DNA of 44,624 bases. Source: a virus. The stretch is taken from IMG/VR virus record IMGVR_UViG_3300007513_000073, positions 1-44,624 of that record. One strand, written 5' to 3'. A program made the translations under genes and the position numbers. Position 1 is the first letter of the stretch. The number at the start of each line of letters is the position of its first letter. Shown here one piece after another: positions 1 through 44,624 of this stretch. The notes below the pieces were generated by a model. That model searched no databases, was not told where the DNA came from, and saw only the letters and a program-made list of their open reading frames with translations.

Positions 1-1782
1 TTCCTCTGCAAGCGTTTCTTTGTGACGCTCCATAATTGCACATAAAGTTGGAGCAGTCTCCAATTCACGCGCACGATTGATCATCGTATCAATTTGTGTT
101 GTTGCACCAATACCAGCACGAATATTTGTGGTTGCAACACCACGACGAACCGGTTGCTCGGACAGTCTAGCCAATGCAGCTTCCGCTGCCGCTAAACGTC
201 GCTCAATAGGCTCCACAGTAGTTTCAGTGGCCTTGGTCGGTTCCGGTACAGGCTCTTGAGCAATAGGCTCATTTGCCCGTGCTTCAAGGTTCTGTACCCG
301 CTCGACCAGCCCACCAATACTACGGTTAAGCATCTCTTCAAATTTGCTGATCATTTCATCAGACATTTCTGCTCCCGAATTAGTTTGGGTGGTTGGGTTG
401 GACCGAACCGCGCTTCCAAGAGCGTCTGTCGGATCTACGGATAAACTATTTGTATCTTGATCATCCTGCACTGTTTGAACAGAAACGTCAAGTGCACGTT
501 CTTCACTAACGCCATTGGACGAATTTTCTACCAAATCCTGCCCACTATCTCTATTCACAATTTCAGCATTATCGTTATCATCTGACATAAGATCATTCTC
601 CAGTATGGATTGAAGCTCCGGTGGCTGCTTATCGAATTTATCATAGTATTTAGAAATATTTTCGTACACCTTTTGCCGCTCGGAGTCTGGAATATCCACA
701 CCGCCACGGGCGCCATTTAGTGCGGCCATTGCAGCACTCACGCCCCTAAAAACAGCCCTTAACTCATCCCCATACATTCGTGCAATTGGTAATTTATACC
801 CAGACTTAACTTCTGCGTTCTCTGGATCGTACCACAAATGGGCTTTCCGATACATTTCCCAATTATCACCATCTGGTCCAAGAATTTCATTTTGTGATTT
901 TGTATTCCAAGCCCAACTATCATTTTCCGGCGCAAGAGGAAGATTTTGAAACGACACAACATCACGTTCATTTAATTCTACATTTGAACGACTCATTTCA
1001 TCATCATCTTTATCTTCATCTTCATGCTTCTCAAATACAACTGTAACCGTGCCATCTTCATTGTCAGAAACATCCACCACATGCCTATCTTCCGGCTTAA
1101 TTGCTTCTTGTAAACGACTACGCAAAGTATACAGCCCGCTTGAATCAGGATTTGCTGGTGCCCGCGTAAGGGCTAGGTGGTCAAGTTCTACATCATCCAC
1201 AATAACCCGCTCAACTTCATCTTCACTATTTGTGATGACCCTCACCGACAGAAACCATCCCCCAATAGACTGGCCCACTGGCTGTCCCAGCTCTAGTCTA
1301 TTCAATAGTTTGTCTGCCACTGCATCATCCGAGTAAAGCATTGACGTGACACGCAACACATATTGTGGCTCTAGCGAATTTGCTGCTCCAACAACTTCCG
1401 CCCGTTCAACATCACCCTTAATTGTGCGACCAATTACCTCATCCCACTCTACTGGGCGACCCATTCCGTTATTATGTCTTGGTAGCAGAGGAATACCATT
1501 TTCCATTTGGGTCTGCATACGAAGAAGTCCCTCACGAGACATTTCCGTACCATAAGAATCTACAGACGTAGAGCTTGCGGTGCCCTCAACTATTCGTCCA
1601 CCATATTTGTCATCTGGTTCGTCTGACAACCCATCTCGCTCTACTGGTGCGATCGACCGCGTTACCAGTTCAAGCGGAATAGAGATTTTCTCTCTACACT
1701 TAAAAGTTCTTACAACCTTTCCATCATCAGTAATGGTTGTTCCTGCATCATTTTGCTCTAACAAGCCACTTATAGTGTCCAT
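1..1782 (-). CDS. Prohead (capsid maturation) protease with long C-terminal extension, 3' end outside window
   Basis: This frame is open from an ATG at 1782 to the left edge with no stop, so 594 codons are visible and the C-terminus is missing. The first 200 or so residues look like the caudoviral prohead serine protease family, which cleaves scaffold and capsid during head maturation: PLLPRHNN near residue 98, GQSIGGWF near 165 and LDHLALTRAPANPDS near 195. Residues about 255-370 form a second recognisable module (NWEMYRKAHLWYD, then YKLPIARM, then AALNGARGGVDIP) that I know from other phage prohead-protease polypeptides. After an acidic linker, a predicted coiled coil follows (near residue 480, ERVQNLEAR and ERRLAAAEAALARL), as expected of a scaffold-like segment. 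A fusion to the capsid protein further left cannot be excluded. GGTGG precedes the start. It follows the portal gene, the usual order in head operons. Family call strong; role of the extension inferred. Confidence 0.85.
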   Translation of the reverse strand, partial: MDTISGLLEQNDAGTTITDDGKVVRTFKCREKISIPLELVTRSIAPVERDGLSDEPDDKYGGRIVEGTASSTSVDSYGTEMSREGLLRMQTQMENGIPLLPRHNNGMGRPVEWDEVIGRTIKGDVERAEVVGAANSLEPQYVLRVTSMLYSDDAVADKLLNRLELGQPVGQSIGGWFLSVRVITNSEDEVERVIVDDVELDHLALTRAPANPDSSGLYTLRSRLQEAIKPEDRHVVDVSDNEDGTVTVVFEKHEDEDKDDDEMSRSNVELNERDVVSFQNLPLAPENDSWAWNTKSQNEILGPDGDNWEMYRKAHLWYDPENAEVKSGYKLPIARMYGDELRAVFRGVSAAMAALNGARGGVDIPDSERQKVYENISKYYDKFDKQPPELQSILENDLMSDDNDNAEIVNRDSGQDLVENSSNGVSEERALDVSVQTVQDDQDTNSLSVDPTDALGSAVRSNPTTQTNSGAEMSDEMISKFEEMLNRSIGGLVERVQNLEARANEPIAQEPVPEPTKATETTVEPIERRLAAAEAALARLSEQPVRRGVATTNIRAGIGATTQIDTMINRARELETAPTLCAIMERHKETLAEE

Positions 1783-1898
1783 ATTACCACCAATTCGCTA
1801 GGTATTTGCATACGGGCACCTCAAGGGTGTCAGGTAGACCGTAGCCTATTTCTATATAATTCGTCAAGTTACGTTATCCAATCAAAAGAATTATACTA
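1783..1898. other. Intergenic gap between portal and protease genes
   Basis: This 116-base spacer is one of the few gaps in the packaging module. It is AT-rich toward the portal stop codon. I see no convincing terminator or promoter in it. Confidence 0.4.
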
Positions 1899-4328
1899 TT
1901 AGTTTAATGATTCCGCCAACCCACGGTCAACCTCTTGTTTTGTCCACAAAACAATCACACATCGGCACCGAGCACCACAAACTGTTCCCCCGCCCGGTTC
2001 AACTTTTAATGAGGTTAGTGGCCTAAATCCAGCGTTACCCTCAACCACACAAGTTGGGCATGTCCGGTTATCGCCAACTGATACCCATTCATAATACCAT
2101 TCAACCCGACCGTCTTCTGTAGTCGCTGTGCCAGCTGCAATCATCCCTTCCCGAAATAACTCATTTGCCAACGCAACAAGTTTGCCAGACCAGTTAGATA
2201 TACGAAATTCGTTCCTATCAAATATCTTTGCTGTAATCTCAACGGCAGTCTTGGCGGCGATCCCGGCTTCCGCACCCTTCGGCGTTGTAATATTAGGCTG
2301 CTCTGGATCTGTTCTTGTCTGCAAGTCAGACAAGTCTTTGCCTCGAGTTAATGCATCTACCATTAACATAAGTTCTGTTTTAATTACACCAAGCATACCC
2401 TCTGGGTTTGATAACCAAAACATGGCATCATCAGCATACATATCTGCACGCTCATTCCACATTTCAAATAAATCCTGACCAGCATACTTAATTACCGCAG
2501 ACTGCGAGATAGCCGCTGCCTCTCGATATAATGGTCTAGTAACAATAGACCACTGTGTTACTAACTTATCAATAAGTTTGGCCAACTCTCGTTGCACCAA
2601 GGGTGCTGCATACTGATCAATGGCCCCATCAATATAATGTGCACTAATAACCGACATGGCCGAATCTCTGGCCTCTAACCAAAACGGCGTAACTGCTCGT
2701 TTATAATTAATAGTGGTCCAGCCTAATGAGTTTAGATCCATTGATCTGTAGCCACTAAACTTACCTTCTGGTTGCCATTCGCTTGGGAGATCTTTTTCAA
2801 ACTCGTTAATGTTTGCTTTGCGAATTTGGTGCCCAACTACCTGTCCAGTTGATTCTGTAACCACTTCGCCGGGTGCATCCTCATCCTCTATTGGACCCGG
2901 TGACACCTTCCCACCATCTGGGACAACATCAAGCGGCTCGATGACCAAGCCGCCTACTGGACCCTCGGTAATCAATACATCCAATGGAATTGGACCCTGT
3001 GCGGTGTCAACCGTCGTTACGTCGCCATTAACTATAGGCAAGTAGCCCATTTCTTTTCTGACTTCATTTCTAGTAAGGACACCAATTCCAATAAGCCTTT
3101 GGTACTTTTGGGCTAACAGTTGAGCATCTTCCGCTGTTGGCCTCATCCCTCTATCAAACTCAAATGTTACAAGTCTTGCTAACTCTGAATCTCCAACAAC
3201 TAGTGGCAAAATACGAGTATTGATTTTTGCTTGTATCATTTCCAACATTGGCGTAACCAAGTGTGATGACGACACATCAATCTGCACTTGCGCCGTTGCA
3301 CGGGGCATTTCATCTGATGCACCCATCTCTACCGGCATAACTCCAAACACTCGCCACACTACTCGCCTGATTTGATCAATCAGTGTCTCAAATTCCAAGT
3401 CTTTAGGTGTACGGCGCAACTCTACCCATTTTGCACCAGCACCGGATGGATCTGGTGTAGTCAGGACTCGGATCTTTGTATCCTGCCCTTTAAGGTTAGT
3501 GAAATCCGAGCGGGCCTCTCTAGCCGCATTACCGGCAAGCCCAGTCAACACCAAGATTCCGGGTGGTATCTCATCAGCATCATAGGCAAGCATCAAGTGC
3601 TCTGACGAACGCATCAATGTGATTATTTCATTCACAATGGATTCAATCAGTGGATTACCATAACCGGCAGATGCATTGTTTGGAAACAATTGGAACATTA
3701 CCAATTCAGATGGCTTAAACGTCGGCCTGTTATCTGACTCATACGTTGTGCCCGTCATATTGTCCGATCCACCGGGAACAGTCTCTTGCTGATATTCTAT
3801 CAAACGACCATGCTCATCTATTACTGGCCTAATTGAAGAACCTAGAAGTGGAACCAGCTCTTGAAGCACACCTTTAGAATCATGTGCTAATTCAATAACT
3901 CCAGCATCATATACGAGCAGGTCTGTCAAAACCGCAGTCATAATATCTTGCCATGTGTCACCATTTTTATTTGGTGCCGACATAAAACGCTGGCAACGGG
4001 CAGATATTTCTGCTGCTTCTAAATAGTATTCACTATTCGGGTCTACTGTAGGACGTACCGTCCAATCAAATGTGGCCACACGACGAACTACAGAATCAAT
4101 ACAGGCCCGAACATCCGGCGTCCTACGATAAACAGACCAAAGCTCTGCATCCGATAAATATCTATCTGGACGAACATCACTTAAAAATGGGGTATCAATA
4201 CTGTATAAATTATTATTCGGAACGATACCCTTACGTTTTCTTATCTGGGGATGACTTAACCATCCACCAACAGATGGAACGTCCTTCCTTCTAACTACCG
4301 TAGTACCTGTACCAATAATACGGGCCAT
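1899..4328 (-). CDS. Portal protein fused to a MuF-type head morphogenesis domain
   Basis: The protein forms the dodecameric DNA gate at one capsid vertex. Residues about 20-450 resemble HK97/Mu-type portals: an N-terminal segment with RTPDVRACIDSVVRRVATFDW, then GYGNPLIESIVNEI, and DQIRRVVWRVFGVMPVEMG near residue 325, the canonical portal pattern. The C-terminal 250 residues end in a Cys-rich motif (CPTC near residue 755, then CGARCRC) that matches the SPP1 gp7/Mu F head-morphogenesis domain, usually a separate gene after the portal. At about 809 residues it is roughly as long as both proteins together. A TTG at 4340 also opens the frame, but ATG at 4328 has GGGGG five bases upstream and is preferred. 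It lies 32 bases after the terminase gene. Portal call strong, MuF fusion strong from the Cys pattern. Confidence 0.92.
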   Translation of the reverse strand: MARIIGTGTTVVRRKDVPSVGGWLSHPQIRKRKGIVPNNNLYSIDTPFLSDVRPDRYLSDAELWSVYRRTPDVRACIDSVVRRVATFDWTVRPTVDPNSEYYLEAAEISARCQRFMSAPNKNGDTWQDIMTAVLTDLLVYDAGVIELAHDSKGVLQELVPLLGSSIRPVIDEHGRLIEYQQETVPGGSDNMTGTTYESDNRPTFKPSELVMFQLFPNNASAGYGNPLIESIVNEIITLMRSSEHLMLAYDADEIPPGILVLTGLAGNAAREARSDFTNLKGQDTKIRVLTTPDPSGAGAKWVELRRTPKDLEFETLIDQIRRVVWRVFGVMPVEMGASDEMPRATAQVQIDVSSSHLVTPMLEMIQAKINTRILPLVVGDSELARLVTFEFDRGMRPTAEDAQLLAQKYQRLIGIGVLTRNEVRKEMGYLPIVNGDVTTVDTAQGPIPLDVLITEGPVGGLVIEPLDVVPDGGKVSPGPIEDEDAPGEVVTESTGQVVGHQIRKANINEFEKDLPSEWQPEGKFSGYRSMDLNSLGWTTINYKRAVTPFWLEARDSAMSVISAHYIDGAIDQYAAPLVQRELAKLIDKLVTQWSIVTRPLYREAAAISQSAVIKYAGQDLFEMWNERADMYADDAMFWLSNPEGMLGVIKTELMLMVDALTRGKDLSDLQTRTDPEQPNITTPKGAEAGIAAKTAVEITAKIFDRNEFRISNWSGKLVALANELFREGMIAAGTATTEDGRVEWYYEWVSVGDNRTCPTCVVEGNAGFRPLTSLKVEPGGGTVCGARCRCVIVLWTKQEVDRGLAESLN

Positions 4329-4360
4329 TCTAACCCCCAAACTATTTAACTATAACTTAT

Positions 4361-6007
4361 CTACGCAGAAAAATATCCACCACCACACTCGCTTACATCA
4401 TAAGCGATTCTGTCATAAATACCAGCATGTCGGTAGTGGTCCGGTGCCTTGCCCTCGGTCCAGACAATCCTACTCTTATTCTCGTTAAGCACTCTGACCG
4501 GCGCGCGCATTTGCTGTGACCAACCCAAAACAGTCAATGCGTCTTCTGGAAAGATTCTCGCACCATCTTTAATCTCATCAAATGTAGCATCAAATACCTG
4601 CGTCCTATCTACGGTTACAACTCGAGTTTTATAATTTAGCTTCATACCATACCGCTGCTGACCAACACGGGGCGTTGGGTGATACCGACATAGCCACACT
4701 TGGCAATTACCTTCTGTCTGAAACAAATCCCGAAGCTCCTGTGCCTTTCTCGTTTCTGGCATCGCGTCAATTACGCAACAGTCCACATGGTATCGCCTAA
4801 TAATATCTGCAATTTCATTAAATGTTCGTACTGCACCAATATGTTTAGCTGTTCGGACAGTCTTGCCGTTTTCATCCTCACTCACAATGCTCAAAGCAAA
4901 ATTTAATACTGAACCAACATCCACTCCAAGCGTAACGAGTCGTCCCAGATAATCTGAACCACCACCATAATCTAACGATTCACCGATAGATGCATTGTTT
5001 AACATCTCCATTGTAAGCCTAGATCCACTAAATTCAAATGGAACCCCCAACACCGATGTATAGAAAGTGGACAACATCTCACTGTGTCCTTGCGCACTCA
5101 TCCATTCCTTAAATAATGAGCGCAGATTTTCTGATGTAACATCTAATCGGCTAATCGTATAGCCACGCCAATGCTCTTCTGTTTTTTTAGCGACCCAACA
5201 CCCCTTTGCGGCTTCCCGATTAATTGGTTCCTTACATTTGATACAAATTGGCCGCACCCTACCATCACCGAAGCCCCTGTCTGTGTCTCGCAGTTGCCAG
5301 TCGCCCCTATCGTTCTTTTCGATTATATTTGCAAACCAATCAATCGGTTGCCAATGATTGCAGTGATCGCACTTGGTAAACCACGACCGCTGGTCGGTAT
5401 GCTCATATAATCTAGATACACCCACACGAGGCATCGTTGGGTTTCCTAACCTAAACATCTGTGGTGCTGTCGAAGCACGGAGTCGGTCTTTTGCTTTCGC
5501 CAAGTTTGCTGGATCACATTGATCAAATTCATCAATAACTAAAATATCAGCGGAAAATTCAATAAAATCAGAAACGGTATTGGAACCAAGAAACATCATT
5601 GCCCCATTACCAAATCTTTTTAGCTTTAAGTTACCGGAGCCTTTACCATCGACTCCAGCCCTTGCCTTATACGCCGGTACGGTCTGCAATAATGGGTCTA
5701 TTCTGTTCTGAACGAATCTATCTCTAATTGTGAATGTTGGCAGCACATAGGCACAAATTTTTCCGGCCCACCCAGCCCTCTCAAGAATTAGTTGGATAAA
5801 CAGTTCCGACAAGCCTGTCTGCACCGCCTTGCGTATATCTGCGCCAGGAAGTTTGGGAAGATCTGTATACAGTTCTACCAAGTAGGGCTTGTCCTTAAAA
5901 GACATCGGTGCCCCACGAGTATTCTGGTGTGTTGTCATGGCAAGGTGGAACAGTGGATAACGATTTACTACTTGCGACATTAACGAATGGTATGCATTAG
6001 AATCCAC
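4361..6007 (-). CDS. terL: Terminase large subunit (GpA-like)
   Basis: This is the ATP-driven DNA packaging motor and nuclease. The 548 residues match the lambda GpA-type family: an ATPase start near residue 40 (KAVQTGLSELF in the Walker A position), LPTFTIRDRF, and Walker B ILVIDEFDQCDP near 130. A zinc-binding insert typical of GpA follows (CDHC near 193 and CIKC near 235). The nuclease half has GVDVGS near 332, CVIDAMPE near 392 and PDHYRHAGIYDRIA near 525, supplying the acidic and His residues of the metal site. The start is GTG at 6007 with GGGGGT just upstream, sharing one base with the stop of the upstream gene. No canonical small subunit is recognised next to it; the 103-residue protein upstream is the positional candidate. 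Confidence 0.95.
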   Translation of the reverse strand: MDSNAYHSLMSQVVNRYPLFHLAMTTHQNTRGAPMSFKDKPYLVELYTDLPKLPGADIRKAVQTGLSELFIQLILERAGWAGKICAYVLPTFTIRDRFVQNRIDPLLQTVPAYKARAGVDGKGSGNLKLKRFGNGAMMFLGSNTVSDFIEFSADILVIDEFDQCDPANLAKAKDRLRASTAPQMFRLGNPTMPRVGVSRLYEHTDQRSWFTKCDHCNHWQPIDWFANIIEKNDRGDWQLRDTDRGFGDGRVRPICIKCKEPINREAAKGCWVAKKTEEHWRGYTISRLDVTSENLRSLFKEWMSAQGHSEMLSTFYTSVLGVPFEFSGSRLTMEMLNNASIGESLDYGGGSDYLGRLVTLGVDVGSVLNFALSIVSEDENGKTVRTAKHIGAVRTFNEIADIIRRYHVDCCVIDAMPETRKAQELRDLFQTEGNCQVWLCRYHPTPRVGQQRYGMKLNYKTRVVTVDRTQVFDATFDEIKDGARIFPEDALTVLGWSQQMRAPVRVLNENKSRIVWTEGKAPDHYRHAGIYDRIAYDVSECGGGYFSA

Positions 6008-6318
6008 TATACCCCCAAAATACGCACTGGTTCGGGCTTATCGCCAATCACGCGCCAAACCTCATAGTGGTGTCCATTCTCATCTTTATATACTTGAATA
6101 CACAAACCAGCACGCCCAACAAAAGCCGTTCGTGATGCTGCCATCCGTGCAACTTCCAGTAGGTGCGAAAGTGTTTTCACATCCACATAAAACCGCACAT
6201 CCCTACCTGCCTCTGGTCCACCAAACACCGTTTCCCGCACAAGCTCATGCTGGTTGGCTCGTTGCAGCGGATTATGATTTACTTTTAGCTGATACTTTGG
6301 ATCTAGCGGATTCGACAT
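6007..6318 (-). CDS. Hypothetical protein upstream of terminase
   Basis: A 103-residue protein that I do not recognise. Its N-terminal half is polar and the C-terminal half (AFVGRAGLCIQVYKDE and then HHYEVWRVIGD) looks like a small beta-rich fold. AGGGAG precedes the ATG at 6318. It overlaps the methyltransferase gene upstream and the terminase start downstream (TAGTG). Its position right before the large terminase would suit a small terminase subunit, but there is no helix-turn-helix that I can see, so this is only a positional guess. Confidence 0.75.
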   Translation of the reverse strand: MSNPLDPKYQLKVNHNPLQRANQHELVRETVFGGPEAGRDVRFYVDVKTLSHLLEVARMAASRTAFVGRAGLCIQVYKDENGHHYEVWRVIGDKPEPVRILGV

Positions 6319-6881
6319 ATTTTCTCCCTTTCACGCTGACGCATTTCAAACTTTGAACGCATAGGTATATCAATACTATTCGGTGCTTCATTCCCGAACA
6401 CATCCCACCCATCATCACTGTCTCTCGCAAACATTTCCAGCTTATTTTGGGTTGGAAACATCTTGCTTATTAATTTCCTAAAAATTTTTGGCTTTACGCT
6501 ATGGGCACCCTTCTCTATCGAATAGTGCTGCCGAACATTCTGGGCACCTCGCGGTTTTGGAATGTTTCCACGTTTGCCGACGAGTACCAGCTCGCACATT
6601 GGCATTGTGTATTTTCCAAATGCGGGACGCTTCTTGTTCCAGATAAAGGCTATTGTTCTATACTTAAAGCCCCAAGCTGCCATTAACTCCAACGAATCCT
6701 CGAGCAAGGCTCCGCTGCTCCACATAAACAACAATGAGTTGTCGTCAGAAATACCTTCTACATTCATACGCTTCATTTCATCAAGCGGCATCGTACAATA
6801 TTCTTGTTGCCCCATAGTTGGGGCTGACGGTCTACCATAAGACCACGGGGGATCTGCATAGATAACCCCGTACTTTTTCAT
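6303..6881 (-). CDS. MT-A70-family adenine methyltransferase
   Basis: A 192-residue member of the MT-A70 family of N6-adenine methyltransferases, which transfer a methyl group from SAM to adenine. The catalytic motif IV DPPW lies at residues 10-13 (VIYADPPWSYG), followed by the family pattern of MPLDEMKRM and then SLLFMWSSGALLEDSLELMAAWGF. Further on come WNKKRPAFGKY, a basic loop with GNIPKPRG, and KMFPTQNKLEMFARD near the C-terminus. In phages such enzymes usually modify DNA and protect it from restriction; RNA cannot be excluded from sequence. It overlaps the upstream gene by four bases and the next gene by 16, so translation is coupled. The substrate motif is unknown. Confidence 0.9.
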   Translation of the reverse strand: MKKYGVIYADPPWSYGRPSAPTMGQQEYCTMPLDEMKRMNVEGISDDNSLLFMWSSGALLEDSLELMAAWGFKYRTIAFIWNKKRPAFGKYTMPMCELVLVGKRGNIPKPRGAQNVRQHYSIEKGAHSVKPKIFRKLISKMFPTQNKLEMFARDSDDGWDVFGNEAPNSIDIPMRSKFEMRQREREKICRIR

Positions 6882-7426
6882 GACCGGGCCACTACTGTTA
6901 AACCATTATTGTTATCAAAATGTTCTTTGATAAACCACTCTTGGTGCAGTTCCATAAATTCGTACAACGCTGGCATTAATCCACGCCCCTTACTGTTACC
7001 CATATCAGTAAATCCATAAATTTGCGTATCATGCAATATAATATACTTTGAAACCTTGCTTCCATGCTTGGCAAGTTCGGCCTGTAGCTGCCCATAGCTA
7101 TGATGAGTATCAATGAATAGCAATTCAGTCTCTTCAATCTCCACCTTACGGGTATCACCAAGAATAAATGTATAATTTATCCCTGCATCTTTAGTAACCG
7201 AATTTAGTAACTTGTGATCTCCACCAGCAAATGCCGGATGCGTAATATCAATTGAAACCATCTTCTCTGGTCTGCCAGCAAGCAGCCCATAGGTACTAAC
7301 GATCGACCTCACTCCCATTTCTGTCACATGAGAGCACTCCTCCGCATATCTCTTTAATGTAGGAAGATGCTCGTTAATATCACTGCGCTGTTTGCATTTC
7401 AATTCATATACTTCATCAAGATTCAT
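6878..7426 (-). CDS. Class I SAM-dependent methyltransferase-like protein
   Basis: About 182 residues. The core has a Rossmann pattern: VTEMGVRSIVSTYGLL (motif I region), MVSIDITHP (motif II acidic residue), FILGDTRKVEI, LLFIDTHHSYGQLQAEL, then YIILHDTQIYG. The D-T-H-H and ILHD pieces recall the methyltransferase-24/cephalosporin-hydroxylase-like group that acts on small molecules or sugars rather than DNA. I chose ATG at 7426 because GAGGGGAAAA lies directly before it; an upstream in-frame start at 7465 lies deep inside the neighbouring FmdB-like gene. It overlaps the next gene by four bases. The substrate is unknown. Confidence 0.78.
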   Translation of the reverse strand: MNLDEVYELKCKQRSDINEHLPTLKRYAEECSHVTEMGVRSIVSTYGLLAGRPEKMVSIDITHPAFAGGDHKLLNSVTKDAGINYTFILGDTRKVEIEETELLFIDTHHSYGQLQAELAKHGSKVSKYIILHDTQIYGFTDMGNSKGRGLMPALYEFMELHQEWFIKEHFDNNNGLTVVARS

Positions 7427-7625
7427 TTTTCCCCTCACCGGAAGTTTTAAGTCCGTACCCATCACGGAACCAACCGCGACCCTTTAAGATGAAACCAGAC
7501 GCACTAATCATCTTACGGGCCTCTCCCGCCCCACAGTCTGGACACTGTGGGTCCGCATCTCCGAACTTCATTAGCTTTTCAAAAGCAGCATTACACGACG
7601 AACACCTATACTCGTAGATCGGCAT
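7416..7625 (-). CDS. FmdB-family zinc ribbon protein
   Basis: This small protein starts MPIYEYRCSSC and has CPDCG about 20 residues later, the exact pattern of the FmdB/CxxC-CxxC regulatory protein family. It should bind one zinc ion. The ATG at 7625 shares a base with the stop of the upstream methyltransferase (TAATG), which fixes the start; an in-frame start at 7667 would add 14 unrelated residues. The 69 residues end with a basic glycine-rich tail (GRGWFRDGYG). FmdB-like proteins are common in phages and their role is unclear. Function beyond zinc binding is not inferred. Confidence 0.85.
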   Translation of the reverse strand: MPIYEYRCSSCNAAFEKLMKFGDADPQCPDCGAGEARKMISASGFILKGRGWFRDGYGLKTSGEGKNES

Positions 7626-8185
7626 TAGTCTTCCAGAACACGGAAAATACCAATGGCGTCCTTCCAATGATCTCTGGGATCAATATAACTCTCGAGCAAC
7701 TTCACATTATCTACCCAAGACTCCAGAGCTGGGTACGCACCCGATAAGAACCTCCATCGGTCTGGACGACAATGCTCATTGCCAGAAGAAGGCGTACAAA
7801 TATAAATCAAGCCACCGGGCTGAACGACCCGCGCCATTTCCTTAAAGGTTTCCCAAAACGCCGCATCATGCTCGAAGCAAGACGTGGAAACAACCACATG
7901 AAACTCATTATCCTCAAACGGCATCGAACCATGCGTGGAAACAACGTCCACACCCGGCCCCTTCCGTATATCTAAACCCACATACTCGTAATAAGGTATC
8001 TCGGATAGATTCTTAAAAAGTGGCCTCAAAGTACCATTTACATCATAACTACCAACATCAAGTATCCGAACCTTTGGACGATCTTCTGTTGGAGTAGTTG
8101 GACCCCGCTGACCGGCCAACTCTGCTAAATACTTGCCATACTTTACCGCAAACTTATTTGCGTTCTGTTTCGCAGAACCATGCAC
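7625..8185 (-). CDS. SAM-dependent methyltransferase (Methyltransf_11-like)
   Basis: About 186 residues with a full class I methyltransferase core: VRILDVGSYDVNG (SAM-binding motif I), YEYVGLDIRKGPGVDVV (motif II), MPFEDNEFHVVVSTSCFEHD and ARVVQPGGLIYICTPSSG. That layout is typical of ubiE/Methyltransf_11 enzymes acting on small molecules or glycans. The frame opens with TTG at 8197 without a ribosome site; GTG at 8185 has GGAGAGCG before it and is preferred. The gene sits in a run with an FmdB protein and a second SAM enzyme, so these may form one biochemical step. The substrate is unknown. Confidence 0.83.
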   Translation of the reverse strand: MHGSAKQNANKFAVKYGKYLAELAGQRGPTTPTEDRPKVRILDVGSYDVNGTLRPLFKNLSEIPYYEYVGLDIRKGPGVDVVSTHGSMPFEDNEFHVVVSTSCFEHDAAFWETFKEMARVVQPGGLIYICTPSSGNEHCRPDRWRFLSGAYPALESWVDNVKLLESYIDPRDHWKDAIGIFRVLED

Positions 8186-8200
8186 ACCGCTCTCCAATCA

Positions 8201-8416
8201 TTAAAGCTGATTAACAACTAGAGCTTCTTTAGCTCTAACAAGATCACCATAGGTAATAGTAAACTCACCCCGGCAACATATAACAACATCTGCGTGGTCT
8301 TCATCACCCGGTTGCGCCATGTCTGCAAACGGACGCAGAGCAGTCACCATATAGTCTTCACTATTATTTGAAGCAATCGAAAATACCGTCTTCGGTGTTG
8401 TCTTTTTCCGTGCCAT
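8201..8416 (-). CDS. Small hypothetical protein
   Basis: A 71-residue protein with no recognised family. It has a basic N-terminus (ARKKTTPKT) and a compact mixed-charge body ending in a short helix (RAKEALVVNQL). The ATG at 8416 has a perfect AGGAGG seven bases upstream, so translation is well supported. It lies four bases before the methyltransferase frame in the same transcript. Confidence 0.75.
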   Translation of the reverse strand: MARKKTTPKTVFSIASNNSEDYMVTALRPFADMAQPGDEDHADVVICCRGEFTITYGDLVRAKEALVVNQL

Positions 8417-8461
8417 TACATCCTCCTATACAGGTGCATAGTAACAGATAATGGCAACTAA

Positions 8462-8665
8462 TCAAACTTCACAATTGTTATCTACATCCGCCACCCAATC
8501 GGCCATTCGTTCAACGACCGCCGTGGTGTTCCTGTAAGTTTTAATCTTAAATTCTCCGTCTACAAACTCTACTTGTATCCAGTTCTCATTGTCGATAACC
8601 ACATATACCTTCTCCACTTGGTCGATATTCTTTACATCAGTTTGAACCTTCATATTATTACCCAT
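8462..8665 (-). CDS. Small hypothetical protein
   Basis: A 67-residue acidic protein without a recognised family. It alternates beta-like segments (VYVVIDNENWIQVEFVDGEF) with a C-terminal helix and a terminal Cys. GAGGAG precedes the ATG at 8665, which lies one base after the stop of the HNH gene, so it belongs to the same operon. Confidence 0.72.
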   Translation of the reverse strand: MGNNMKVQTDVKNIDQVEKVYVVIDNENWIQVEFVDGEFKIKTYRNTTAVVERMADWVADVDNNCEV

Positions 8666-8666
8666 A

Positions 8667-9938
8667 CTATTCTCCTCGTAAGTCCTGTAGTTGTTTTTTT
8701 AGTTGCTCTCTATTTTCTCCGTAATGGAGTTCTCGGTGGTGATTGGCACAAACGCAAACCATATTCTCCATCGTGTCTGGACCACCTTCCGCCATCATAA
8801 TCAAATGGTGAACCTCTACATACGGTAGACCATCTGGCTTAATAAAAAGCTCTACCGCACAACCATCGACCTCACACGCGTAACCAGCTCGCTTCTTAAC
8901 CAAATCGACTAACTTATGGTTTCTCTCGTAACCACGCTCAACAACACGAGACTTTCTACGCGGCTCTAGGTTCTCCTCCAGTTTTGCTAATGCTTCAAGG
9001 TTGGCTAGAGTTTCGCGCCCCTCCTCTGTCAGAGCTATCCGCGTATCACCCTCTGGCTCTTGCGCAAAATTACGCATAATAAACTGATCAACGAGAAAGG
9101 CCCACCTCTCCAATGCATCTGGCGCATCAGCATCGAAGTCCACAGTTTCACCTGAAACAACCTGCGCACCATCAGCCCCATCGTACTCCACTCCAAGAGC
9201 AAGGGTGCCGGGTCCATGAAACTCTGGCGTAGCATAAACAGACACCCCAGAATACTCTGGGTTAATAAGTTCAATTGTCAATATCTCTGGGTTGAGTGTT
9301 GGCACCCATCCCTGAACACCACCACTGGACAAAATCGCATCCGTTAATGTTGTAACTCCACTGACTTGCTTACTAGCAAGCATAACCGGATCGCTATTAA
9401 CAACATCCATCTGAATTTGGTGTTTCGGAGCGGGAAAAACACCCTCTGGCTCATCATCGTCTTTATGCCACGACACGCCGGTAACATTACCCTCGTCATC
9501 CGTCATAACATTCACTTTGCCGTCTGGATGATTATTTCCAAAGTGCTCTGTCATAAAATCTATCAGTTCGTCTGGCTCATAACCACGATCGGATATATCC
9601 AAATATAAAGTCTTATCCTCATCATCTATTGCAATATTTTCCATTGGAATATCCAGATCACGCAGATCTGGCTTTTCCTCTACCACGTCTGGCAAATGAC
9701 CCCTTCTACGGGCACGACGTTTAGCAAGCAGCCTATTCCGTCGCTGCATTGCCTTATCTGCCCTAGAGTTCGGATGCTCCGCACCCATACCCGCCTCCTG
9801 CACATTAAAACCCTTACTGCCCCTCCTTTGAGCACGGTTACCGCCTCCACGCTCATTTGCTTGACCAGCAGCACCCCTCTTCATTAAACCGCCCCCCTCG
9901 CTATCCCTCTTCCTACCTACAGCCCTTCGTTTTCCCAT
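8667..9938 (-). CDS. HNH endonuclease domain protein with long N-terminal region
   Basis: Residues about 345-415 form a clear HNH nuclease: a first Cys pair (CEVDGC), VEVHHLIMMAEGG holding the catalytic His pair, then MENMVCVCANHHRELHYG with the second Cys pair and the last metal-binding His. The first 85 residues are very basic and glycine-rich (RRNRLLAKRRARRRG), suggesting DNA or RNA contact, followed by about 250 residues of unrecognised, mostly acidic sequence. HNH proteins near terminase genes are often needed for packaging cleavage in phages, which is a plausible role here. The ATG at 9938 overlaps the upstream stop by one base. A homing endonuclease is the main alternative, but the operon position argues for a resident gene. 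Confidence 0.85.
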   Translation of the reverse strand: MGKRRAVGRKRDSEGGGLMKRGAAGQANERGGGNRAQRRGSKGFNVQEAGMGAEHPNSRADKAMQRRNRLLAKRRARRRGHLPDVVEEKPDLRDLDIPMENIAIDDEDKTLYLDISDRGYEPDELIDFMTEHFGNNHPDGKVNVMTDDEGNVTGVSWHKDDDEPEGVFPAPKHQIQMDVVNSDPVMLASKQVSGVTTLTDAILSSGGVQGWVPTLNPEILTIELINPEYSGVSVYATPEFHGPGTLALGVEYDGADGAQVVSGETVDFDADAPDALERWAFLVDQFIMRNFAQEPEGDTRIALTEEGRETLANLEALAKLEENLEPRRKSRVVERGYERNHKLVDLVKKRAGYACEVDGCAVELFIKPDGLPYVEVHHLIMMAEGGPDTMENMVCVCANHHRELHYGENREQLKKQLQDLRGE

Positions 9939-10171
9939 CAGTACACCTCATTCTCGTCTGGAAACACACGTTCCGGCTCATACGCACCCGGTCGTAACTT
10001 CACTGGCTCCAAACCCTTTGATACCCTGTGAACCTCATTCCATAACTTAAAACAACCACGACAGACCGGCTCACGCTCTCCGTTCACCCTTAACGACGGA
10101 ACCAGCTCTGGATTGAAGGAAATGGACCGCTCACACGACACACAAAACCCATGCATTATCATCCAACTCAT
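9938..10171 (-). CDS. Small zinc-ribbon-like protein
   Basis: A 77-residue protein with CVSC near residue 10 and CRGC near 39, a spacing that fits a single zinc ribbon. The rest is unrecognised, with basic and Pro-rich segments. The ATG at 10171 follows the stop of the upstream gene directly and its own stop overlaps the next start, so it is embedded in the operon. It may be a nucleic-acid-binding accessory for its HNH neighbour; this is inference. Confidence 0.75.
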   Translation of the reverse strand: MSWMIMHGFCVSCERSISFNPELVPSLRVNGEREPVCRGCFKLWNEVHRVSKGLEPVKLRPGAYEPERVFPDENEVY

Positions 10172-10756
10172 TTAACGACCCCACTGCATAGCCATAGCTT
10201 TGGCAATACCCACATACGTCTCTGACCGTATCCTCCACCTATCTTCCGATGGACCCAACACATTCTGACCACTCAATGTCTGATTGTCCCATACACCACA
10301 TTTTGGGATCTTTAGAACATTCGTTGGCTGCAACGGCGGCAAACGCTTTAACCACAAACCCGTTTTCTTGGAATGAGGATGACCGAACTCATACGGATGG
10401 ATATACTGGTCTGGTGGCCTAATCGCTGTTGAAATACGTCCTACAGGATTCTCAATACATATTCGGCCAATAGGCGCGTTCATCAAATGACGAACAAACT
10501 TTAATGCCTCTTCCGTCTTATGGCTCCGACCAAAACGACGCTTATTCCAATGTAATCCACTACCAGACAAATAAGTGCAAGGCGGATGAGCTATCATCAA
10601 ATCCCAACCCTTATTTAGTACAAATCGTACATCACACTTGAGATGAGGACCGCCAACCACGCTTGGAAGCACATCGCAAGACCAAGCATCATGGCCACGC
10701 CGCAGAAATTGATCTCGCACAATCCCGCTGGATTCACATGCAACCAATACCCTCAC
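10172..10756 (-). CDS. DNA cytosine methyltransferase-like protein
   Basis: The 194 residues begin VRVLVACESSGIVRDQF, then GHDAWSCDVLP, then DLMIAHPPCTYLSGSG. This matches the start of C5-cytosine methyltransferases, where a SAM-binding segment is followed by a PPC motif; here the catalytic-loop equivalent is HPPCTYL. The segments IGRICIENPVGRIS and YEFGHPHSKKTGLWLKRLP resemble the ENP motif and later core. It is shorter than classic C5 enzymes and belongs to the compact phage type, so activity and target are uncertain. I chose GTG at 10756 because GGAG lies five bases before it; the longer frame from 10822 adds an unlikely N-terminus. Confidence 0.78.
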   Translation of the reverse strand: MRVLVACESSGIVRDQFLRRGHDAWSCDVLPSVVGGPHLKCDVRFVLNKGWDLMIAHPPCTYLSGSGLHWNKRRFGRSHKTEEALKFVRHLMNAPIGRICIENPVGRISTAIRPPDQYIHPYEFGHPHSKKTGLWLKRLPPLQPTNVLKIPKCGVWDNQTLSGQNVLGPSEDRWRIRSETYVGIAKAMAMQWGR

Positions 10757-10940
10757 AACGACTCCAAAAAAGAAATTTGCGGGACGGCTCGCTTCAAACA
10801 GCTTACCTGACGACACCCGCAATTACCGGCGTACTCTCTCGGCCCCCAAATGATTACAAGAACCGTAACTGGTGGCAGGGGTTAGGGACTCGTACACAAA
10901 GTTTTGGAATAGCCACCCCACACATTCGATAATAAAACAA
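10757..10940. other. Intergenic stretch between small unknown gene and cytosine methyltransferase-like gene
   Basis: The 184 bases carry the ribosome-binding GGAG of the downstream GTG start at their left end and a short inverted repeat GGTGGC/GCCACC toward the right. I see no tRNA cloverleaf and no T-run terminator. Confidence 0.35.
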
Positions 10941-11219
10941 TTACTTTGCTGCATACTTATTCTTACGTTTGTTGACGACCCTATCACACTCTCGCTTCGC
11001 CGCTTTGAGGTTATAGGTGCCGCCGCCTCCTACCCATCTATCATTCGTTGGAATTTCAGAATGGTGATCCTTGTCCAACCATAAATGATAGGTGGCCGCG
11101 CAAAGGCCATTACCGATCGTAATTGTCGCTCCGATTACTTCATTGTCGGTTTCATACTTCTTTTTATAAACCATGTTTCCATAGCCATCATCAGTGCCGC
11201 GACTCCATCGCCCAGCCAT
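10941..11219 (-). CDS. Hypothetical protein
   Basis: A 92-residue protein starting MAGRWSRG with GGAGG five bases upstream of ATG 11219; the frame continues open to 11285 but that extension lacks a ribosome site. It has a Trp and Gly-rich body (YHLWLDKDHHSEIP, RWVGGGGTYNLKAAKRECD) and a basic tail. The central part resembles small secreted or lectin-like beta proteins only vaguely, so no function is assigned. It lies downstream of the endolysin. Confidence 0.68.
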   Translation of the reverse strand: MAGRWSRGTDDGYGNMVYKKKYETDNEVIGATITIGNGLCAATYHLWLDKDHHSEIPTNDRWVGGGGTYNLKAAKRECDRVVNKRKNKYAAK

Positions 11220-11329
11220 AACTTCCTCCAAGTCTGGTTTGAACCACATGAGGGACCACCACCCTGCGTAGGAAAATTCCCACAAGTGGACACCTGTGCA
11301 GGGTTGGTGGCGGTCCTATACCCTATAAA

Positions 11330-12151
11330 TCAGGAAACCGGACCTTTTGCAAGCCATGACTTTATGCTTTGGGGATCTATCGCTAATCTTACCATATGGA
11401 CCCCAACTTTCGACTCAATCCTACCGGTCCAAGTCTGGGTCACACGGTCCACCCAGTTCGGGCCGGGGTTCAACACGTCCCTCAATGGACCAATCTGACC
11501 CCAACCAGCCCCATTAATACTTCCCACAGCCTCTAACGTCAGAATCTTATCCGTCGCCGGATCATAATCCAAAACTATCAAACTATGACCACCACTAGAG
11601 GTAAAATACTGCAACAAGTATGCACCCTCACCGGGAGCCGTAGTACCCACACCCCACTGGAGTATTACCCTCGGACCCCAGTTCGGCACCACCGGAACAG
11701 AACCACTGTCACTTGTGGAAACCATCCACAACTTCCACTGCTCACTTGTAAACGATACACCCTCAAAAGCATACGCCAACAACCAAGAAGTAAACTGCAC
11801 GCAATTCGTCCACTCATCACCAATATTACGCAAACTCATTCCCGGTGGATTACTCGGACACTGGGCATCGCTTAAACGATACTCCTGCGGCAACATCTGT
11901 GGAAACAAGTCAGCCACCACTTGGAAGTCTATCGGCAAACCTAAATCCACACCACCACTACGCAATGCATCCCAAGTCTTCGAACCCACAACACCATCCG
12001 CCACTAAACCACTAGCAGACTGAAAAGACTTCACATTCGCTTCCGTTCCCGAACCAAATACACCATCCACCGTCGTCCGATAACCACTCTCGGTCAACAA
12101 CGTCTGGCACTCCTTCACCTCTATACCACTGTCACCCTTACGCAATACCAT
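11330..12151 (-). CDS. Endolysin with N-terminal peptidoglycan-binding domain and Cys/His peptidase-like domain
   Basis: This is the likely cell-wall hydrolase for lysis. Residues 1-65 (VLRKGDSGIEVKECQTLL, then YRTTVDGVFGSGTEANVKSFQ, then LVADGVVGSKTWDAL) are a textbook PG_binding_1 repeat. The remaining 200 residues contain DEWTNCVQFTSWLLA (candidate catalytic Cys), SGGHSLIVLDYD (candidate catalytic His) and acidic and Asn residues behind it. This is the order expected of CHAP or NlpC/P60-like amidases or peptidases, though I cannot assign the exact family. The ATG at 12151 overlaps the upstream membrane-protein stop (TAATG) and has AGGAG before it. No signal peptide is present, so release needs a holin; several small membrane proteins lie next to it. 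Confidence 0.85.
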   Translation of the reverse strand: MVLRKGDSGIEVKECQTLLTESGYRTTVDGVFGSGTEANVKSFQSASGLVADGVVGSKTWDALRSGGVDLGLPIDFQVVADLFPQMLPQEYRLSDAQCPSNPPGMSLRNIGDEWTNCVQFTSWLLAYAFEGVSFTSEQWKLWMVSTSDSGSVPVVPNWGPRVILQWGVGTTAPGEGAYLLQYFTSSGGHSLIVLDYDPATDKILTLEAVGSINGAGWGQIGPLRDVLNPGPNWVDRVTQTWTGRIESKVGVHMVRLAIDPQSIKSWLAKGPVS

Positions 12152-12588
12152 TACCAACTCCTCGACACTAGCAAACCACCCACCGAACCAATCACACATA
12201 AAAGTATATCCCACCAATCAAATGTACCACGGAACATAGATAGACTTTGGAGGACTTCAATACACCCTACAAGGCATCCCGGCAGTAAAACCGACCCAAG
12301 GTATATCCAACCCCCCTCGGATCGCCACAAACGGCAAAAGAATCCCGTACAGGCATATACCCATACTCCTAGAGGCAAACTATAAACGAACCACAAAGGA
12401 AATAGGCTCCTATACGGATTCGCCAACTCCCTAACCCAACTCAATACACCGTCAGGACGGTAGCACCCCACCGCGCCCATTACTTCAAATATGAGCAAAT
12501 GGTCTGGACGCCACAATAAATAGATAATCGACCCCAAACAAATTGGGATAACACAATTCCAAAGGAAAAATTTTCTATTTACAGGCAA
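12151..12588 (-). CDS. Multi-pass membrane protein (VanZ-like), lysis region
   Basis: A 145-residue protein with about four hydrophobic segments (FFLWNCVIPICLGSIIYLLW, LFPLWFVYSLPLGVWVYACT, WIYLGSVLLPGCLVG and the C-terminal DILLCVIGSVGGLLV). The pairing of IEVLQSLSMFRGTFDWWD with a final hydrophobic helix is like the VanZ family. It directly precedes the endolysin and shares a base with it, so it could be the holin; that is positional inference. The start appears to be TTG at 12588, without a visible ribosome site, overlapping the end of a 26-codon membrane peptide gene in another frame. Translation may therefore depend on coupling or on a frameshift from that peptide. Confidence 0.75.
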   Translation of the reverse strand: MPVNRKFFLWNCVIPICLGSIIYLLWRPDHLLIFEVMGAVGCYRPDGVLSWVRELANPYRSLFPLWFVYSLPLGVWVYACTGFFCRLWRSEGGWIYLGSVLLPGCLVGCIEVLQSLSMFRGTFDWWDILLCVIGSVGGLLVSRSW

Positions 12589-12659
12589 AACGTAGAAAGG
12601 AGGACAAAACCCCCCACGGCGTAGATGGTGACCAACACTTTAGAATCTAAATTAAACAT
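12579..12659 (-). CDS. 26-residue single-span membrane peptide
   Basis: A very short frame with a perfect AGGAGG placed correctly before the ATG at 12659 and a stop at 12579. After six polar residues it is one continuous hydrophobic segment (VLVTIYAVGGFVLLSTF), so it should span the membrane once. It overlaps the start of the VanZ-like protein by ten bases in the minus-one frame. It also contains G GGG GGT in the zero frame at codons 15-17, a possible minus-one slippery site. Its position next to endolysin suggests a lysis regulator or a leader for the next gene; this is inferred. Confidence 0.6.
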   Translation of the reverse strand: MFNLDSKVLVTIYAVGGFVLLSTFCL

Positions 12660-12667
12660 GGAACCTC

Positions 12668-12967
12668 CTAAATAAATTTAGCTATCAGCCCGGTTACGGA
12701 AAGCACCAGACCTATATAGGCCAAACGCTTCGCACGGGTCGCGGTACTGTATGCGTCTCCCAAGTTATCCCGTTTGATTTTGTAATCAAAATGTTGGAGC
12801 GGGCTTAATTTGGGTATGGCTTCAAAGAAGTCGGGACAATCACGCTGTTCGTACTCATCTTGTCGCGCCAAACGGTGCTGATACCACAAACAGACCCCAG
12901 AATACTTATTTTCATGGTGTTCATCGGGGTATTTATTATATAGGCCACATCGACCACATCTAGCCAT
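12668..12967 (-). CDS. Small Cys-rich protein with C-terminal membrane helix
   Basis: A 99-residue protein. The N-terminus has CGRCG and later Cys/His residues (about residues 4-45) that could bind zinc. The C-terminus ends in a hydrophobic segment (LAYIGLVLSVTGLIAKFI) that would anchor it to the membrane with the N-terminus in the cytoplasm. GGGG lies before the ATG at 12967, two bases after the previous stop. It belongs to the lysis-region operon; a holin or antiholin role is possible but unproven. Confidence 0.7.
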   Translation of the reverse strand: MARCGRCGLYNKYPDEHHENKYSGVCLWYQHRLARQDEYEQRDCPDFFEAIPKLSPLQHFDYKIKRDNLGDAYSTATRAKRLAYIGLVLSVTGLIAKFI

Positions 12968-12968
12968 T

Positions 12969-13196
12969 CTATTGCCCCATACACGGTATCAAGCTCTCAC
13001 CTGCGTCGGATACTATCACAACCGTATTGGGGAGTATACGGTCTACTACCCAACCATCTGCCAGCTCTAACCCTTCACTAAAGGCTCTACAATGCGGAAT
13101 GTCACCAAATAAGAGGTAGGACTCCAAAGGGGAGTGGCTATGAGGGCTACAGTTTATGAGAATAGTCATCATGGTTAGGATTAGGAACATTTGCAT
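12969..13196 (-). CDS. Small exported or membrane-anchored hypothetical protein
   Basis: A 75-residue protein with a hydrophobic N-terminus (MFLILTMMTILINCS) that looks like a signal peptide or a poor lipobox ending in Cys. The rest (GWVVDRILPNTVVIVSDAGE) resembles short periplasmic beta-hairpin segments seen in secretion-type proteins. The ribosome site is weak. It overlaps the preceding membrane frame by 50 bases. A spanin-type lysis role would fit the neighbourhood, but the lipobox is not canonical. Confidence 0.5.
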   Translation of the reverse strand: MQMFLILTMMTILINCSPHSHSPLESYLLFGDIPHCRAFSEGLELADGWVVDRILPNTVVIVSDAGESLIPCMGQ

Positions 13197-13359
13197 TACT
13201 CGGAGGGTAGGGAGAGGCGGCTACATATATCAGCCAACAGCAACATCTTACAAGTAATGGGATGACGCCAAATGTAAACACCCACCCTACTAAAACGTAA
13301 AAAGATACAACTAATGCTAACTCGAAAGATCCTATGTAGTCTGGGTTAGATGTGTACAA
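13147..13359 (-). CDS. Possible small membrane protein
   Basis: A 70-residue frame with one or two hydrophobic segments (LALVVSFYVLVGWVFTFGVI and PLLVRCCCWLIYVAA) and a polar Pro/Asn-rich tail. The only upstream start is a TTG at 13359 with no ribosome site, so it may be the end of a longer or decayed gene. It is the last gene-like frame before the long gene-poor region to its right. Confidence 0.4.
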   Translation of the reverse strand: MYTSNPDYIGSFELALVVSFYVLVGWVFTFGVIPLLVRCCCWLIYVAASPYPPSNANVPNPNHDDYSHKL

Positions 13360-14560
13360 ATTTTACCGGGGAAAAGATTAAAAATACCTTGGTCCCCCCA
13401 CGGGGGACTATGGGGGAAGAATAATTTTATATAAATAGATCTTAATACAAATCATATATCTCTTAATATATCTTATTATATATCTATTATTCTCACAATG
13501 GGCATATCGACCTTTAAACCCCCATTATAAGAGGGGTAAATTATACAATTATCTCTAAAACAGGTTTAATGGATAAACTTATAAGGGGTATAGACTCACT
13601 AGGTCCAAAAATTTTAGAAAAAAAAATTCAAGACTCACTAGATGATAAAAAGTATGAAAAATCGGTCGGCAGGAGGTGTCCCTCAAATATCATATTCTTG
13701 GAATCATATTCTGTAGGGGGGAGAGGTGAGGTTCAACCTATGATATGAGGCATTACCTCATGTGGATTCTAGGGTCATCATATCTATTGGCAATGGCAAC
13801 TATCATACTCTCCTGGCCCATATCATAGGTTGTAAGGTCATTATCATAGGATAAACCCCTATAAAATAGGCCAAAATCATAGGGCATAGGCGGTCCAAAG
13901 TGGGCATATACCCTCATTAATAGGCATATCACCAACATCATATTCATAGGCACAAAGGGATATTCCTACTACAACCATTCATATCCTTTGAGCGCTCATG
14001 GTGTTTCTAGGGAACGGCCAATATCATAGGACTCCCCTCCACTATGGTGTGGGTCTACCCCATACAGGTTTCACCAATTCATATCCAATATCCAATAAAC
14101 ATAGGTCATAACTTCACTTTCATAGGCTAACTCAACCTTCCTATTCATAGGTACAACATACTCAATCTGTCATTCCTGGCCTACAACCTACATTTATTCC
14201 ATACACAGGATTTCAAACCATATCCTACCATCGGCAAAAGTTGGCTAGGTAATTACCATATCATCAAAAGGAAAATAATTTTCCTATTATCGGCTCCCAT
14301 ATCCATACTCTCAATTCTATAAAAGGGGGCTGGCATATGCGGCATTGTACCTACAAAATCGGCTATTTGGCTCAAAATTTTAATATCTATCAAACGGCTA
14401 TTAATACCCTTCCATCCATGTCAATACTCGGTTCAATCATATTCATACCATCAACCTCATATCTCATATTCTCACCATACAATCCCCCACCTACCAACAC
14501 CAATAAACATACCCTTTACAGGCTCACATTACCCCCTGGAGGGACTTCACCGGCAATCTG
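13360..14560. other. Gene-poor AT-rich stretch grading into the isolated-G desert
   Basis: I see no convincing gene here. At 13.39-13.50 kb it is AT-rich with runs of TATAT. An 11-base direct repeat AGACTCACTAG occurs at about 13592 and 13631. From about 13.8 kb copies of ATCATAGG begin (13822, 13843, 13876, 14023) and isolated G becomes rarer to the right: between 14101 and 14560 only six isolated G remain on the plus strand (14169, 14240, 14339, 14347, 14420, 14560). A reverse copy CCTATGAT lies at 13738 and an AGCGCT palindrome at 13991. A 66-codon minus frame at 13753-13953 is open but poorly supported. Confidence 0.6.
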
Positions 14561-14640
14561 CGGGTCTGGGCAAGGGTAAACCCCTTGGACGGCTTCTGGG
14601 GGCATTCTAGGGGCTACAATCGGCATGGTTGGTTTGGTGG

Positions 14641-14870
14641 GTCAATATACAGGATAGGATCGGTCCATATCCATACTCGGATCGGATACCGGATCGGATC
14701 GGATCATAGGGCTAGGGTCCACGGAATAGGGGATACAGGCTATCCCTAGGATCATAGGGACCGGATACAGGGAAACCCGGCACCATAGGATAGGGACCGG
14801 GTTCATAGGGCTAGGGATCGGATCATAGGGGATCGGATCGGATCATAGGGATCCCCAAACCAAAATACCC
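14641..14870 (+). repeat. GGATCGGATC-rich imperfect tandem repeats, left arm
   Basis: Successive imperfect units of CGGATC, GGATCATAGGG and TAGGGACCGG fill this stretch, giving many GATC tetramers. It sits on the downstream side of the single gene in the desert, and a similar array lies on the upstream side at 16.2-16.4 kb. It could be a protein-binding array or slippage product; no direct evidence separates these. Confidence 0.7.
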
Positions 14871-15067
14871 CTATCCGGTTAGGGATAGGGGTACTGGGGA
14901 TCGGCTAGGCTATCGGGTTAATCGGTTACACAACTCCACACGGATAATAGGATCAGGAAGGTATAAAGGCTTGGCAGGGTAATCACAAGGTTAATCATAG
15001 GGTACTCCAATAGGGGCTAGGGGTGGCCCCTACCCGGTATTGGGTAGGGGCTAGGGGTTAGGGGTTA

Positions 15068-15712
15068 TTACTTGGCTAGGGATTCACGGGAAACCAATTC
15101 CCATACCAACAAACCATTGGGATCAATTGGGGTATCCTTATCGGTGGGATTGGTATTCTCTACGGTCCAAACCATATCCTTCCCGGTTCCAAATAATCCC
15201 TTGGTGGAAATGGAATACAGGGCTTTATGGCCACTATTGGCTCTCTTACCGGGTTCTTTGGTAGGGTTACCAAAATACTCTTTATATTTCACACAGGATA
15301 CGGGAAACCCACGGGCCAACATATCGGCATGGGAAACCATAATACAGGTTTCACCGGTATCACCTACCAATTCGGTCAATAGGGATACAACCCGGTCTAG
15401 GAATTTTGGCTTCGGGGTATTTTTCCGGATTTTGGCTACTTTGGCCTCAATTACCTTCATGGCAAAATCCCATACATTGGTGGGATCATCGGAAAACTTA
15501 CCTATTCCCAACTCATTACAGGGACCGGCATACTTCATATCACCATAACGGGTAACCTTGGAATACAGGGGATCGGCTACTAGGGCCGGTCCAAAATTAT
15601 CTCGGGTCCAATCGGTGGATTCACATATGGCGGATACAATATCCTCAATTCGGAAACCGGTTAGGGCTAGGATTAGGGTAGGGGTTTCAACTTTTTTATT
15701 GGCTTTGGCCAT
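15068..15712 (-). CDS. Unrecognised protein encoded inside the isolated-G desert
   Basis: A 214-residue protein of no family that I recognise. The ATG at 15712 has AAGGAAG seven bases upstream; the frame is open to 15835 but that extension has no better start. The sequence looks like a real globular protein (LILALTGFRIEDIVSAICES, FLDRVVSLLTELVGDTGE, CIMVSHADMLARGF, NGLLVWELVSRES). Codon choice is extreme: every Ala is GCC, every Thr ACC, and every Ser TCC except single AGT-type exceptions. There is no Gln at all, and both His codons follow a codon ending in C. These choices are just what is needed to avoid isolated C on the coding strand. An intact frame shows selection for function despite the constraint. 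Confidence 0.8.
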   Translation of the reverse strand: MAKANKKVETPTLILALTGFRIEDIVSAICESTDWTRDNFGPALVADPLYSKVTRYGDMKYAGPCNELGIGKFSDDPTNVWDFAMKVIEAKVAKIRKNTPKPKFLDRVVSLLTELVGDTGETCIMVSHADMLARGFPVSCVKYKEYFGNPTKEPGKRANSGHKALYSISTKGLFGTGKDMVWTVENTNPTDKDTPIDPNGLLVWELVSRESLAK

Positions 15713-16446
15713 TTCATCACTTCCTTTCAATTTGGGATCATTCCCAACCGGTCGGGACTCATTCCCTATCGGCACAACCATAATAACCGGATATGGAAAT
15801 AATTCATAAACATAACTAACCGGAAAATCATACACCGGGAATAAACATAGGGAGAACCGGCAATATCATCGGCTCAAAATAATTCTTTTTTTTATATATT
15901 CCAAGGATCACCTCAAAATATCCAATTTTTAATCGGCCTATTCCATAGGATGTAACTACAATATCCTTTGGCACCACGGCATTTCAATCCAGGCTATTCG
16001 GTTATATGGTAGGAAGGAAGGGGATTTATCGGGATAGGGTCCACCAGGTATCCTATTAATTCGGGTATTGGATGGGGGCAAAATCGGATCGGCTCAAAAT
16101 CGGGCCATTCATACCTCTATATATAGGGACAACAAAATCATACATACCCATTCTGGCCATATCATAGGGTCTAACTACCATACCTCTGGAATGGATGGAT
16201 ATTCCATATCCTAGGATCTCGGATCATAGGGGATCGGATCAAAATCATAGGATCTCGGATCTTTCATATTTTGGATTTCAAAATCATAGGATCTCGGATC
16301 TCAAAATATCAGGATCTCAAAATCATAGGATCGGATCAAAATCATAGGATCGGATCAAAATCATAGGATCTCGGATTTTCAATATCTCGGATCTCGGGAT
16401 CATAGGATCGGCCAAAATCGGATCGGATTTCGGTCGGAAAAATTTT
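15713..16446. other. Non-coding right arm of the isolated-G desert
   Basis: Upstream of the single gene, this stretch holds a T-run near 15886-15893 and then GGATC/GATCTCGG-type repeats with eight ATCATAGG copies (16161-16406). No gene is supported; a short minus frame at 16342-16596 owes its C-terminal RSYD repeats to the DNA repeats. A promoter for the gene should lie here but I cannot point to a convincing one. Confidence 0.6.
16201..16440 (+). repeat. ATCATAGGATCTCGGATC-type imperfect tandem repeats, right arm
   Basis: The words ATCATAGGATC, TCGGATC and CGGATCAAA recur in varied order with seven ATCATAGG copies in about 185 bases. The array ends at the right border of the isolated-G desert. 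The resemblance to the left array (14641-14870) lies in the shared GGATC and ATCATAGG words rather than a long common unit. Confidence 0.75.
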
Positions 16447-16506
16447 GTCCCGGTCATGGAAAATATTGTCCCAACCTCCAAAATTCCTAGGATTCACATT
16501 AAGGGT

Positions 16507-16563
16507 ACTAGTGGCACGGTCAAGGGAAAATCCACCCTTAAAGGATATTCTAGGGCCACTAGT
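16507..16563. repeat. Nested inverted repeat at the right border of the desert
   Basis: Outer arms ACTAGTGGC (16507-16515) and GCCACTAGT (16555-16563) are perfect complements. Inside them AAGGG and CCCTT form a second stem. It lies just outside the last zero-isolated-G stretch and could be a cruciform or protein-binding site. Confidence 0.7.
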
Positions 16564-16641
16564 GACGAGGCAACCGGCCCAAAACCGAGGCTGCATAGGA
16601 ATGAAGTTGTCCTCTTTTTCTGGGAGAAAATAAATAAGTTT

Positions 16642-16851
16642 AGCGCTTAATAAAAACGTTTACGTTTTTATTATTCATATTCCTAAATCCAGGCCCCAGC
16701 TCTCTTTTGGAAAACTTTTGAAGTTCTCTGTCGGACAAAATCCGAAGCGCTTACAAATTCACCGAAGGCGAGCGCTGAAAATAAATGACGATGAAAGAAA
16801 AAATATGCCGTCACGGTGAAGCTGTGCCCCGTGGCAGAGCGCTCGAGCGCT
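16642..16851. repeat. Cluster of five AGCGCT palindromes
   Basis: AGCGCT occurs at 16642, 16746, 16771, 16838 and 16846, the last two forming a larger palindrome around CTCGAG. One more copy lies on the other side of the desert at 13991 and another at 22825. Five copies of a hexamer in 210 bases is far above chance. The sequence here is rich in isolated G, the opposite of the neighbouring block. Confidence 0.75.
16649..16672. repeat. Perfect AT-rich palindrome
   Basis: Arms AATAAAAACGT (16649-16659) and ACGTTTTTATT (16662-16672) are perfect complements around a two-base centre. It could be a transcription stop in either direction or a binding site for a symmetric protein. It directly follows the first AGCGCT. 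Confidence 0.7.
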
Positions 16852-16920
16852 AACCAAGAAAACGAATCCAGAAAAAGAACCTCGATTTAAGTTGGCTAAC
16901 CAAATTTGAGCGGCCAGCTT

Positions 16921-17015
16921 TTTGGCCAAGTTTTGAGCTGGCGTTTGAAGTTTGCGTTTGTCGAGTGCGTGTGAGTGTCGCCGCGTGCGCCGCGCGTCGT
17001 GTTTGGCCAAGTTTT
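16921..17015 (+). repeat. Direct repeat TTTGGCCAAGTTTT, two copies
   Basis: The 14-base word occurs at 16921-16934 and 17002-17015, each followed by GAG or AAG. Each copy contains the palindrome TTGGCCAA. The stretch between is G/T and CpG rich. No gene is supported; an 83-codon minus frame over this stretch looks like low-complexity translation. Confidence 0.6.
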
Positions 17016-17353
17016 AAGTGGAGTTTGTATTAAATTAAATTAATAATACTCAATACTATATATAATATATAATACATTATAACTACATTATAGTAAGTTT
17101 TGAAAGTCTCTCACTCACCCCCATTAAAGTTGACACTCAACTCTGCTCATACCCTTACTTAAAGTGTATAGGTTTTTTAATTTTAAGTAATGGCACCGAC
17201 AAATCATTTTAATTTTCACCCTACCCCTAACCACCAACAACCAGTCAAAACCTCACCACGGGGCCGTTAGGCGGCCGATACGGTACAAGTACGGGCACCC
17301 CACTCCTCCTACCCCCTCCTACCCCCTACCCTACCCTACTGGGTACGCCTCCG

Positions 17354-17426
17354 ACCTATATACAGAATTTGTTATGGTTTTTAGCTTGGAGCGTATTGGA
17401 TATTGAAACTAGGGGGGTATAAAAGA
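17354..17426 (+). repeat. Long intergenic repeat element, copy 1
   Basis: This copy shares with 35764-35840 the ordered blocks ACCTATATA, ATTTGTTATGG, TTTTT, and TATTGAA followed by CTAGGGGGGT and an AAAA run. Spacing differs by only a few bases. Its partner sits just downstream of a minus-strand operon end, which suggests a role in transcript ending or processing. Confidence 0.65.
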
Positions 17427-17666
17427 CAGGGTGTTGAGGGGAAGGCGACCATAATCACATTATCCGTGTGTACAGCGCGGTTAAAGTGAACAACATGGGC
17501 ATGGTTGTCTATCCCCCCAACACTGTGGCCATACCCCCGTATAAAGATCCTATCGGCACACCCAACCTTCTATTTAACGACAAACATCACTGTTAAAGAA
17601 AGCTGGTGGTCCGAATATATAGGTATAGGTATACATATACTCATTCAGGATTTTTTTTGAAAATCA

Positions 17667-17702
17667 AACCCCCGAAGTTCGAAAAACGAAACTAGGGGGG
17701 TT
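17667..17702 (-). terminator. Stem-loop terminator at the end of the early operon
   Basis: AACCCCC (17667-17673) pairs with GGGGGTT (17696-17702), and an inner GTTCG/CGAAC-like stem extends it. On the minus strand the hairpin is followed by TTTGATTTT. It lies about 28 bases past the stop at 17730 of a long minus-strand gene run, so a rho-independent terminator is the natural reading. It carries the CTAGGGGGG word found at three other places. Confidence 0.65.
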
Positions 17703-17729
17703 AAAATAGGTGGTTATTCGAGGTTTAGT

Positions 17730-18227
17730 TTAGTATGGGTGCTCTTCACGGAAGTAATACGGAATACCTACACGTTCCCCCATTACTTGTATAGTTACAT
17801 CAGTCTCTACTAGAAGTCCGTTGCAGCAAAGGTCACCGAGGTAATCTTCTACGATTTCCTCTAGGGTTTCGTATCCCTCAACGGTATCTTCGTTTATCCC
17901 ACAAAGAAACTCAACCGCATCGTCGCGGTCAGACACAAGATCAGGCTCCTCCCGCTTTAGCAGGATTACTAACCCTTCTACGATTTGATCTATATTCGCC
18001 ATGTATTGGTGGTGGTACTTATCGACTCGGTAACCACCATTTACGACGGAGCCACCGCTATGGGCGTTAATGGTTTCCAACGCCGCACGAAATACTATTG
18101 TCCGTGCCAACAAATATGGGAGTCCAGAACCTCCCGGTTCAGCATCGACCTTCACACTATCTTTCCAGAGATTTTCCTGGGCATAGTTGAGGGTTCTATC
18201 TTGTAACGTTTGTACGGGTCTAGACAT
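17730..18227 (-). CDS. Hypothetical protein with shared MSRxVQTLQDRTL N-terminus
   Basis: A 165-residue acidic protein of no recognised family. Its first 13 residues (MSRPVQTLQDRTL) are nearly the same as those of the gene just upstream, while the rest differs. The body is helical with acidic stretches (LEEIVEDYLGDLCC). GGGGAAACC precedes the ATG at 18227, which overlaps the upstream stop by eight bases. It is the last gene of the minus-strand early cluster. Confidence 0.75.
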   Translation of the reverse strand: MSRPVQTLQDRTLNYAQENLWKDSVKVDAEPGGSGLPYLLARTIVFRAALETINAHSGGSVVNGGYRVDKYHHQYMANIDQIVEGLVILLKREEPDLVSDRDDAVEFLCGINEDTVEGYETLEEIVEDYLGDLCCNGLLVETDVTIQVMGERVGIPYYFREEHPY

Positions 18228-18656
18228 ATTGGTTTCCCCACCACTGACGAATCATCTTTGCATCTTGAGGAGTTACTGTTTCTCCTGAAATGCTGGAAGA
18301 GTTCCCTTCGTGCAGAAAATAGTCTGGGATTATTGGTCCCGATGTTAGTTGGTGTTTTATGCAGAAGCGACACAGGGTAATGTAGTCCACTGTCCCGTAA
18401 GCGTCGTACTGCCGCCTTATCTCAAGTGCATCCGGCAACCCCGTAAGTTGTCGGATACCTTCAATGTCATCGACCGCCGCATTGGTTACCCTTTTCGGGT
18501 GGAGGTAATGCGATCTATAAGGCTCATTTAGTTCCAACGCTTTCTGTACGTTGGAAAGAATAAAGTACTCCATAGGGTCTATCCTGTACTTTATCTCCTG
18601 AACGTACTCTTCAACGAGGGTTCTATCTTGTAACGTTTGTACTGCTCTAGACATAT
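18189..18656. repeat. 41-base direct repeat encoding the shared N-terminus
   Basis: Copies lie at 18189-18229 and 18616-18656. They cover the ATG, the first 13 codons and a few bases upstream. A 27-base core is identical and differences cluster around codon 4. The two genes are otherwise unrelated in sequence. Confidence 0.8.
18220..18654 (-). CDS. Hypothetical protein with shared MSRxVQTLQDRTL N-terminus
   Basis: A 144-residue protein of no recognised family, starting MSRAVQTLQDRTL like its downstream neighbour. The body contains a Cys/His cluster (LCRFCIKHQ near residue 92) and a helical N-terminal half. GGGAGGATGAT precedes ATG 18654, which fixes the start. The gene immediately upstream ends one base before it. 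Confidence 0.75.
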   Translation of the reverse strand: MSRAVQTLQDRTLVEEYVQEIKYRIDPMEYFILSNVQKALELNEPYRSHYLHPKRVTNAAVDDIEGIRQLTGLPDALEIRRQYDAYGTVDYITLCRFCIKHQLTSGPIIPDYFLHEGNSSSISGETVTPQDAKMIRQWWGNQYV

Positions 18657-19354
18657 CATCCTCCCACAAATGAGTGGCTACCAACCACAAAAGCGTTCAT
18701 GAATCCCTTATCGTTACGCCAATCTTTATGGACTTGATTAATAGCCCATTGTAAGTCATGCATCCCACCCCATGACTGGGTTACCGTCATCAGAAACAGT
18801 AGGCCATTGGCCCGTTGTCGGCTGACGCGGCCGTCAAGTGGGAGCATCGTCATCTTCTTCAAAAAGTAGTGGTGTAGGTTTTCGCAGTTATTTTTCTGGA
18901 TATAGCCGTCTGGACCCACCTCGAAAGTGAATCCATCCAAGGGATTCAGTCGGCGACAGGACGGGACATGCTCTCCGTGGAAGGCCATATCATAGACTTC
19001 CCAATTTCGTAGTACTTCTGGTTGTAGCGACATAGTAGTCGCAATATAAACTTCACGAAGTAGCCGTGGTCGTAAATCGGGTAGCATAAAAGTCTTTATA
19101 CAATCCGCCTCATAACCATATCCGTTACGTCGGATCTCCCCAACTAACCCCATAAGAACCTGCCATTCCGCATCTGCTGGTTCTAGGTCGTTAGAAATTA
19201 CCCGGTATAGCGCAGACACAAGGTGTACCGTTTTATACTCTGGGTAGTAATGCATTACCTTATCGGCGCCCGACAAGGTAAAGTGGTCGGAGTTCATAAC
19301 TAACTCCAAACTGTTTGCGGCCATTACGAACCGTGTGGTTTCCATATCCATCAT
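18656..19354 (-). CDS. Hypothetical protein
   Basis: A 232-residue protein that I do not recognise. It appears mostly helical (LVSALYRVISNDLEP, ADCIKTFMLPDLRPRLLREVYIA) with a polar middle. AAGGAAGG precedes the ATG at 19354. It belongs to the early cluster of small unknown genes and shows no membrane segment, zinc motif or nucleotide-binding motif. Confidence 0.75.
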   Translation of the reverse strand: MMDMETTRFVMAANSLELVMNSDHFTLSGADKVMHYYPEYKTVHLVSALYRVISNDLEPADAEWQVLMGLVGEIRRNGYGYEADCIKTFMLPDLRPRLLREVYIATTMSLQPEVLRNWEVYDMAFHGEHVPSCRRLNPLDGFTFEVGPDGYIQKNNCENLHHYFLKKMTMLPLDGRVSRQRANGLLFLMTVTQSWGGMHDLQWAINQVHKDWRNDKGFMNAFVVGSHSFVGG

Positions 19355-19386
19355 ATTCCTTCCTTTAAGTGCCTAAATGCACATTA

Positions 19387-19412
19387 TTCGACACCCATCT
19401 CTGGGTGCCGAA
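19387..19412. terminator. Intergenic hairpin
   Basis: TTCGACACCC and GGGTGCCGAA form a ten-base stem with one mismatch around a six-base loop. It lies in the gap between two minus-strand genes. No clear U-run follows, so it may be an RNA processing or stability element rather than a strong terminator. Confidence 0.5.
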
Positions 19413-19422
19413 TCAAGTGGAC

Positions 19423-19647
19423 TTACGCCTTCTGCTGACTCCAGAATCGGTTGTTGTGGAATACCACACACACACCGAGGAGCCGTTCCCAAAGCCCGAA
19501 CAGCATCACCATATGATGTGGCTGCACGGGGTGTCCCGCTTCCGCCAGCTCCCTATAGATACGGGATTCATCCCCATCTAGATAGGCTCCTGTACGTTGG
19601 TGACTAAACAGGCGGGTAACCGCCGCATCAATTTCTTGTTGTGTCAT
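19423..19647 (-). CDS. Small hypothetical protein
   Basis: A 74-residue protein starting MTQQEIDAAVTRLF; ATG 19647 has GGGAG five bases upstream, whereas the frame extended to 19815 runs through the neighbouring gene. The body is helical and ends with a hydrophobic segment (HHMVMLFGLWERLLGVCVVFHN) that might contact the membrane. No family recognised. Confidence 0.68.
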   Translation of the reverse strand: MTQQEIDAAVTRLFSHQRTGAYLDGDESRIYRELAEAGHPVQPHHMVMLFGLWERLLGVCVVFHNNRFWSQQKA

Positions 19648-19969
19648 CATTTCTCCCGTCACAGTCATAGTTCCATAATGGAGCTTTGTAATAAGCAAGG
19701 GTGTCATTACCCCATGCACACGAGGCCGCAGCAGCGGCACACTCGAGTCGAATCTCATTTTCCTCATCGCCGTCAGGAAACTTATTGATCCGACGATAAT
19801 AATCATATCCAGCATTCTCGCAAAGGTTCACGAGGTTCTTATACTGGGATTCGCGGCCCATCTGGTCGATGGCATCCGGCATTTTGTATATGATAAAGGC
19901 CACGCCAATTACCAACACAACCCACGATTTGCTTTGGAAAAACAATCCGATTCGGTCTATACGCCTCAT
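19628..19969 (-). CDS. Small protein with one N-terminal membrane helix
   Basis: A 113-residue protein: a short basic N-terminus (RRIDRIG), a single membrane-spanning segment (WVVLVIGVAFIIYKM), then a soluble acidic domain with four Cys. The N-in topology would put the Cys-rich part outside the cytoplasm. It overlaps both neighbours by a few bases. Function is unknown. Confidence 0.7.
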   Translation of the reverse strand: MRRIDRIGLFFQSKSWVVLVIGVAFIIYKMPDAIDQMGRESQYKNLVNLCENAGYDYYRRINKFPDGDEENEIRLECAAAAASCAWGNDTLAYYKAPLWNYDCDGRNDDTTRN

Positions 19970-20331
19970 GACACCCCCAAATCATTTTGGTATGCCATCC
20001 AAACGTGTTCAGTAAGGAAACCTTCTGTGTAGAAGTGGCTCACCAGAGGAGCGGTGAAGGCCAGATCCTCTATGTTTTTGGCATGATTCGCCAAACTTCC
20101 TGGATATATCCGAAGCACATCTCCAGATATTGTTGGGTCACTAGAAAGTTCAAGTCGGGCTTCAACTGAAGCAAGACCCTTTGGGGTTAGCCATGCTGGT
20201 TCAACAACCAGAAGCCACTGGTGGCCATCGCAGTCATTGGCACGGAGTAAACAAACCTCTTGGATTAGTCTAGTCATTTCATTCCTCACAGTTACATTCT
20301 TCATTTCATTCCTCACAGTTACGTTACTCAT
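19966..20331 (-). CDS. Hypothetical protein with three tandem start sites
   Basis: The core protein begins MTRLIQEVCLLRAND at ATG 20277. Two further in-frame ATG at 20304 and 20331 each lie exactly 27 bases apart, and all three are preceded by the same GTGAGGAANGAA ribosome site. The N-terminal extension therefore reads as the repeat NVTVRNEM. The rest (about 103 residues) is unrecognised. I give the longest form; which start dominates cannot be told. Confidence 0.72.
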   Translation of the reverse strand: MSNVTVRNEMKNVTVRNEMTRLIQEVCLLRANDCDGHQWLLVVEPAWLTPKGLASVEARLELSSDPTISGDVLRIYPGSLANHAKNIEDLAFTAPLVSHFYTEGFLTEHVWMAYQNDLGVS

Positions 20332-20348
20332 TTTCTTCCTCACAGTTA
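20284..20348 (-). promoter_or_regulatory. Triple ribosome-binding-site repeat, 27-base period
   Basis: TAACTGTGAGG occurs three times with plus-strand starts at 20284, 20311 and 20338, always 27 bases apart. Each copy places GAGG correctly before an in-phase ATG. The outermost copy overlaps the end of the upstream gene. Confidence 0.8.
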
Positions 20349-20773
20349 GGGCATGGTCGATATGTAGTTTCGACCATATGGGTTTCGCACAGGGTCAACC
20401 CCGCACGATCCGCAATCTCAAACAACACTAATTGGCACAACGCCAGATCATTCTCGGTTTCCATCTGCTTTAGCCACTTCTCATCAGATAAGAGCTGGTC
20501 CTTTACTTCCGACAACTCCGTATCGAACTTATCTGCAATATAATATTCCAAATAATGGAAGTAACCTTTTTCGATTATATCGTTCCGTACCGACTCTGGC
20601 CGATCAATGAACTCTATCGAAGGGTCTATTTCATAATCAATATCGTAATGTTTTGGATAGGCTTCGACCGATTCGAAACACGGCCAAAAAATATCCCACT
20701 GCTGTTTATGGGATAATTTCTTACCCCGTTCAACAATGGAAAGCGCTCGTTTCATAACTTCCTCTTTAGACAT
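20324..20773 (-). CDS. Hypothetical protein with C-terminal CxxC
   Basis: A 149-residue protein, helical and acidic, ending in CETHMVETTYRPCPNC, which could bind a metal ion. Two adjacent ATG codons occur; the second (20773) has GGAGGC at proper distance. It overlaps the upstream stop. No family recognised. Confidence 0.73.
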   Translation of the reverse strand: MSKEEVMKRALSIVERGKKLSHKQQWDIFWPCFESVEAYPKHYDIDYEIDPSIEFIDRPESVRNDIIEKGYFHYLEYYIADKFDTELSEVKDQLLSDEKWLKQMETENDLALCQLVLFEIADRAGLTLCETHMVETTYRPCPNCEEENE

Positions 20774-21321
20774 CATGCCTCCAATGAAAGTAGGATTTGC
20801 AACAACTCACGACAATATTCTTTATCAATGTGCCATCGATCCATATCCACTTCATTTTGGATAAAATCAGAATGACTATTTCTGATCCGCATAAGCTCCG
20901 CCCCCACCACATGGGCGTAGGGATTAACCATTTCAGCTTCTGCAAGACTGATAGGACTCTTTAGATCCGGTGTGATTTTATCATAACCGTGGTGGTTCCA
21001 CGCGCTGATGAAGCTCTCCAGCATGGCGATGCCTTCGGTATCGAACCCCATATCGCCAAGGTTATCATGCATCGCCCAAAATGATTCTTCGCAGAACTCC
21101 TCTAGGGACTTACTGCTCGGTCCTGGGCACGTTTCGTCCTCACACTGGCCGCCGCGAATATCATCGGCATCCGTTAAGCCGACCTTTAGGTCAGCAGAGC
21201 ATACGATACATTTATGCCGATAGGATTCCATATAACCATCGAGGACGTATGCCTTGGCCGCGACAGGTAAATCCTCATAAATACGTGATATTACTTCATC
21301 TATTCCAAATAGGTTACTCAT
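20773..21321 (-). CDS. Hypothetical protein with possible zinc site
   Basis: A 182-residue acidic protein with CIVC near residue 38 and a CEDETC cluster near 60 that could form one zinc site. The remainder is helical. GGGAAG precedes the ATG at 21321. Unrecognised. Confidence 0.74.
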   Translation of the reverse strand: MSNLFGIDEVISRIYEDLPVAAKAYVLDGYMESYRHKCIVCSADLKVGLTDADDIRGGQCEDETCPGPSSKSLEEFCEESFWAMHDNLGDMGFDTEGIAMLESFISAWNHHGYDKITPDLKSPISLAEAEMVNPYAHVVGAELMRIRNSHSDFIQNEVDMDRWHIDKEYCRELLQILLSLEA

Positions 21322-21337
21322 GTTTTCTTCCCTTATC

Positions 21338-21386
21338 CCGCGTTAATTGCGGATAATAACCCGTAACCTTATTCGGTTACGAGTTA
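21338..21386. terminator. Two intergenic hairpins
   Basis: CCGC/GCGG (21338-21352) and a longer stem TAACCCGTAACC/GGTTACGAGTTA with one mismatch (21357-21386) lie between two minus-strand genes. They resemble the hairpin at 19387-19412 in position. A weak terminator or processing site is likely. Confidence 0.5.
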
Positions 21387-21396
21387 CTAACCATAA

Positions 21397-21660
21397 TTAA
21401 ATCGATCCTATGGCATCCATTGCAAGTTCCTGACTTATAGGCGGCAAGCTCCAGAGGAGCGCTGCAAATTTGAATTGGCTTTCAACCTGCGCCGTCCGTA
21501 GGTTGGAATAAAATTCCTCTTGGGCCTCTTGGTCGTGGTTAAACCAATATTCATCGGATGGATCTCGGTCATCATACCAAGCATCCAAGTCTACGAAATT
21601 CACAAATCCTTCCAGAACCTTTGGCTCTGGTGGGAGTTCCATTAAAAAACTACTACGCAT
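21397..21660 (-). CDS. Small acidic hypothetical protein
   Basis: An 87-residue acidic protein (DLDAWYDDRDPSDEYWFNHDQE) of no recognised family. GGAGGTGAG precedes the ATG at 21660. Its high acidic and aromatic content resembles small phage inhibitors of host proteins, but that is only a general likeness. Confidence 0.7.
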   Translation of the reverse strand: MRSSFLMELPPEPKVLEGFVNFVDLDAWYDDRDPSDEYWFNHDQEAQEEFYSNLRTAQVESQFKFAALLWSLPPISQELAMDAIGSI

Positions 21661-21799
21661 CACTCACCTCCGATTTATTCACCCAACGGCGAATCATCCC
21701 CTCATAGGGATGGTAATATTCAATACGGATTCGCTCCGTACCAACTTCCAAAATATGCCCTCGGCGGTTGCCGAACATTACTGCATCACCACGCTTCAT
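21653..21799 (-). CDS. 48-residue basic protein
   Basis: ATG 21799 has GGGAG six bases upstream and overlaps the upstream stop, so the short form (starting MKRGDAVMFGNRRGH) is preferred over the 89-codon open frame. The body (RIRIEYYHPYEGMIRRWVN) looks like a small SH3-like or KOW-like beta barrel. Function unknown. Confidence 0.65.
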   Translation of the reverse strand: MKRGDAVMFGNRRGHILEVGTERIRIEYYHPYEGMIRRWVNKSEVSDA

Positions 21800-22431
21800 C
21801 GCTGGCTCCCAATGATCCGCACTGCGGTTTCCATATCTGTTGGGGTGGTTCCATGTGGAACCAACACCATTCGGGAGTCCCGATGGCGGTCGGTATTCCA
21901 AGTCACCGGTTCGAGGAGCCAAAAGGCACCATGAATCATCTCGGTTTGGTAGTTGTCATCATCAACAATCACTGAAAATTCTGTGGTTTTCAGTTCATCT
22001 TGGATCTCTGGGAGACATATATGGGCCAATTCACATACGGCCCAATTAATCGTTTCCTCATAGGAATTGAAGAGGTAATAATGGCCGTAGGCATTATCAT
22101 ACTCATCCAAATTACTATAATACTCATAAACGTCTGCCATCAGTTCCGCTACGAACCCTTGGATTGCCAGAGCTTCGGTTGGCGGGCAGTTGCCGTTCAT
22201 CACGGCTACGAGGGTACGGGACACCAAGTCCCATTCGGCCTTCTCAAGATCATCTCCCTCCACCTTGTGGAGCAGGATGGAGGCGAGAACTCCTGGCCCC
22301 CACAGTTCTCGGACGGTATGGCCGTGGCTGCTTTCGGCTAAATATTCTTCGAGGATAACCCCCGAAATTTCAACACCTTTCTTCGTGGCTCGGCCACCAA
22401 AAGAGTACATACGGTTCTCAAAATGTTTCAT
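21796..22431 (-). CDS. Hypothetical protein, first gene after a promoter
   Basis: A 211-residue protein starting MKHFENRMYSFGG at ATG 22431, with AGGAA upstream. A longer frame opens at 22485, but that ATG would lie only a dozen bases after the promoter -10 box at 22497-22502, so the shorter form is preferred. The protein is rich in Glu and Tyr with no recognised motif. It heads a run of small minus-strand genes. Confidence 0.72.
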   Translation of the reverse strand: MKHFENRMYSFGGRATKKGVEISGVILEEYLAESSHGHTVRELWGPGVLASILLHKVEGDDLEKAEWDLVSRTLVAVMNGNCPPTEALAIQGFVAELMADVYEYYSNLDEYDNAYGHYYLFNSYEETINWAVCELAHICLPEIQDELKTTEFSVIVDDDNYQTEMIHGAFWLLEPVTWNTDRHRDSRMVLVPHGTTPTDMETAVRIIGSQR

Positions 22432-22496
22432 TTTTTCATTCCTATTCTCATGTGGGTTCAACGTGGGTTTCAACTTATCTTCCAACTTAACACCCT

Positions 22497-22525
22497 ATTT
22501 TACCATATAAAAACCAGTGGGTCAA
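22497..22525 (-). promoter_or_regulatory. Sigma70-type promoter
   Basis: On the minus strand TTGACC (-35) is followed after 17 bases by TAAAAT (-10), preceded by TGG as an extended -10. It points into the gene at 21796-22431. The TGGTANAAT word is shared with promoters at 25361 and 32457. Confidence 0.75.
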
Positions 22526-22645
22526 CCCCATAATTTCATAATACACTAGTTTTAACCCGGTTTTTCACCGACAGGCACACGTCTACCCTCCCTTTTACCC
22601 GATATGGTGGGGTTCAAGGCGAAGGAAAATTATGGTAGTTTATTA
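22526..22645. other. Intergenic stretch upstream of promoter
   Basis: The stretch holds AACCCGGTTTTTCACC near 22555-22570, resembling words at 25.41 and 34.56 kb that also lie in intergenic gaps of the minus-strand genes. No gene is seen. Confidence 0.4.
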
Positions 22646-22882
22646 CTAATGAATAAGAAAAACGCCGAAGATACAATTATCATATTGTAAATCCAGGTTA
22701 ATGTTCTCATTTATTATACAGGAGCCACGGTCGGATTCTTCCGATTCAATTTCGGTAGGCCAGCTCTGGCTTTCACTATTTTCGATTTGAATTGGAATTT
22801 GTGATCGCTCGATCTGGGATCTTGAGCGCTCACTACGGTTGCGCTGGTCGATAATAAATGGCGATGGCATTTCCCTATTCAT
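22646..22882 (-). CDS. Small Ser/Glu/Arg-rich hypothetical protein
   Basis: A 78-residue frame with a low-complexity middle (RSERSRSQIERSQIPIQIENSE) and a short hydrophobic end. AAGGA lies nine bases before the ATG at 22882, and the upstream stop is three bases away. It may be real but disordered; no family. Confidence 0.5.
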   Translation of the reverse strand: MNREMPSPFIIDQRNRSERSRSQIERSQIPIQIENSESQSWPTEIESEESDRGSCIINENINLDLQYDNCIFGVFLIH

Positions 22883-22885
22883 GAA

Positions 22886-23062
22886 TCAAGATCCTTGTGG
22901 ATATTCTAGTACATTTTGTTCGTCAGCCTCATCATTTTCTTCTTCCAGTAGCCACTCCAACGCTCTGATTGGGAAGAATACTACGGAAGCTCCTATAAAT
23001 CCGCCAACAGCACCGATTACTGTTCCAATTATTAAAAGCATGAATACAAATGACTCTATCAT
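22886..23062 (-). CDS. Small membrane protein
   Basis: A 58-residue protein with one long or two short hydrophobic segments (FVFMLLIIGTVIGAVGGFIG and ASVVFFPI) followed by an acidic tail (EEENDEADEQ). GGAG lies five bases before ATG 23062. It resembles small phage membrane proteins of unknown role. Confidence 0.7.
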   Translation of the reverse strand: MIESFVFMLLIIGTVIGAVGGFIGASVVFFPIRALEWLLEEENDEADEQNVLEYPQGS

Positions 23063-23179
23063 TTTCACTCCAGTTGTTTTTAGTTTAAGTTTATGATTTC
23101 ATAAAAAGAATAAAGAATACGACTCATAAGGGCACGTTTGCCGTTTGTTTGGGGAAGTTTTGTTTGTTTGTTTCTTTTT

Positions 23180-23962
23180 TCATTGTTTTGCTTTTTCCCA
23201 AACAATTCCAATTTCTGCCAAGCCAGTTGAGTGATGATGTTTTTCCCATCGTCTTTGTTTGGATTTTGAATTGTCTGGATCAAAACCAAACGCCCTTAAC
23301 TGCCTTTCTAGCTCTGCTCTGGCTTCTGGGGTATCGTCAGTCAATCTCCCATCATTGAACCCCCACGGAAACTTAAAACCCGGTTCAAGACACCATAGGT
23401 GGTATTGGTTTGCTGTATCAGCCAGTCTGTCTTCCGCAGGAAATAGCTCACAGGCTTCCGCCATAGTACCGCACAGCTCATTCTTAATCCTCTGAAGGTC
23501 ACGCCAATCTCTTATTGGCTCCCTATCATGTCGCTTTATACTCAAATGAGCCATGCGCGGCACATCAGGGCTAGTCGGTTCTGGAAAGTATACCATCACC
23601 TGATAGCGGCTATTTACCCAAACGTATTTGGTATCTACACCAGCTATACCCGTAACCTTTATTTGGTCAGCCTCACTAAACAGAGTCCAGTCGGGATCTG
23701 GCAGCGGTCTGTCTATCTTACCCTTACCAATAATTAGATGATACTCCTCACCCTGCGACGTAATGATAAGTTCGCACTCACTATTACTAAACCGCAGCTG
23801 GCGGCAGTTATCATTAAACGCATCTACGAGGAACTCCCCCATAAGAAAAGCAGCCGGGAACACATCCTCGAGTGTTCCCGGCTTTTGTCCAGAATTTTGT
23901 CTGGATTTTGTATGGGCCTCCCCCCCATTATGAACTAGGGGGGTATTTTTTCGCCTAGCCAT
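23180..23962 (-). CDS. Hypothetical protein with inverted repeats in its 5' coding region
   Basis: A 260-residue protein of no recognised family. ATG 23962 has GGAGGGGAG before it and overlaps the upstream stop, which supports the long form. The first 40 codons, however, carry three inverted repeats, and an ATG at 23842 (MGEFLVDAFNDN) follows directly, so a shorter product is possible. The globular part starts there and includes DLQRIKNELCGTMAEACELF and a Trp-rich stretch. A terminator-like stack within a coding region is odd and may signal conditional expression. Confidence 0.72.
   Translation of the reverse strand: MARRKNTPLVHNGGEAHTKSRQNSGQKPGTLEDVFPAAFLMGEFLVDAFNDNCRQLRFSNSECELIITSQGEEYHLIIGKGKIDRPLPDPDWTLFSEADQIKVTGIAGVDTKYVWVNSRYQVMVYFPEPTSPDVPRMAHLSIKRHDREPIRDWRDLQRIKNELCGTMAEACELFPAEDRLADTANQYHLWCLEPGFKFPWGFNDGRLTDDTPEARAELERQLRAFGFDPDNSKSKQRRWEKHHHSTGLAEIGIVWEKAKQ
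23853..23882. terminator. Perfect 11-base stem hairpin
   Basis: GCCGGGAACAC and GTGTTCCCGGC are perfect arms around an eight-base loop. TTTT follows on the plus strand and TGCTTTTCTT on the minus strand, so it looks like a bidirectional rho-independent terminator. It lies inside the 5' part of the frame at 23180-23962, just before an internal ATG. Confidence 0.7.
23920..23943. repeat. Inverted repeat with CTAGGGGGG word
   Basis: A run of seven C (23920-23926) faces a run of six G (23938-23943) and the word GAACTAGGGGGGT is shared with 17411, 17693 and 35824. A plus-strand T-run (TATTTTTT) follows. It lies in the first codons of a minus-strand gene. Confidence 0.6.
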
Positions 23963-24534
23963 CACTCCCCTCCAACAAATAAATCGACAGTCCAGTGCTT
24001 CAGATTCCTGATTGATACAATCTTGAACCGAAATGTAGTTCCAATAAACCGATTTGGAACACTACCTGGATACCAAGAAGGAACAAAATCAGACGGGAAA
24101 CCATCGGTGTCAATACAGATATGGGTTCCATCACGATGGGGAAGCCATATAACCTCACTTCCAACCCCGAAGTTGTCTTCAACTCCGTGGATAACCATAG
24201 CATCATGGTACAAATCACCATGATAGCTTTCTACACCCTTTGCAAGTTTTACCATTATACCAAACAGACTATTGGCATAGCATCGAGCCGATGGCATATT
24301 GGATATGTAAACCGGCTCCATGACCTCTTCGAATAGCTTTCCATCCGAAAACGCTCTCGCATGGGCTTCTTTATTAAGCTCGTAGTCTAACGCCGCACAC
24401 GCTAAATTTGCTTCGTTACCCATCCAAAACACAACAGCACCACCGCATGTATAGCTACATGATGAATCGCTATTTACAATCGGTTGTCCTGATGTCAGGG
24501 CGTCCCGCCAATATATATTTTTACTCGTACTCAT
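23962..24534 (-). CDS. Hypothetical protein
   Basis: A 190-residue protein starting MSTSKNIYWRDA; ATG 24534 has AGGAGGAAG before it. It has a C-rich early segment (SCSYTCGG) and a later mixed alpha/beta part (GVESYHGDLYHDAMVIHG, HICIDTDGFP). No family recognised. It is translationally coupled to the next gene through a TGATG overlap. Confidence 0.73.
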   Translation of the reverse strand: MSTSKNIYWRDALTSGQPIVNSDSSCSYTCGGAVVFWMGNEANLACAALDYELNKEAHARAFSDGKLFEEVMEPVYISNMPSARCYANSLFGIMVKLAKGVESYHGDLYHDAMVIHGVEDNFGVGSEVIWLPHRDGTHICIDTDGFPSDFVPSWYPGSVPNRFIGTTFRFKIVSIRNLKHWTVDLFVGGE

Positions 24535-24544
24535 TTTCTTCCTC

Positions 24545-24892
24545 CTACTTCCAGAAAAGAGCCACAGCTTGTGGCCCAAAGTTTTCAGCAATCAAATCTT
24601 CCTGTCTTCCGCATCGTCTACAAATTCGCTTACCAGTGCGGCTATAAACATGATCTGTCATGAACCCCATCTTCTCATGTTCAAAACATTTCTTATGTTC
24701 ACAGACATAAAGCACTTCCTTTACTCGTCCCACACCGCCGCATCGGAGCTTCACCTTAATACCGTGCGGATGGGACTCGGCTTTCGTCCAAATTTCGGAA
24801 ACCACGCCCATATCATCTTCATGTTTGCGGTGATCATGTATGACAACATGTGCTCCAACCAGAATCTCGCTTCGCTTTGGATATTTACTCAT
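24545..24892 (-). CDS. Small zinc-binding hypothetical protein
   Basis: A 115-residue protein starting MSKYPKRSE at ATG 24892 with GGGGG before it. The N-terminal half (GAHVVIHDHRK, GVVSEIW) resembles a small SH3/KOW-like barrel. The C-terminal half has CEHKKC and CRRCG, a likely zinc site. It may bind nucleic acid; this is inferred from the two parts. Confidence 0.7.
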   Translation of the reverse strand: MSKYPKRSEILVGAHVVIHDHRKHEDDMGVVSEIWTKAESHPHGIKVKLRCGGVGRVKEVLYVCEHKKCFEHEKMGFMTDHVYSRTGKRICRRCGRQEDLIAENFGPQAVALFWK

Positions 24893-24903
24893 CACGCCCC
24901 CAA

Positions 24904-25320
24904 TCAATATTCCAAGAGGTCAATCATTGCAGAAAGCTGGTGCAGCACCGGGAGATCCCTAACCGCACAGTGGGCGGTGCTTGGCATAGTTGCTTCCTCA
25001 TCCCCGATGATGGCACGCCAATCCTCTACATCTGTTCCGTCATCACATAGTATTTGCGACAGGATCGTCATCGAAAATAGCGCTCTTACGGTAATATGAA
25101 CACGCTTAAACCCCACACGACTGGTGTTGGTGATCCAACCAAGGAAGGTTGTCGAACACTCCTTGGGGATTGTACGATTATCAAACAACGAAGTAGCCAG
25201 CTCCTTATAGGGGGCGTACTGCTCAAGGTGGTCATCCGAAATCTCTTCCGCCACCAGTTCCGCCATCGCTACGATAAACGTAACGGGAAGCCAAATAGTT
25301 AATCTTGTAGTTCCAGTCAT
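24904..25320 (-). CDS. Hypothetical protein behind a promoter
   Basis: A 138-residue helical protein starting MTGTTRLTIWLPV at ATG 25320, with GGAGG upstream. The frame continues to 25389 but that would run through the promoter at 25361-25389. The N-terminal segment is hydrophobic (WLPVTFIVAMAELVAEE) but amphipathic rather than a clear membrane span. No family recognised. Confidence 0.72.
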   Translation of the reverse strand: MTGTTRLTIWLPVTFIVAMAELVAEEISDDHLEQYAPYKELATSLFDNRTIPKECSTTFLGWITNTSRVGFKRVHITVRALFSMTILSQILCDDGTDVEDWRAIIGDEEATMPSTAHCAVRDLPVLHQLSAMIDLLEY

Positions 25321-25360
25321 TTTTCCTCCAAATTGTAAGAACTTCTTTACCTTACACTCC

Positions 25361-25389
25361 ATTCTACCACAAAATCGGTTAGAATACAA
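25361..25389 (-). promoter_or_regulatory. Sigma70-type promoter with extended conserved spacer
   Basis: Minus strand: TTGTAT, 17 bases, TAGAAT. The spacer contains TCTAACCGATTTTGTGG, almost the same as in the promoter at 32457-32486 (TCTAACCAAATTTGTGG). This conservation beyond the hexamers suggests a shared regulator or a recent duplication. Confidence 0.72.
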
Positions 25390-25431
25390 GGGTCTTTTCC
25401 CAGAATTAACCAGTTAAATCCAGGTTTTTCG

Positions 25432-25695
25432 TTAGGCTTCTGGCATCCCGCTAGGACAGAGAAATGGAGCCTCAAATCCCGCATCGGACAACATGGAGCC
25501 GAGGGCCATCAACATGACAATCGGTCCCTTTAGGTACACAAGGTGGTGCCCGTCTATCCCATTGAAGCCAAAGTCAATTGTAATATCGAGCTGGTTCAAA
25601 ACCACGTCAATACCCCTCTCTTCCGCAAAGAGCATAAACATTTCTGGTGTCATCCAGATAGGAACAACCATTATTATGTAATCGGATTGCCCCAT
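25432..25695 (-). CDS. Small hypothetical protein
   Basis: An 87-residue protein of no recognised family, with hydrophobic stretches (YIIMVVPIWMTPEMFMLF, VMLMALGSML) and a beta-like middle. The ribosome site is weak (GAG). It ends shortly before the promoter of the next gene run. Confidence 0.62.
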   Translation of the reverse strand: MGQSDYIIMVVPIWMTPEMFMLFAEERGIDVVLNQLDITIDFGFNGIDGHHLVYLKGPIVMLMALGSMLSDAGFEAPFLCPSGMPEA

Positions 25696-25701
25696 ATATA
25701 C

Positions 25702-26043
25702 TCATAACGTGGACTCAAGATTATACGCATATTCATGATTCTCTATCAAGACCTTCGCCATTTCCGCCCAATTAACTTTATCAAGAGCACACTTAAACAG
25801 GACTTGCGCCCACGGGGCCATATCTTTATGCCACCTAAATCTCTTTAGATCGCGGTTAAATTCGGACTTTATAAAATCCGCCAGCTCTGCTGTTGCCGCA
25901 TCACGACGCGAAAATACACTGCATCGCTTATGGTTGTTGTATATAACCGGCACCTGACGCTGGATAATATGATAACACTCGTACTCATTACCAATGAATA
26001 CCCACATATGCATCGTTTCTACGTTTGACCACTCGCTACCCAT
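25702..26043 (-). CDS. Hypothetical protein
   Basis: A 113-residue protein, unrecognised; ATG 26043 has AGGAGG before it. The N-terminal half is beta-like and aromatic (MHMWVFIGNEYECYHIIQRQ) and the C-terminal half helical. It follows the Mom-like gene in the same transcript. Confidence 0.7.
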   Translation of the reverse strand: MGSEWSNVETMHMWVFIGNEYECYHIIQRQVPVIYNNHKRCSVFSRRDAATAELADFIKSEFNRDLKRFRWHKDMAPWAQVLFKCALDKVNWAEMAKVLIENHEYAYNLESTL

Positions 26044-26045
26044 CA

Positions 26046-26705
26046 CTACCTCCTAGCTATTAATCGCACCAACGCCTTCCTGTCCTTCTTAAACAGAGGC
26101 AAAAACCACCGATCTCTCGGCGAAGTCTTAATACATGTAAACCCAAGCTCATCCCTAGCCGCCGCTATAGATATGTCCTTTCGCTTTGCCAGTCTGTAGG
26201 CCACCCTACGGTGCCTACGAACACCATCTTTGTCAACTACATGCATCTCGGCCTTGGTCTTGCCAATATGGATATAGTTAGCCGCCTTATACAAGGTGCC
26301 AGTATGCCCTTGGTCGGGATCTGAAAAGCTGATCACATACCTAACTCTATTTTCATCTCGCAATACACGATGGCAACTAGACATAAACCTAGTCATTGGA
26401 TATTTTTCTTTCGGACTAGACCTAGCAAGTCTCTTCAACTCAACCAAGTTCTTTAACGTCACCGTGAGTCCTGTCACCCTAGTTAAATAACTCTCTTGGT
26501 ATGGGTTCACGCCATTTCCAAATACCGCCACTGCATACAAAACTGTATTCTTATACAAGCCGAAACAAATATTGCGGCCCCGTGGCATACACCCACTGTA
26601 ATGCCACCTAACAACATGGGCAGATGCCTCATCATAACCTATACGCACACACAACCAACAGTCTGATACTGCTGGCCGCTTCCGTGAAAATAGGTCTAAC
26701 TGCAA
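26046..26705 (-). CDS. Mom-like DNA adenine modification protein
   Basis: A 219-residue protein matching the phage Mom family, GNAT-fold proteins that convert adenine in phage DNA to a carbamoylmethyl-type derivative and so block restriction. The recognised pieces in order are AHVVRWHYSGCMPRGRNI, FGLYKNTVLYAVAVFGNG, LTRVTGL, LVELKRLA, YPMTRFMSSCHRVLR, VISFSDPDQGHTGTLYKAANY and a basic DGVRRHRRVAYRLAK end. These match the general pattern WHYSG, ELTR/KRL, SFADPxQGHxGxxYxAxN that I know from this family. The start is TTG 26705 with GGAG six bases upstream. Its exact chemistry in this phage is unknown. Confidence 0.75.
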   Translation of the reverse strand: MQLDLFSRKRPAVSDCWLCVRIGYDEASAHVVRWHYSGCMPRGRNICFGLYKNTVLYAVAVFGNGVNPYQESYLTRVTGLTVTLKNLVELKRLARSSPKEKYPMTRFMSSCHRVLRDENRVRYVISFSDPDQGHTGTLYKAANYIHIGKTKAEMHVVDKDGVRRHRRVAYRLAKRKDISIAAARDELGFTCIKTSPRDRWFLPLFKKDRKALVRLIARR

Positions 26706-26708
26706 GGC

Positions 26709-27365
26709 TTACTCCACATCATATCCCATAAGCTCATTATACGAAAACTTACTTCCTAACGCCCTTCGGATATTGGTTGTAGTTTCTGAAAACCTCTCAA
26801 CCTTATTACTCATTAACAAAACATGTGAGGGAACATCTAGTTTCCCTTCAACAAAATCCATACCATCATTTGTAATACGGTACAGACCAGATGTACGCTT
26901 ATCTTCATCATCCGATATGGACTTTTCTTTCGCTAAATTCCAAACCGCCAGCCTACTAATCTCATTTGTACGAAGGACATAGGTAGGAGCTACGTCTGCA
27001 ACCTTCACCCATCGCTGACCTGTTTCTCTCTGGTAGTGGTACAACCATATTAATGTTCTGCACATCCCCGAATTTAGCTTCCGCTTATAGCGCTTAATAA
27101 AACGATTGCACGTCGGGCAATGCGTTCCATCATCGGCATTAGCAAGCATCTCCGCTCTCTGTTTAGAACGGGTCAGACTTTCTAGCAATACTGTATAAAC
27201 CCTCGTCGCGGATATTCTTGTATCGAAATCCCATCTGTGAAGATTTGTTTGTATATATAGGCAGCACTTCTCCATCTGATCTAAATTAGTTGGTAACCTA
27301 GACAAATCGTTCGATACTGCAATTATGTATTCTAACTTCTTCCTATCGTCAGAATGAACATTCAT
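26709..27365 (-). CDS. Hypothetical protein with zinc site and winged-helix-like segment
   Basis: A 218-residue protein. It has CPTCNRFI near residue 83, a possible half zinc site. The stretch CRTLIWLYHYQRETGQRWVKVAD followed by SRLAVWNLAK and GLYRITNDGMDFVEGKL reads like a winged helix-turn-helix, so DNA binding is plausible. GAGGTG precedes the ATG at 27365. It lies beside an HTH regulator and a sigma-like factor, which suits a regulatory role. Confidence 0.68.
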   Translation of the reverse strand: MNVHSDDRKKLEYIIAVSNDLSRLPTNLDQMEKCCLYIQTNLHRWDFDTRISATRVYTVLLESLTRSKQRAEMLANADDGTHCPTCNRFIKRYKRKLNSGMCRTLIWLYHYQRETGQRWVKVADVAPTYVLRTNEISRLAVWNLAKEKSISDDEDKRTSGLYRITNDGMDFVEGKLDVPSHVLLMSNKVERFSETTTNIRRALGSKFSYNELMGYDVE

Positions 27366-27373
27366 AGTTCACC

Positions 27374-27661
27374 TCACTGTTCTACTATTTTCACCATATC
27401 TGGACGCATCTCAATATAACGTCCGCACTCGTGGCATAGCCTATTAATGGCCCACCAAGGCGGTTCACGACGATCGCTACCACTAGCCCACTGGCTAACA
27501 GCCTGTTCACGCACATCCAGAAGTGCAGCGAGGTCTTTAGACTTCCTACGCTCACCGTTAGAAGCACCCTGCTCTATCCACATGTCCCGCAACATTCTAA
27601 ACAAACTATTACGCGGTGGATCATTACCACGAATTGCAAATATCGGAATTTGTTTACCCAT
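27374..27661 (-). CDS. Helix-turn-helix DNA-binding protein
   Basis: A 95-residue protein whose middle (SKDLAALLDVREQAVSQWASGSDRREPPWW) has the layout of an XRE/Cro-like helix-turn-helix with recognition helix near REQAVSQWA. A CHEC motif follows. ATG 27661 overlaps the stop of the sigma-like gene. It is likely a transcription regulator of the early cluster. Confidence 0.72.
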   Translation of the reverse strand: MGKQIPIFAIRGNDPPRNSLFRMLRDMWIEQGASNGERRKSKDLAALLDVREQAVSQWASGSDRREPPWWAINRLCHECGRYIEMRPDMVKIVEQ

Positions 27662-28146
27662 CACCCTAGCCTCCGTTTACGGTGGAACGAACCACCAAGT
27701 TTATAAAGGTGATCGTTTCTGCATTGAGGAGACATATTAATGACCTCACGCAACTCACGACCACTCAATCCGTTCAACACAGAAAAACAAGCCTCGGCTT
27801 GCTTTGGAGTTGCAACGGAAAGTATCTCTTTAATCCGAATACCTTGTTCAATTTTACTTGGCGTACTATCTGAAGCTGGCTGTAATGACAAAATTGACTC
27901 ATCAGTCAATACCGTATTCTTTGTTTCCCTAAACATATAAATACGCACCTTTCTAGCCCGCCAATACACCCACGAAACCGCAGTTCCACGGTCTTGGTCG
28001 TATGAATCAAAGCTCTCAACCAGCTCTATTAATAACCTAGAGCACAAATCATCTGCACAAAGCCCTTTCGAGCATTTCGCTGCTACACGCTCAATCATCT
28101 GGTGATGCTCTAACACCCAACACCACGCCGCACTTTTATCCTGCAT
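27661..28146 (-). CDS. Sigma-factor-like protein
   Basis: A 161-residue protein laid out like a small sigma70-family factor. The N-terminal part DDLCSRLLIELVESFDSYDQDRGTAVSWVYWRARK matches the region 2 style of an acidic helix, FD.....G, then W and a basic helix. The C-terminal part PKQAEACFSVLNGLSGRELREVI followed by a basic tail resembles region 4. GAGGGAAG precedes the ATG. Phages use such factors to redirect host RNA polymerase, but the sequence is divergent, so sigma activity is a reasoned guess. Confidence 0.6.
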   Translation of the reverse strand: MQDKSAAWCWVLEHHQMIERVAAKCSKGLCADDLCSRLLIELVESFDSYDQDRGTAVSWVYWRARKVRIYMFRETKNTVLTDESILSLQPASDSTPSKIEQGIRIKEILSVATPKQAEACFSVLNGLSGRELREVINMSPQCRNDHLYKLGGSFHRKRRLG

Positions 28147-28197
28147 TTGTCTTCCCTCACATATTAAATAACCGATTTCGGTAAACTTATCAACTCA

Positions 28198-28761
28198 CTA
28201 TTTTCCAACGATCCTGTATGCTTGTGGGCATCTGGGGTCTACGGGTGGCCGTTCTTCATACAATTCCACCTTTGGATAATTCCTCTCACACGCCGTACAC
28301 ACACCCTTTTGTTCCCAGTAACTCCAGTGGTGACAATCAAGAAGTTCAACACCAACTTTACGACTATTCCTGGAGGCCCGTACTGGCCCCGACAGGGCTT
28401 CAACTGGTTTTACGGGTACTGGCACCGGGTTTGTATCCAAATCACCCACAGGGGGCGTTACGGCACCGACAGGTACATCTTTTGGCCTTGGTTGGTTAAA
28501 CTGCAACCCCACGGGGTTCTTATCGTTGCAAACTGGACACCAAGAGTGTGGCTTCCCAACTGTGTCACGGCAGACCCTCTGGCCGCGCCTCTCTACGGCT
28601 ACGTCGTGGGTTTCACACACAAGTAGCCACGGCCCAATAGAGCCATAGCCAGCCTGTTCCGCATGGTATATGCCAACAGTTAGTCCTGTTTTTGTTTTAC
28701 GTCGGAGCACGCATCCGGCTTTACCGTCTGTCCTCCACATCTTCCTGCATACGCGAGCCAT
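28198..28761 (-). CDS. Hypothetical protein with several CxxC motifs and Pro/Val-rich linker
   Basis: A 187-residue protein. It has Cys/His pairs at VCETH, WCPVCND and then CHHW with CTACERN, likely two zinc sites. A linker of PVPVPVKP type separates the two halves. GGAG precedes the second of two possible starts. Its organisation suggests an adaptor or nucleic-acid-binding protein; no family recognised. Confidence 0.7.
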   Translation of the reverse strand: MARVCRKMWRTDGKAGCVLRRKTKTGLTVGIYHAEQAGYGSIGPWLLVCETHDVAVERRGQRVCRDTVGKPHSWCPVCNDKNPVGLQFNQPRPKDVPVGAVTPPVGDLDTNPVPVPVKPVEALSGPVRASRNSRKVGVELLDCHHWSYWEQKGVCTACERNYPKVELYEERPPVDPRCPQAYRIVGK

Positions 28762-29203
28762 CATTTCTCCGTACTTGTATTGCTGTTAAATTTGGGATCA
28801 ACTCCATAGATGGTTGGCATCCATAACGTCGAACCCACCTTTCTGAAATCCTCATATAAGTAGCGGTGTTCGGTCGAAACCAAACATCAGCGTCTAATAT
28901 CTTCCATAAAATTGTATCAATCAAAACTTGATCTGATTTTGTCTGTTCAAGTTCCCAGTGACTTTCAAGAATGTAAAACTCACAAACACGTTCATGCATA
29001 CAACGCCACCGCTTGGACCACTTCCGCAGCCTTAATAACTCTTGTTCAGTTAATCCCTCGGAGCTACGAACCGCACCATCACCGCAGAACTCCATCACAT
29101 TGGCATCGATCAGCTCAAATAGTGAGCCAACCGGCTGCCAATTCTGTAGCGACCGTAACGGTGCGACCTCAAGCCACACCGCCATCAAGATGCTGGTTTT
29201 CAT
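28721..29203 (-). CDS. Hypothetical protein
   Basis: A 160-residue Trp-rich helical protein (LRLRKWSKRWRCMHERVCEF) of no recognised family. GAGGGAG lies six bases before the ATG at 29203. It overlaps the next gene by about 40 bases. Confidence 0.7.
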   Translation of the reverse strand: MKTSILMAVWLEVAPLRSLQNWQPVGSLFELIDANVMEFCGDGAVRSSEGLTEQELLRLRKWSKRWRCMHERVCEFYILESHWELEQTKSDQVLIDTILWKILDADVWFRPNTATYMRISERWVRRYGCQPSMELIPNLTAIQVRRNDGSRMQEDVEDRR

Positions 29204-29206
29204 TAG

Positions 29207-29551
29207 CTACTCCCTCTGCATAGCGTACCCGCCCTCTAGCAGATCATTTACAACATTATCAACCAAGTCATTAATTTCATTCGTAAGAAAATCCATAGCC
29301 CGCTCGACCTGCTGGTTCCAATAATCCTGTCCTCCGGCAGCCATAGTTGGATCACTGGGATCAAAGACTACATGGTTCTTAACCCTGTCAATTAACTTAT
29401 CTCGCGCACAACCAAAATCAAATGAGTCAGCATCCTCAACCGACCCATTTGACTCCAACACATCTGCAATACGCTTTAGCTGTAAAGCAATCTCTGGCAT
29501 CGTGCCGCGTATTAATTGTACGCCCATTCTAGTATCGTGTAAGTTTGCCAT
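29207..29551 (-). CDS. Hypothetical helical protein
   Basis: A 114-residue acidic helical protein (ALQLKRIADVLES, VERAMDFLTNEINDLVDNVVND). GAGGGAG precedes the ATG at 29551. It overlaps the upstream small gene by 23 bases. No family recognised. Confidence 0.72.
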   Translation of the reverse strand: MANLHDTRMGVQLIRGTMPEIALQLKRIADVLESNGSVEDADSFDFGCARDKLIDRVKNHVVFDPSDPTMAAGGQDYWNQQVERAMDFLTNEINDLVDNVVNDLLEGGYAMQRE

Positions 29552-29711
29552 TTCTATTCCGCTCCCTCTTAATAAGTATGCGGCGACCGCTTGGAAATAC
29601 TCTCCAAACAGATCCCCGCATCAATTGAAAGGACAACGCAAACTCTAGGCTGCGCGTCCTCAACCTGCATTTATGACCACTACGGTCTGTCCCGACAATC
29701 AGGTAATACAT
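29529..29711 (-). CDS. Small basic protein next to VWA gene
   Basis: A 60-residue basic protein (RSGHKCRLRTRSLEF, RRILIKRERNRNGK) starting two bases after the VWA gene stop, with GGGG as ribosome site inside that gene. Tight spacing suggests co-expression with the ATPase/VWA pair. No family recognised. Confidence 0.65.
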   Translation of the reverse strand: MYYLIVGTDRSGHKCRLRTRSLEFALSFQLMRGSVWRVFPSGRRILIKRERNRNGKLTRY

Positions 29712-29713
29712 GA

Positions 29714-31240
29714 CTACCCCTTCGGAACAAACGCCTTTGCCAACGCCGCTTCTTTATCTTCTGTTGCATCAAGATCTAAAATCTCATCACAACATTGCTG
29801 TAGGGTATCCAGAAGCCCACCACCGACTGTCACACCCATCATGTGAAGTCCGCAGTCCTTCTTTACAGACTGTAAGCGCTTTATCGTTTCGTCCGAAACA
29901 GCGGCGCATCCATCTGTGACAATAATCAGATCTGCACGATCATTATGACCACCCAGATCTAATCCAGCATTAATTGGATCATCAAACGTTGTACCACCCG
30001 CCGCATTTGTGGTGGCCACCATTAACGATGCCGCTATTGGACCATTCAGTTCCTCGCCGGACAAGCTACCATTATGGCTAATAAAGATCTGGCGTGCATT
30101 ACCATGTTTATCTACTTGGACAATATCCCGTATACGGGAATTAAATCCAATAATGGTCACCGACCGCTTCTGGATTAACCCTGTAGAAATAGCCACAAGC
30201 CCAAATGCTCGAGCCAACTCATGGCGACCACCCGTATTCATCGAACCACTCTCATCAAGCAGCACAATAATGGGTCCACGCCCAAGAGATTCATTTCCTT
30301 CCAGTTTATACTGTAGGAGTTTGCCCTCACTGTACTTTTGAAGAAACAGCTTACGGTACAGTGGGTGTTTCATCATCGCCAGCTCGCTTGGAACAACACG
30401 AGCAAGGTCGCGACCCATCTCGATGTCGACCACTTCCTCGACCGCATAAGAGGAACGCATCTTCTTATCATTCTCCGCAATGCGGCGCATACGCCCCGCC
30501 TTACGCATGATCTCTTTCATACGTTCATTATCCTTCAACAGTTCCGCTAACTTCATGCGATCTGATGAATCCTGATCGTGACTTGGTGGCACAGCTTCCG
30601 AACCGGGCAACATACCAGACATTGCTTTTTTCGTTTCCGCTGTCTCCTTCGAGGCCGCTTTAACAGCCTTTCGCAACGCTCCACGAGCCGCCGCCTTTGC
30701 CATTTCCAGTGGGCCTGGAAGACCATCCGAATCTTTTTTATGCTGTTCCCGTTCCTCATCGCTCATTTGGTCGAGCTTTTCATCTTCTTCCCGCTGCTTC
30801 TCGGCGGCGTTTAGAAGATCTGGGAGCTTTTCAGCCAGTTCCGCCACCAATTTACCCGCCGCTAAAGCAGAAAAGTCGGGGTCACCACTGACCTGCTTAC
30901 GCAGATTCTCAAAGTCGGAAATCTCGCCCAGGAGATCTTGGGCCATAGGGTGAAACTGTGGCCCGTTAATCTCGTCCATACGCTCTGGTTTGTTATAGAG
31001 CTGGCTGAAAACTTCCAGACCAAGCACCTTGGCTTCGTCCTGTACACTACCCAACTCTATATCGCTCTCTTCCGTTTCGCGGATATGTGACTGGAGGGTA
31101 CGAGAAACCGCACCCTCCGAGTCTGACACCACGCCACCATCGAAACGCCTCTTGTTATAGAGGACGTTTTGCCACCGAGATGTATCAAACACTCGTTTGT
31201 CATGTCCTCTTGTCAGTAGTTTCTTTTTATTATTAGACAT
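29714..31240 (-). CDS. VWA-domain protein, partner of MoxR-like ATPase
   Basis: A 508-residue protein. The C-terminal 200 residues form a von Willebrand factor A domain of the ViaA/CoxE/CobT type: VLLDESGSMNTGG near residue 327 is the metal-ion-dependent DxSxS site, followed by LVAISTGLIQKRSVTIIGFN, the conserved TTF-like Thr segment and LIIVTDGCA. The N-terminal 300 residues are helical and charged, including repeated KKA/EEREQHKK segments. It directly follows the MoxR-like gene. In bacteria such pairs act as chelatase-like or chaperone complexes that remodel a protein; what this phage pair works on is not known. Confidence 0.88.
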   Translation of the reverse strand: MSNNKKKLLTRGHDKRVFDTSRWQNVLYNKRRFDGGVVSDSEGAVSRTLQSHIRETEESDIELGSVQDEAKVLGLEVFSQLYNKPERMDEINGPQFHPMAQDLLGEISDFENLRKQVSGDPDFSALAAGKLVAELAEKLPDLLNAAEKQREEDEKLDQMSDEEREQHKKDSDGLPGPLEMAKAAARGALRKAVKAASKETAETKKAMSGMLPGSEAVPPSHDQDSSDRMKLAELLKDNERMKEIMRKAGRMRRIAENDKKMRSSYAVEEVVDIEMGRDLARVVPSELAMMKHPLYRKLFLQKYSEGKLLQYKLEGNESLGRGPIIVLLDESGSMNTGGRHELARAFGLVAISTGLIQKRSVTIIGFNSRIRDIVQVDKHGNARQIFISHNGSLSGEELNGPIAASLMVATTNAAGGTTFDDPINAGLDLGGHNDRADLIIVTDGCAAVSDETIKRLQSVKKDCGLHMMGVTVGGGLLDTLQQCCDEILDLDATEDKEAALAKAFVPKG

Positions 31241-31249
31241 AACTACCCC

Positions 31250-32416
31250 CTACAAGCGGTGAACGGCTTTGGAAACCGCCGTTGCCAACTTCTGTTGCAT
31301 GGACATTACTTCATTGGTAAGATCAACGACCTGACCCTGTTGTTCAAGGTCTTGGATTTCGTGAATCATCCCCATTAATTCGCCATTGGCTTCCGCCATG
31401 CGTCCAATATCATTATTAGTAATATTGGTTAGGTTCAGTTCTACGAACATTTCGGCCGCAGCATCACGAATCTCAATCGCCTTACTCAAGTCTGGGCTAA
31501 CAAGTTCCGCAATCTCGGAGAAAATCGTCGCCCTATCTTCGGGCTTATCCCACAAGCAATCCGCCAACGGGAAGAAGTCATTGACCGTAGCTGTACTACG
31601 ACCTTCCAAGACCGCGTTTGCTTGGATGAACTTGATGATTTTCCCCCACCTTCTGTCGCTGGCAATAATGCTATGTTTCTCACCCAAGGCGTCTCGAAGA
31701 TCCATCAGCGGTTCAATAATGTCATCTACATCTACAGAGACTCTAGCCGCCCGCAAGACATTAAGATCTTGGTCTGTCAGCTTCGCCGTGATGGATGGGT
31801 TACCCGTTGCCGCAATACGCTTGAGCAGTCCACCAAGGGCATCACGGTCGCTGATGTAGCTTACCCAACGCCGGATGACGAAGCGGTCATACAAGGCGTT
31901 TAGTGACTCATCCTCGGGGAGTTCGTTGGACGCCCCAATCGCCATCTTCAATGGAATATCGTGTCGCTTCCCACCATTGTCGAACTTACGCTCGTTCAGG
32001 GCGGTCAGCATCGAATTTAACAATGCTGCATTGGACTTGAAAATCTCGTCCAGAAAAGCAATGTCAGCTTCCGGCAGGTAACCCGCCGTGTTCCGCTCGA
32101 AGCGGCTCTGCTCAAGAGCACCCATATCCAGTGGCCCGTTGATCTCCTCTGGTGTGGAGAACTTACTCAACAGGACTTCGAACAATTGGCTATCCATCGA
32201 CCCGGCCAGCATCTTCGCCAAGAGGCTTTTCGCCGTTCCCGGTGGACCCAACAGTAAGATATGCTCCTCTGCAACGAGGGCCAACAACGCGGCACGCACA
32301 TCCACCGTCCTCTCTACCAAGGCAGCATTAAATTGGGTTTCCAGTTCATTTATATTTCCAACCGCCACACCCACGTCGGGCGCGATGGTCAAGTTAGGGT
32401 TTGTTACTTTCGACAT
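31250..32416 (-). CDS. MoxR-like AAA+ ATPase
   Basis: A 388-residue AAA+ ATPase of the MoxR/RavA/CobS group. Walker A is LLLGPPGTAKSLLAKML near residue 60, Walker B ADIAFLDEIFKSN near 115, sensor 1 IGASNELP near 160, and the Arg finger region YDRFVIRRWVSY follows. A linker and helical C-terminal lid complete the usual length. AGGAGG precedes the ATG, and a well-formed promoter lies at 32457-32486. It is the first gene after that promoter and is followed by the VWA gene, the hallmark of MoxR/VWA pairs. Confidence 0.92.
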   Translation of the reverse strand: MSKVTNPNLTIAPDVGVAVGNINELETQFNAALVERTVDVRAALLALVAEEHILLLGPPGTAKSLLAKMLAGSMDSQLFEVLLSKFSTPEEINGPLDMGALEQSRFERNTAGYLPEADIAFLDEIFKSNAALLNSMLTALNERKFDNGGKRHDIPLKMAIGASNELPEDESLNALYDRFVIRRWVSYISDRDALGGLLKRIAATGNPSITAKLTDQDLNVLRAARVSVDVDDIIEPLMDLRDALGEKHSIIASDRRWGKIIKFIQANAVLEGRSTATVNDFFPLADCLWDKPEDRATIFSEIAELVSPDLSKAIEIRDAAAEMFVELNLTNITNNDIGRMAEANGELMGMIHEIQDLEQQGQVVDLTNEVMSMQQKLATAVSKAVHRL

Positions 32417-32456
32417 TTTTCCTCCTCAATGATCGAATCTTTCAATCATTAATTAC

Positions 32457-32486
32457 ATTATACCACAAATTTGGTTAGAACTGCAA
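32457..32486 (-). promoter_or_regulatory. Sigma70-type promoter for the ATPase/VWA operon
   Basis: Minus strand: TTGCAG, 18 bases, TATAAT, with TGG as extended -10 and the spacer word TCTAACCAAATTTGTGG shared with the promoter at 25361-25389. The short leader contains AATGAT...ATCATT, a small inverted repeat, before AGGAGG. Confidence 0.8.
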
Positions 32487-32546
32487 CCCCCCAAAACAAG
32501 TTAATCATATTTTTTTACAAGCAACAGGGCTTGGGGGGAGACAAAC

Positions 32547-33095
32547 TTAATTAAAATTATCGCCCTCCATAGCTAGTTTCATCCCCTCATTCCACATGCC
32601 ATTAAACACACCAGACATGCCATCAGGCGGCTCCTCTACGTCATTAATTTCTGGTGGGAATACTGGCCTACCATTAACAATTTCGGAAATATACGTCCGT
32701 AATACGCCATTCCCCTCAACCATAAGATTAAGTATTTCCTTTGCGCCAGGATATTCGGACAACGGCGCATTTGGAAACGAGCGCTTATATGCCATAACCG
32801 CCGCAAATTCCGCATCAGTAGCTGGCATTACTACCCACGCTTCTGTGGCGGTTAGTAGGTACTCTGGCCTAATTGTAGCTACAGAATATACAACCGCCGC
32901 ACGCACCCTATCCTTATCCATGCCTTGCCAACTATCGTTCGGGTCGGGTGGTGGTATGAAGGCAGTTTCAACTTTTCCATCATATTCATCTAATATGACA
33001 AAGTGAAGCTCTATCTCTTCATTCGTTTCTACCCTATACCCGCACATAAAACTAAAATAGTGATCCGCGAAATCAAACGCTTCCTTAACTTCCAT
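32547..33095 (-). CDS. Hypothetical protein
   Basis: A 182-residue acidic protein, unrecognised, with beta-like segments (YRVETNEEIELHFVILDEYDG) and an aliphatic middle. AGAGGT lies before the ATG at 33095. It lies between two hairpin or promoter elements, so it may be its own small transcript. Confidence 0.72.
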   Translation of the reverse strand: MEVKEAFDFADHYFSFMCGYRVETNEEIELHFVILDEYDGKVETAFIPPPDPNDSWQGMDKDRVRAAVVYSVATIRPEYLLTATEAWVVMPATDAEFAAVMAYKRSFPNAPLSEYPGAKEILNLMVEGNGVLRTYISEIVNGRPVFPPEINDVEEPPDGMSGVFNGMWNEGMKLAMEGDNFN

Positions 33096-33115
33096 TACTG
33101 TACCTCTAAAGCAAA

Positions 33116-33144
33116 CCGCGCCCAGAACTCATATCTGGGCGCGG
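33116..33144 (-). terminator. Strong hairpin after the 416-residue gene
   Basis: CCGCGCCCAGA (33116-33126) and TCTGGGCGCGG (33134-33144) are perfect 11-base arms. On the minus strand TTTGCTTT follows. It lies 15 bases past the stop at 33159, so it is a likely rho-independent terminator. Confidence 0.8.
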
Positions 33145-33158
33145 TATTATGTTTTTAT

Positions 33159-34409
33159 TTATGCAGCCGCTGACTCATCAGCAGATTCAACTTGTGGCAA
33201 ACGAACGATCGCCAAAATCCCTTCTTTTGCTTTCAATGTTGCTCGATACCCCAATTCCGCCAAAGCAGAACCGCCTCCATTCTTTCTGGAGTAAAAACTC
33301 TGCCACTTCAAGCCAGATGGCGGCACTCCAGCAGCCTCAAGATCCGCAATTGGAACATCGTAATCATCTGGATCGAACCCAATATCCTTAATCAGCTTTT
33401 CACGAGCAGCCTCGATAATCGCCTTGAACTTTCGCACATTTCCTGGCGAGGCGTTACTTGTAGACTGATCAAAGAGTAGGCCATGCAGAACCTTCTCGCA
33501 CTCCTCGATCTCCTTATTAAGATCTTCCATCTTAATTTGGAGAGCCTGTCCATATAGGTTCGATTGGTCCTTCAATTCCTTGAACTGAACAAACACGCTT
33601 CCTACCGCATCGGTGCGGGGTCGTGATGCGGAGTCTTTCCAGTTATCAATCTTCTGTTGAAGTTCGGAAAGGGAATTTCCTAGACTATTCCTCACTCCAT
33701 GCTCAACCGCTTTCTTGGCACGCGGTGTACTATTAATATCCAGAATAGACAACACACAACCATTAATTTGGTCGCAAATTCGCTCAAGACGGTTCAGTTT
33801 ATCCATCCCATGTGACGTTACATAGTATGGACCACCGCCTGTATTTTTCAGCTTCAATGCACCAGCCAATCCCAGTTCTGTCTGGATTAACCACGGGCGC
33901 AAGAACTCATGACCATAATAGGTTTGGGCCTGTTCAATCTTACCCATCAGGACGCTGATAGCCCCCTTCACCGACTCCTCTTGGTTGGTGCCAGTCGATA
34001 ACCACAAATTCGACTTTTTATCCCAAGTGATCGAATCTACTTGGTCATACGCTACCCGTTTCTCACCGGGCCGCTTCTTTTGTAGGATACCGACAACAAC
34101 CATATCATCATCGTCATGGGCAATTTCACCCATGAACTTATCTTTCTTACCACGTCCCAACCGGAACGCTCGTCCAACATCCTTCACGGCTTGAGTGGGA
34201 ACGATCGAAGGCGCAGCACCTCCCCCTTCCGACTTCATCACCGCCGTAAGATCATCTGGCGTAATACGGCATCCAGAAAATTCATAAAAGACAATAGCAC
34301 CAATGTCGGTGCCAGCCCCTTTCACTTTCTGTGCCGCAGTTTTTTTCTTCCGTGCTCGTGGCTTGGTAGCCGCTTTTGGCTTTGCAGCCGCTTTTGTTTT
34401 CGTAGGCAT
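33159..34409 (-). CDS. Hypothetical protein with basic Ala/Lys/Pro-rich N-terminus
   Basis: A 416-residue protein. The first 32 residues are a histone-like tail (KTKAAAKPKAATKPRARKKK), suggesting nucleic-acid contact. The middle holds GRAFRLGRGKKDKFMGE and KRVAYDQVDSITWD, and residues about 235-310 form a predicted coiled coil (ELQQKIDNWKD, MEDLNKEIEECEKVL). I do not recognise the family with confidence. A perfect AAGGAGG precedes the ATG at 34409. It is upstream of the MoxR/VWA pair, with which it may share a job; this is inferred from position only. Confidence 0.75.
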   Translation of the reverse strand: MPTKTKAAAKPKAATKPRARKKKTAAQKVKGAGTDIGAIVFYEFSGCRITPDDLTAVMKSEGGGAAPSIVPTQAVKDVGRAFRLGRGKKDKFMGEIAHDDDDMVVVGILQKKRPGEKRVAYDQVDSITWDKKSNLWLSTGTNQEESVKGAISVLMGKIEQAQTYYGHEFLRPWLIQTELGLAGALKLKNTGGGPYYVTSHGMDKLNRLERICDQINGCVLSILDINSTPRAKKAVEHGVRNSLGNSLSELQQKIDNWKDSASRPRTDAVGSVFVQFKELKDQSNLYGQALQIKMEDLNKEIEECEKVLHGLLFDQSTSNASPGNVRKFKAIIEAAREKLIKDIGFDPDDYDVPIADLEAAGVPPSGLKWQSFYSRKNGGGSALAELGYRATLKAKEGILAIVRLPQVESADESAAA

Positions 34410-34676
34410 GATCGCCCTCCTTCTTCCGAGGTCAGTAACAAACTACGTTACCGGGTAGGTCAACCCATTCATCAGGCTGACCCTCTCTATATATCATCCA
34501 CCATACAAACATTGAAACCGATTTAACGGAAAAAACTACACTCGGCCAAAACACCCTTCAAACCAGGATTTTCGGGGGCAATTTTTTTAACTTTTTTTTC
34601 CAGAACACACTTGGCCAGGAATCCGAACGGGGCAAAAGGCACGAACAAAGGGAGTTTTCATTAACTCTCAATAAGA
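34410..34676. other. Intergenic stretch upstream of the 416-residue gene
   Basis: It contains a possible TTGACC -35 box on the minus strand near 34465, with only a poor -10 (TGTTAC) after 17 bases. It also has AAACCAGGATTTTCG near 34560-34574 and A/T runs near 34580-34600. No gene is seen. Confidence 0.35.
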
Positions 34677-34913
34677 TTACCTAGAAGAAACGTTTTTATC
34701 AACTTTAGTATCTGCCAGCTCTTTTACTGGATTCGAACCGTCAACTGCCTTTCCATCAACATATGCTTGGCCAAAAATATAACTAATTAAGATAGCGCTA
34801 GATGCTGTAAGAGCTTGTTCTAGCGTAAATTCTTGCGATAGATATTGTCCAAGAATTGGTCCGACTGCACCAATGATTGCCAGCCAGAATTTTCTAGATT
34901 TAAGTTTGTCCAT
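34677..34913 (-). CDS. Small two-span membrane protein, holin-like
   Basis: A 78-residue protein: short basic N-terminus (DKLKSRKFW), first span AIIGAVGPILGQYL, second span ALTASSAILISYIFGQAYVDG, and a charged tail. This arrangement (LKSRKFW... then ...ISYIFGQAYVDGKA) is seen in small phage membrane proteins often listed as putative holins. Of two ATG codons, 34913 suits the GAGGT ribosome site. It is far from the endolysin, so holin function is uncertain. Confidence 0.75.
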   Translation of the reverse strand: MDKLKSRKFWLAIIGAVGPILGQYLSQEFTLEQALTASSAILISYIFGQAYVDGKAVDGSNPVKELADTKVDKNVSSR

Positions 34914-34916
34914 CAT

Positions 34917-35212
34917 GCACCTCGTTTTATGTTTTTTAGCATTGTTTTAGAGGTAATTGCAAATTTGTCGAGTTGAGTTTTCGAATTGAGAAAAAGAATA
35001 AAAAAATTTCTTTATTAAGGAGAAATTTTCGTCGTGTTTGGCGGCGTTTTTTTTCGTTTTGTTGTTTTGTTGTTTTGTTGTTTTGTTTGTTGGGTGGTTT
35101 TTGAAGTTTTTTTAATTTTTTTTAATTTTGTGGTCAGATAAAAGGGGTTTTGTCACCAAGGTAATAGGGCGGGAATGGTTCCCCCTTTAATCAAAATAAA
35201 TGACAGGTCATA
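34917..35212. other. T/G-rich intergenic stretch upstream of the plus-strand gene
   Basis: This stretch separates divergent genes. It is very T-rich on the plus strand, with a GTTTTGTT tandem repeat at about 35056-35092 and T runs before and after. AGG lies before the plus-strand ATG at 35213. A sigma70 promoter is not evident; the strand skew suggests either a replication-related or an RNA-level function. Confidence 0.5.
35056..35092 (+). repeat. GTTTTGTT short tandem repeat
   Basis: The 8-base unit GTTTTGTT is repeated about four times, then degrades to GTTTGTTGGG. It lies in a strongly T/G-skewed gap upstream of the only plus-strand gene. Confidence 0.75.
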
Positions 35213-35662
35213 ATGCAATTACTCAATCAAATTGAACCCACTTTACTAGGACTCTATACAAATGAGTCATTCAACTTAATCAAAACAGTTATCCCGCATT
35301 GGTCTTATGAGGAGAACAACAATCCAGATCAAACGGACAACCAAACCTATTTACTCTCACCAGACTTCTTGACACCTATACCAATACGGTCATTGTTCGG
35401 ATGGACAATTGAGTCATTCGACAATGCACTTATCGAAGTATGCAGGACCATTGTTGAAACACAACACGGTGATAACTGTCATTGGATAATACCTAATCCA
35501 GACTTCAATACATGGTATCCAGAAGAACTTAATGAACTACGCCAGCTCCTATCTGTTGGCGGCACCGGGATAGTCATACCAGACTGTATGGATGCCATTG
35601 TCCTTTATGGGATTTTGAATAGGATCGGGTGGAGGCTGCAACGGTTGTTTGAACTACCCTAG
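35213..35662 (+). CDS. Only plus-strand gene: hypothetical protein
   Basis: A 149-residue acidic protein of no recognised family and the only supported plus-strand gene here. The sequence looks globular (QIEPTLLGLYTNESFNLIKT, SLFGWTIESFDNALIEVCRTI, GGTGIVIPDCMDAIVLYGIL). AGGT lies eight bases before the ATG. It points toward the tail operon's 3' end, so the two transcripts converge, and the repeated CTAGGGGGGT element lies between them. Separate orientation suggests its own control, for example as an accessory gene. Confidence 0.75.
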   Translation: MQLLNQIEPTLLGLYTNESFNLIKTVIPHWSYEENNNPDQTDNQTYLLSPDFLTPIPIRSLFGWTIESFDNALIEVCRTIVETQHGDNCHWIIPNPDFNTWYPEELNELRQLLSVGGTGIVIPDCMDAIVLYGILNRIGWRLQRLFELP

Positions 35663-35763
35663 CACCCCACCTATAGGGACTCATGGCTTGTAAGTCTTTG
35701 GCACTACAGGCAAAGCACACCTAGTCACCAGTCCTAGCTTATGGGCCGCTACAAACCCAGTGC

Positions 35764-35840
35764 ACCTATATATTAATACATAGGATTTGTTATGGGTTTT
35801 TGTATATGCCATACCCTATATTGAACTAGGGGGGTTAAAA
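35764..35840 (+). repeat. Long intergenic repeat element, copy 2
   Basis: This shares with 17354-17426 the blocks ACCTATATA, ATTTGTTATGG, TTTTT and ATTGAA-CTAGGGGGGT plus A-run. It ends one base before the stop codon of the minus-strand tail gene, and CCCTA/TAGGG can pair within it. A shared transcription-ending element between convergent genes is the simplest reading. Confidence 0.65.
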
Positions 35841-36431
35841 TCACATATTGAGATACGGGTCTGCCGCCTGTTGTGCACTAGCAACATCTGTCGCTGCCAA
35901 GACATTCGTTATATATGTCTGCGCAAGTGAGCGCTCTGCTAAAACCGATGTCGAAATTGTCCCAATAATATTTGTAAGGTCTGCACTATCTACAACATTA
36001 TACGAACCACGCTCGTCATTCGTAGTAACGGAAAATGGATATGTTACCAAGCCCCGGCTATCCATTGTTCCCAACTTTGACCAGTTGTCTTGGCTGGTTA
36101 ATGAACAGGAAAAGAAATTGCCACTACCGGGCGGGTATTCAGCTACTATTTCGTATTTTAGCCTATCATCGTCACGTTTCATTTTAATCTGTACCACCAA
36201 GCTATTTTGAACACCCACCAAGCTAGAGTGTGCCGCTACAATAGCATCACACTGCGCCTGTTCTTGCACTGTAGGTGTGCTATCAAATGCTAATGTAAAA
36301 TCGGTTCCTGTTGTATTAATGCCATCAAACGGCGTAGTAATTGCTGGGTCTGATTCGATCTGTTCATGCATTAATACTGGATCAAATGTCCCATCCAACG
36401 TATCCGATGTATTGTAATCTGGGAATGACAT
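35841..36431 (-). CDS. Virion-associated protein, tail-tip region
   Basis: A 196-residue protein, last gene of the tail run. It has Thr/Asp-rich beta-like segments (INTTGTDFTLAFDST), a central helix (QEQAQCDAIVAAHSSLV) and an Ala-rich helical end (DVASAQQAADPY). Its location after receptor-binding-type genes suggests a tail-fibre accessory or chaperone. No family recognised. Confidence 0.7.
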   Translation of the reverse strand: MSFPDYNTSDTLDGTFDPVLMHEQIESDPAITTPFDGINTTGTDFTLAFDSTPTVQEQAQCDAIVAAHSSLVGVQNSLVVQIKMKRDDDRLKYEIVAEYPPGSGNFFSCSLTSQDNWSKLGTMDSRGLVTYPFSVTTNDERGSYNVVDSADLTNIIGTISTSVLAERSLAQTYITNVLAATDVASAQQAADPYLNM

Positions 36432-36432
36432 T

Positions 36433-37296
36433 TCAACTCACTCTATAAATTGCAATCGTTGACAGATGTATGGACGCCAGAATGCCACCTGACGACGAGG
36501 CCACATCAATGTCAATAACATGCACTCCTGCCGTTAGTGTCTTATCTGCCCAAAAAGCAGCTACATGTCGCTGGTCTGTTCCACCATCTCCACTGCCATC
36601 GCGATCCTTCGGCTCTTGTTGTTGGTAATCGTATGCCCCCGCTCCACCGTTGGTTTGCTCATACAATTCAGTTGTATTATCTAGCTGTACTCGGCACTTA
36701 AAATTAGTATTTGTGGCATTATATGACCACACATAATTCCATTCAATCCTGTACGTTCCGGCATCAAGGCTGCTCGTTGTAAGTCTTTGTACTTGCGAAA
36801 ATGATGTACCAGTTGTTGATCTAAAGGTTCTATCCACCACCGATTGGTAACTGTCACCAAATACACCACCGCCAGAGCTTGGAAGATTGCCAATTCGGAT
36901 TTTCTTTTTATTTGATAAATCCGCAGAATCTTCAATCATCAATATGTCTGCGGAAACAGGAGTCGTCTTTTCCGTGATTGATCGAATTTCACCGGCCACA
37001 TCTACATGTATAGCATCCTCAAGTTGTGAGCTTTCTTCTGGTGAAGGCAAGTTTGCCCACGCAAAATCTGCATCGGCAATATTAACTGTCCCTGACTGTG
37101 AACTAGTTAGGGTAACAACCAACTTGTTTCTTGGGTCTACAGAATCAATAGTAATACTGTCGATTAAATCATTACGGACTTCTCCACCTATAGTTACAAG
37201 GACTGCGACTTGAACACGGTCGGTGTTATGCGTAACGGTTACACTCGAGACAGAGGTAAAGTCTTGCTGATATAGGTTTGTCCATACACCAGCCAT
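36433..37296 (-). CDS. Probable tail fibre or receptor-binding protein, jelly-roll-like end
   Basis: A 287-residue protein. The C-terminal 130 residues (SLDAGTYRIEWNYVWSYNATNTNFKCRVQLDNT, later HVAAFWADKTLTAGVHVIDIDV) look like a beta-sandwich trimer head as seen in tail fibres. The N-terminal part has FTSVSSVTVTHN and KKIRIGNLPS, a connector seen in fibre proteins. It overlaps the upstream start by one base (TAATG). Function from composition and position. Confidence 0.7.
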   Translation of the reverse strand: MAGVWTNLYQQDFTSVSSVTVTHNTDRVQVAVLVTIGGEVRNDLIDSITIDSVDPRNKLVVTLTSSQSGTVNIADADFAWANLPSPEESSQLEDAIHVDVAGEIRSITEKTTPVSADILMIEDSADLSNKKKIRIGNLPSSGGGVFGDSYQSVVDRTFRSTTGTSFSQVQRLTTSSLDAGTYRIEWNYVWSYNATNTNFKCRVQLDNTTELYEQTNGGAGAYDYQQQEPKDRDGSGDGGTDQRHVAAFWADKTLTAGVHVIDIDVASSSGGILASIHLSTIAIYRVS

Positions 37297-39665
37297 TAGA
37301 GCACCTTCCCGTCTGCAAACATGACTCCCTCAATAATAAGCCCCCAAACTACTATGTTCTGATTCGGAGTACCATCGTCATCAAGTTCAAACCTGACTGC
37401 TATCATATCCCCTTCGTAGTAAGAACTGACATCAATCAAACTACGATATGGTTCTGAATATATTTTGCCGCTGTAATCAAGTGGGACAGATCCCCCATTG
37501 GGCAATAAATTCGCTGGTCCTGATGACGATCCAGCCTTCGCCGTTAGCGTCTCTGTCAATGCCGCTGTTCTCGTAACTGGGGCTATACCCCCACCTGAAT
37601 CAGCTATTAAGTTGCCAGCAACTTCTATCGGAATAGCCGAAATCGTTGCTTGCGGAGCCGTAGTCACTGGTTGTACGCTTGCCGTATCTACGCCCCAAAT
37701 CACTGTTATATCAAACGGAAATGCGGTACATACTCCATTGGGTAACGTGAACTGGAAATAGATGGCATCCCCATTCGAGTTCAGATTGCTATTAACTAAA
37801 ATCTGATCCCATCCTGTTGGAAGCCCTCCAGACCCTACCGGAAGTGATCCAGCGGTTACACCTCCACTTTCACCGAATACGTTTCCAGCAGCTACCAGCG
37901 TTTGTCTCCATCGGGACAAGCCCACCGCACCCCTTTGGCCAATCCCATTTATCTGCAAAGTAGACGGAACAAGCCAACACGTCTCAAAGACAGGCAAAGT
38001 AGAAACTAATGTAACTATCTCAATCGCTACCCAGTATGCCGTAGTCCCATCAACTGACGTGGTTGACCAACTAGTATCAGTATCCATACCATAATGGAGC
38101 AATTCAGTGCTAGATCCACGAATAAACACTTGGTCTGCATAACGATAGCTTGCTGTTTCGGATACGGACTGCACTTGAAATTCAGACCAAGCTGCCCCAT
38201 CCCAGCGCAAGAATCGATAGCTTCCCCCAGATCCTGCGGTTGTTTGAATGATGCGAGCGGCCCAATGCTTTAGTGAGGCACTGGAGGCATCCTTTCTTTC
38301 CGTTCCAAGATAGATTCGGTGACCCGCAGCAGTTCCTTGAAAGGTAAAAGGAGTTCCACCGAGGCTTTTCGCCGCTGCCGATACGTCAGTCAAAGTTCCT
38401 GTACCGGTAGAGTCGGAAGTAACTACTTTAATCCCAAACGAATAGGGCGGCCCTTCTCCCTGATATGTTTTCGTGCCCTTTTCAGCGAAACCAAAAGCAG
38501 CATCGACTCCAAAGGTTCTATTCTGTGAATATCTGTCGGTTCCACCTTCTTGGAAAAAGGCTAGTCCAAAGTCACTACTGACTATGGCGGGTGGAAAAGA
38601 GTAAACAGGCTCATGATTCGCTGTGATTCGGACTACTGTTCCTGTACCCGTTAGTGCCGGATCAACCAATACAGCGTAACCAGATATAGACTGGTCCATT
38701 TTTCCACCCAGAACTCGGAGACTTATACCGTCCGACGCTATATGGATGCTATTCACGTTATTAAACGTGTTGATTCCGAATATCAGAATTTGGCTAGTTC
38801 CATCGCAATAGATAGCATCAGTGACGAGTGGGTTACCGCAATTAAAATCCGCTAGCTGGAAACGTCCCGTACCCTCACCAAGAGCAACTATATCCGTTGT
38901 TCCTGTTCCCGGTGGGACATGTATTGATTCAAGCGCAATAACGCCTGAATCAACTCTCATAACTGAATTAAGCCCACCTTGATCAGAACGAATTTCGGCT
39001 CCGATAATTTTACCTGCGCCTGTTTTATAAATACCATCGCCCTGTCCAGTTAAAGCGTCCCCAAATATGTTGCAGTTGTAAATGCTCGCCGTTGCCGTAC
39101 CTCCCGACCCATTGTATGAAATACCCCGCAAACCAGCGGTGTCTGGAACCAATATCGTAAACCCATCAATAGAGGATTGGTTACTCAACGCTATAATGTC
39201 AGCTACCGCTGCATGAGCACCAATAGCAGTAACCTTCCACCCGCCCACACTTACAAGGGTCACATCAGTCGGGATTGTTAAACCACTTTCTGCATACGTT
39301 CCCGGTCGGACTTGGATGGAGTCACCTGCGGAAGATGCCGCTATAGCCGCCGCGACAGTTAGAAACGGCTTATCAAACCTATCCGCTACACCCGTCCCAT
39401 CATTGCCATTGACTGCATCTACATAAACGGCGTTGCCTACGCTAACGCTCGTCATGCCCGCTGCTCCCAACTCGGCCCAAACAGGACCAGTATCATTGGT
39501 CAACACATAGAATGTATATGGTGCAGCCGCCCCTACTCTCGCAACCCCTCCTACATCGGAGGCTGTGTACGCAACCGCGTCACGGGCAACTGTAGAGGCA
39601 TACTCCCACTTCGGCAATATATGTAAGCCGTCTGCGGTTCCTTGTTCCCCATGTAAAGCACTCAT
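37296..39665 (-). CDS. Large tail spike-like protein with beta-helix domain
   Basis: A 789-residue protein. Residues about 85-360 begin VYVDAVNGNDGTG and AIAASSAGDSIQVRPGTYAESG, the classical start of a right-handed parallel beta-helix (pectate-lyase-like), followed by repeated short beta segments (IDGFTILVPDTAG, ASIYNCNIFGD, VIALESIHVPPG). The rest is beta-rich, including a GDAIYFQFTLPNG stretch. Such proteins bind or degrade surface polysaccharide of the host. No catalytic residues can be named with certainty. ATGA overlap links it to the upstream gene. Confidence 0.82.
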   Translation of the reverse strand: MSALHGEQGTADGLHILPKWEYASTVARDAVAYTASDVGGVARVGAAAPYTFYVLTNDTGPVWAELGAAGMTSVSVGNAVYVDAVNGNDGTGVADRFDKPFLTVAAAIAASSAGDSIQVRPGTYAESGLTIPTDVTLVSVGGWKVTAIGAHAAVADIIALSNQSSIDGFTILVPDTAGLRGISYNGSGGTATASIYNCNIFGDALTGQGDGIYKTGAGKIIGAEIRSDQGGLNSVMRVDSGVIALESIHVPPGTGTTDIVALGEGTGRFQLADFNCGNPLVTDAIYCDGTSQILIFGINTFNNVNSIHIASDGISLRVLGGKMDQSISGYAVLVDPALTGTGTVVRITANHEPVYSFPPAIVSSDFGLAFFQEGGTDRYSQNRTFGVDAAFGFAEKGTKTYQGEGPPYSFGIKVVTSDSTGTGTLTDVSAAAKSLGGTPFTFQGTAAGHRIYLGTERKDASSASLKHWAARIIQTTAGSGGSYRFLRWDGAAWSEFQVQSVSETASYRYADQVFIRGSSTELLHYGMDTDTSWSTTSVDGTTAYWVAIEIVTLVSTLPVFETCWLVPSTLQINGIGQRGAVGLSRWRQTLVAAGNVFGESGGVTAGSLPVGSGGLPTGWDQILVNSNLNSNGDAIYFQFTLPNGVCTAFPFDITVIWGVDTASVQPVTTAPQATISAIPIEVAGNLIADSGGGIAPVTRTAALTETLTAKAGSSSGPANLLPNGGSVPLDYSGKIYSEPYRSLIDVSSYYEGDMIAVRFELDDDGTPNQNIVVWGLIIEGVMFADGKVL

Positions 39666-39997
39666 GGTCCTGTCACCAATAGTATGCCATTACCATTAAC
39701 AAGCCAACCAGCACTTGCTGTTAATGGCTGCTCTGCCGTAAATGTTGATCCATTTGTTGAAAATAGAACTTGGCCAATTGACGTAGCCGGGACTCCTCCT
39801 CCAGAGTAGTTTGTATCACCATAATTCTTGGTAACAAAGTCTTGGAGTGCTACGGGATCTGCCCCTTGAGCTTGTGTAAGGGTTGATGCATTATCCTCCA
39901 CAAGCAACTTGCCAGTATTATGGCGCAGAACTACTCCAGAAGGGCCACCAAGCCCCAGAGTGCCCATAACACCTGATAAGCTACTGAAAAATCCCAT
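39662..39997 (-). CDS. Small virion protein with GFF N-terminal module
   Basis: A 111-residue protein that starts MGFFSSLSGVMGTLGLGGPSG, shared with the N-terminus of the upstream gene. The rest is Gly/Thr/Ala-rich with PVALQDFVTKNYGDTNYSGG and GQVLFSTNGSTF, the connector style seen in tail-fibre proteins. TAGGTG precedes the ATG. It is likely a fibre shaft or adaptor. Confidence 0.72.
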   Translation of the reverse strand: MGFFSSLSGVMGTLGLGGPSGVVLRHNTGKLLVEDNASTLTQAQGADPVALQDFVTKNYGDTNYSGGGVPATSIGQVLFSTNGSTFTAEQPLTASAGWLVNGNGILLVTGP

Positions 39998-40004
39998 TTA
40001 ACAC

Positions 40005-40823
40005 CTACGCGTTAGGCACACTATAAAATACCGTCGCTACTCCTGCACCTGATGTGGCAGAAATAGTTGCCCTTACAGCAGCCGCACTTACACCCCAGCT
40101 CGTATCCTGCTCTTTAACGTAAGTATTCCCAAATTGAGCAACATTATCGGTGGTCGCCTGAACCAGATCTGTTGTTCCCCCGGCAACACCTAATTCTATT
40201 GTCGCACCAGCATTATACGGCGTAGTAATATCTACCCATGCTTGTGTTACTCTGGCATTTGCTGGAACACTAGAACTACTATCCACTGTCGCTGTACCAA
40301 TAGTGAATCTAATAATTCTATCCGCACCAGTGACCGACCCAACATCACCAACCTTAATCCAAGACGTACCATCATCGTCCCAAATATAAATACTATCGGC
40401 ATCGAACTCTACCGTTCCGCCAGTCAACGCATCGGTGACAGCGATAGTGCGTCCCTCGACCGCAGCCAGGATTGACATTGTACCAGAACCACTACCGTCA
40501 TCGTAAAGCACATCCCCAATGGCTGCACCTGTACCCGGTGTAGTTACAACAACAAATCCCCGAACTCCAGTATTGGCTGGTAGCGATGCGGAAGTATCTG
40601 CTTGTCTAGCAACAATAAGAGGCTTTTCAAGTGTATCCGCATATAGTTTGGTAACTGCATCATCATCTGCCGTTGGTGTTGCAACCTGAAACCTAACAAA
40701 CGCAGTATCATCACTATTTCTAGATTGAAATACTCCCGCATTATTCTTGACTCTTGGACCAGATGGACCACCTATTTGGAAGTAGTCGCTCATCGTACCA
40801 ACTAAATTCTTGAAAAATCCCAC
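40005..40823 (-). CDS. Virion protein with GFF N-terminal module
   Basis: A 272-residue protein starting at GTG 40823 (AGGAG six bases upstream) with MGFFKNLVGTMSDYFQIGGPSG, the same N-terminal module as its downstream neighbour. TPTADDDAVTKLYAD is a fibre-connector motif. The second half is beta-rich (IRFTIGTATVDSSSSVPANARVTQAWVDI). This resembles tail-fibre or baseplate-attached proteins. Duplication of the N-terminal module suggests both attach to the same tail partner. Confidence 0.75.
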   Translation of the reverse strand: MGFFKNLVGTMSDYFQIGGPSGPRVKNNAGVFQSRNSDDTAFVRFQVATPTADDDAVTKLYADTLEKPLIVARQADTSASLPANTGVRGFVVVTTPGTGAAIGDVLYDDGSGSGTMSILAAVEGRTIAVTDALTGGTVEFDADSIYIWDDDGTSWIKVGDVGSVTGADRIIRFTIGTATVDSSSSVPANARVTQAWVDITTPYNAGATIELGVAGGTTDLVQATTDNVAQFGNTYVKEQDTSWGVSAAAVRATISATSGAGVATVFYSVPNA

Positions 40824-40842
40824 AACTGACTCCTAAATATTT

Positions 40843-41367
40843 CTAGCGTTTGATCACCAAAAGAACGTACCCCGTTCCCATAATGGACGAACCGGGAGAA
40901 AGATACAAGTTCAATGTTTCTGGTGTGGTAGCAATATAATTCTCATCTGTACCATATGTATACGCAGCGGTCGCGTCAATATCCGATGTAGACATAACTC
41001 CATTTTGCGAAGCTGGTGTACCTACAGAAATTTGTGCAACTGGATCATCGAACGCAACATCAATTGCAACTTCACAGTTCATTACAATATCGCCGGTATT
41101 CAGGCTCCCCAACACTTGTGGAGAAGATGAGGCAAATGTAAACGGCAAATAAATTACTGTTGTATCACTGCTTCCACCTGTTGATACGGTAGTACCAACC
41201 TCAATAACGGTGTATACATTTTCCTGAACAATTGCGGTTGTAACAGTCTCAACTAATGCTGTCGTAGTGTCTGTGGACTCAACAATTACGTTTCTTGTTG
41301 TCCCACTAATCGTTACATCAGTAGCCGGATCGGATACTGTAACAACCCTATAGCAATTATCAGACAT
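40843..41367 (-). CDS. Beta-rich virion protein
   Basis: A 174-residue Thr/Val/Ser-rich protein (TVSDPATDVTISGTTRNVIVES) with no recognised family. It lies between two likely tail genes and has the composition of decoration or fibre proteins. The ATG follows the upstream stop by two bases. Confidence 0.7.
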   Translation of the reverse strand: MSDNCYRVVTVSDPATDVTISGTTRNVIVESTDTTTALVETVTTAIVQENVYTVIEVGTTVSTGGSSDTTVIYLPFTFASSSPQVLGSLNTGDIVMNCEVAIDVAFDDPVAQISVGTPASQNGVMSTSDIDATAAYTYGTDENYIATTPETLNLYLSPGSSIMGTGYVLLVIKR

Positions 41368-41368
41368 G

Positions 41369-41713
41369 CTACTGGGTTACCTGCGGGTCAACGACAAATT
41401 CACCCTCAAGTATCCGATCAACTGTACCTGATAGGAAGGTAACTTTAAGGTCATATACGCCATTCAACGTTAAACTTGCAGTATCCGACGCACTAATAGT
41501 TAAAGTTAGTTTACCATTTGGCCCATCTACGACAATTCGTCCATTGGTTGTAGACAGTTCAACCAATACATCTGCCGCATTGACTGTTTCACGCACCTGC
41601 ATGTCTGCTGTGGCCCCAGTAATATCAATTACTGCGCCAGCAGAGTCTTTTAGCACCAAAATACGGGAAAAGGTGGCACCCTGCTCACATTCTAGGTTCA
41701 GACGCGCCGCCAT
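41369..41713 (-). CDS. Tail or baseplate protein of a common small beta-sandwich type
   Basis: A 114-residue protein with the pattern CEQGATFSRILVLKDSAGAVIDITGATADMQVRE, then ELSTTNGRIVVDGPNGKLTLTIS, then YDLKVTFLSGTVDRILEGEFVV. I know this layout from many phage tail proteins near fibre genes, which share the QGATF...D.TG....MQ.R core. It probably forms a domain at the fibre base. The ATG is at 41713. Confidence 0.78.
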   Translation of the reverse strand: MAARLNLECEQGATFSRILVLKDSAGAVIDITGATADMQVRETVNAADVLVELSTTNGRIVVDGPNGKLTLTISASDTASLTLNGVYDLKVTFLSGTVDRILEGEFVVDPQVTQ

Positions 41714-41751
41714 TTAAGCCCTCCGCTAAACTAACATACCATAGGAAGGGG

Positions 41752-41880
41752 CTAGAAACACCCCGCCTTTGACAATAACAAAATAAACCCACCAAGACTT
41801 AACAATGATATGCCAAGTGAAACTGACATGGCAATTAATAATCTGGATGACTCTTCTATAGTTGGTTTTTTATTTTCCAT
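41752..41880 (-). CDS. 42-residue single-span membrane protein
   Basis: Starting MENKKPTIEESSRLL at ATG 41880, which overlaps the queD stop (TGATG) and has GAGGGAAG before it, this peptide has one membrane span (AMSVSLGISLLSLGGFILLLS) and a C-terminal Cys. A longer frame to 42060 lies wholly inside queD and is not used. Function unknown; holin-like size. Confidence 0.7.
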   Translation of the reverse strand: MENKKPTIEESSRLLIAMSVSLGISLLSLGGFILLLSKAGCF

Positions 41881-42314
41881 CAATCTTCCCTCATTGAAAA
41901 ATCTGCCCAACAATTGGGGGTTTCGTACACCCGTATTGCTGCTGTTTTTACACCATATGGCGTTAATAACTCGTTGCTTTTCATGTACAGATACTCTGCC
42001 ATGTTCTCCGCTGTCGGGTTGCTCGGTAATATATACAATTTCCAATTCTGTTCGTTGCATAGATTAATAATCTCCCCATCGTTAGTATTGACAATTGTTC
42101 CGTGATCCCACTTTTCATCAAGCCACTTGCCAAACACGGCTTTGATCACACCAAAATCGATTACCCGTCCAAGCTCATCTAGTCCCATAGAACACGCGGT
42201 CACCTCAACCACATACCTGTGACCATGTAGGTTTCTACACTTACTCTCATGTAGCATGACCCTGTGTGCGGCATCAAACTCAAGTTTCCTCGTACAATAC
42301 CGCAGTCCACTCAT
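41880..42314 (-). CDS. queD: 6-carboxytetrahydropterin synthase (QueD)
   Basis: A 144-residue protein of the QueD/6-pyruvoyl-tetrahydropterin synthase family, which makes 6-carboxytetrahydropterin from dihydroneopterin triphosphate, the second step toward preQ0. The zinc His are in FDAAHRV and LHGHRY; the catalytic Cys is in KCRNLHGH; DELGRVIDFGVIK, NPTAENMAEYLY and ETPNCWADF complete the family pattern. Full length is normal. It overlaps the ParB-like gene by four bases. In the DpdA context it most likely feeds 7-deazaguanine synthesis for phage DNA, with the remaining steps (FolE, QueE, QueC) outside the window or supplied by the host. Confidence 0.93.
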   Translation of the reverse strand: MSGLRYCTRKLEFDAAHRVMLHESKCRNLHGHRYVVEVTACSMGLDELGRVIDFGVIKAVFGKWLDEKWDHGTIVNTNDGEIINLCNEQNWKLYILPSNPTAENMAEYLYMKSNELLTPYGVKTAAIRVYETPNCWADFSMRED

Positions 42315-43003
42315 CGTGCTTTTCTCCAGTCTTTAAGCATTGCGTCAATAACCACACCAACATCCGTGGTATCTAAAAACTTTGAATAAGCTTCAAATAT
42401 CTGCAACCACCGCCCATAAACATCCATAGTTACCTTCCCCCGAAGGTTGCCTACCGTAAACATAGCAAATCTATGGTCCACATAAGTCTGTTCTGGCCGC
42501 TTGTGGGATCTGGTACTACCATCACCCTCTTCTTTGTTGCTGGATTCTTCTGGTGTCGTTTCTACTGCATCAGCCAACGCACGCAAATCTGATAATGTAG
42601 CAGCATCAAAACCAGTAAGGTTCAGATCGTCAAACTCTGGGTCCACTAAATTATCAAGCTCCTCAATATAATTTGGAAGCATTGACCAATCCCAGTCACC
42701 ATCGCTCTGGTTGTCTCGTATGGCCACCATTCGGGCTTCTTGCTCTGTCCCTTCAAAGTACACCACCGGGATGGTGTCTGGCACCTTTTCGCCCCTACCA
42801 AGCATCTCCTTTATCACATCAAGGCGCTGATTTCCCCCAATGACCACCGCCTCCTTGTCTGGGTTTTGCCAAACAAGGAGCGGCTTAAACAGACCAAATG
42901 CACGCAGGGATTCACGAAGTCTTCTACGCCCCTTTCCGTCAATGGTTCGCGGGTTATCCGCTAATGGTCGTAATTTTTCTACACTTACATAATTAATCTG
43001 CAT
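42311..43003 (-). CDS. ParB-like nuclease-fold protein, copy 2
   Basis: A 230-residue protein with an N-terminal ParB/sulfiredoxin fold: NYVSVEKLRPLADNPRTID, ESLRAFGLFKPLLVW, VVIGGNQRLDVIKEML (the GGNQR motif) and IPVVYFEGTEQEARMVAIRDNQSDGDWDWSMLP. The C-terminal part (TVGNLRGKVTMDVYGRWLQIFEAYSKFLDTTDVGVVIDAML) matches its neighbour too, so the two are full-length paralogues. ATG 43003 has GGGGAAG before it. Similar proteins (DndB/DpdB type) act next to DNA-modification enzymes; the same role here is inferred. Confidence 0.87.
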   Translation of the reverse strand: MQINYVSVEKLRPLADNPRTIDGKGRRRLRESLRAFGLFKPLLVWQNPDKEAVVIGGNQRLDVIKEMLGRGEKVPDTIPVVYFEGTEQEARMVAIRDNQSDGDWDWSMLPNYIEELDNLVDPEFDDLNLTGFDAATLSDLRALADAVETTPEESSNKEEGDGSTRSHKRPEQTYVDHRFAMFTVGNLRGKVTMDVYGRWLQIFEAYSKFLDTTDVGVVIDAMLKDWRKAR

Positions 43004-43745
43004 TGATCTTCCCCACTCGTCCATTGATTTCAAGGTCATCCAACATCGCCGCAAAGATTACAGGAATATCCGTTGATCCAAGCCTATCGGAGTACTTTTC
43101 AAAAATCTCTAGCCATTCTCCGTAGTGGTCTACCGTTATCCTCCCCCTCACATTTCCAATAACAAACCGTGCAAACCGCTTCCTAACCTTGTCTTTTGCT
43201 GCCGCCTCTGGGCTTATGCCGGGATCTTGTTCATCCTCCATAAATGGATCTTCATTATCCTCAACACTTGAGTACCTATCAAGATCTGCATCTGATGATT
43301 CCGCCAGCTCTATCAAATCTTCCAGATCTTCTTTCCCAAATCCCATTAATTCTGGGTCTAGCTGATTATCTTCTGCCATATTTGTCAACGACGACACATA
43401 TGTCGGCAATTTCTGCCAATCCCAATCACCATCAGACTTATTGTCTCTCAAGGCGATAATTCTGGCTGCTTTTTCTGATCCCTTAAACTGTATTGTCGGT
43501 ATTTCTGCTGGAAACTGGTCACCCGCATCTTTCATTGTTCGTAAAGCACGGAGCCTCTGATTACCTCCAATTACAACTAGGCGACCACCCGAATTTTCCC
43601 ATACCAACAATGGCTTAAATAATCCAAATTGTTTAATTGAACTAATTAACTTATTAATTCCACTTTCATCAATAGAGCGAGGATTATCTTCAAAACCCGA
43701 TAATAATGAAATATTCCTGTACTCTATTTCAAGCTCTTGCTCCAC
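42993..43745 (-). CDS. ParB-like nuclease-fold protein, copy 1
   Basis: A 250-residue paralogue of the next gene with the same order of motifs: GFEDNPRSID, QFGLFKPLLVW, VVIGGNQRLRALR, IPTIQFKGSEKAARIIALRDNKSDGDWDWQKLP, and a C-terminal VIGNVRGRITVDHYGEWLEIFEKYSDRL. An acidic linker in the middle is longer than in copy 2. GTG 43745 has AGAGG six bases upstream and is preferred over GTG 43760. It overlaps the dpdA stop, so it is co-expressed with the transglycosylase. Confidence 0.87.
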   Translation of the reverse strand: MEQELEIEYRNISLLSGFEDNPRSIDESGINKLISSIKQFGLFKPLLVWENSGGRLVVIGGNQRLRALRTMKDAGDQFPAEIPTIQFKGSEKAARIIALRDNKSDGDWDWQKLPTYVSSLTNMAEDNQLDPELMGFGKEDLEDLIELAESSDADLDRYSSVEDNEDPFMEDEQDPGISPEAAAKDKVRKRFARFVIGNVRGRITVDHYGEWLEIFEKYSDRLGSTDIPVIFAAMLDDLEINGRVGKINAD

Positions 43746-44624
43746 CAGACACCTCTGCACACTGTTTGTTGATTAACGTCATTGCATACTCACAGTTGTC
43801 TCTCACAACCTCTGCCAAATATACAGTTATCTGATTTTCCGCCTTATCTACACGGACCACATTCTCATGTCGTTGGGCAGCAAGCCACGACCAAATTGAG
43901 ATTTGCAACATATCCGCTCGCTGGTCGGCACTATCTCTAATAAATGCTGTCGGACGCACGCCATATGGTCTAATTGTATACCCATACTTCATAATTCTGG
44001 GATCTCTCGCTCTAACGAGCCTCCATCTGGAATATTTCAAATCCCAGAACATTAAAGCTCCCCACATATATCCAGCCGCCCATGATGCTGAATCAATAGA
44101 TGCCCACGGATACGCAGAAACAATATCCCAAGTCGTACATCCAAACCCATGTAGTCGGATTCCCAACTCTTTAGCAATTGTATGGCACTCATCTAGCCAA
44201 TCTAGTGCCTCACAACTCCTGCCAGCCCTTATAGCGGGAACCATCTTCATTGTTTGAGGAACCAATCCGCCAAGGCACATATAATCATAACCATGCTTAT
44301 GATACCTGACTAACTCTTCCGGCTTCGTGCCAAAATGAATAACTGGAAGTGGGCGTAACCCCATTGACTCCATCTTCAATTGGTTACGAAGGGTCAGTGC
44401 TTGATTGCCAATTTCATCAATATTAGCGTATATATCAATAACATTTGAATGTTTGCGTATAAATCTAGCATACTGTTCAACAGAGATTTCTACGTTCTTA
44501 TATGAAGCTGTAAAGCCCCCTGAATCGACAAAGACACGGGGGTTATATGGCATCTCTGCCAACATTCTACTTAAATCCGTTTTCATAAAATGAAAATAAC
44601 TAAAGAGAAAACCTATTTCTTTCT
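43729..44624 (-). CDS. dpdA: DpdA-like DNA guanine transglycosylase, 5' end outside window
   Basis: The frame is open to the right edge, and the piece upstream of the ATG at 44586 (FLFSYFHF) looks like part of the protein, so I treat the start as outside. It belongs to the tRNA-guanine transglycosylase superfamily in its DNA-acting DpdA branch. RVFVDSGGFTAS matches the TGT DSGGF site, YANIDEIGN the DE segment, YDYMCLGGLV the GGL base-binding loop, and GFGCTTWDIVSAYPWASIDSASW the segment with the probable nucleophilic Asp. DpdA exchanges guanine in DNA for a 7-deazaguanine precursor (preQ0). Next to it lie two ParB-like genes and queD, the expected partners. Confidence 0.85.
   Translation of the reverse strand, partial: KEIGFLFSYFHFMKTDLSRMLAEMPYNPRVFVDSGGFTASYKNVEISVEQYARFIRKHSNVIDIYANIDEIGNQALTLRNQLKMESMGLRPLPVIHFGTKPEELVRYHKHGYDYMCLGGLVPQTMKMVPAIRAGRSCEALDWLDECHTIAKELGIRLHGFGCTTWDIVSAYPWASIDSASWAAGYMWGALMFWDLKYSRWRLVRARDPRIMKYGYTIRPYGVRPTAFIRDSADQRADMLQISIWSWLAAQRHENVVRVDKAENQITVYLAEVVRDNCEYAMTLINKQCAEVSGGARA

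Follow-up and report, generated by a model that had tools for sequence, protein, structure and literature searches.

What could clear almost every isolated G from one strand of nearly 1.9 kb of phage DNA, gene and non-coding sequence alike? The question is raised by a fragment of a tailed-phage genome (IMG/VR record IMGVR_UViG_3300007513_000073), whose 44,624 nucleotides are here called the window. We use lone G for a G without a G neighbour, and lone C likewise; lone G missing from the plus strand is lone C missing from the minus strand, the RNA-like strand of this region.

Extent of the rule and the gene inside it

The core of the affected region (zone 1) and its gene are:

14561..16446, minus (RNA-like) strand: zone 1 core, lone C missing except at the complements of 15854 and 15952 (recount)
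15068..15712, minus strand: ORFan gene of 214 aa with ATG start and SD-like AGGAAGTG, an ORF without any lone C

A base-by-base recount of the whole window agrees exactly with the original prediction: there is no plus-strand lone G in 14561-15853 (1293 nt) or in 15953-16446 (494 nt), and between these stretches lone G occurs only at 15854 and 15952. The predicted strand asymmetry was likewise recovered, plus-strand lone C having a normal frequency in zone 1. The next-longest lone-G-free stretches of the window measure 139, 119, 98 and 97 nt, all inside or adjoining zone 1; the longest stretches without lone C, A and T are 79, 114 and 88 nt, respectively. For 14561-16446, mononucleotide shuffling gives an expectation of 264 lone G and dinucleotide-preserving shuffling one of 77 (minimum 64, n = 300), so that the comparison with shuffled sequence also bears out the claim; dinucleotide shuffles of the whole window (n = 30) yield lone-G-free stretches of at most 84 nt. 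The z score of the lone fraction, calculated in 600-bp windows, falls to -13.6 in zone 1. The feature is real and extreme, and the literature searched contains no description of it.

G content in zone 1 is normal or raised, and runs of two or more G are about 2-3 times denser than in the remaining window (99/kb against 37/kb just upstream). Since every G of zone 1 sits in a run and G content is not low, the pattern is one of pairing, not of loss, of G.

The 214-aa gene obeys the rule through its codons. Alanine is encoded by GCC (15/15), threonine by ACC (18/18), serine by TCC (11/12, the other being AGT), cysteine by TGT (4/4) and tyrosine by TAT (6/6). All 44 NCN codons are NCC; third-position C (C3) stands ahead of a lone-C codon in 18 of 18 cases and elsewhere in 0 of 141. 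These counts show that the rule acts at the nucleotide level, across codon boundaries, over a maintained protein, whose composition is ordinary apart from the absence of Gln and high Lys. The codon bias of an imported gene was rejected as an explanation, as it predicts high C3 in all contexts and C3 is 0/141 outside C-pairing positions. The gene is surrounded by about 2 kb of non-coding DNA rich in repeats, with GATCC and CCTATGATCC units. Coding and non-coding DNA comply equally, as had been stated for gene and repeats, and translation is therefore not the reader.

The zone derives from one metagenomic record and contains degenerate repeats, both of which would suit an origin in sequencing or assembly error or in simple repeat expansion. 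Such an artefact, named at the outset as what would overturn the observation, is very unlikely indeed, because an intact gene with its start codon, SD-like site and ordinary amino-acid content carries the rule by synonymous codon choice. Repeats do not explain the gene, and the fade and the second zone described below are graded.

No homologue of the 214-aa protein was found in phages, plasmids, IMG/VR, GTDB genomes, PDB, Pfam, PHROGs or PADLOC, nor in 284 genomes from the phylum of a Myxococcales relative. Its AlphaFold model, made with no alignment, has a pLDDT of 48 and is too poor for use. An Rfam search for a known structured RNA gave no match up to E = 1.

Promoter-like and hairpin limits of two zones

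The following features mark the limits of zone 1:

16496..16523, minus strand: promoter-like TTGACC-N16-TAATGT, predicted start about 16489 (sigma70-like, a weak match that fails a stricter scan)
16507..16563, no strand assigned: inverted repeat ACTAGTGGC ... GCCACTAGT, overlapping this promoter-like site, possible operator (fold z -2.6)
14864..14895, minus strand: 13-bp hairpin with U-rich tail, 3' of the 214-aa gene, terminator-like (fold z -5.6)
13400..14560, minus strand: left fade, lone fraction 31/92 = 0.34 against a background of 0.78 (counted)
12151..12967, minus strand: ORFs downstream of zone 1, in which lone C is still partly depleted (synonymous shuffles)

On the right, the original prediction placed a sharp stop at 16447. 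While 16446 is indeed the last perfect base, the depletion runs on to about 16561: the 115 nt of 16447-16561 hold three lone G, and only past 16561 are they frequent again. The right edge of zone 1 thus coincides with the promoter-like site at 16523-16496, which has a poor -10 element. Non-coding DNA upstream of it (16570-17700) is ordinary, with 114 lone C and 37 runs of two or more C per kb, against 3 and 88 per kb in the non-coding part just downstream. Among G runs, 5 of 153 are lone inside the zone-1 unit (one of the five is a run cut by the segment edge) compared to 129 of 171 just upstream of the promoter-like site (Fisher p 1e-45). The DNA directly upstream of zone 1 (16570-17050) is rich in palindromes and CG and contains many lone G (AGCGCTCGAGCGCT, hairpin AATAAAAACG/CGTTTTTATT). 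A further element, AACTAGGGGGGT, has four plus-strand copies in the window (17407, 17690, 23933, 35824), at or near the 3' ends of minus-strand genes.

On the left, the rule has no exception between 15853 and 14561 and so continues 300 bp beyond the hairpin at 14.87 kb before it weakens. The gradual fade that had been described is confirmed and, at the codon level, reaches 12-13 kb: the lone fraction is 0.64 in 12000-13380 (background 0.78), and the ORF 12151-12588 has 24 lone C compared to 38 in synonymous shuffles (z -5.1).

The promoter-like and hairpin boundaries were not part of the original prediction and were added by the present analysis, as was a second zone:

21365..22490, minus strand only: zone 2, lone C fraction 83/153 = 0.54, against 0.72-0.74 on either side (unbiased profile)
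22497..22525, minus strand: promoter-like TTGACC-N17-TAAAAT bordering zone 2 on the right, -10 extended (sequence scan)
22550-22544, minus strand: ACTAGTG by the zone-2 promoter-like site (sequence)
21354..21389, minus strand: 15-bp hairpin at the left end of zone 2 (fold z -6.5)
21397..22431, minus strand: three overlapping ORFs, 21397-21663, 21653-21922 and 21796-22431 (codon counts)

Zone 2 is the one further region of the same sign and strand as zone 1 in an unbiased profile of the window, and it is weaker. It differs from its two neighbours with Fisher p values of 5e-4 and 2e-3; likelihood segmentation delimits it as 21498-22784 (LLR 17, compared to at most 9 in 20 shuffles), with the right edge of the segment about 290 bp past the predicted transcription start. 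The promoter-like site has the joint best score in 12-24 kb and is the only one there with an extended -10. In both zones TTGACC is followed by CACT and accompanied by an upstream ACTAGTG; TTGACC with CACT within 4 nt occurs exactly twice in the window, both strands counted, and these are the two zone edges.

The zone-2 ORFs have C3 ahead of a CAN or CGN codon in 25 of 33 cases (odds ratio 11.8). In the gene 21796-22485, NCN codons are NCC in 22 of 36 cases (background about 0.17) and C precedes a C codon in 21 of 37 (about 0.24). Within-gene synonymous codon shuffling gives this gene a z of -4.7, the extreme value for C among the genes of at least 150 aa in the window and its relatives outside zone 1. 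C-to-U editing of RNA, with selection on recoding only, was considered as a candidate and rejected: it fits the third positions of zone 2, but non-coding DNA complies too, and C is also raised before the synonymous CTA and CTG codons (odds ratio 2.05, z 3.6), which counts against it.

As both zones are limited by promoter-like and hairpin sequences, the constraint seems to track the RNA-like strand of two transcription units, a geometry that sequence features support moderately well. A rule that ignores translation and follows putative transcription units would be placed at the level of RNA or of a displaced strand. Because nearly every gene is encoded on the minus strand, the RNA-like strand and a fixed DNA strand are inseparable here; the only clear plus-strand gene (about 35213-35662) is without the effect. 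Upstream of that gene lies a T/G-rich non-coding segment with a tandem GTTTTGTT repeat (34900-35135).

Selection, mutation or an exposed strand

The composition of the non-coding DNA bears on the force behind the rule. Upstream of zone 1 the C content is 0.203; within the zone, the non-coding part on the right has 0.206 and the one on the left 0.337. T content in the right part is 0.314 against 0.298 upstream. C runs fall from about 150/kb upstream to about 90/kb in the right part. Copying of a neighbouring base was rejected as sole process, since it predicts an unchanged number of C runs. With C content unchanged, C-to-T deamination alone is disfavoured as well. The core is best accounted for by selection against lone C in which some sites became paired and others lost their C. 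Zone 2 fits this imperfectly: CC is gained there, but synonymous lone C3, at 0.20 compared with 0.22-0.26, shows no clear loss. The suggestion that an agent reading isolated G or C imposes the selection is thus the best fit among the causes first offered, with the reservation that zone 2 raises.

Two leftward transcription units, each from a TTGACC promoter with a nearby ACTAGTG, would then be under selection against lone C on the RNA-like strand. Unit 1, under near-absolute selection, would start at 16.49 kb and reach 14.87 kb or further, read-through carrying it to about 13.4 kb; unit 2 would span 22.49-21.37 kb, under partial selection. Lone C (HCH) would be sensed by a host or infection-stage activity that inactivates the molecule carrying it, either the transcript or the non-template strand that transcription displaces; the phage would respond by turning lone C into CC or another base. 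We infer that the promoters are active, that the force is selection rather than mutation, that the target is RNA rather than displaced DNA, and that the agent exists; as a whole, this model is put forward tentatively. It is possible, if more doubtful, that the agent belongs to antiviral defence or RNA surveillance and has so far escaped recognition, sensing a C that has no C beside it in particular phage transcripts or on the strand displaced by their synthesis. Such an activity would have to be strong enough to clear nearly all lone C from a unit of 1.9 kb, gene included.

A context-dependent deaminase, also proposed at the outset, would act much as AID does, with a cytidine deaminase attacking the displaced non-template strand downstream of a promoter and sparing CC. 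Zone 1 begins, judged by sequence, at a promoter-like site, fades downstream and affects the RNA-like strand only, and its left fade is A-rich and G-poor on the plus strand. The residual lone C are biased in context: in 13750-16586, ACA accounts for 10 of the 22 remaining (12% elsewhere) and NCG for 2 of 22 (elsewhere about 37%). This bias resembles the context preference of an enzyme and speaks for the lone-C-sensing activity above as well. However, neutral non-coding DNA under C-to-T pressure would be expected to be poor in C, whereas the core keeps its C, shows the small difference in T given above, and has CC runs enriched 2-3 times. Zone 2 shows no clear change in synonymous lone C3, where loss would be easiest, and Pfam scans of most window proteins found no deaminase. 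We regard this explanation as rather unlikely.

Selection might instead favour CC pairs as such, if a CC-reading RNA- or DNA-binding protein coated the transcript. The gain of CC in zone 2 without clear loss of lone C3 agrees with this, but the core has lost all lone C too, and the spacing of CC in zone 1 has no periodicity other than the codon period of 3 in the gene; the idea is improbable. Quite unlikely, too, is a replication origin primed by two transcripts, in which the displaced minus strand would be single-stranded and a nuclease or primase would screen it for lone C. The repeat-rich non-coding DNA and the fade from a fixed start would suit an origin. Against it, no origin, initiator or iteron family was identified in the window, and known primases require one trinucleotide, not nine; a strand test does not discriminate, with nearly all genes on one strand.

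For selection against lone C, we know of no agent that recognises a C without C neighbour in all nine contexts and, to our knowledge, no known process purges lone C from coding and non-coding DNA alike. The literature searched, which leaves many subscription papers outside its coverage, contains no described equivalent and, within the same incomplete coverage, no known enzyme with HCH specificity.

DNA modification, relatives and known systems

One gene of the window suggests a different reader:

43729..44586, minus strand: DpdA-like DNA-guanine transglycosylase (7-deazaguanine modification); not supported as cause of the rule

A DpdA modification system is indicated by conserved aspartates in DpdA and by preQ0 synthesis genes. 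The window encodes DpdA and QueD, and QueC, FolE and a QueE-like radical SAM protein are encoded past the window's end in a contig of a relative (G009); we therefore tested whether lone G is linked to 7-deazaguanine. DpdA would place 7-deazaguanine at lone G of the template strand and hinder RNA polymerase on incoming virion DNA, so that the first-transcribed units would lose lone G from that strand. The gene content fits, as does the absence of the effect in the relatives G002 and G003 (terminase 72% identical), which have no zone and in which DpdA and QueD were not found. On the other hand, the DpdA phages G004, Bipper, Kpn2-P2 and Nicole72 lack lone-C pairing in their genes, and a survey of 80 DpdA loci (1.33 Mb) revealed no comparable zone. 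The link is not supported, and we give this explanation little probability.

The close relative (sample 3300023112) is represented by two contigs: G001 is about 91% identical over most of window positions 1-11342, and G009 matches 34359-35841 and 39289-44624. Given the shared sample and complementary matches, they probably belong to one virus. These contigs miss 11.3-34.4 kb, and the zones are therefore not comparable there. In the sampled relatives, the z score of the lone fraction for G and C is no lower than about -4.6 (600-bp windows). G009 extends 21 kb past the homologous right end of the window (44624; L122/L123) and encodes there QueC, FolE, the radical SAM protein, a DnaB/primase-like protein, a weakly RuvC-like protein and a PD-(D/E)XK nuclease.

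Among the 80 loci from other DpdA phages the lowest z is -10.8, in a collagen-like gene (L093) whose Gly-rich protein explains the value. The stronger zones were inspected (L093, L106, L045 and L088), leaving out L067 and L077 (z about -5), and each has another origin: a collagen-like gene of GPT repeats, an Ala/Lys-rich gene, GC-rich sequence, and a GGA-rich purine block that holds 43 lone G and so breaks the rule, respectively. This last block (583 bp, positions 5388-5970 of an unrelated DpdA-phage locus) is apparently non-coding, contains 76 GGA motifs and is followed by terminator-like sequence; it could encode an RNA that titrates CsrA/RsmA.

A genome-wide version of the rule was rejected as unspecific. 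Pairing of C from one codon to the next does occur in window genes (odds ratio 2.53, z 11.3) and, weakly, in the relatives G001 and L008, but other phages pair C across codons as well, with odds ratios of 2.13 in an unrelated Vibrio phage, where T pairs too, and 2.07 in L035.

Two further observations concern gene content. Besides DpdA the phage encodes a Mom-family adenine modification protein and an MT-A70 methyltransferase (26046-26705 and 6303-6881), and thus several DNA modification enzymes. At 29714-32416, a MoxR-type AAA ATPase adjoins a ViaA/VWA-like protein, an arrangement kept in G003 and G004.

A near-absolute sequence rule on the kilobase scale is a sign of very strong selection or of a very active enzyme. 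If an agent does read lone C, it would represent a new kind of nucleic-acid recognition, probably belonging to a conflict between phage and host, and a transcript that follows the rule would offer a ready resistant substrate with which to look for it. Limits set by promoter-like and hairpin sequences open the idea to direct testing.

Several known systems share part of the pattern. Diversity-generating retroelements also give a local, strand-specific and base-specific pattern but, unlike zone 1, mutate A in a short pair of template and variable repeats. No such adenine-specific pair was seen in the window, and there is no reverse transcriptase among the proteins scanned (most window proteins, small ORFs only partly). 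The 7-deazaguanine systems of Queuovirinae and mycobacteriophages act on G, and their pathway genes occur in this phage too, but the other DpdA phages tested are without a zone and mostly without codon-level pairing. In somatic hypermutation by AID and in mutagenesis by deaminases coupled to T7 polymerase, changes start near a promoter, as here, affect C of the non-template strand and fade over 1-3 kb; C falls and T rises in these systems, whereas the zone keeps its C in paired form and spares any C with a C neighbour. The gradients of APOBEC3 hypermutation in retroviral DNA end at priming sites. They are, like zone 1, strand-specific with one sharp edge each, yet APOBEC3G favours CC, the sole context spared here, and its traces record a recent event rather than accommodation at the codon level. 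In the avoidance of RNase-toxin or restriction sites in phages, selection likewise strips a recognised word. The known targets there are specific words several bases long, usually avoided genome-wide, whereas here nine HCH words are avoided together, on one strand of two units.

Follow-up and report, generated by a model that had tools for sequence, protein, structure and literature searches.

Near-absence of isolated guanine from one strand of a 2-kb zone in a phage that encodes a DpdA-like transglycosylase

Why does one gene of a phage, together with the non-coding DNA on both sides of it, contain almost no cytosine that stands alone on its coding strand? The question arises in the window, by which we mean the whole 44,624-nucleotide stretch analyzed here (IMG/VR record IMGVR_UViG_3300007513_000073). 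Seen from the plus strand, the same pattern is a zone in which guanine occurs almost only in runs. The gene, termed gene X, and the parts of the zone are as follows.

15068 to 15712, minus strand: gene X, encoding a 214-residue orphan protein, with codons that follow the rule without exception
14421 to 16440, plus strand: strict zone, coding and non-coding, with G nearly only in runs of at least two (equivalent to almost no isolated C on the minus strand)
13751 to 14420, plus strand: left transition zone, 12 of 52 G-runs isolated (23%)
13500 to 13750, plus strand: outer left transition, 15 of 30 G-runs isolated (50%)
16441 to 16600, plus strand: right edge, 8 of 21 G-runs isolated

Only 3 of the 194 plus-strand G-runs in the strict zone are single, and the others have lengths of two (125), three (48), four (16), and five (2), whereas single G accounts for 75.8% of the 4280 G-runs in the rest of the window (positions 1 to 12500 and 17501 to 44624). 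In 500 dinucleotide-preserving shuffles of 14421 to 16440, single G numbered 79.4 on average and 66 at minimum; since the shuffles have the same dinucleotides, the rule exceeds a mere excess of GG. GG and GGG are enriched 3.3-fold and 5.6-fold in the zone, respectively, and A runs and T runs are near normal. Isolated C on the plus strand is normal in the strict zone, and the rule is therefore strand-specific; the other phage genes on the strand of gene X do not obey it. Block by block from the left, the single-run share is 0.51 (12218 to 12700), 0.64 (12668 to 13196), 0.61 (13147 to 13499), 0.50 (13500 to 13750), 0.25 (13751 to 14000), 0.23 (14001 to 14420), 0.01 (14421 to 15067), 0.00 (gene X), 0.03 (15713 to 16440), 0.38 (16441 to 16600), and 0.78 (16600 to 17600, where 119 of 153 runs are single again). 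The right edge is thus sharp, at about 16.45 to 16.5 kb, and the left edge is gradual, from 13.5 to 14.4 kb. The rule is equally strict in the approximately 1.4 kb of non-coding DNA that flanks gene X on both sides.

The first-pass annotation had described gene X as a reading frame whose codons are bent to this rule, and our recount excludes a normal frequency of isolated C: the coding strand has 0, against a mean of 67.7 (range, 50 to 84) in 2000 synonymous recodings based on the codon use of the phage. With 3 against a mean of 79 in the shuffles and 0 against 67.7 in the recodings, the motif lies far below the expectation from composition, as in motif avoidance. The codon counts were reproduced (GCC for 15/15 Ala, ACC for 18/18 Thr, 11 TCC and 1 AGT for Ser), as were the position of every CTN codon after a C (9/9) and that of both His codons (TCC CAT and GGC CAT). 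The Leu, Arg, and His codons that start with C, 18 in total, all follow a C, which in 12 cases ends an NCC codon, while 8 of the 10 Leu codons that are not preceded by an NCC codon are TTR. Pro does use all four of its codons (CCA 2, CCC 7, CCG 2, CCT 2), but it is not neutral as had been supposed, because CCC makes up 7/13 compared with a background of 14%. Gln was said to be missing to a degree that carries the constraint to the protein level; its count of 0/214 is the lowest of the 34 window proteins, but the effect is modest and suggestive rather than conclusive, and two other window proteins (182 and 209 residues) hold just 1 Gln each. Lys amounts to 9.8% of the protein compared with 4.8%, and Ala, Thr, and Ser are not depleted.

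The frame itself appears to be maintained. An ATG frame of 214 codons or longer arose in just 2 of 2000 simulated 2020-bp stretches of non-coding composition, the starts of C-runs are codon-phased (44, 9, and 7; chi-square, 43), and AGGAAG precedes the ATG, in agreement with the intact frame and ribosome site noted earlier. Ordinary codon bias does not describe this pattern, as had been argued, because the rule concerns the context of C, the frame is bent to fit it and yet kept open, and non-coding DNA obeys it as well. Other phage genes could be recoded nearly without isolated C: under synonymous changes alone, 28 genes would retain 0 to 6.6 per 214 residues. The further proposal that the protein helps to create or tolerate the constraint finds no support: the non-coding flanks are equally strict, and gene X therefore seems to be a passenger. 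No match to the protein was obtained in Pfam, PHROGs, or NCBIfam, relatives were not found in IMG/VR or GTDB genomes, and a single-sequence structure model was uninformative (pLDDT, 44.7). Weak matches were obtained to the phage Tunturi_5 (tblastn; E = 0.2) and, over 35 residues, to a protein of the related contig G004 (E = 0.037).

The rule was not encountered elsewhere. Among 143 loci (2,158,619 bases with overlaps counted, including L001, itself a piece of the window), the lowest 400-bp single-run share outside the zone was 0.37 (L105), compared with 0.00 in the zone. No scanned segment fell below 0.46 in 18 more loci (L144 to L161) or in L163 and L165 to L167, a set that excludes L162 and L164, both of them parts of G004. 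A word search of IMG/VR yielded 17 loci, none with the rule, and literature searches returned nothing on "isolated cytosine" in phage genomes and nothing that resembles the rule. Within these literature searches and locus scans, on which the claim of novelty is based, the constraint is real, strict, and unreported, and nothing known explains the near-absence of lone G; the phenomenon is striking. The searched DNA contained no known RNA families or tRNAs and had no plasmid matches. The sole phage DNA match, a 30-base hairpin shared with Rhizobium phage 16-3 and its kin, is terminator-like and was judged to be due to chance.

From right to left, the window carries early genes, an intergenic block, the odd zone and its gene X, then small genes, an endolysin-like gene, a group that includes an MT-A70-family gene, the terminase, and the portal. 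A sister contig (G007; metagenome 3300023112) runs approximately 21 kb beyond the right end of the window, and L002 from the same metagenome extends past the left end; the genome is therefore larger than the window. The features of this neighborhood are as follows.

11333 to 12217, minus strand: endolysin-like gene with a peptidoglycan-binding domain (Pfam PF01471)
14864 to 14895, minus strand: terminator-like hairpin downstream of gene X, a consensus match only
16231 to 16409, no strand assigned: imperfect repeats of short words (GGATCGGATCAAAATCATA and variants), all of which conform to the rule
16600 to 17720, no strand assigned: intergenic block of ordinary rule between the early genes and the zone, AT-rich at 17035 to 17100, with TTTGGCCAAGTTTTGA-like repeats and AGCGCT motifs

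Terminator-like sites are not more numerous than in shuffled sequence. The 16600 to 17720 block may contain a promoter or an origin. For a promoter at the right edge of the zone, the scan gave no support, as no sigma-70-like promoter was found there.

A terminase search for relatives gave 18 loci initially and 80 with alignment. The most informative is L008, with a terminase 68% identical to that of the window and a homologous lysin (69% identical; L008:918-1727); it starts within an odd stretch directly upstream of the lysin gene. The endolysin-like gene serves as an anchor and places the odd region of L008 at the same locus. Isolated C on the lysin strand follows A in 25 of 26 cases there (19 of 20 distinct 9-mers), compared with 564 of 1539 from base 901 of L008 onward, and this after-A share is the highest of 18,994 segments with at least 15 isolated C, the next other contig reaching 0.76. 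Expressed on the other strand, the L008 pattern is an avoidance of isolated G before A or C. As a 13-kb fragment, from a metagenome other than that of the window, L008 gives no indication of whether DpdA is present. Within the window, the isolated C that remains on the minus strand in 13751 to 14420 likewise follows A in 8 of 12 cases, whereas that in 13500 to 13750 follows T in 12 of 15, contrary to an order in which A is spared.

Two further relatives share low-complexity DNA at the locus but not the rule. G004 (85.8 kb) carries, between the terminase and the early genes, G-rich low-complexity sequence at its two contig ends, which look alike by eye; this is a weak anomaly without a clean rule. 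G003 (76.3 kb; a frame spans its ends) has 27.7 copies of a 7-base unit (TTAATCN; TAATCGT and variants) between the early genes and the next gene (L026:15517-15710), and this array, at the corresponding place, shows no isolated-base rule. The array is a candidate origin or partition site in its own right. An odd low-complexity stretch at this locus is thus shared, and the rule is strict in the window and milder in L008, i.e., one full and one partial case.

The right end of the window contains two genes of 7-deazaguanine metabolism, placed around two adjacent ParB-like genes (42314 to 43760).

41883 to 42314, minus strand: QueD, 6-carboxytetrahydropterin synthase family (PF01242, E = 4e-32; phrog_2389)
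43732 to 44586, minus strand: DpdA-like 7-deazaguanine transglycosylase (phrog_887, E = 5e-39)

The DSGGF motif is invariant in the DpdA alignment. One of the two ParB-like genes reaches a Pfam match, just under the cut-off. The DpdA of the sister G007 is 96% identical, and beside it lie QueC (E = 8e-64), FolE (E = 1.5e-75), and a radical-SAM gene, whose QueE-type reading is based on its place and the start of its sequence; these three genes belong to G007 and not to the window, which ends at DpdA. With QueD and DpdA in the phage and FolE, QueC, and the QueE-like gene in the sister, the DNA is predicted to carry 7-deazaguanine. DpdA matches at an E value of 0.001 were found in 3 of 16 contigs, namely, G007, G004 (two copies), and G014 (weak). 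The G004 copies lie at 63598 to 64443 (in L030) and 83182 to 83892 (in L031) of that contig, the second just downstream of the terminase. G014 shows no such zone over 80,000 scanned bases of its 80,695.

The reading that we prefer is that selection acts against a very short target on the plus strand, which would be resolved either by loss of the G or by gain of a neighboring G. On this view, the zone resembles DNA from which a target of some enzyme active on single strands has been purged. The plus strand is the template for the leftward transcription of gene X, and this template strand would be the relevant one. The sharp right edge beside the 16.6 to 17.7 kb block and the left edge that fades over less than 1 kb suggest a process that starts at about 16.5 kb and runs leftward, which may be transcription or replication. 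As a guess, the target would be the place where the DpdA of the phage itself inserts preQ0 instead of G, preferably at an isolated G that precedes A or C; reading the first transcript, or an origin-linked strand, off virion DNA may then require a template without modified G, and gene X would have evolved inside the zone and been recoded by it. We assign a probability of roughly one in four to selection against a short template-strand target, for which the exchange site of DpdA is the most likely guess. Selection is favored because the rule is strand- and region-specific, crosses coding and non-coding DNA, and does not lower G. The guess of DpdA gains from the variant of L008 at the same locus, from the after-A isolated C of 13751 to 14420, from the presence of DpdA and QueD in the window, and from the DpdA-negative G003, which lacks the rule. 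A context-specific DpdA also exists, as that of CAjan is reported to act at GA and GGC sites (PMC8306585). The guess is weakened because none of the three complete DpdA phages compared (Bipper, CAjan, and Vid5) has such a zone and because G004, with two DpdA copies, has only a weak anomaly. The after-T isolated C in 13500 to 13750, the lack of a clear promoter, and the normal genes on the same strand weigh against it as well. Literature searches found nothing on preQ0 in the template hindering RNA polymerase, and to our knowledge, neither such an effect nor a recognizer of the isolated-G motif is known.

The same geometry could be produced by strand-biased hypermutation, in which an enzyme deaminates C on the minus strand displaced by transcription or replication that moves leftward from about 16.5 kb, CC is spared, and gene X survives through resistant codons. 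One base on one strand is affected, with a sharp start and a fading end; the context order in L008 and 13751 to 14420 resembles the preference of a deaminase; the Leu codons not after NCC are mostly TTR (8/10); and on the plus strand, the transition zone has little G (0.149; multi-G runs, 0.058; isolated, 0.019) and much A. The base composition of the strict zone argues against it. Taken together, the two non-coding blocks have a G content of 0.236 and 0.095 multi-G runs per base, far above what a loss-only model that removes isolated G leaves (0.079 and 0.035, respectively); a model of avoidance, which accepts any change that does not add an isolated G, gives 0.15 to 0.17 and 0.067 to 0.073. 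Both models begin with normal sequence and apply simple mutation rates. Minus-strand C is 0.195 to 0.283 in the strict zone, compared with 0.174 to 0.191 in the late and early blocks. Deamination that simply removes C would lower the G content, which is not seen; loss alone is disfavored, and the data agree better, if not perfectly, with selective avoidance. Ala, Thr, and Ser are undepleted, Pro CCC is in excess, and a deaminase match was found in 0 of 20 window and sister proteins scanned with Pfam, a set that holds only a minority of the early genes. The Leu codons had seemed to be proof against loss, but that argument is too strong, since 7/9 CTN codons come after NCC codons, which protect them automatically. 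We regard hypermutation as unlikely, although a serious contender.

Multi-G runs are more frequent than even the avoidance model predicts, and the Pro codon CCC is overused, so the extension of G-runs appears to be favored as well. Taken alone, run extension with duplication of words, through slippage- or dislocation-prone copying of an origin-like low-complexity region, would remove isolated G as a by-product. The 3.3-fold and 5.6-fold enrichments, the word repeats, and the low-complexity DNA at or near the locus in L008, G004, and G003 are consistent with it. However, isolated G is absent even given the GG content (3 versus 79 in shuffles), the rule is strictest in an open gene with few repeats, and the runs remain short (125/194 of length two), which makes this explanation about as doubtful as hypermutation.

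A third possibility is that this stretch would be the first DNA to enter the cell and has lost a short, strand-specific site that a host nuclease or deaminase would attack, the remainder of the genome being protected later by gene X or other early products. A one-gene zone with one sharp and one graded border would fit, as would resolution in either direction, but we know of no host defense with such a target; we consider this proposal less likely than the preceding ones. That the pattern reflects normal codon bias, a gene of foreign origin, or an error of sequencing or assembly is very improbable, even though no relative of gene X was found: non-coding DNA obeys the rule, no other 400-bp segment among the 143 loci comes near it, a related pattern occurs at this locus in L008, which comes from another metagenome, and miscalled bases would not leave the frame open with Ala, Thr, and Ser kept. 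The cause may be avoidance, targeted mutation, or run extension.

A near-perfect, strand-specific neighbor rule that overrides codon choice over 2 kb requires that a mutator or selection act strongly and locally, and either would be new for a phage as far as we know. If avoidance of a DpdA site is the cause, a modified phage would keep one strand of approximately 2 kb free of every site of its own enzyme, so as to be read or copied as plain DNA; this stronger statement is decidedly tentative. Were such modification-free lanes real, the target sequences of DpdA could be read from genome sequence, and a tie to DpdA would reveal which sequences are preferred and what biological cost 7-deazaguanine DNA carries, both of which are poorly known. 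The window resembles the dPreQ0 phages Rosebush, CAjan, and Bipper in having DpdA and QueD, with FolE, QueC, and the QueE-like gene in the sister, and the neighborhood of ParB-like, DpdA, and QueD genes is like that of Bipper, which has one ParB-like gene; Bipper, CAjan, and Vid5 differ in lacking a region of this kind. About 28% of G is modified in Rosebush, and about 32% in CAjan. A compositionally odd stretch lies at or beside the gene of a DUF669/DUF699 protein in CAjan (L142:39001-39400) and Vid5 (L143:39001-39400).

Other known systems are alike in part. In the avoidance of restriction sites by phages, a short motif is also under-represented, apparently by selection that is able to change neighboring bases, whereas the zone concerns one strand, approximately 2 to 3 kb, and a one-base target with a neighbor rule and is near complete. 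Somatic hypermutation by AID or APOBEC-type deaminases is C-specific, strand-biased, and linked to transcription, with a sharp start and a fading end as in the zone; however, C and CC are not depleted in the zone, where both loss and gain seem to be used. Diversity-generating retroelements likewise make a local, base-specific change on one strand, but they alter adenine in a short variable repeat that has a template repeat, and the zone involves G/C over 2 kb. Iteron-type replication origins have repeats at regular spacing to which an initiator binds; the zone has imperfect word repeats, and G003 has its 7-bp array at the corresponding place.

Several minor anomalies were observed elsewhere in the window. 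The lysin gene (11333 to 12217) is C-poor, with 69 isolated C versus 98 in recodings (z = -4.4) and a normal single-run share. Right of the zone, 16762 to 17010 shows the opposite, an excess of isolated C in an open frame (58 versus 41.7; z = +3.7), and consists of CpG-rich alternating sequence. The early gene at 21799 to 22485 has 51 isolated C versus 79 in recodings (z = -4.8); it is far from the zone and has no gradient, and it may reflect a weaker form of the rule or just the use of C-ending codons. A 27-base tandem repeat of 2.8 copies is located at 20274 to 20348, at the start of an early gene.
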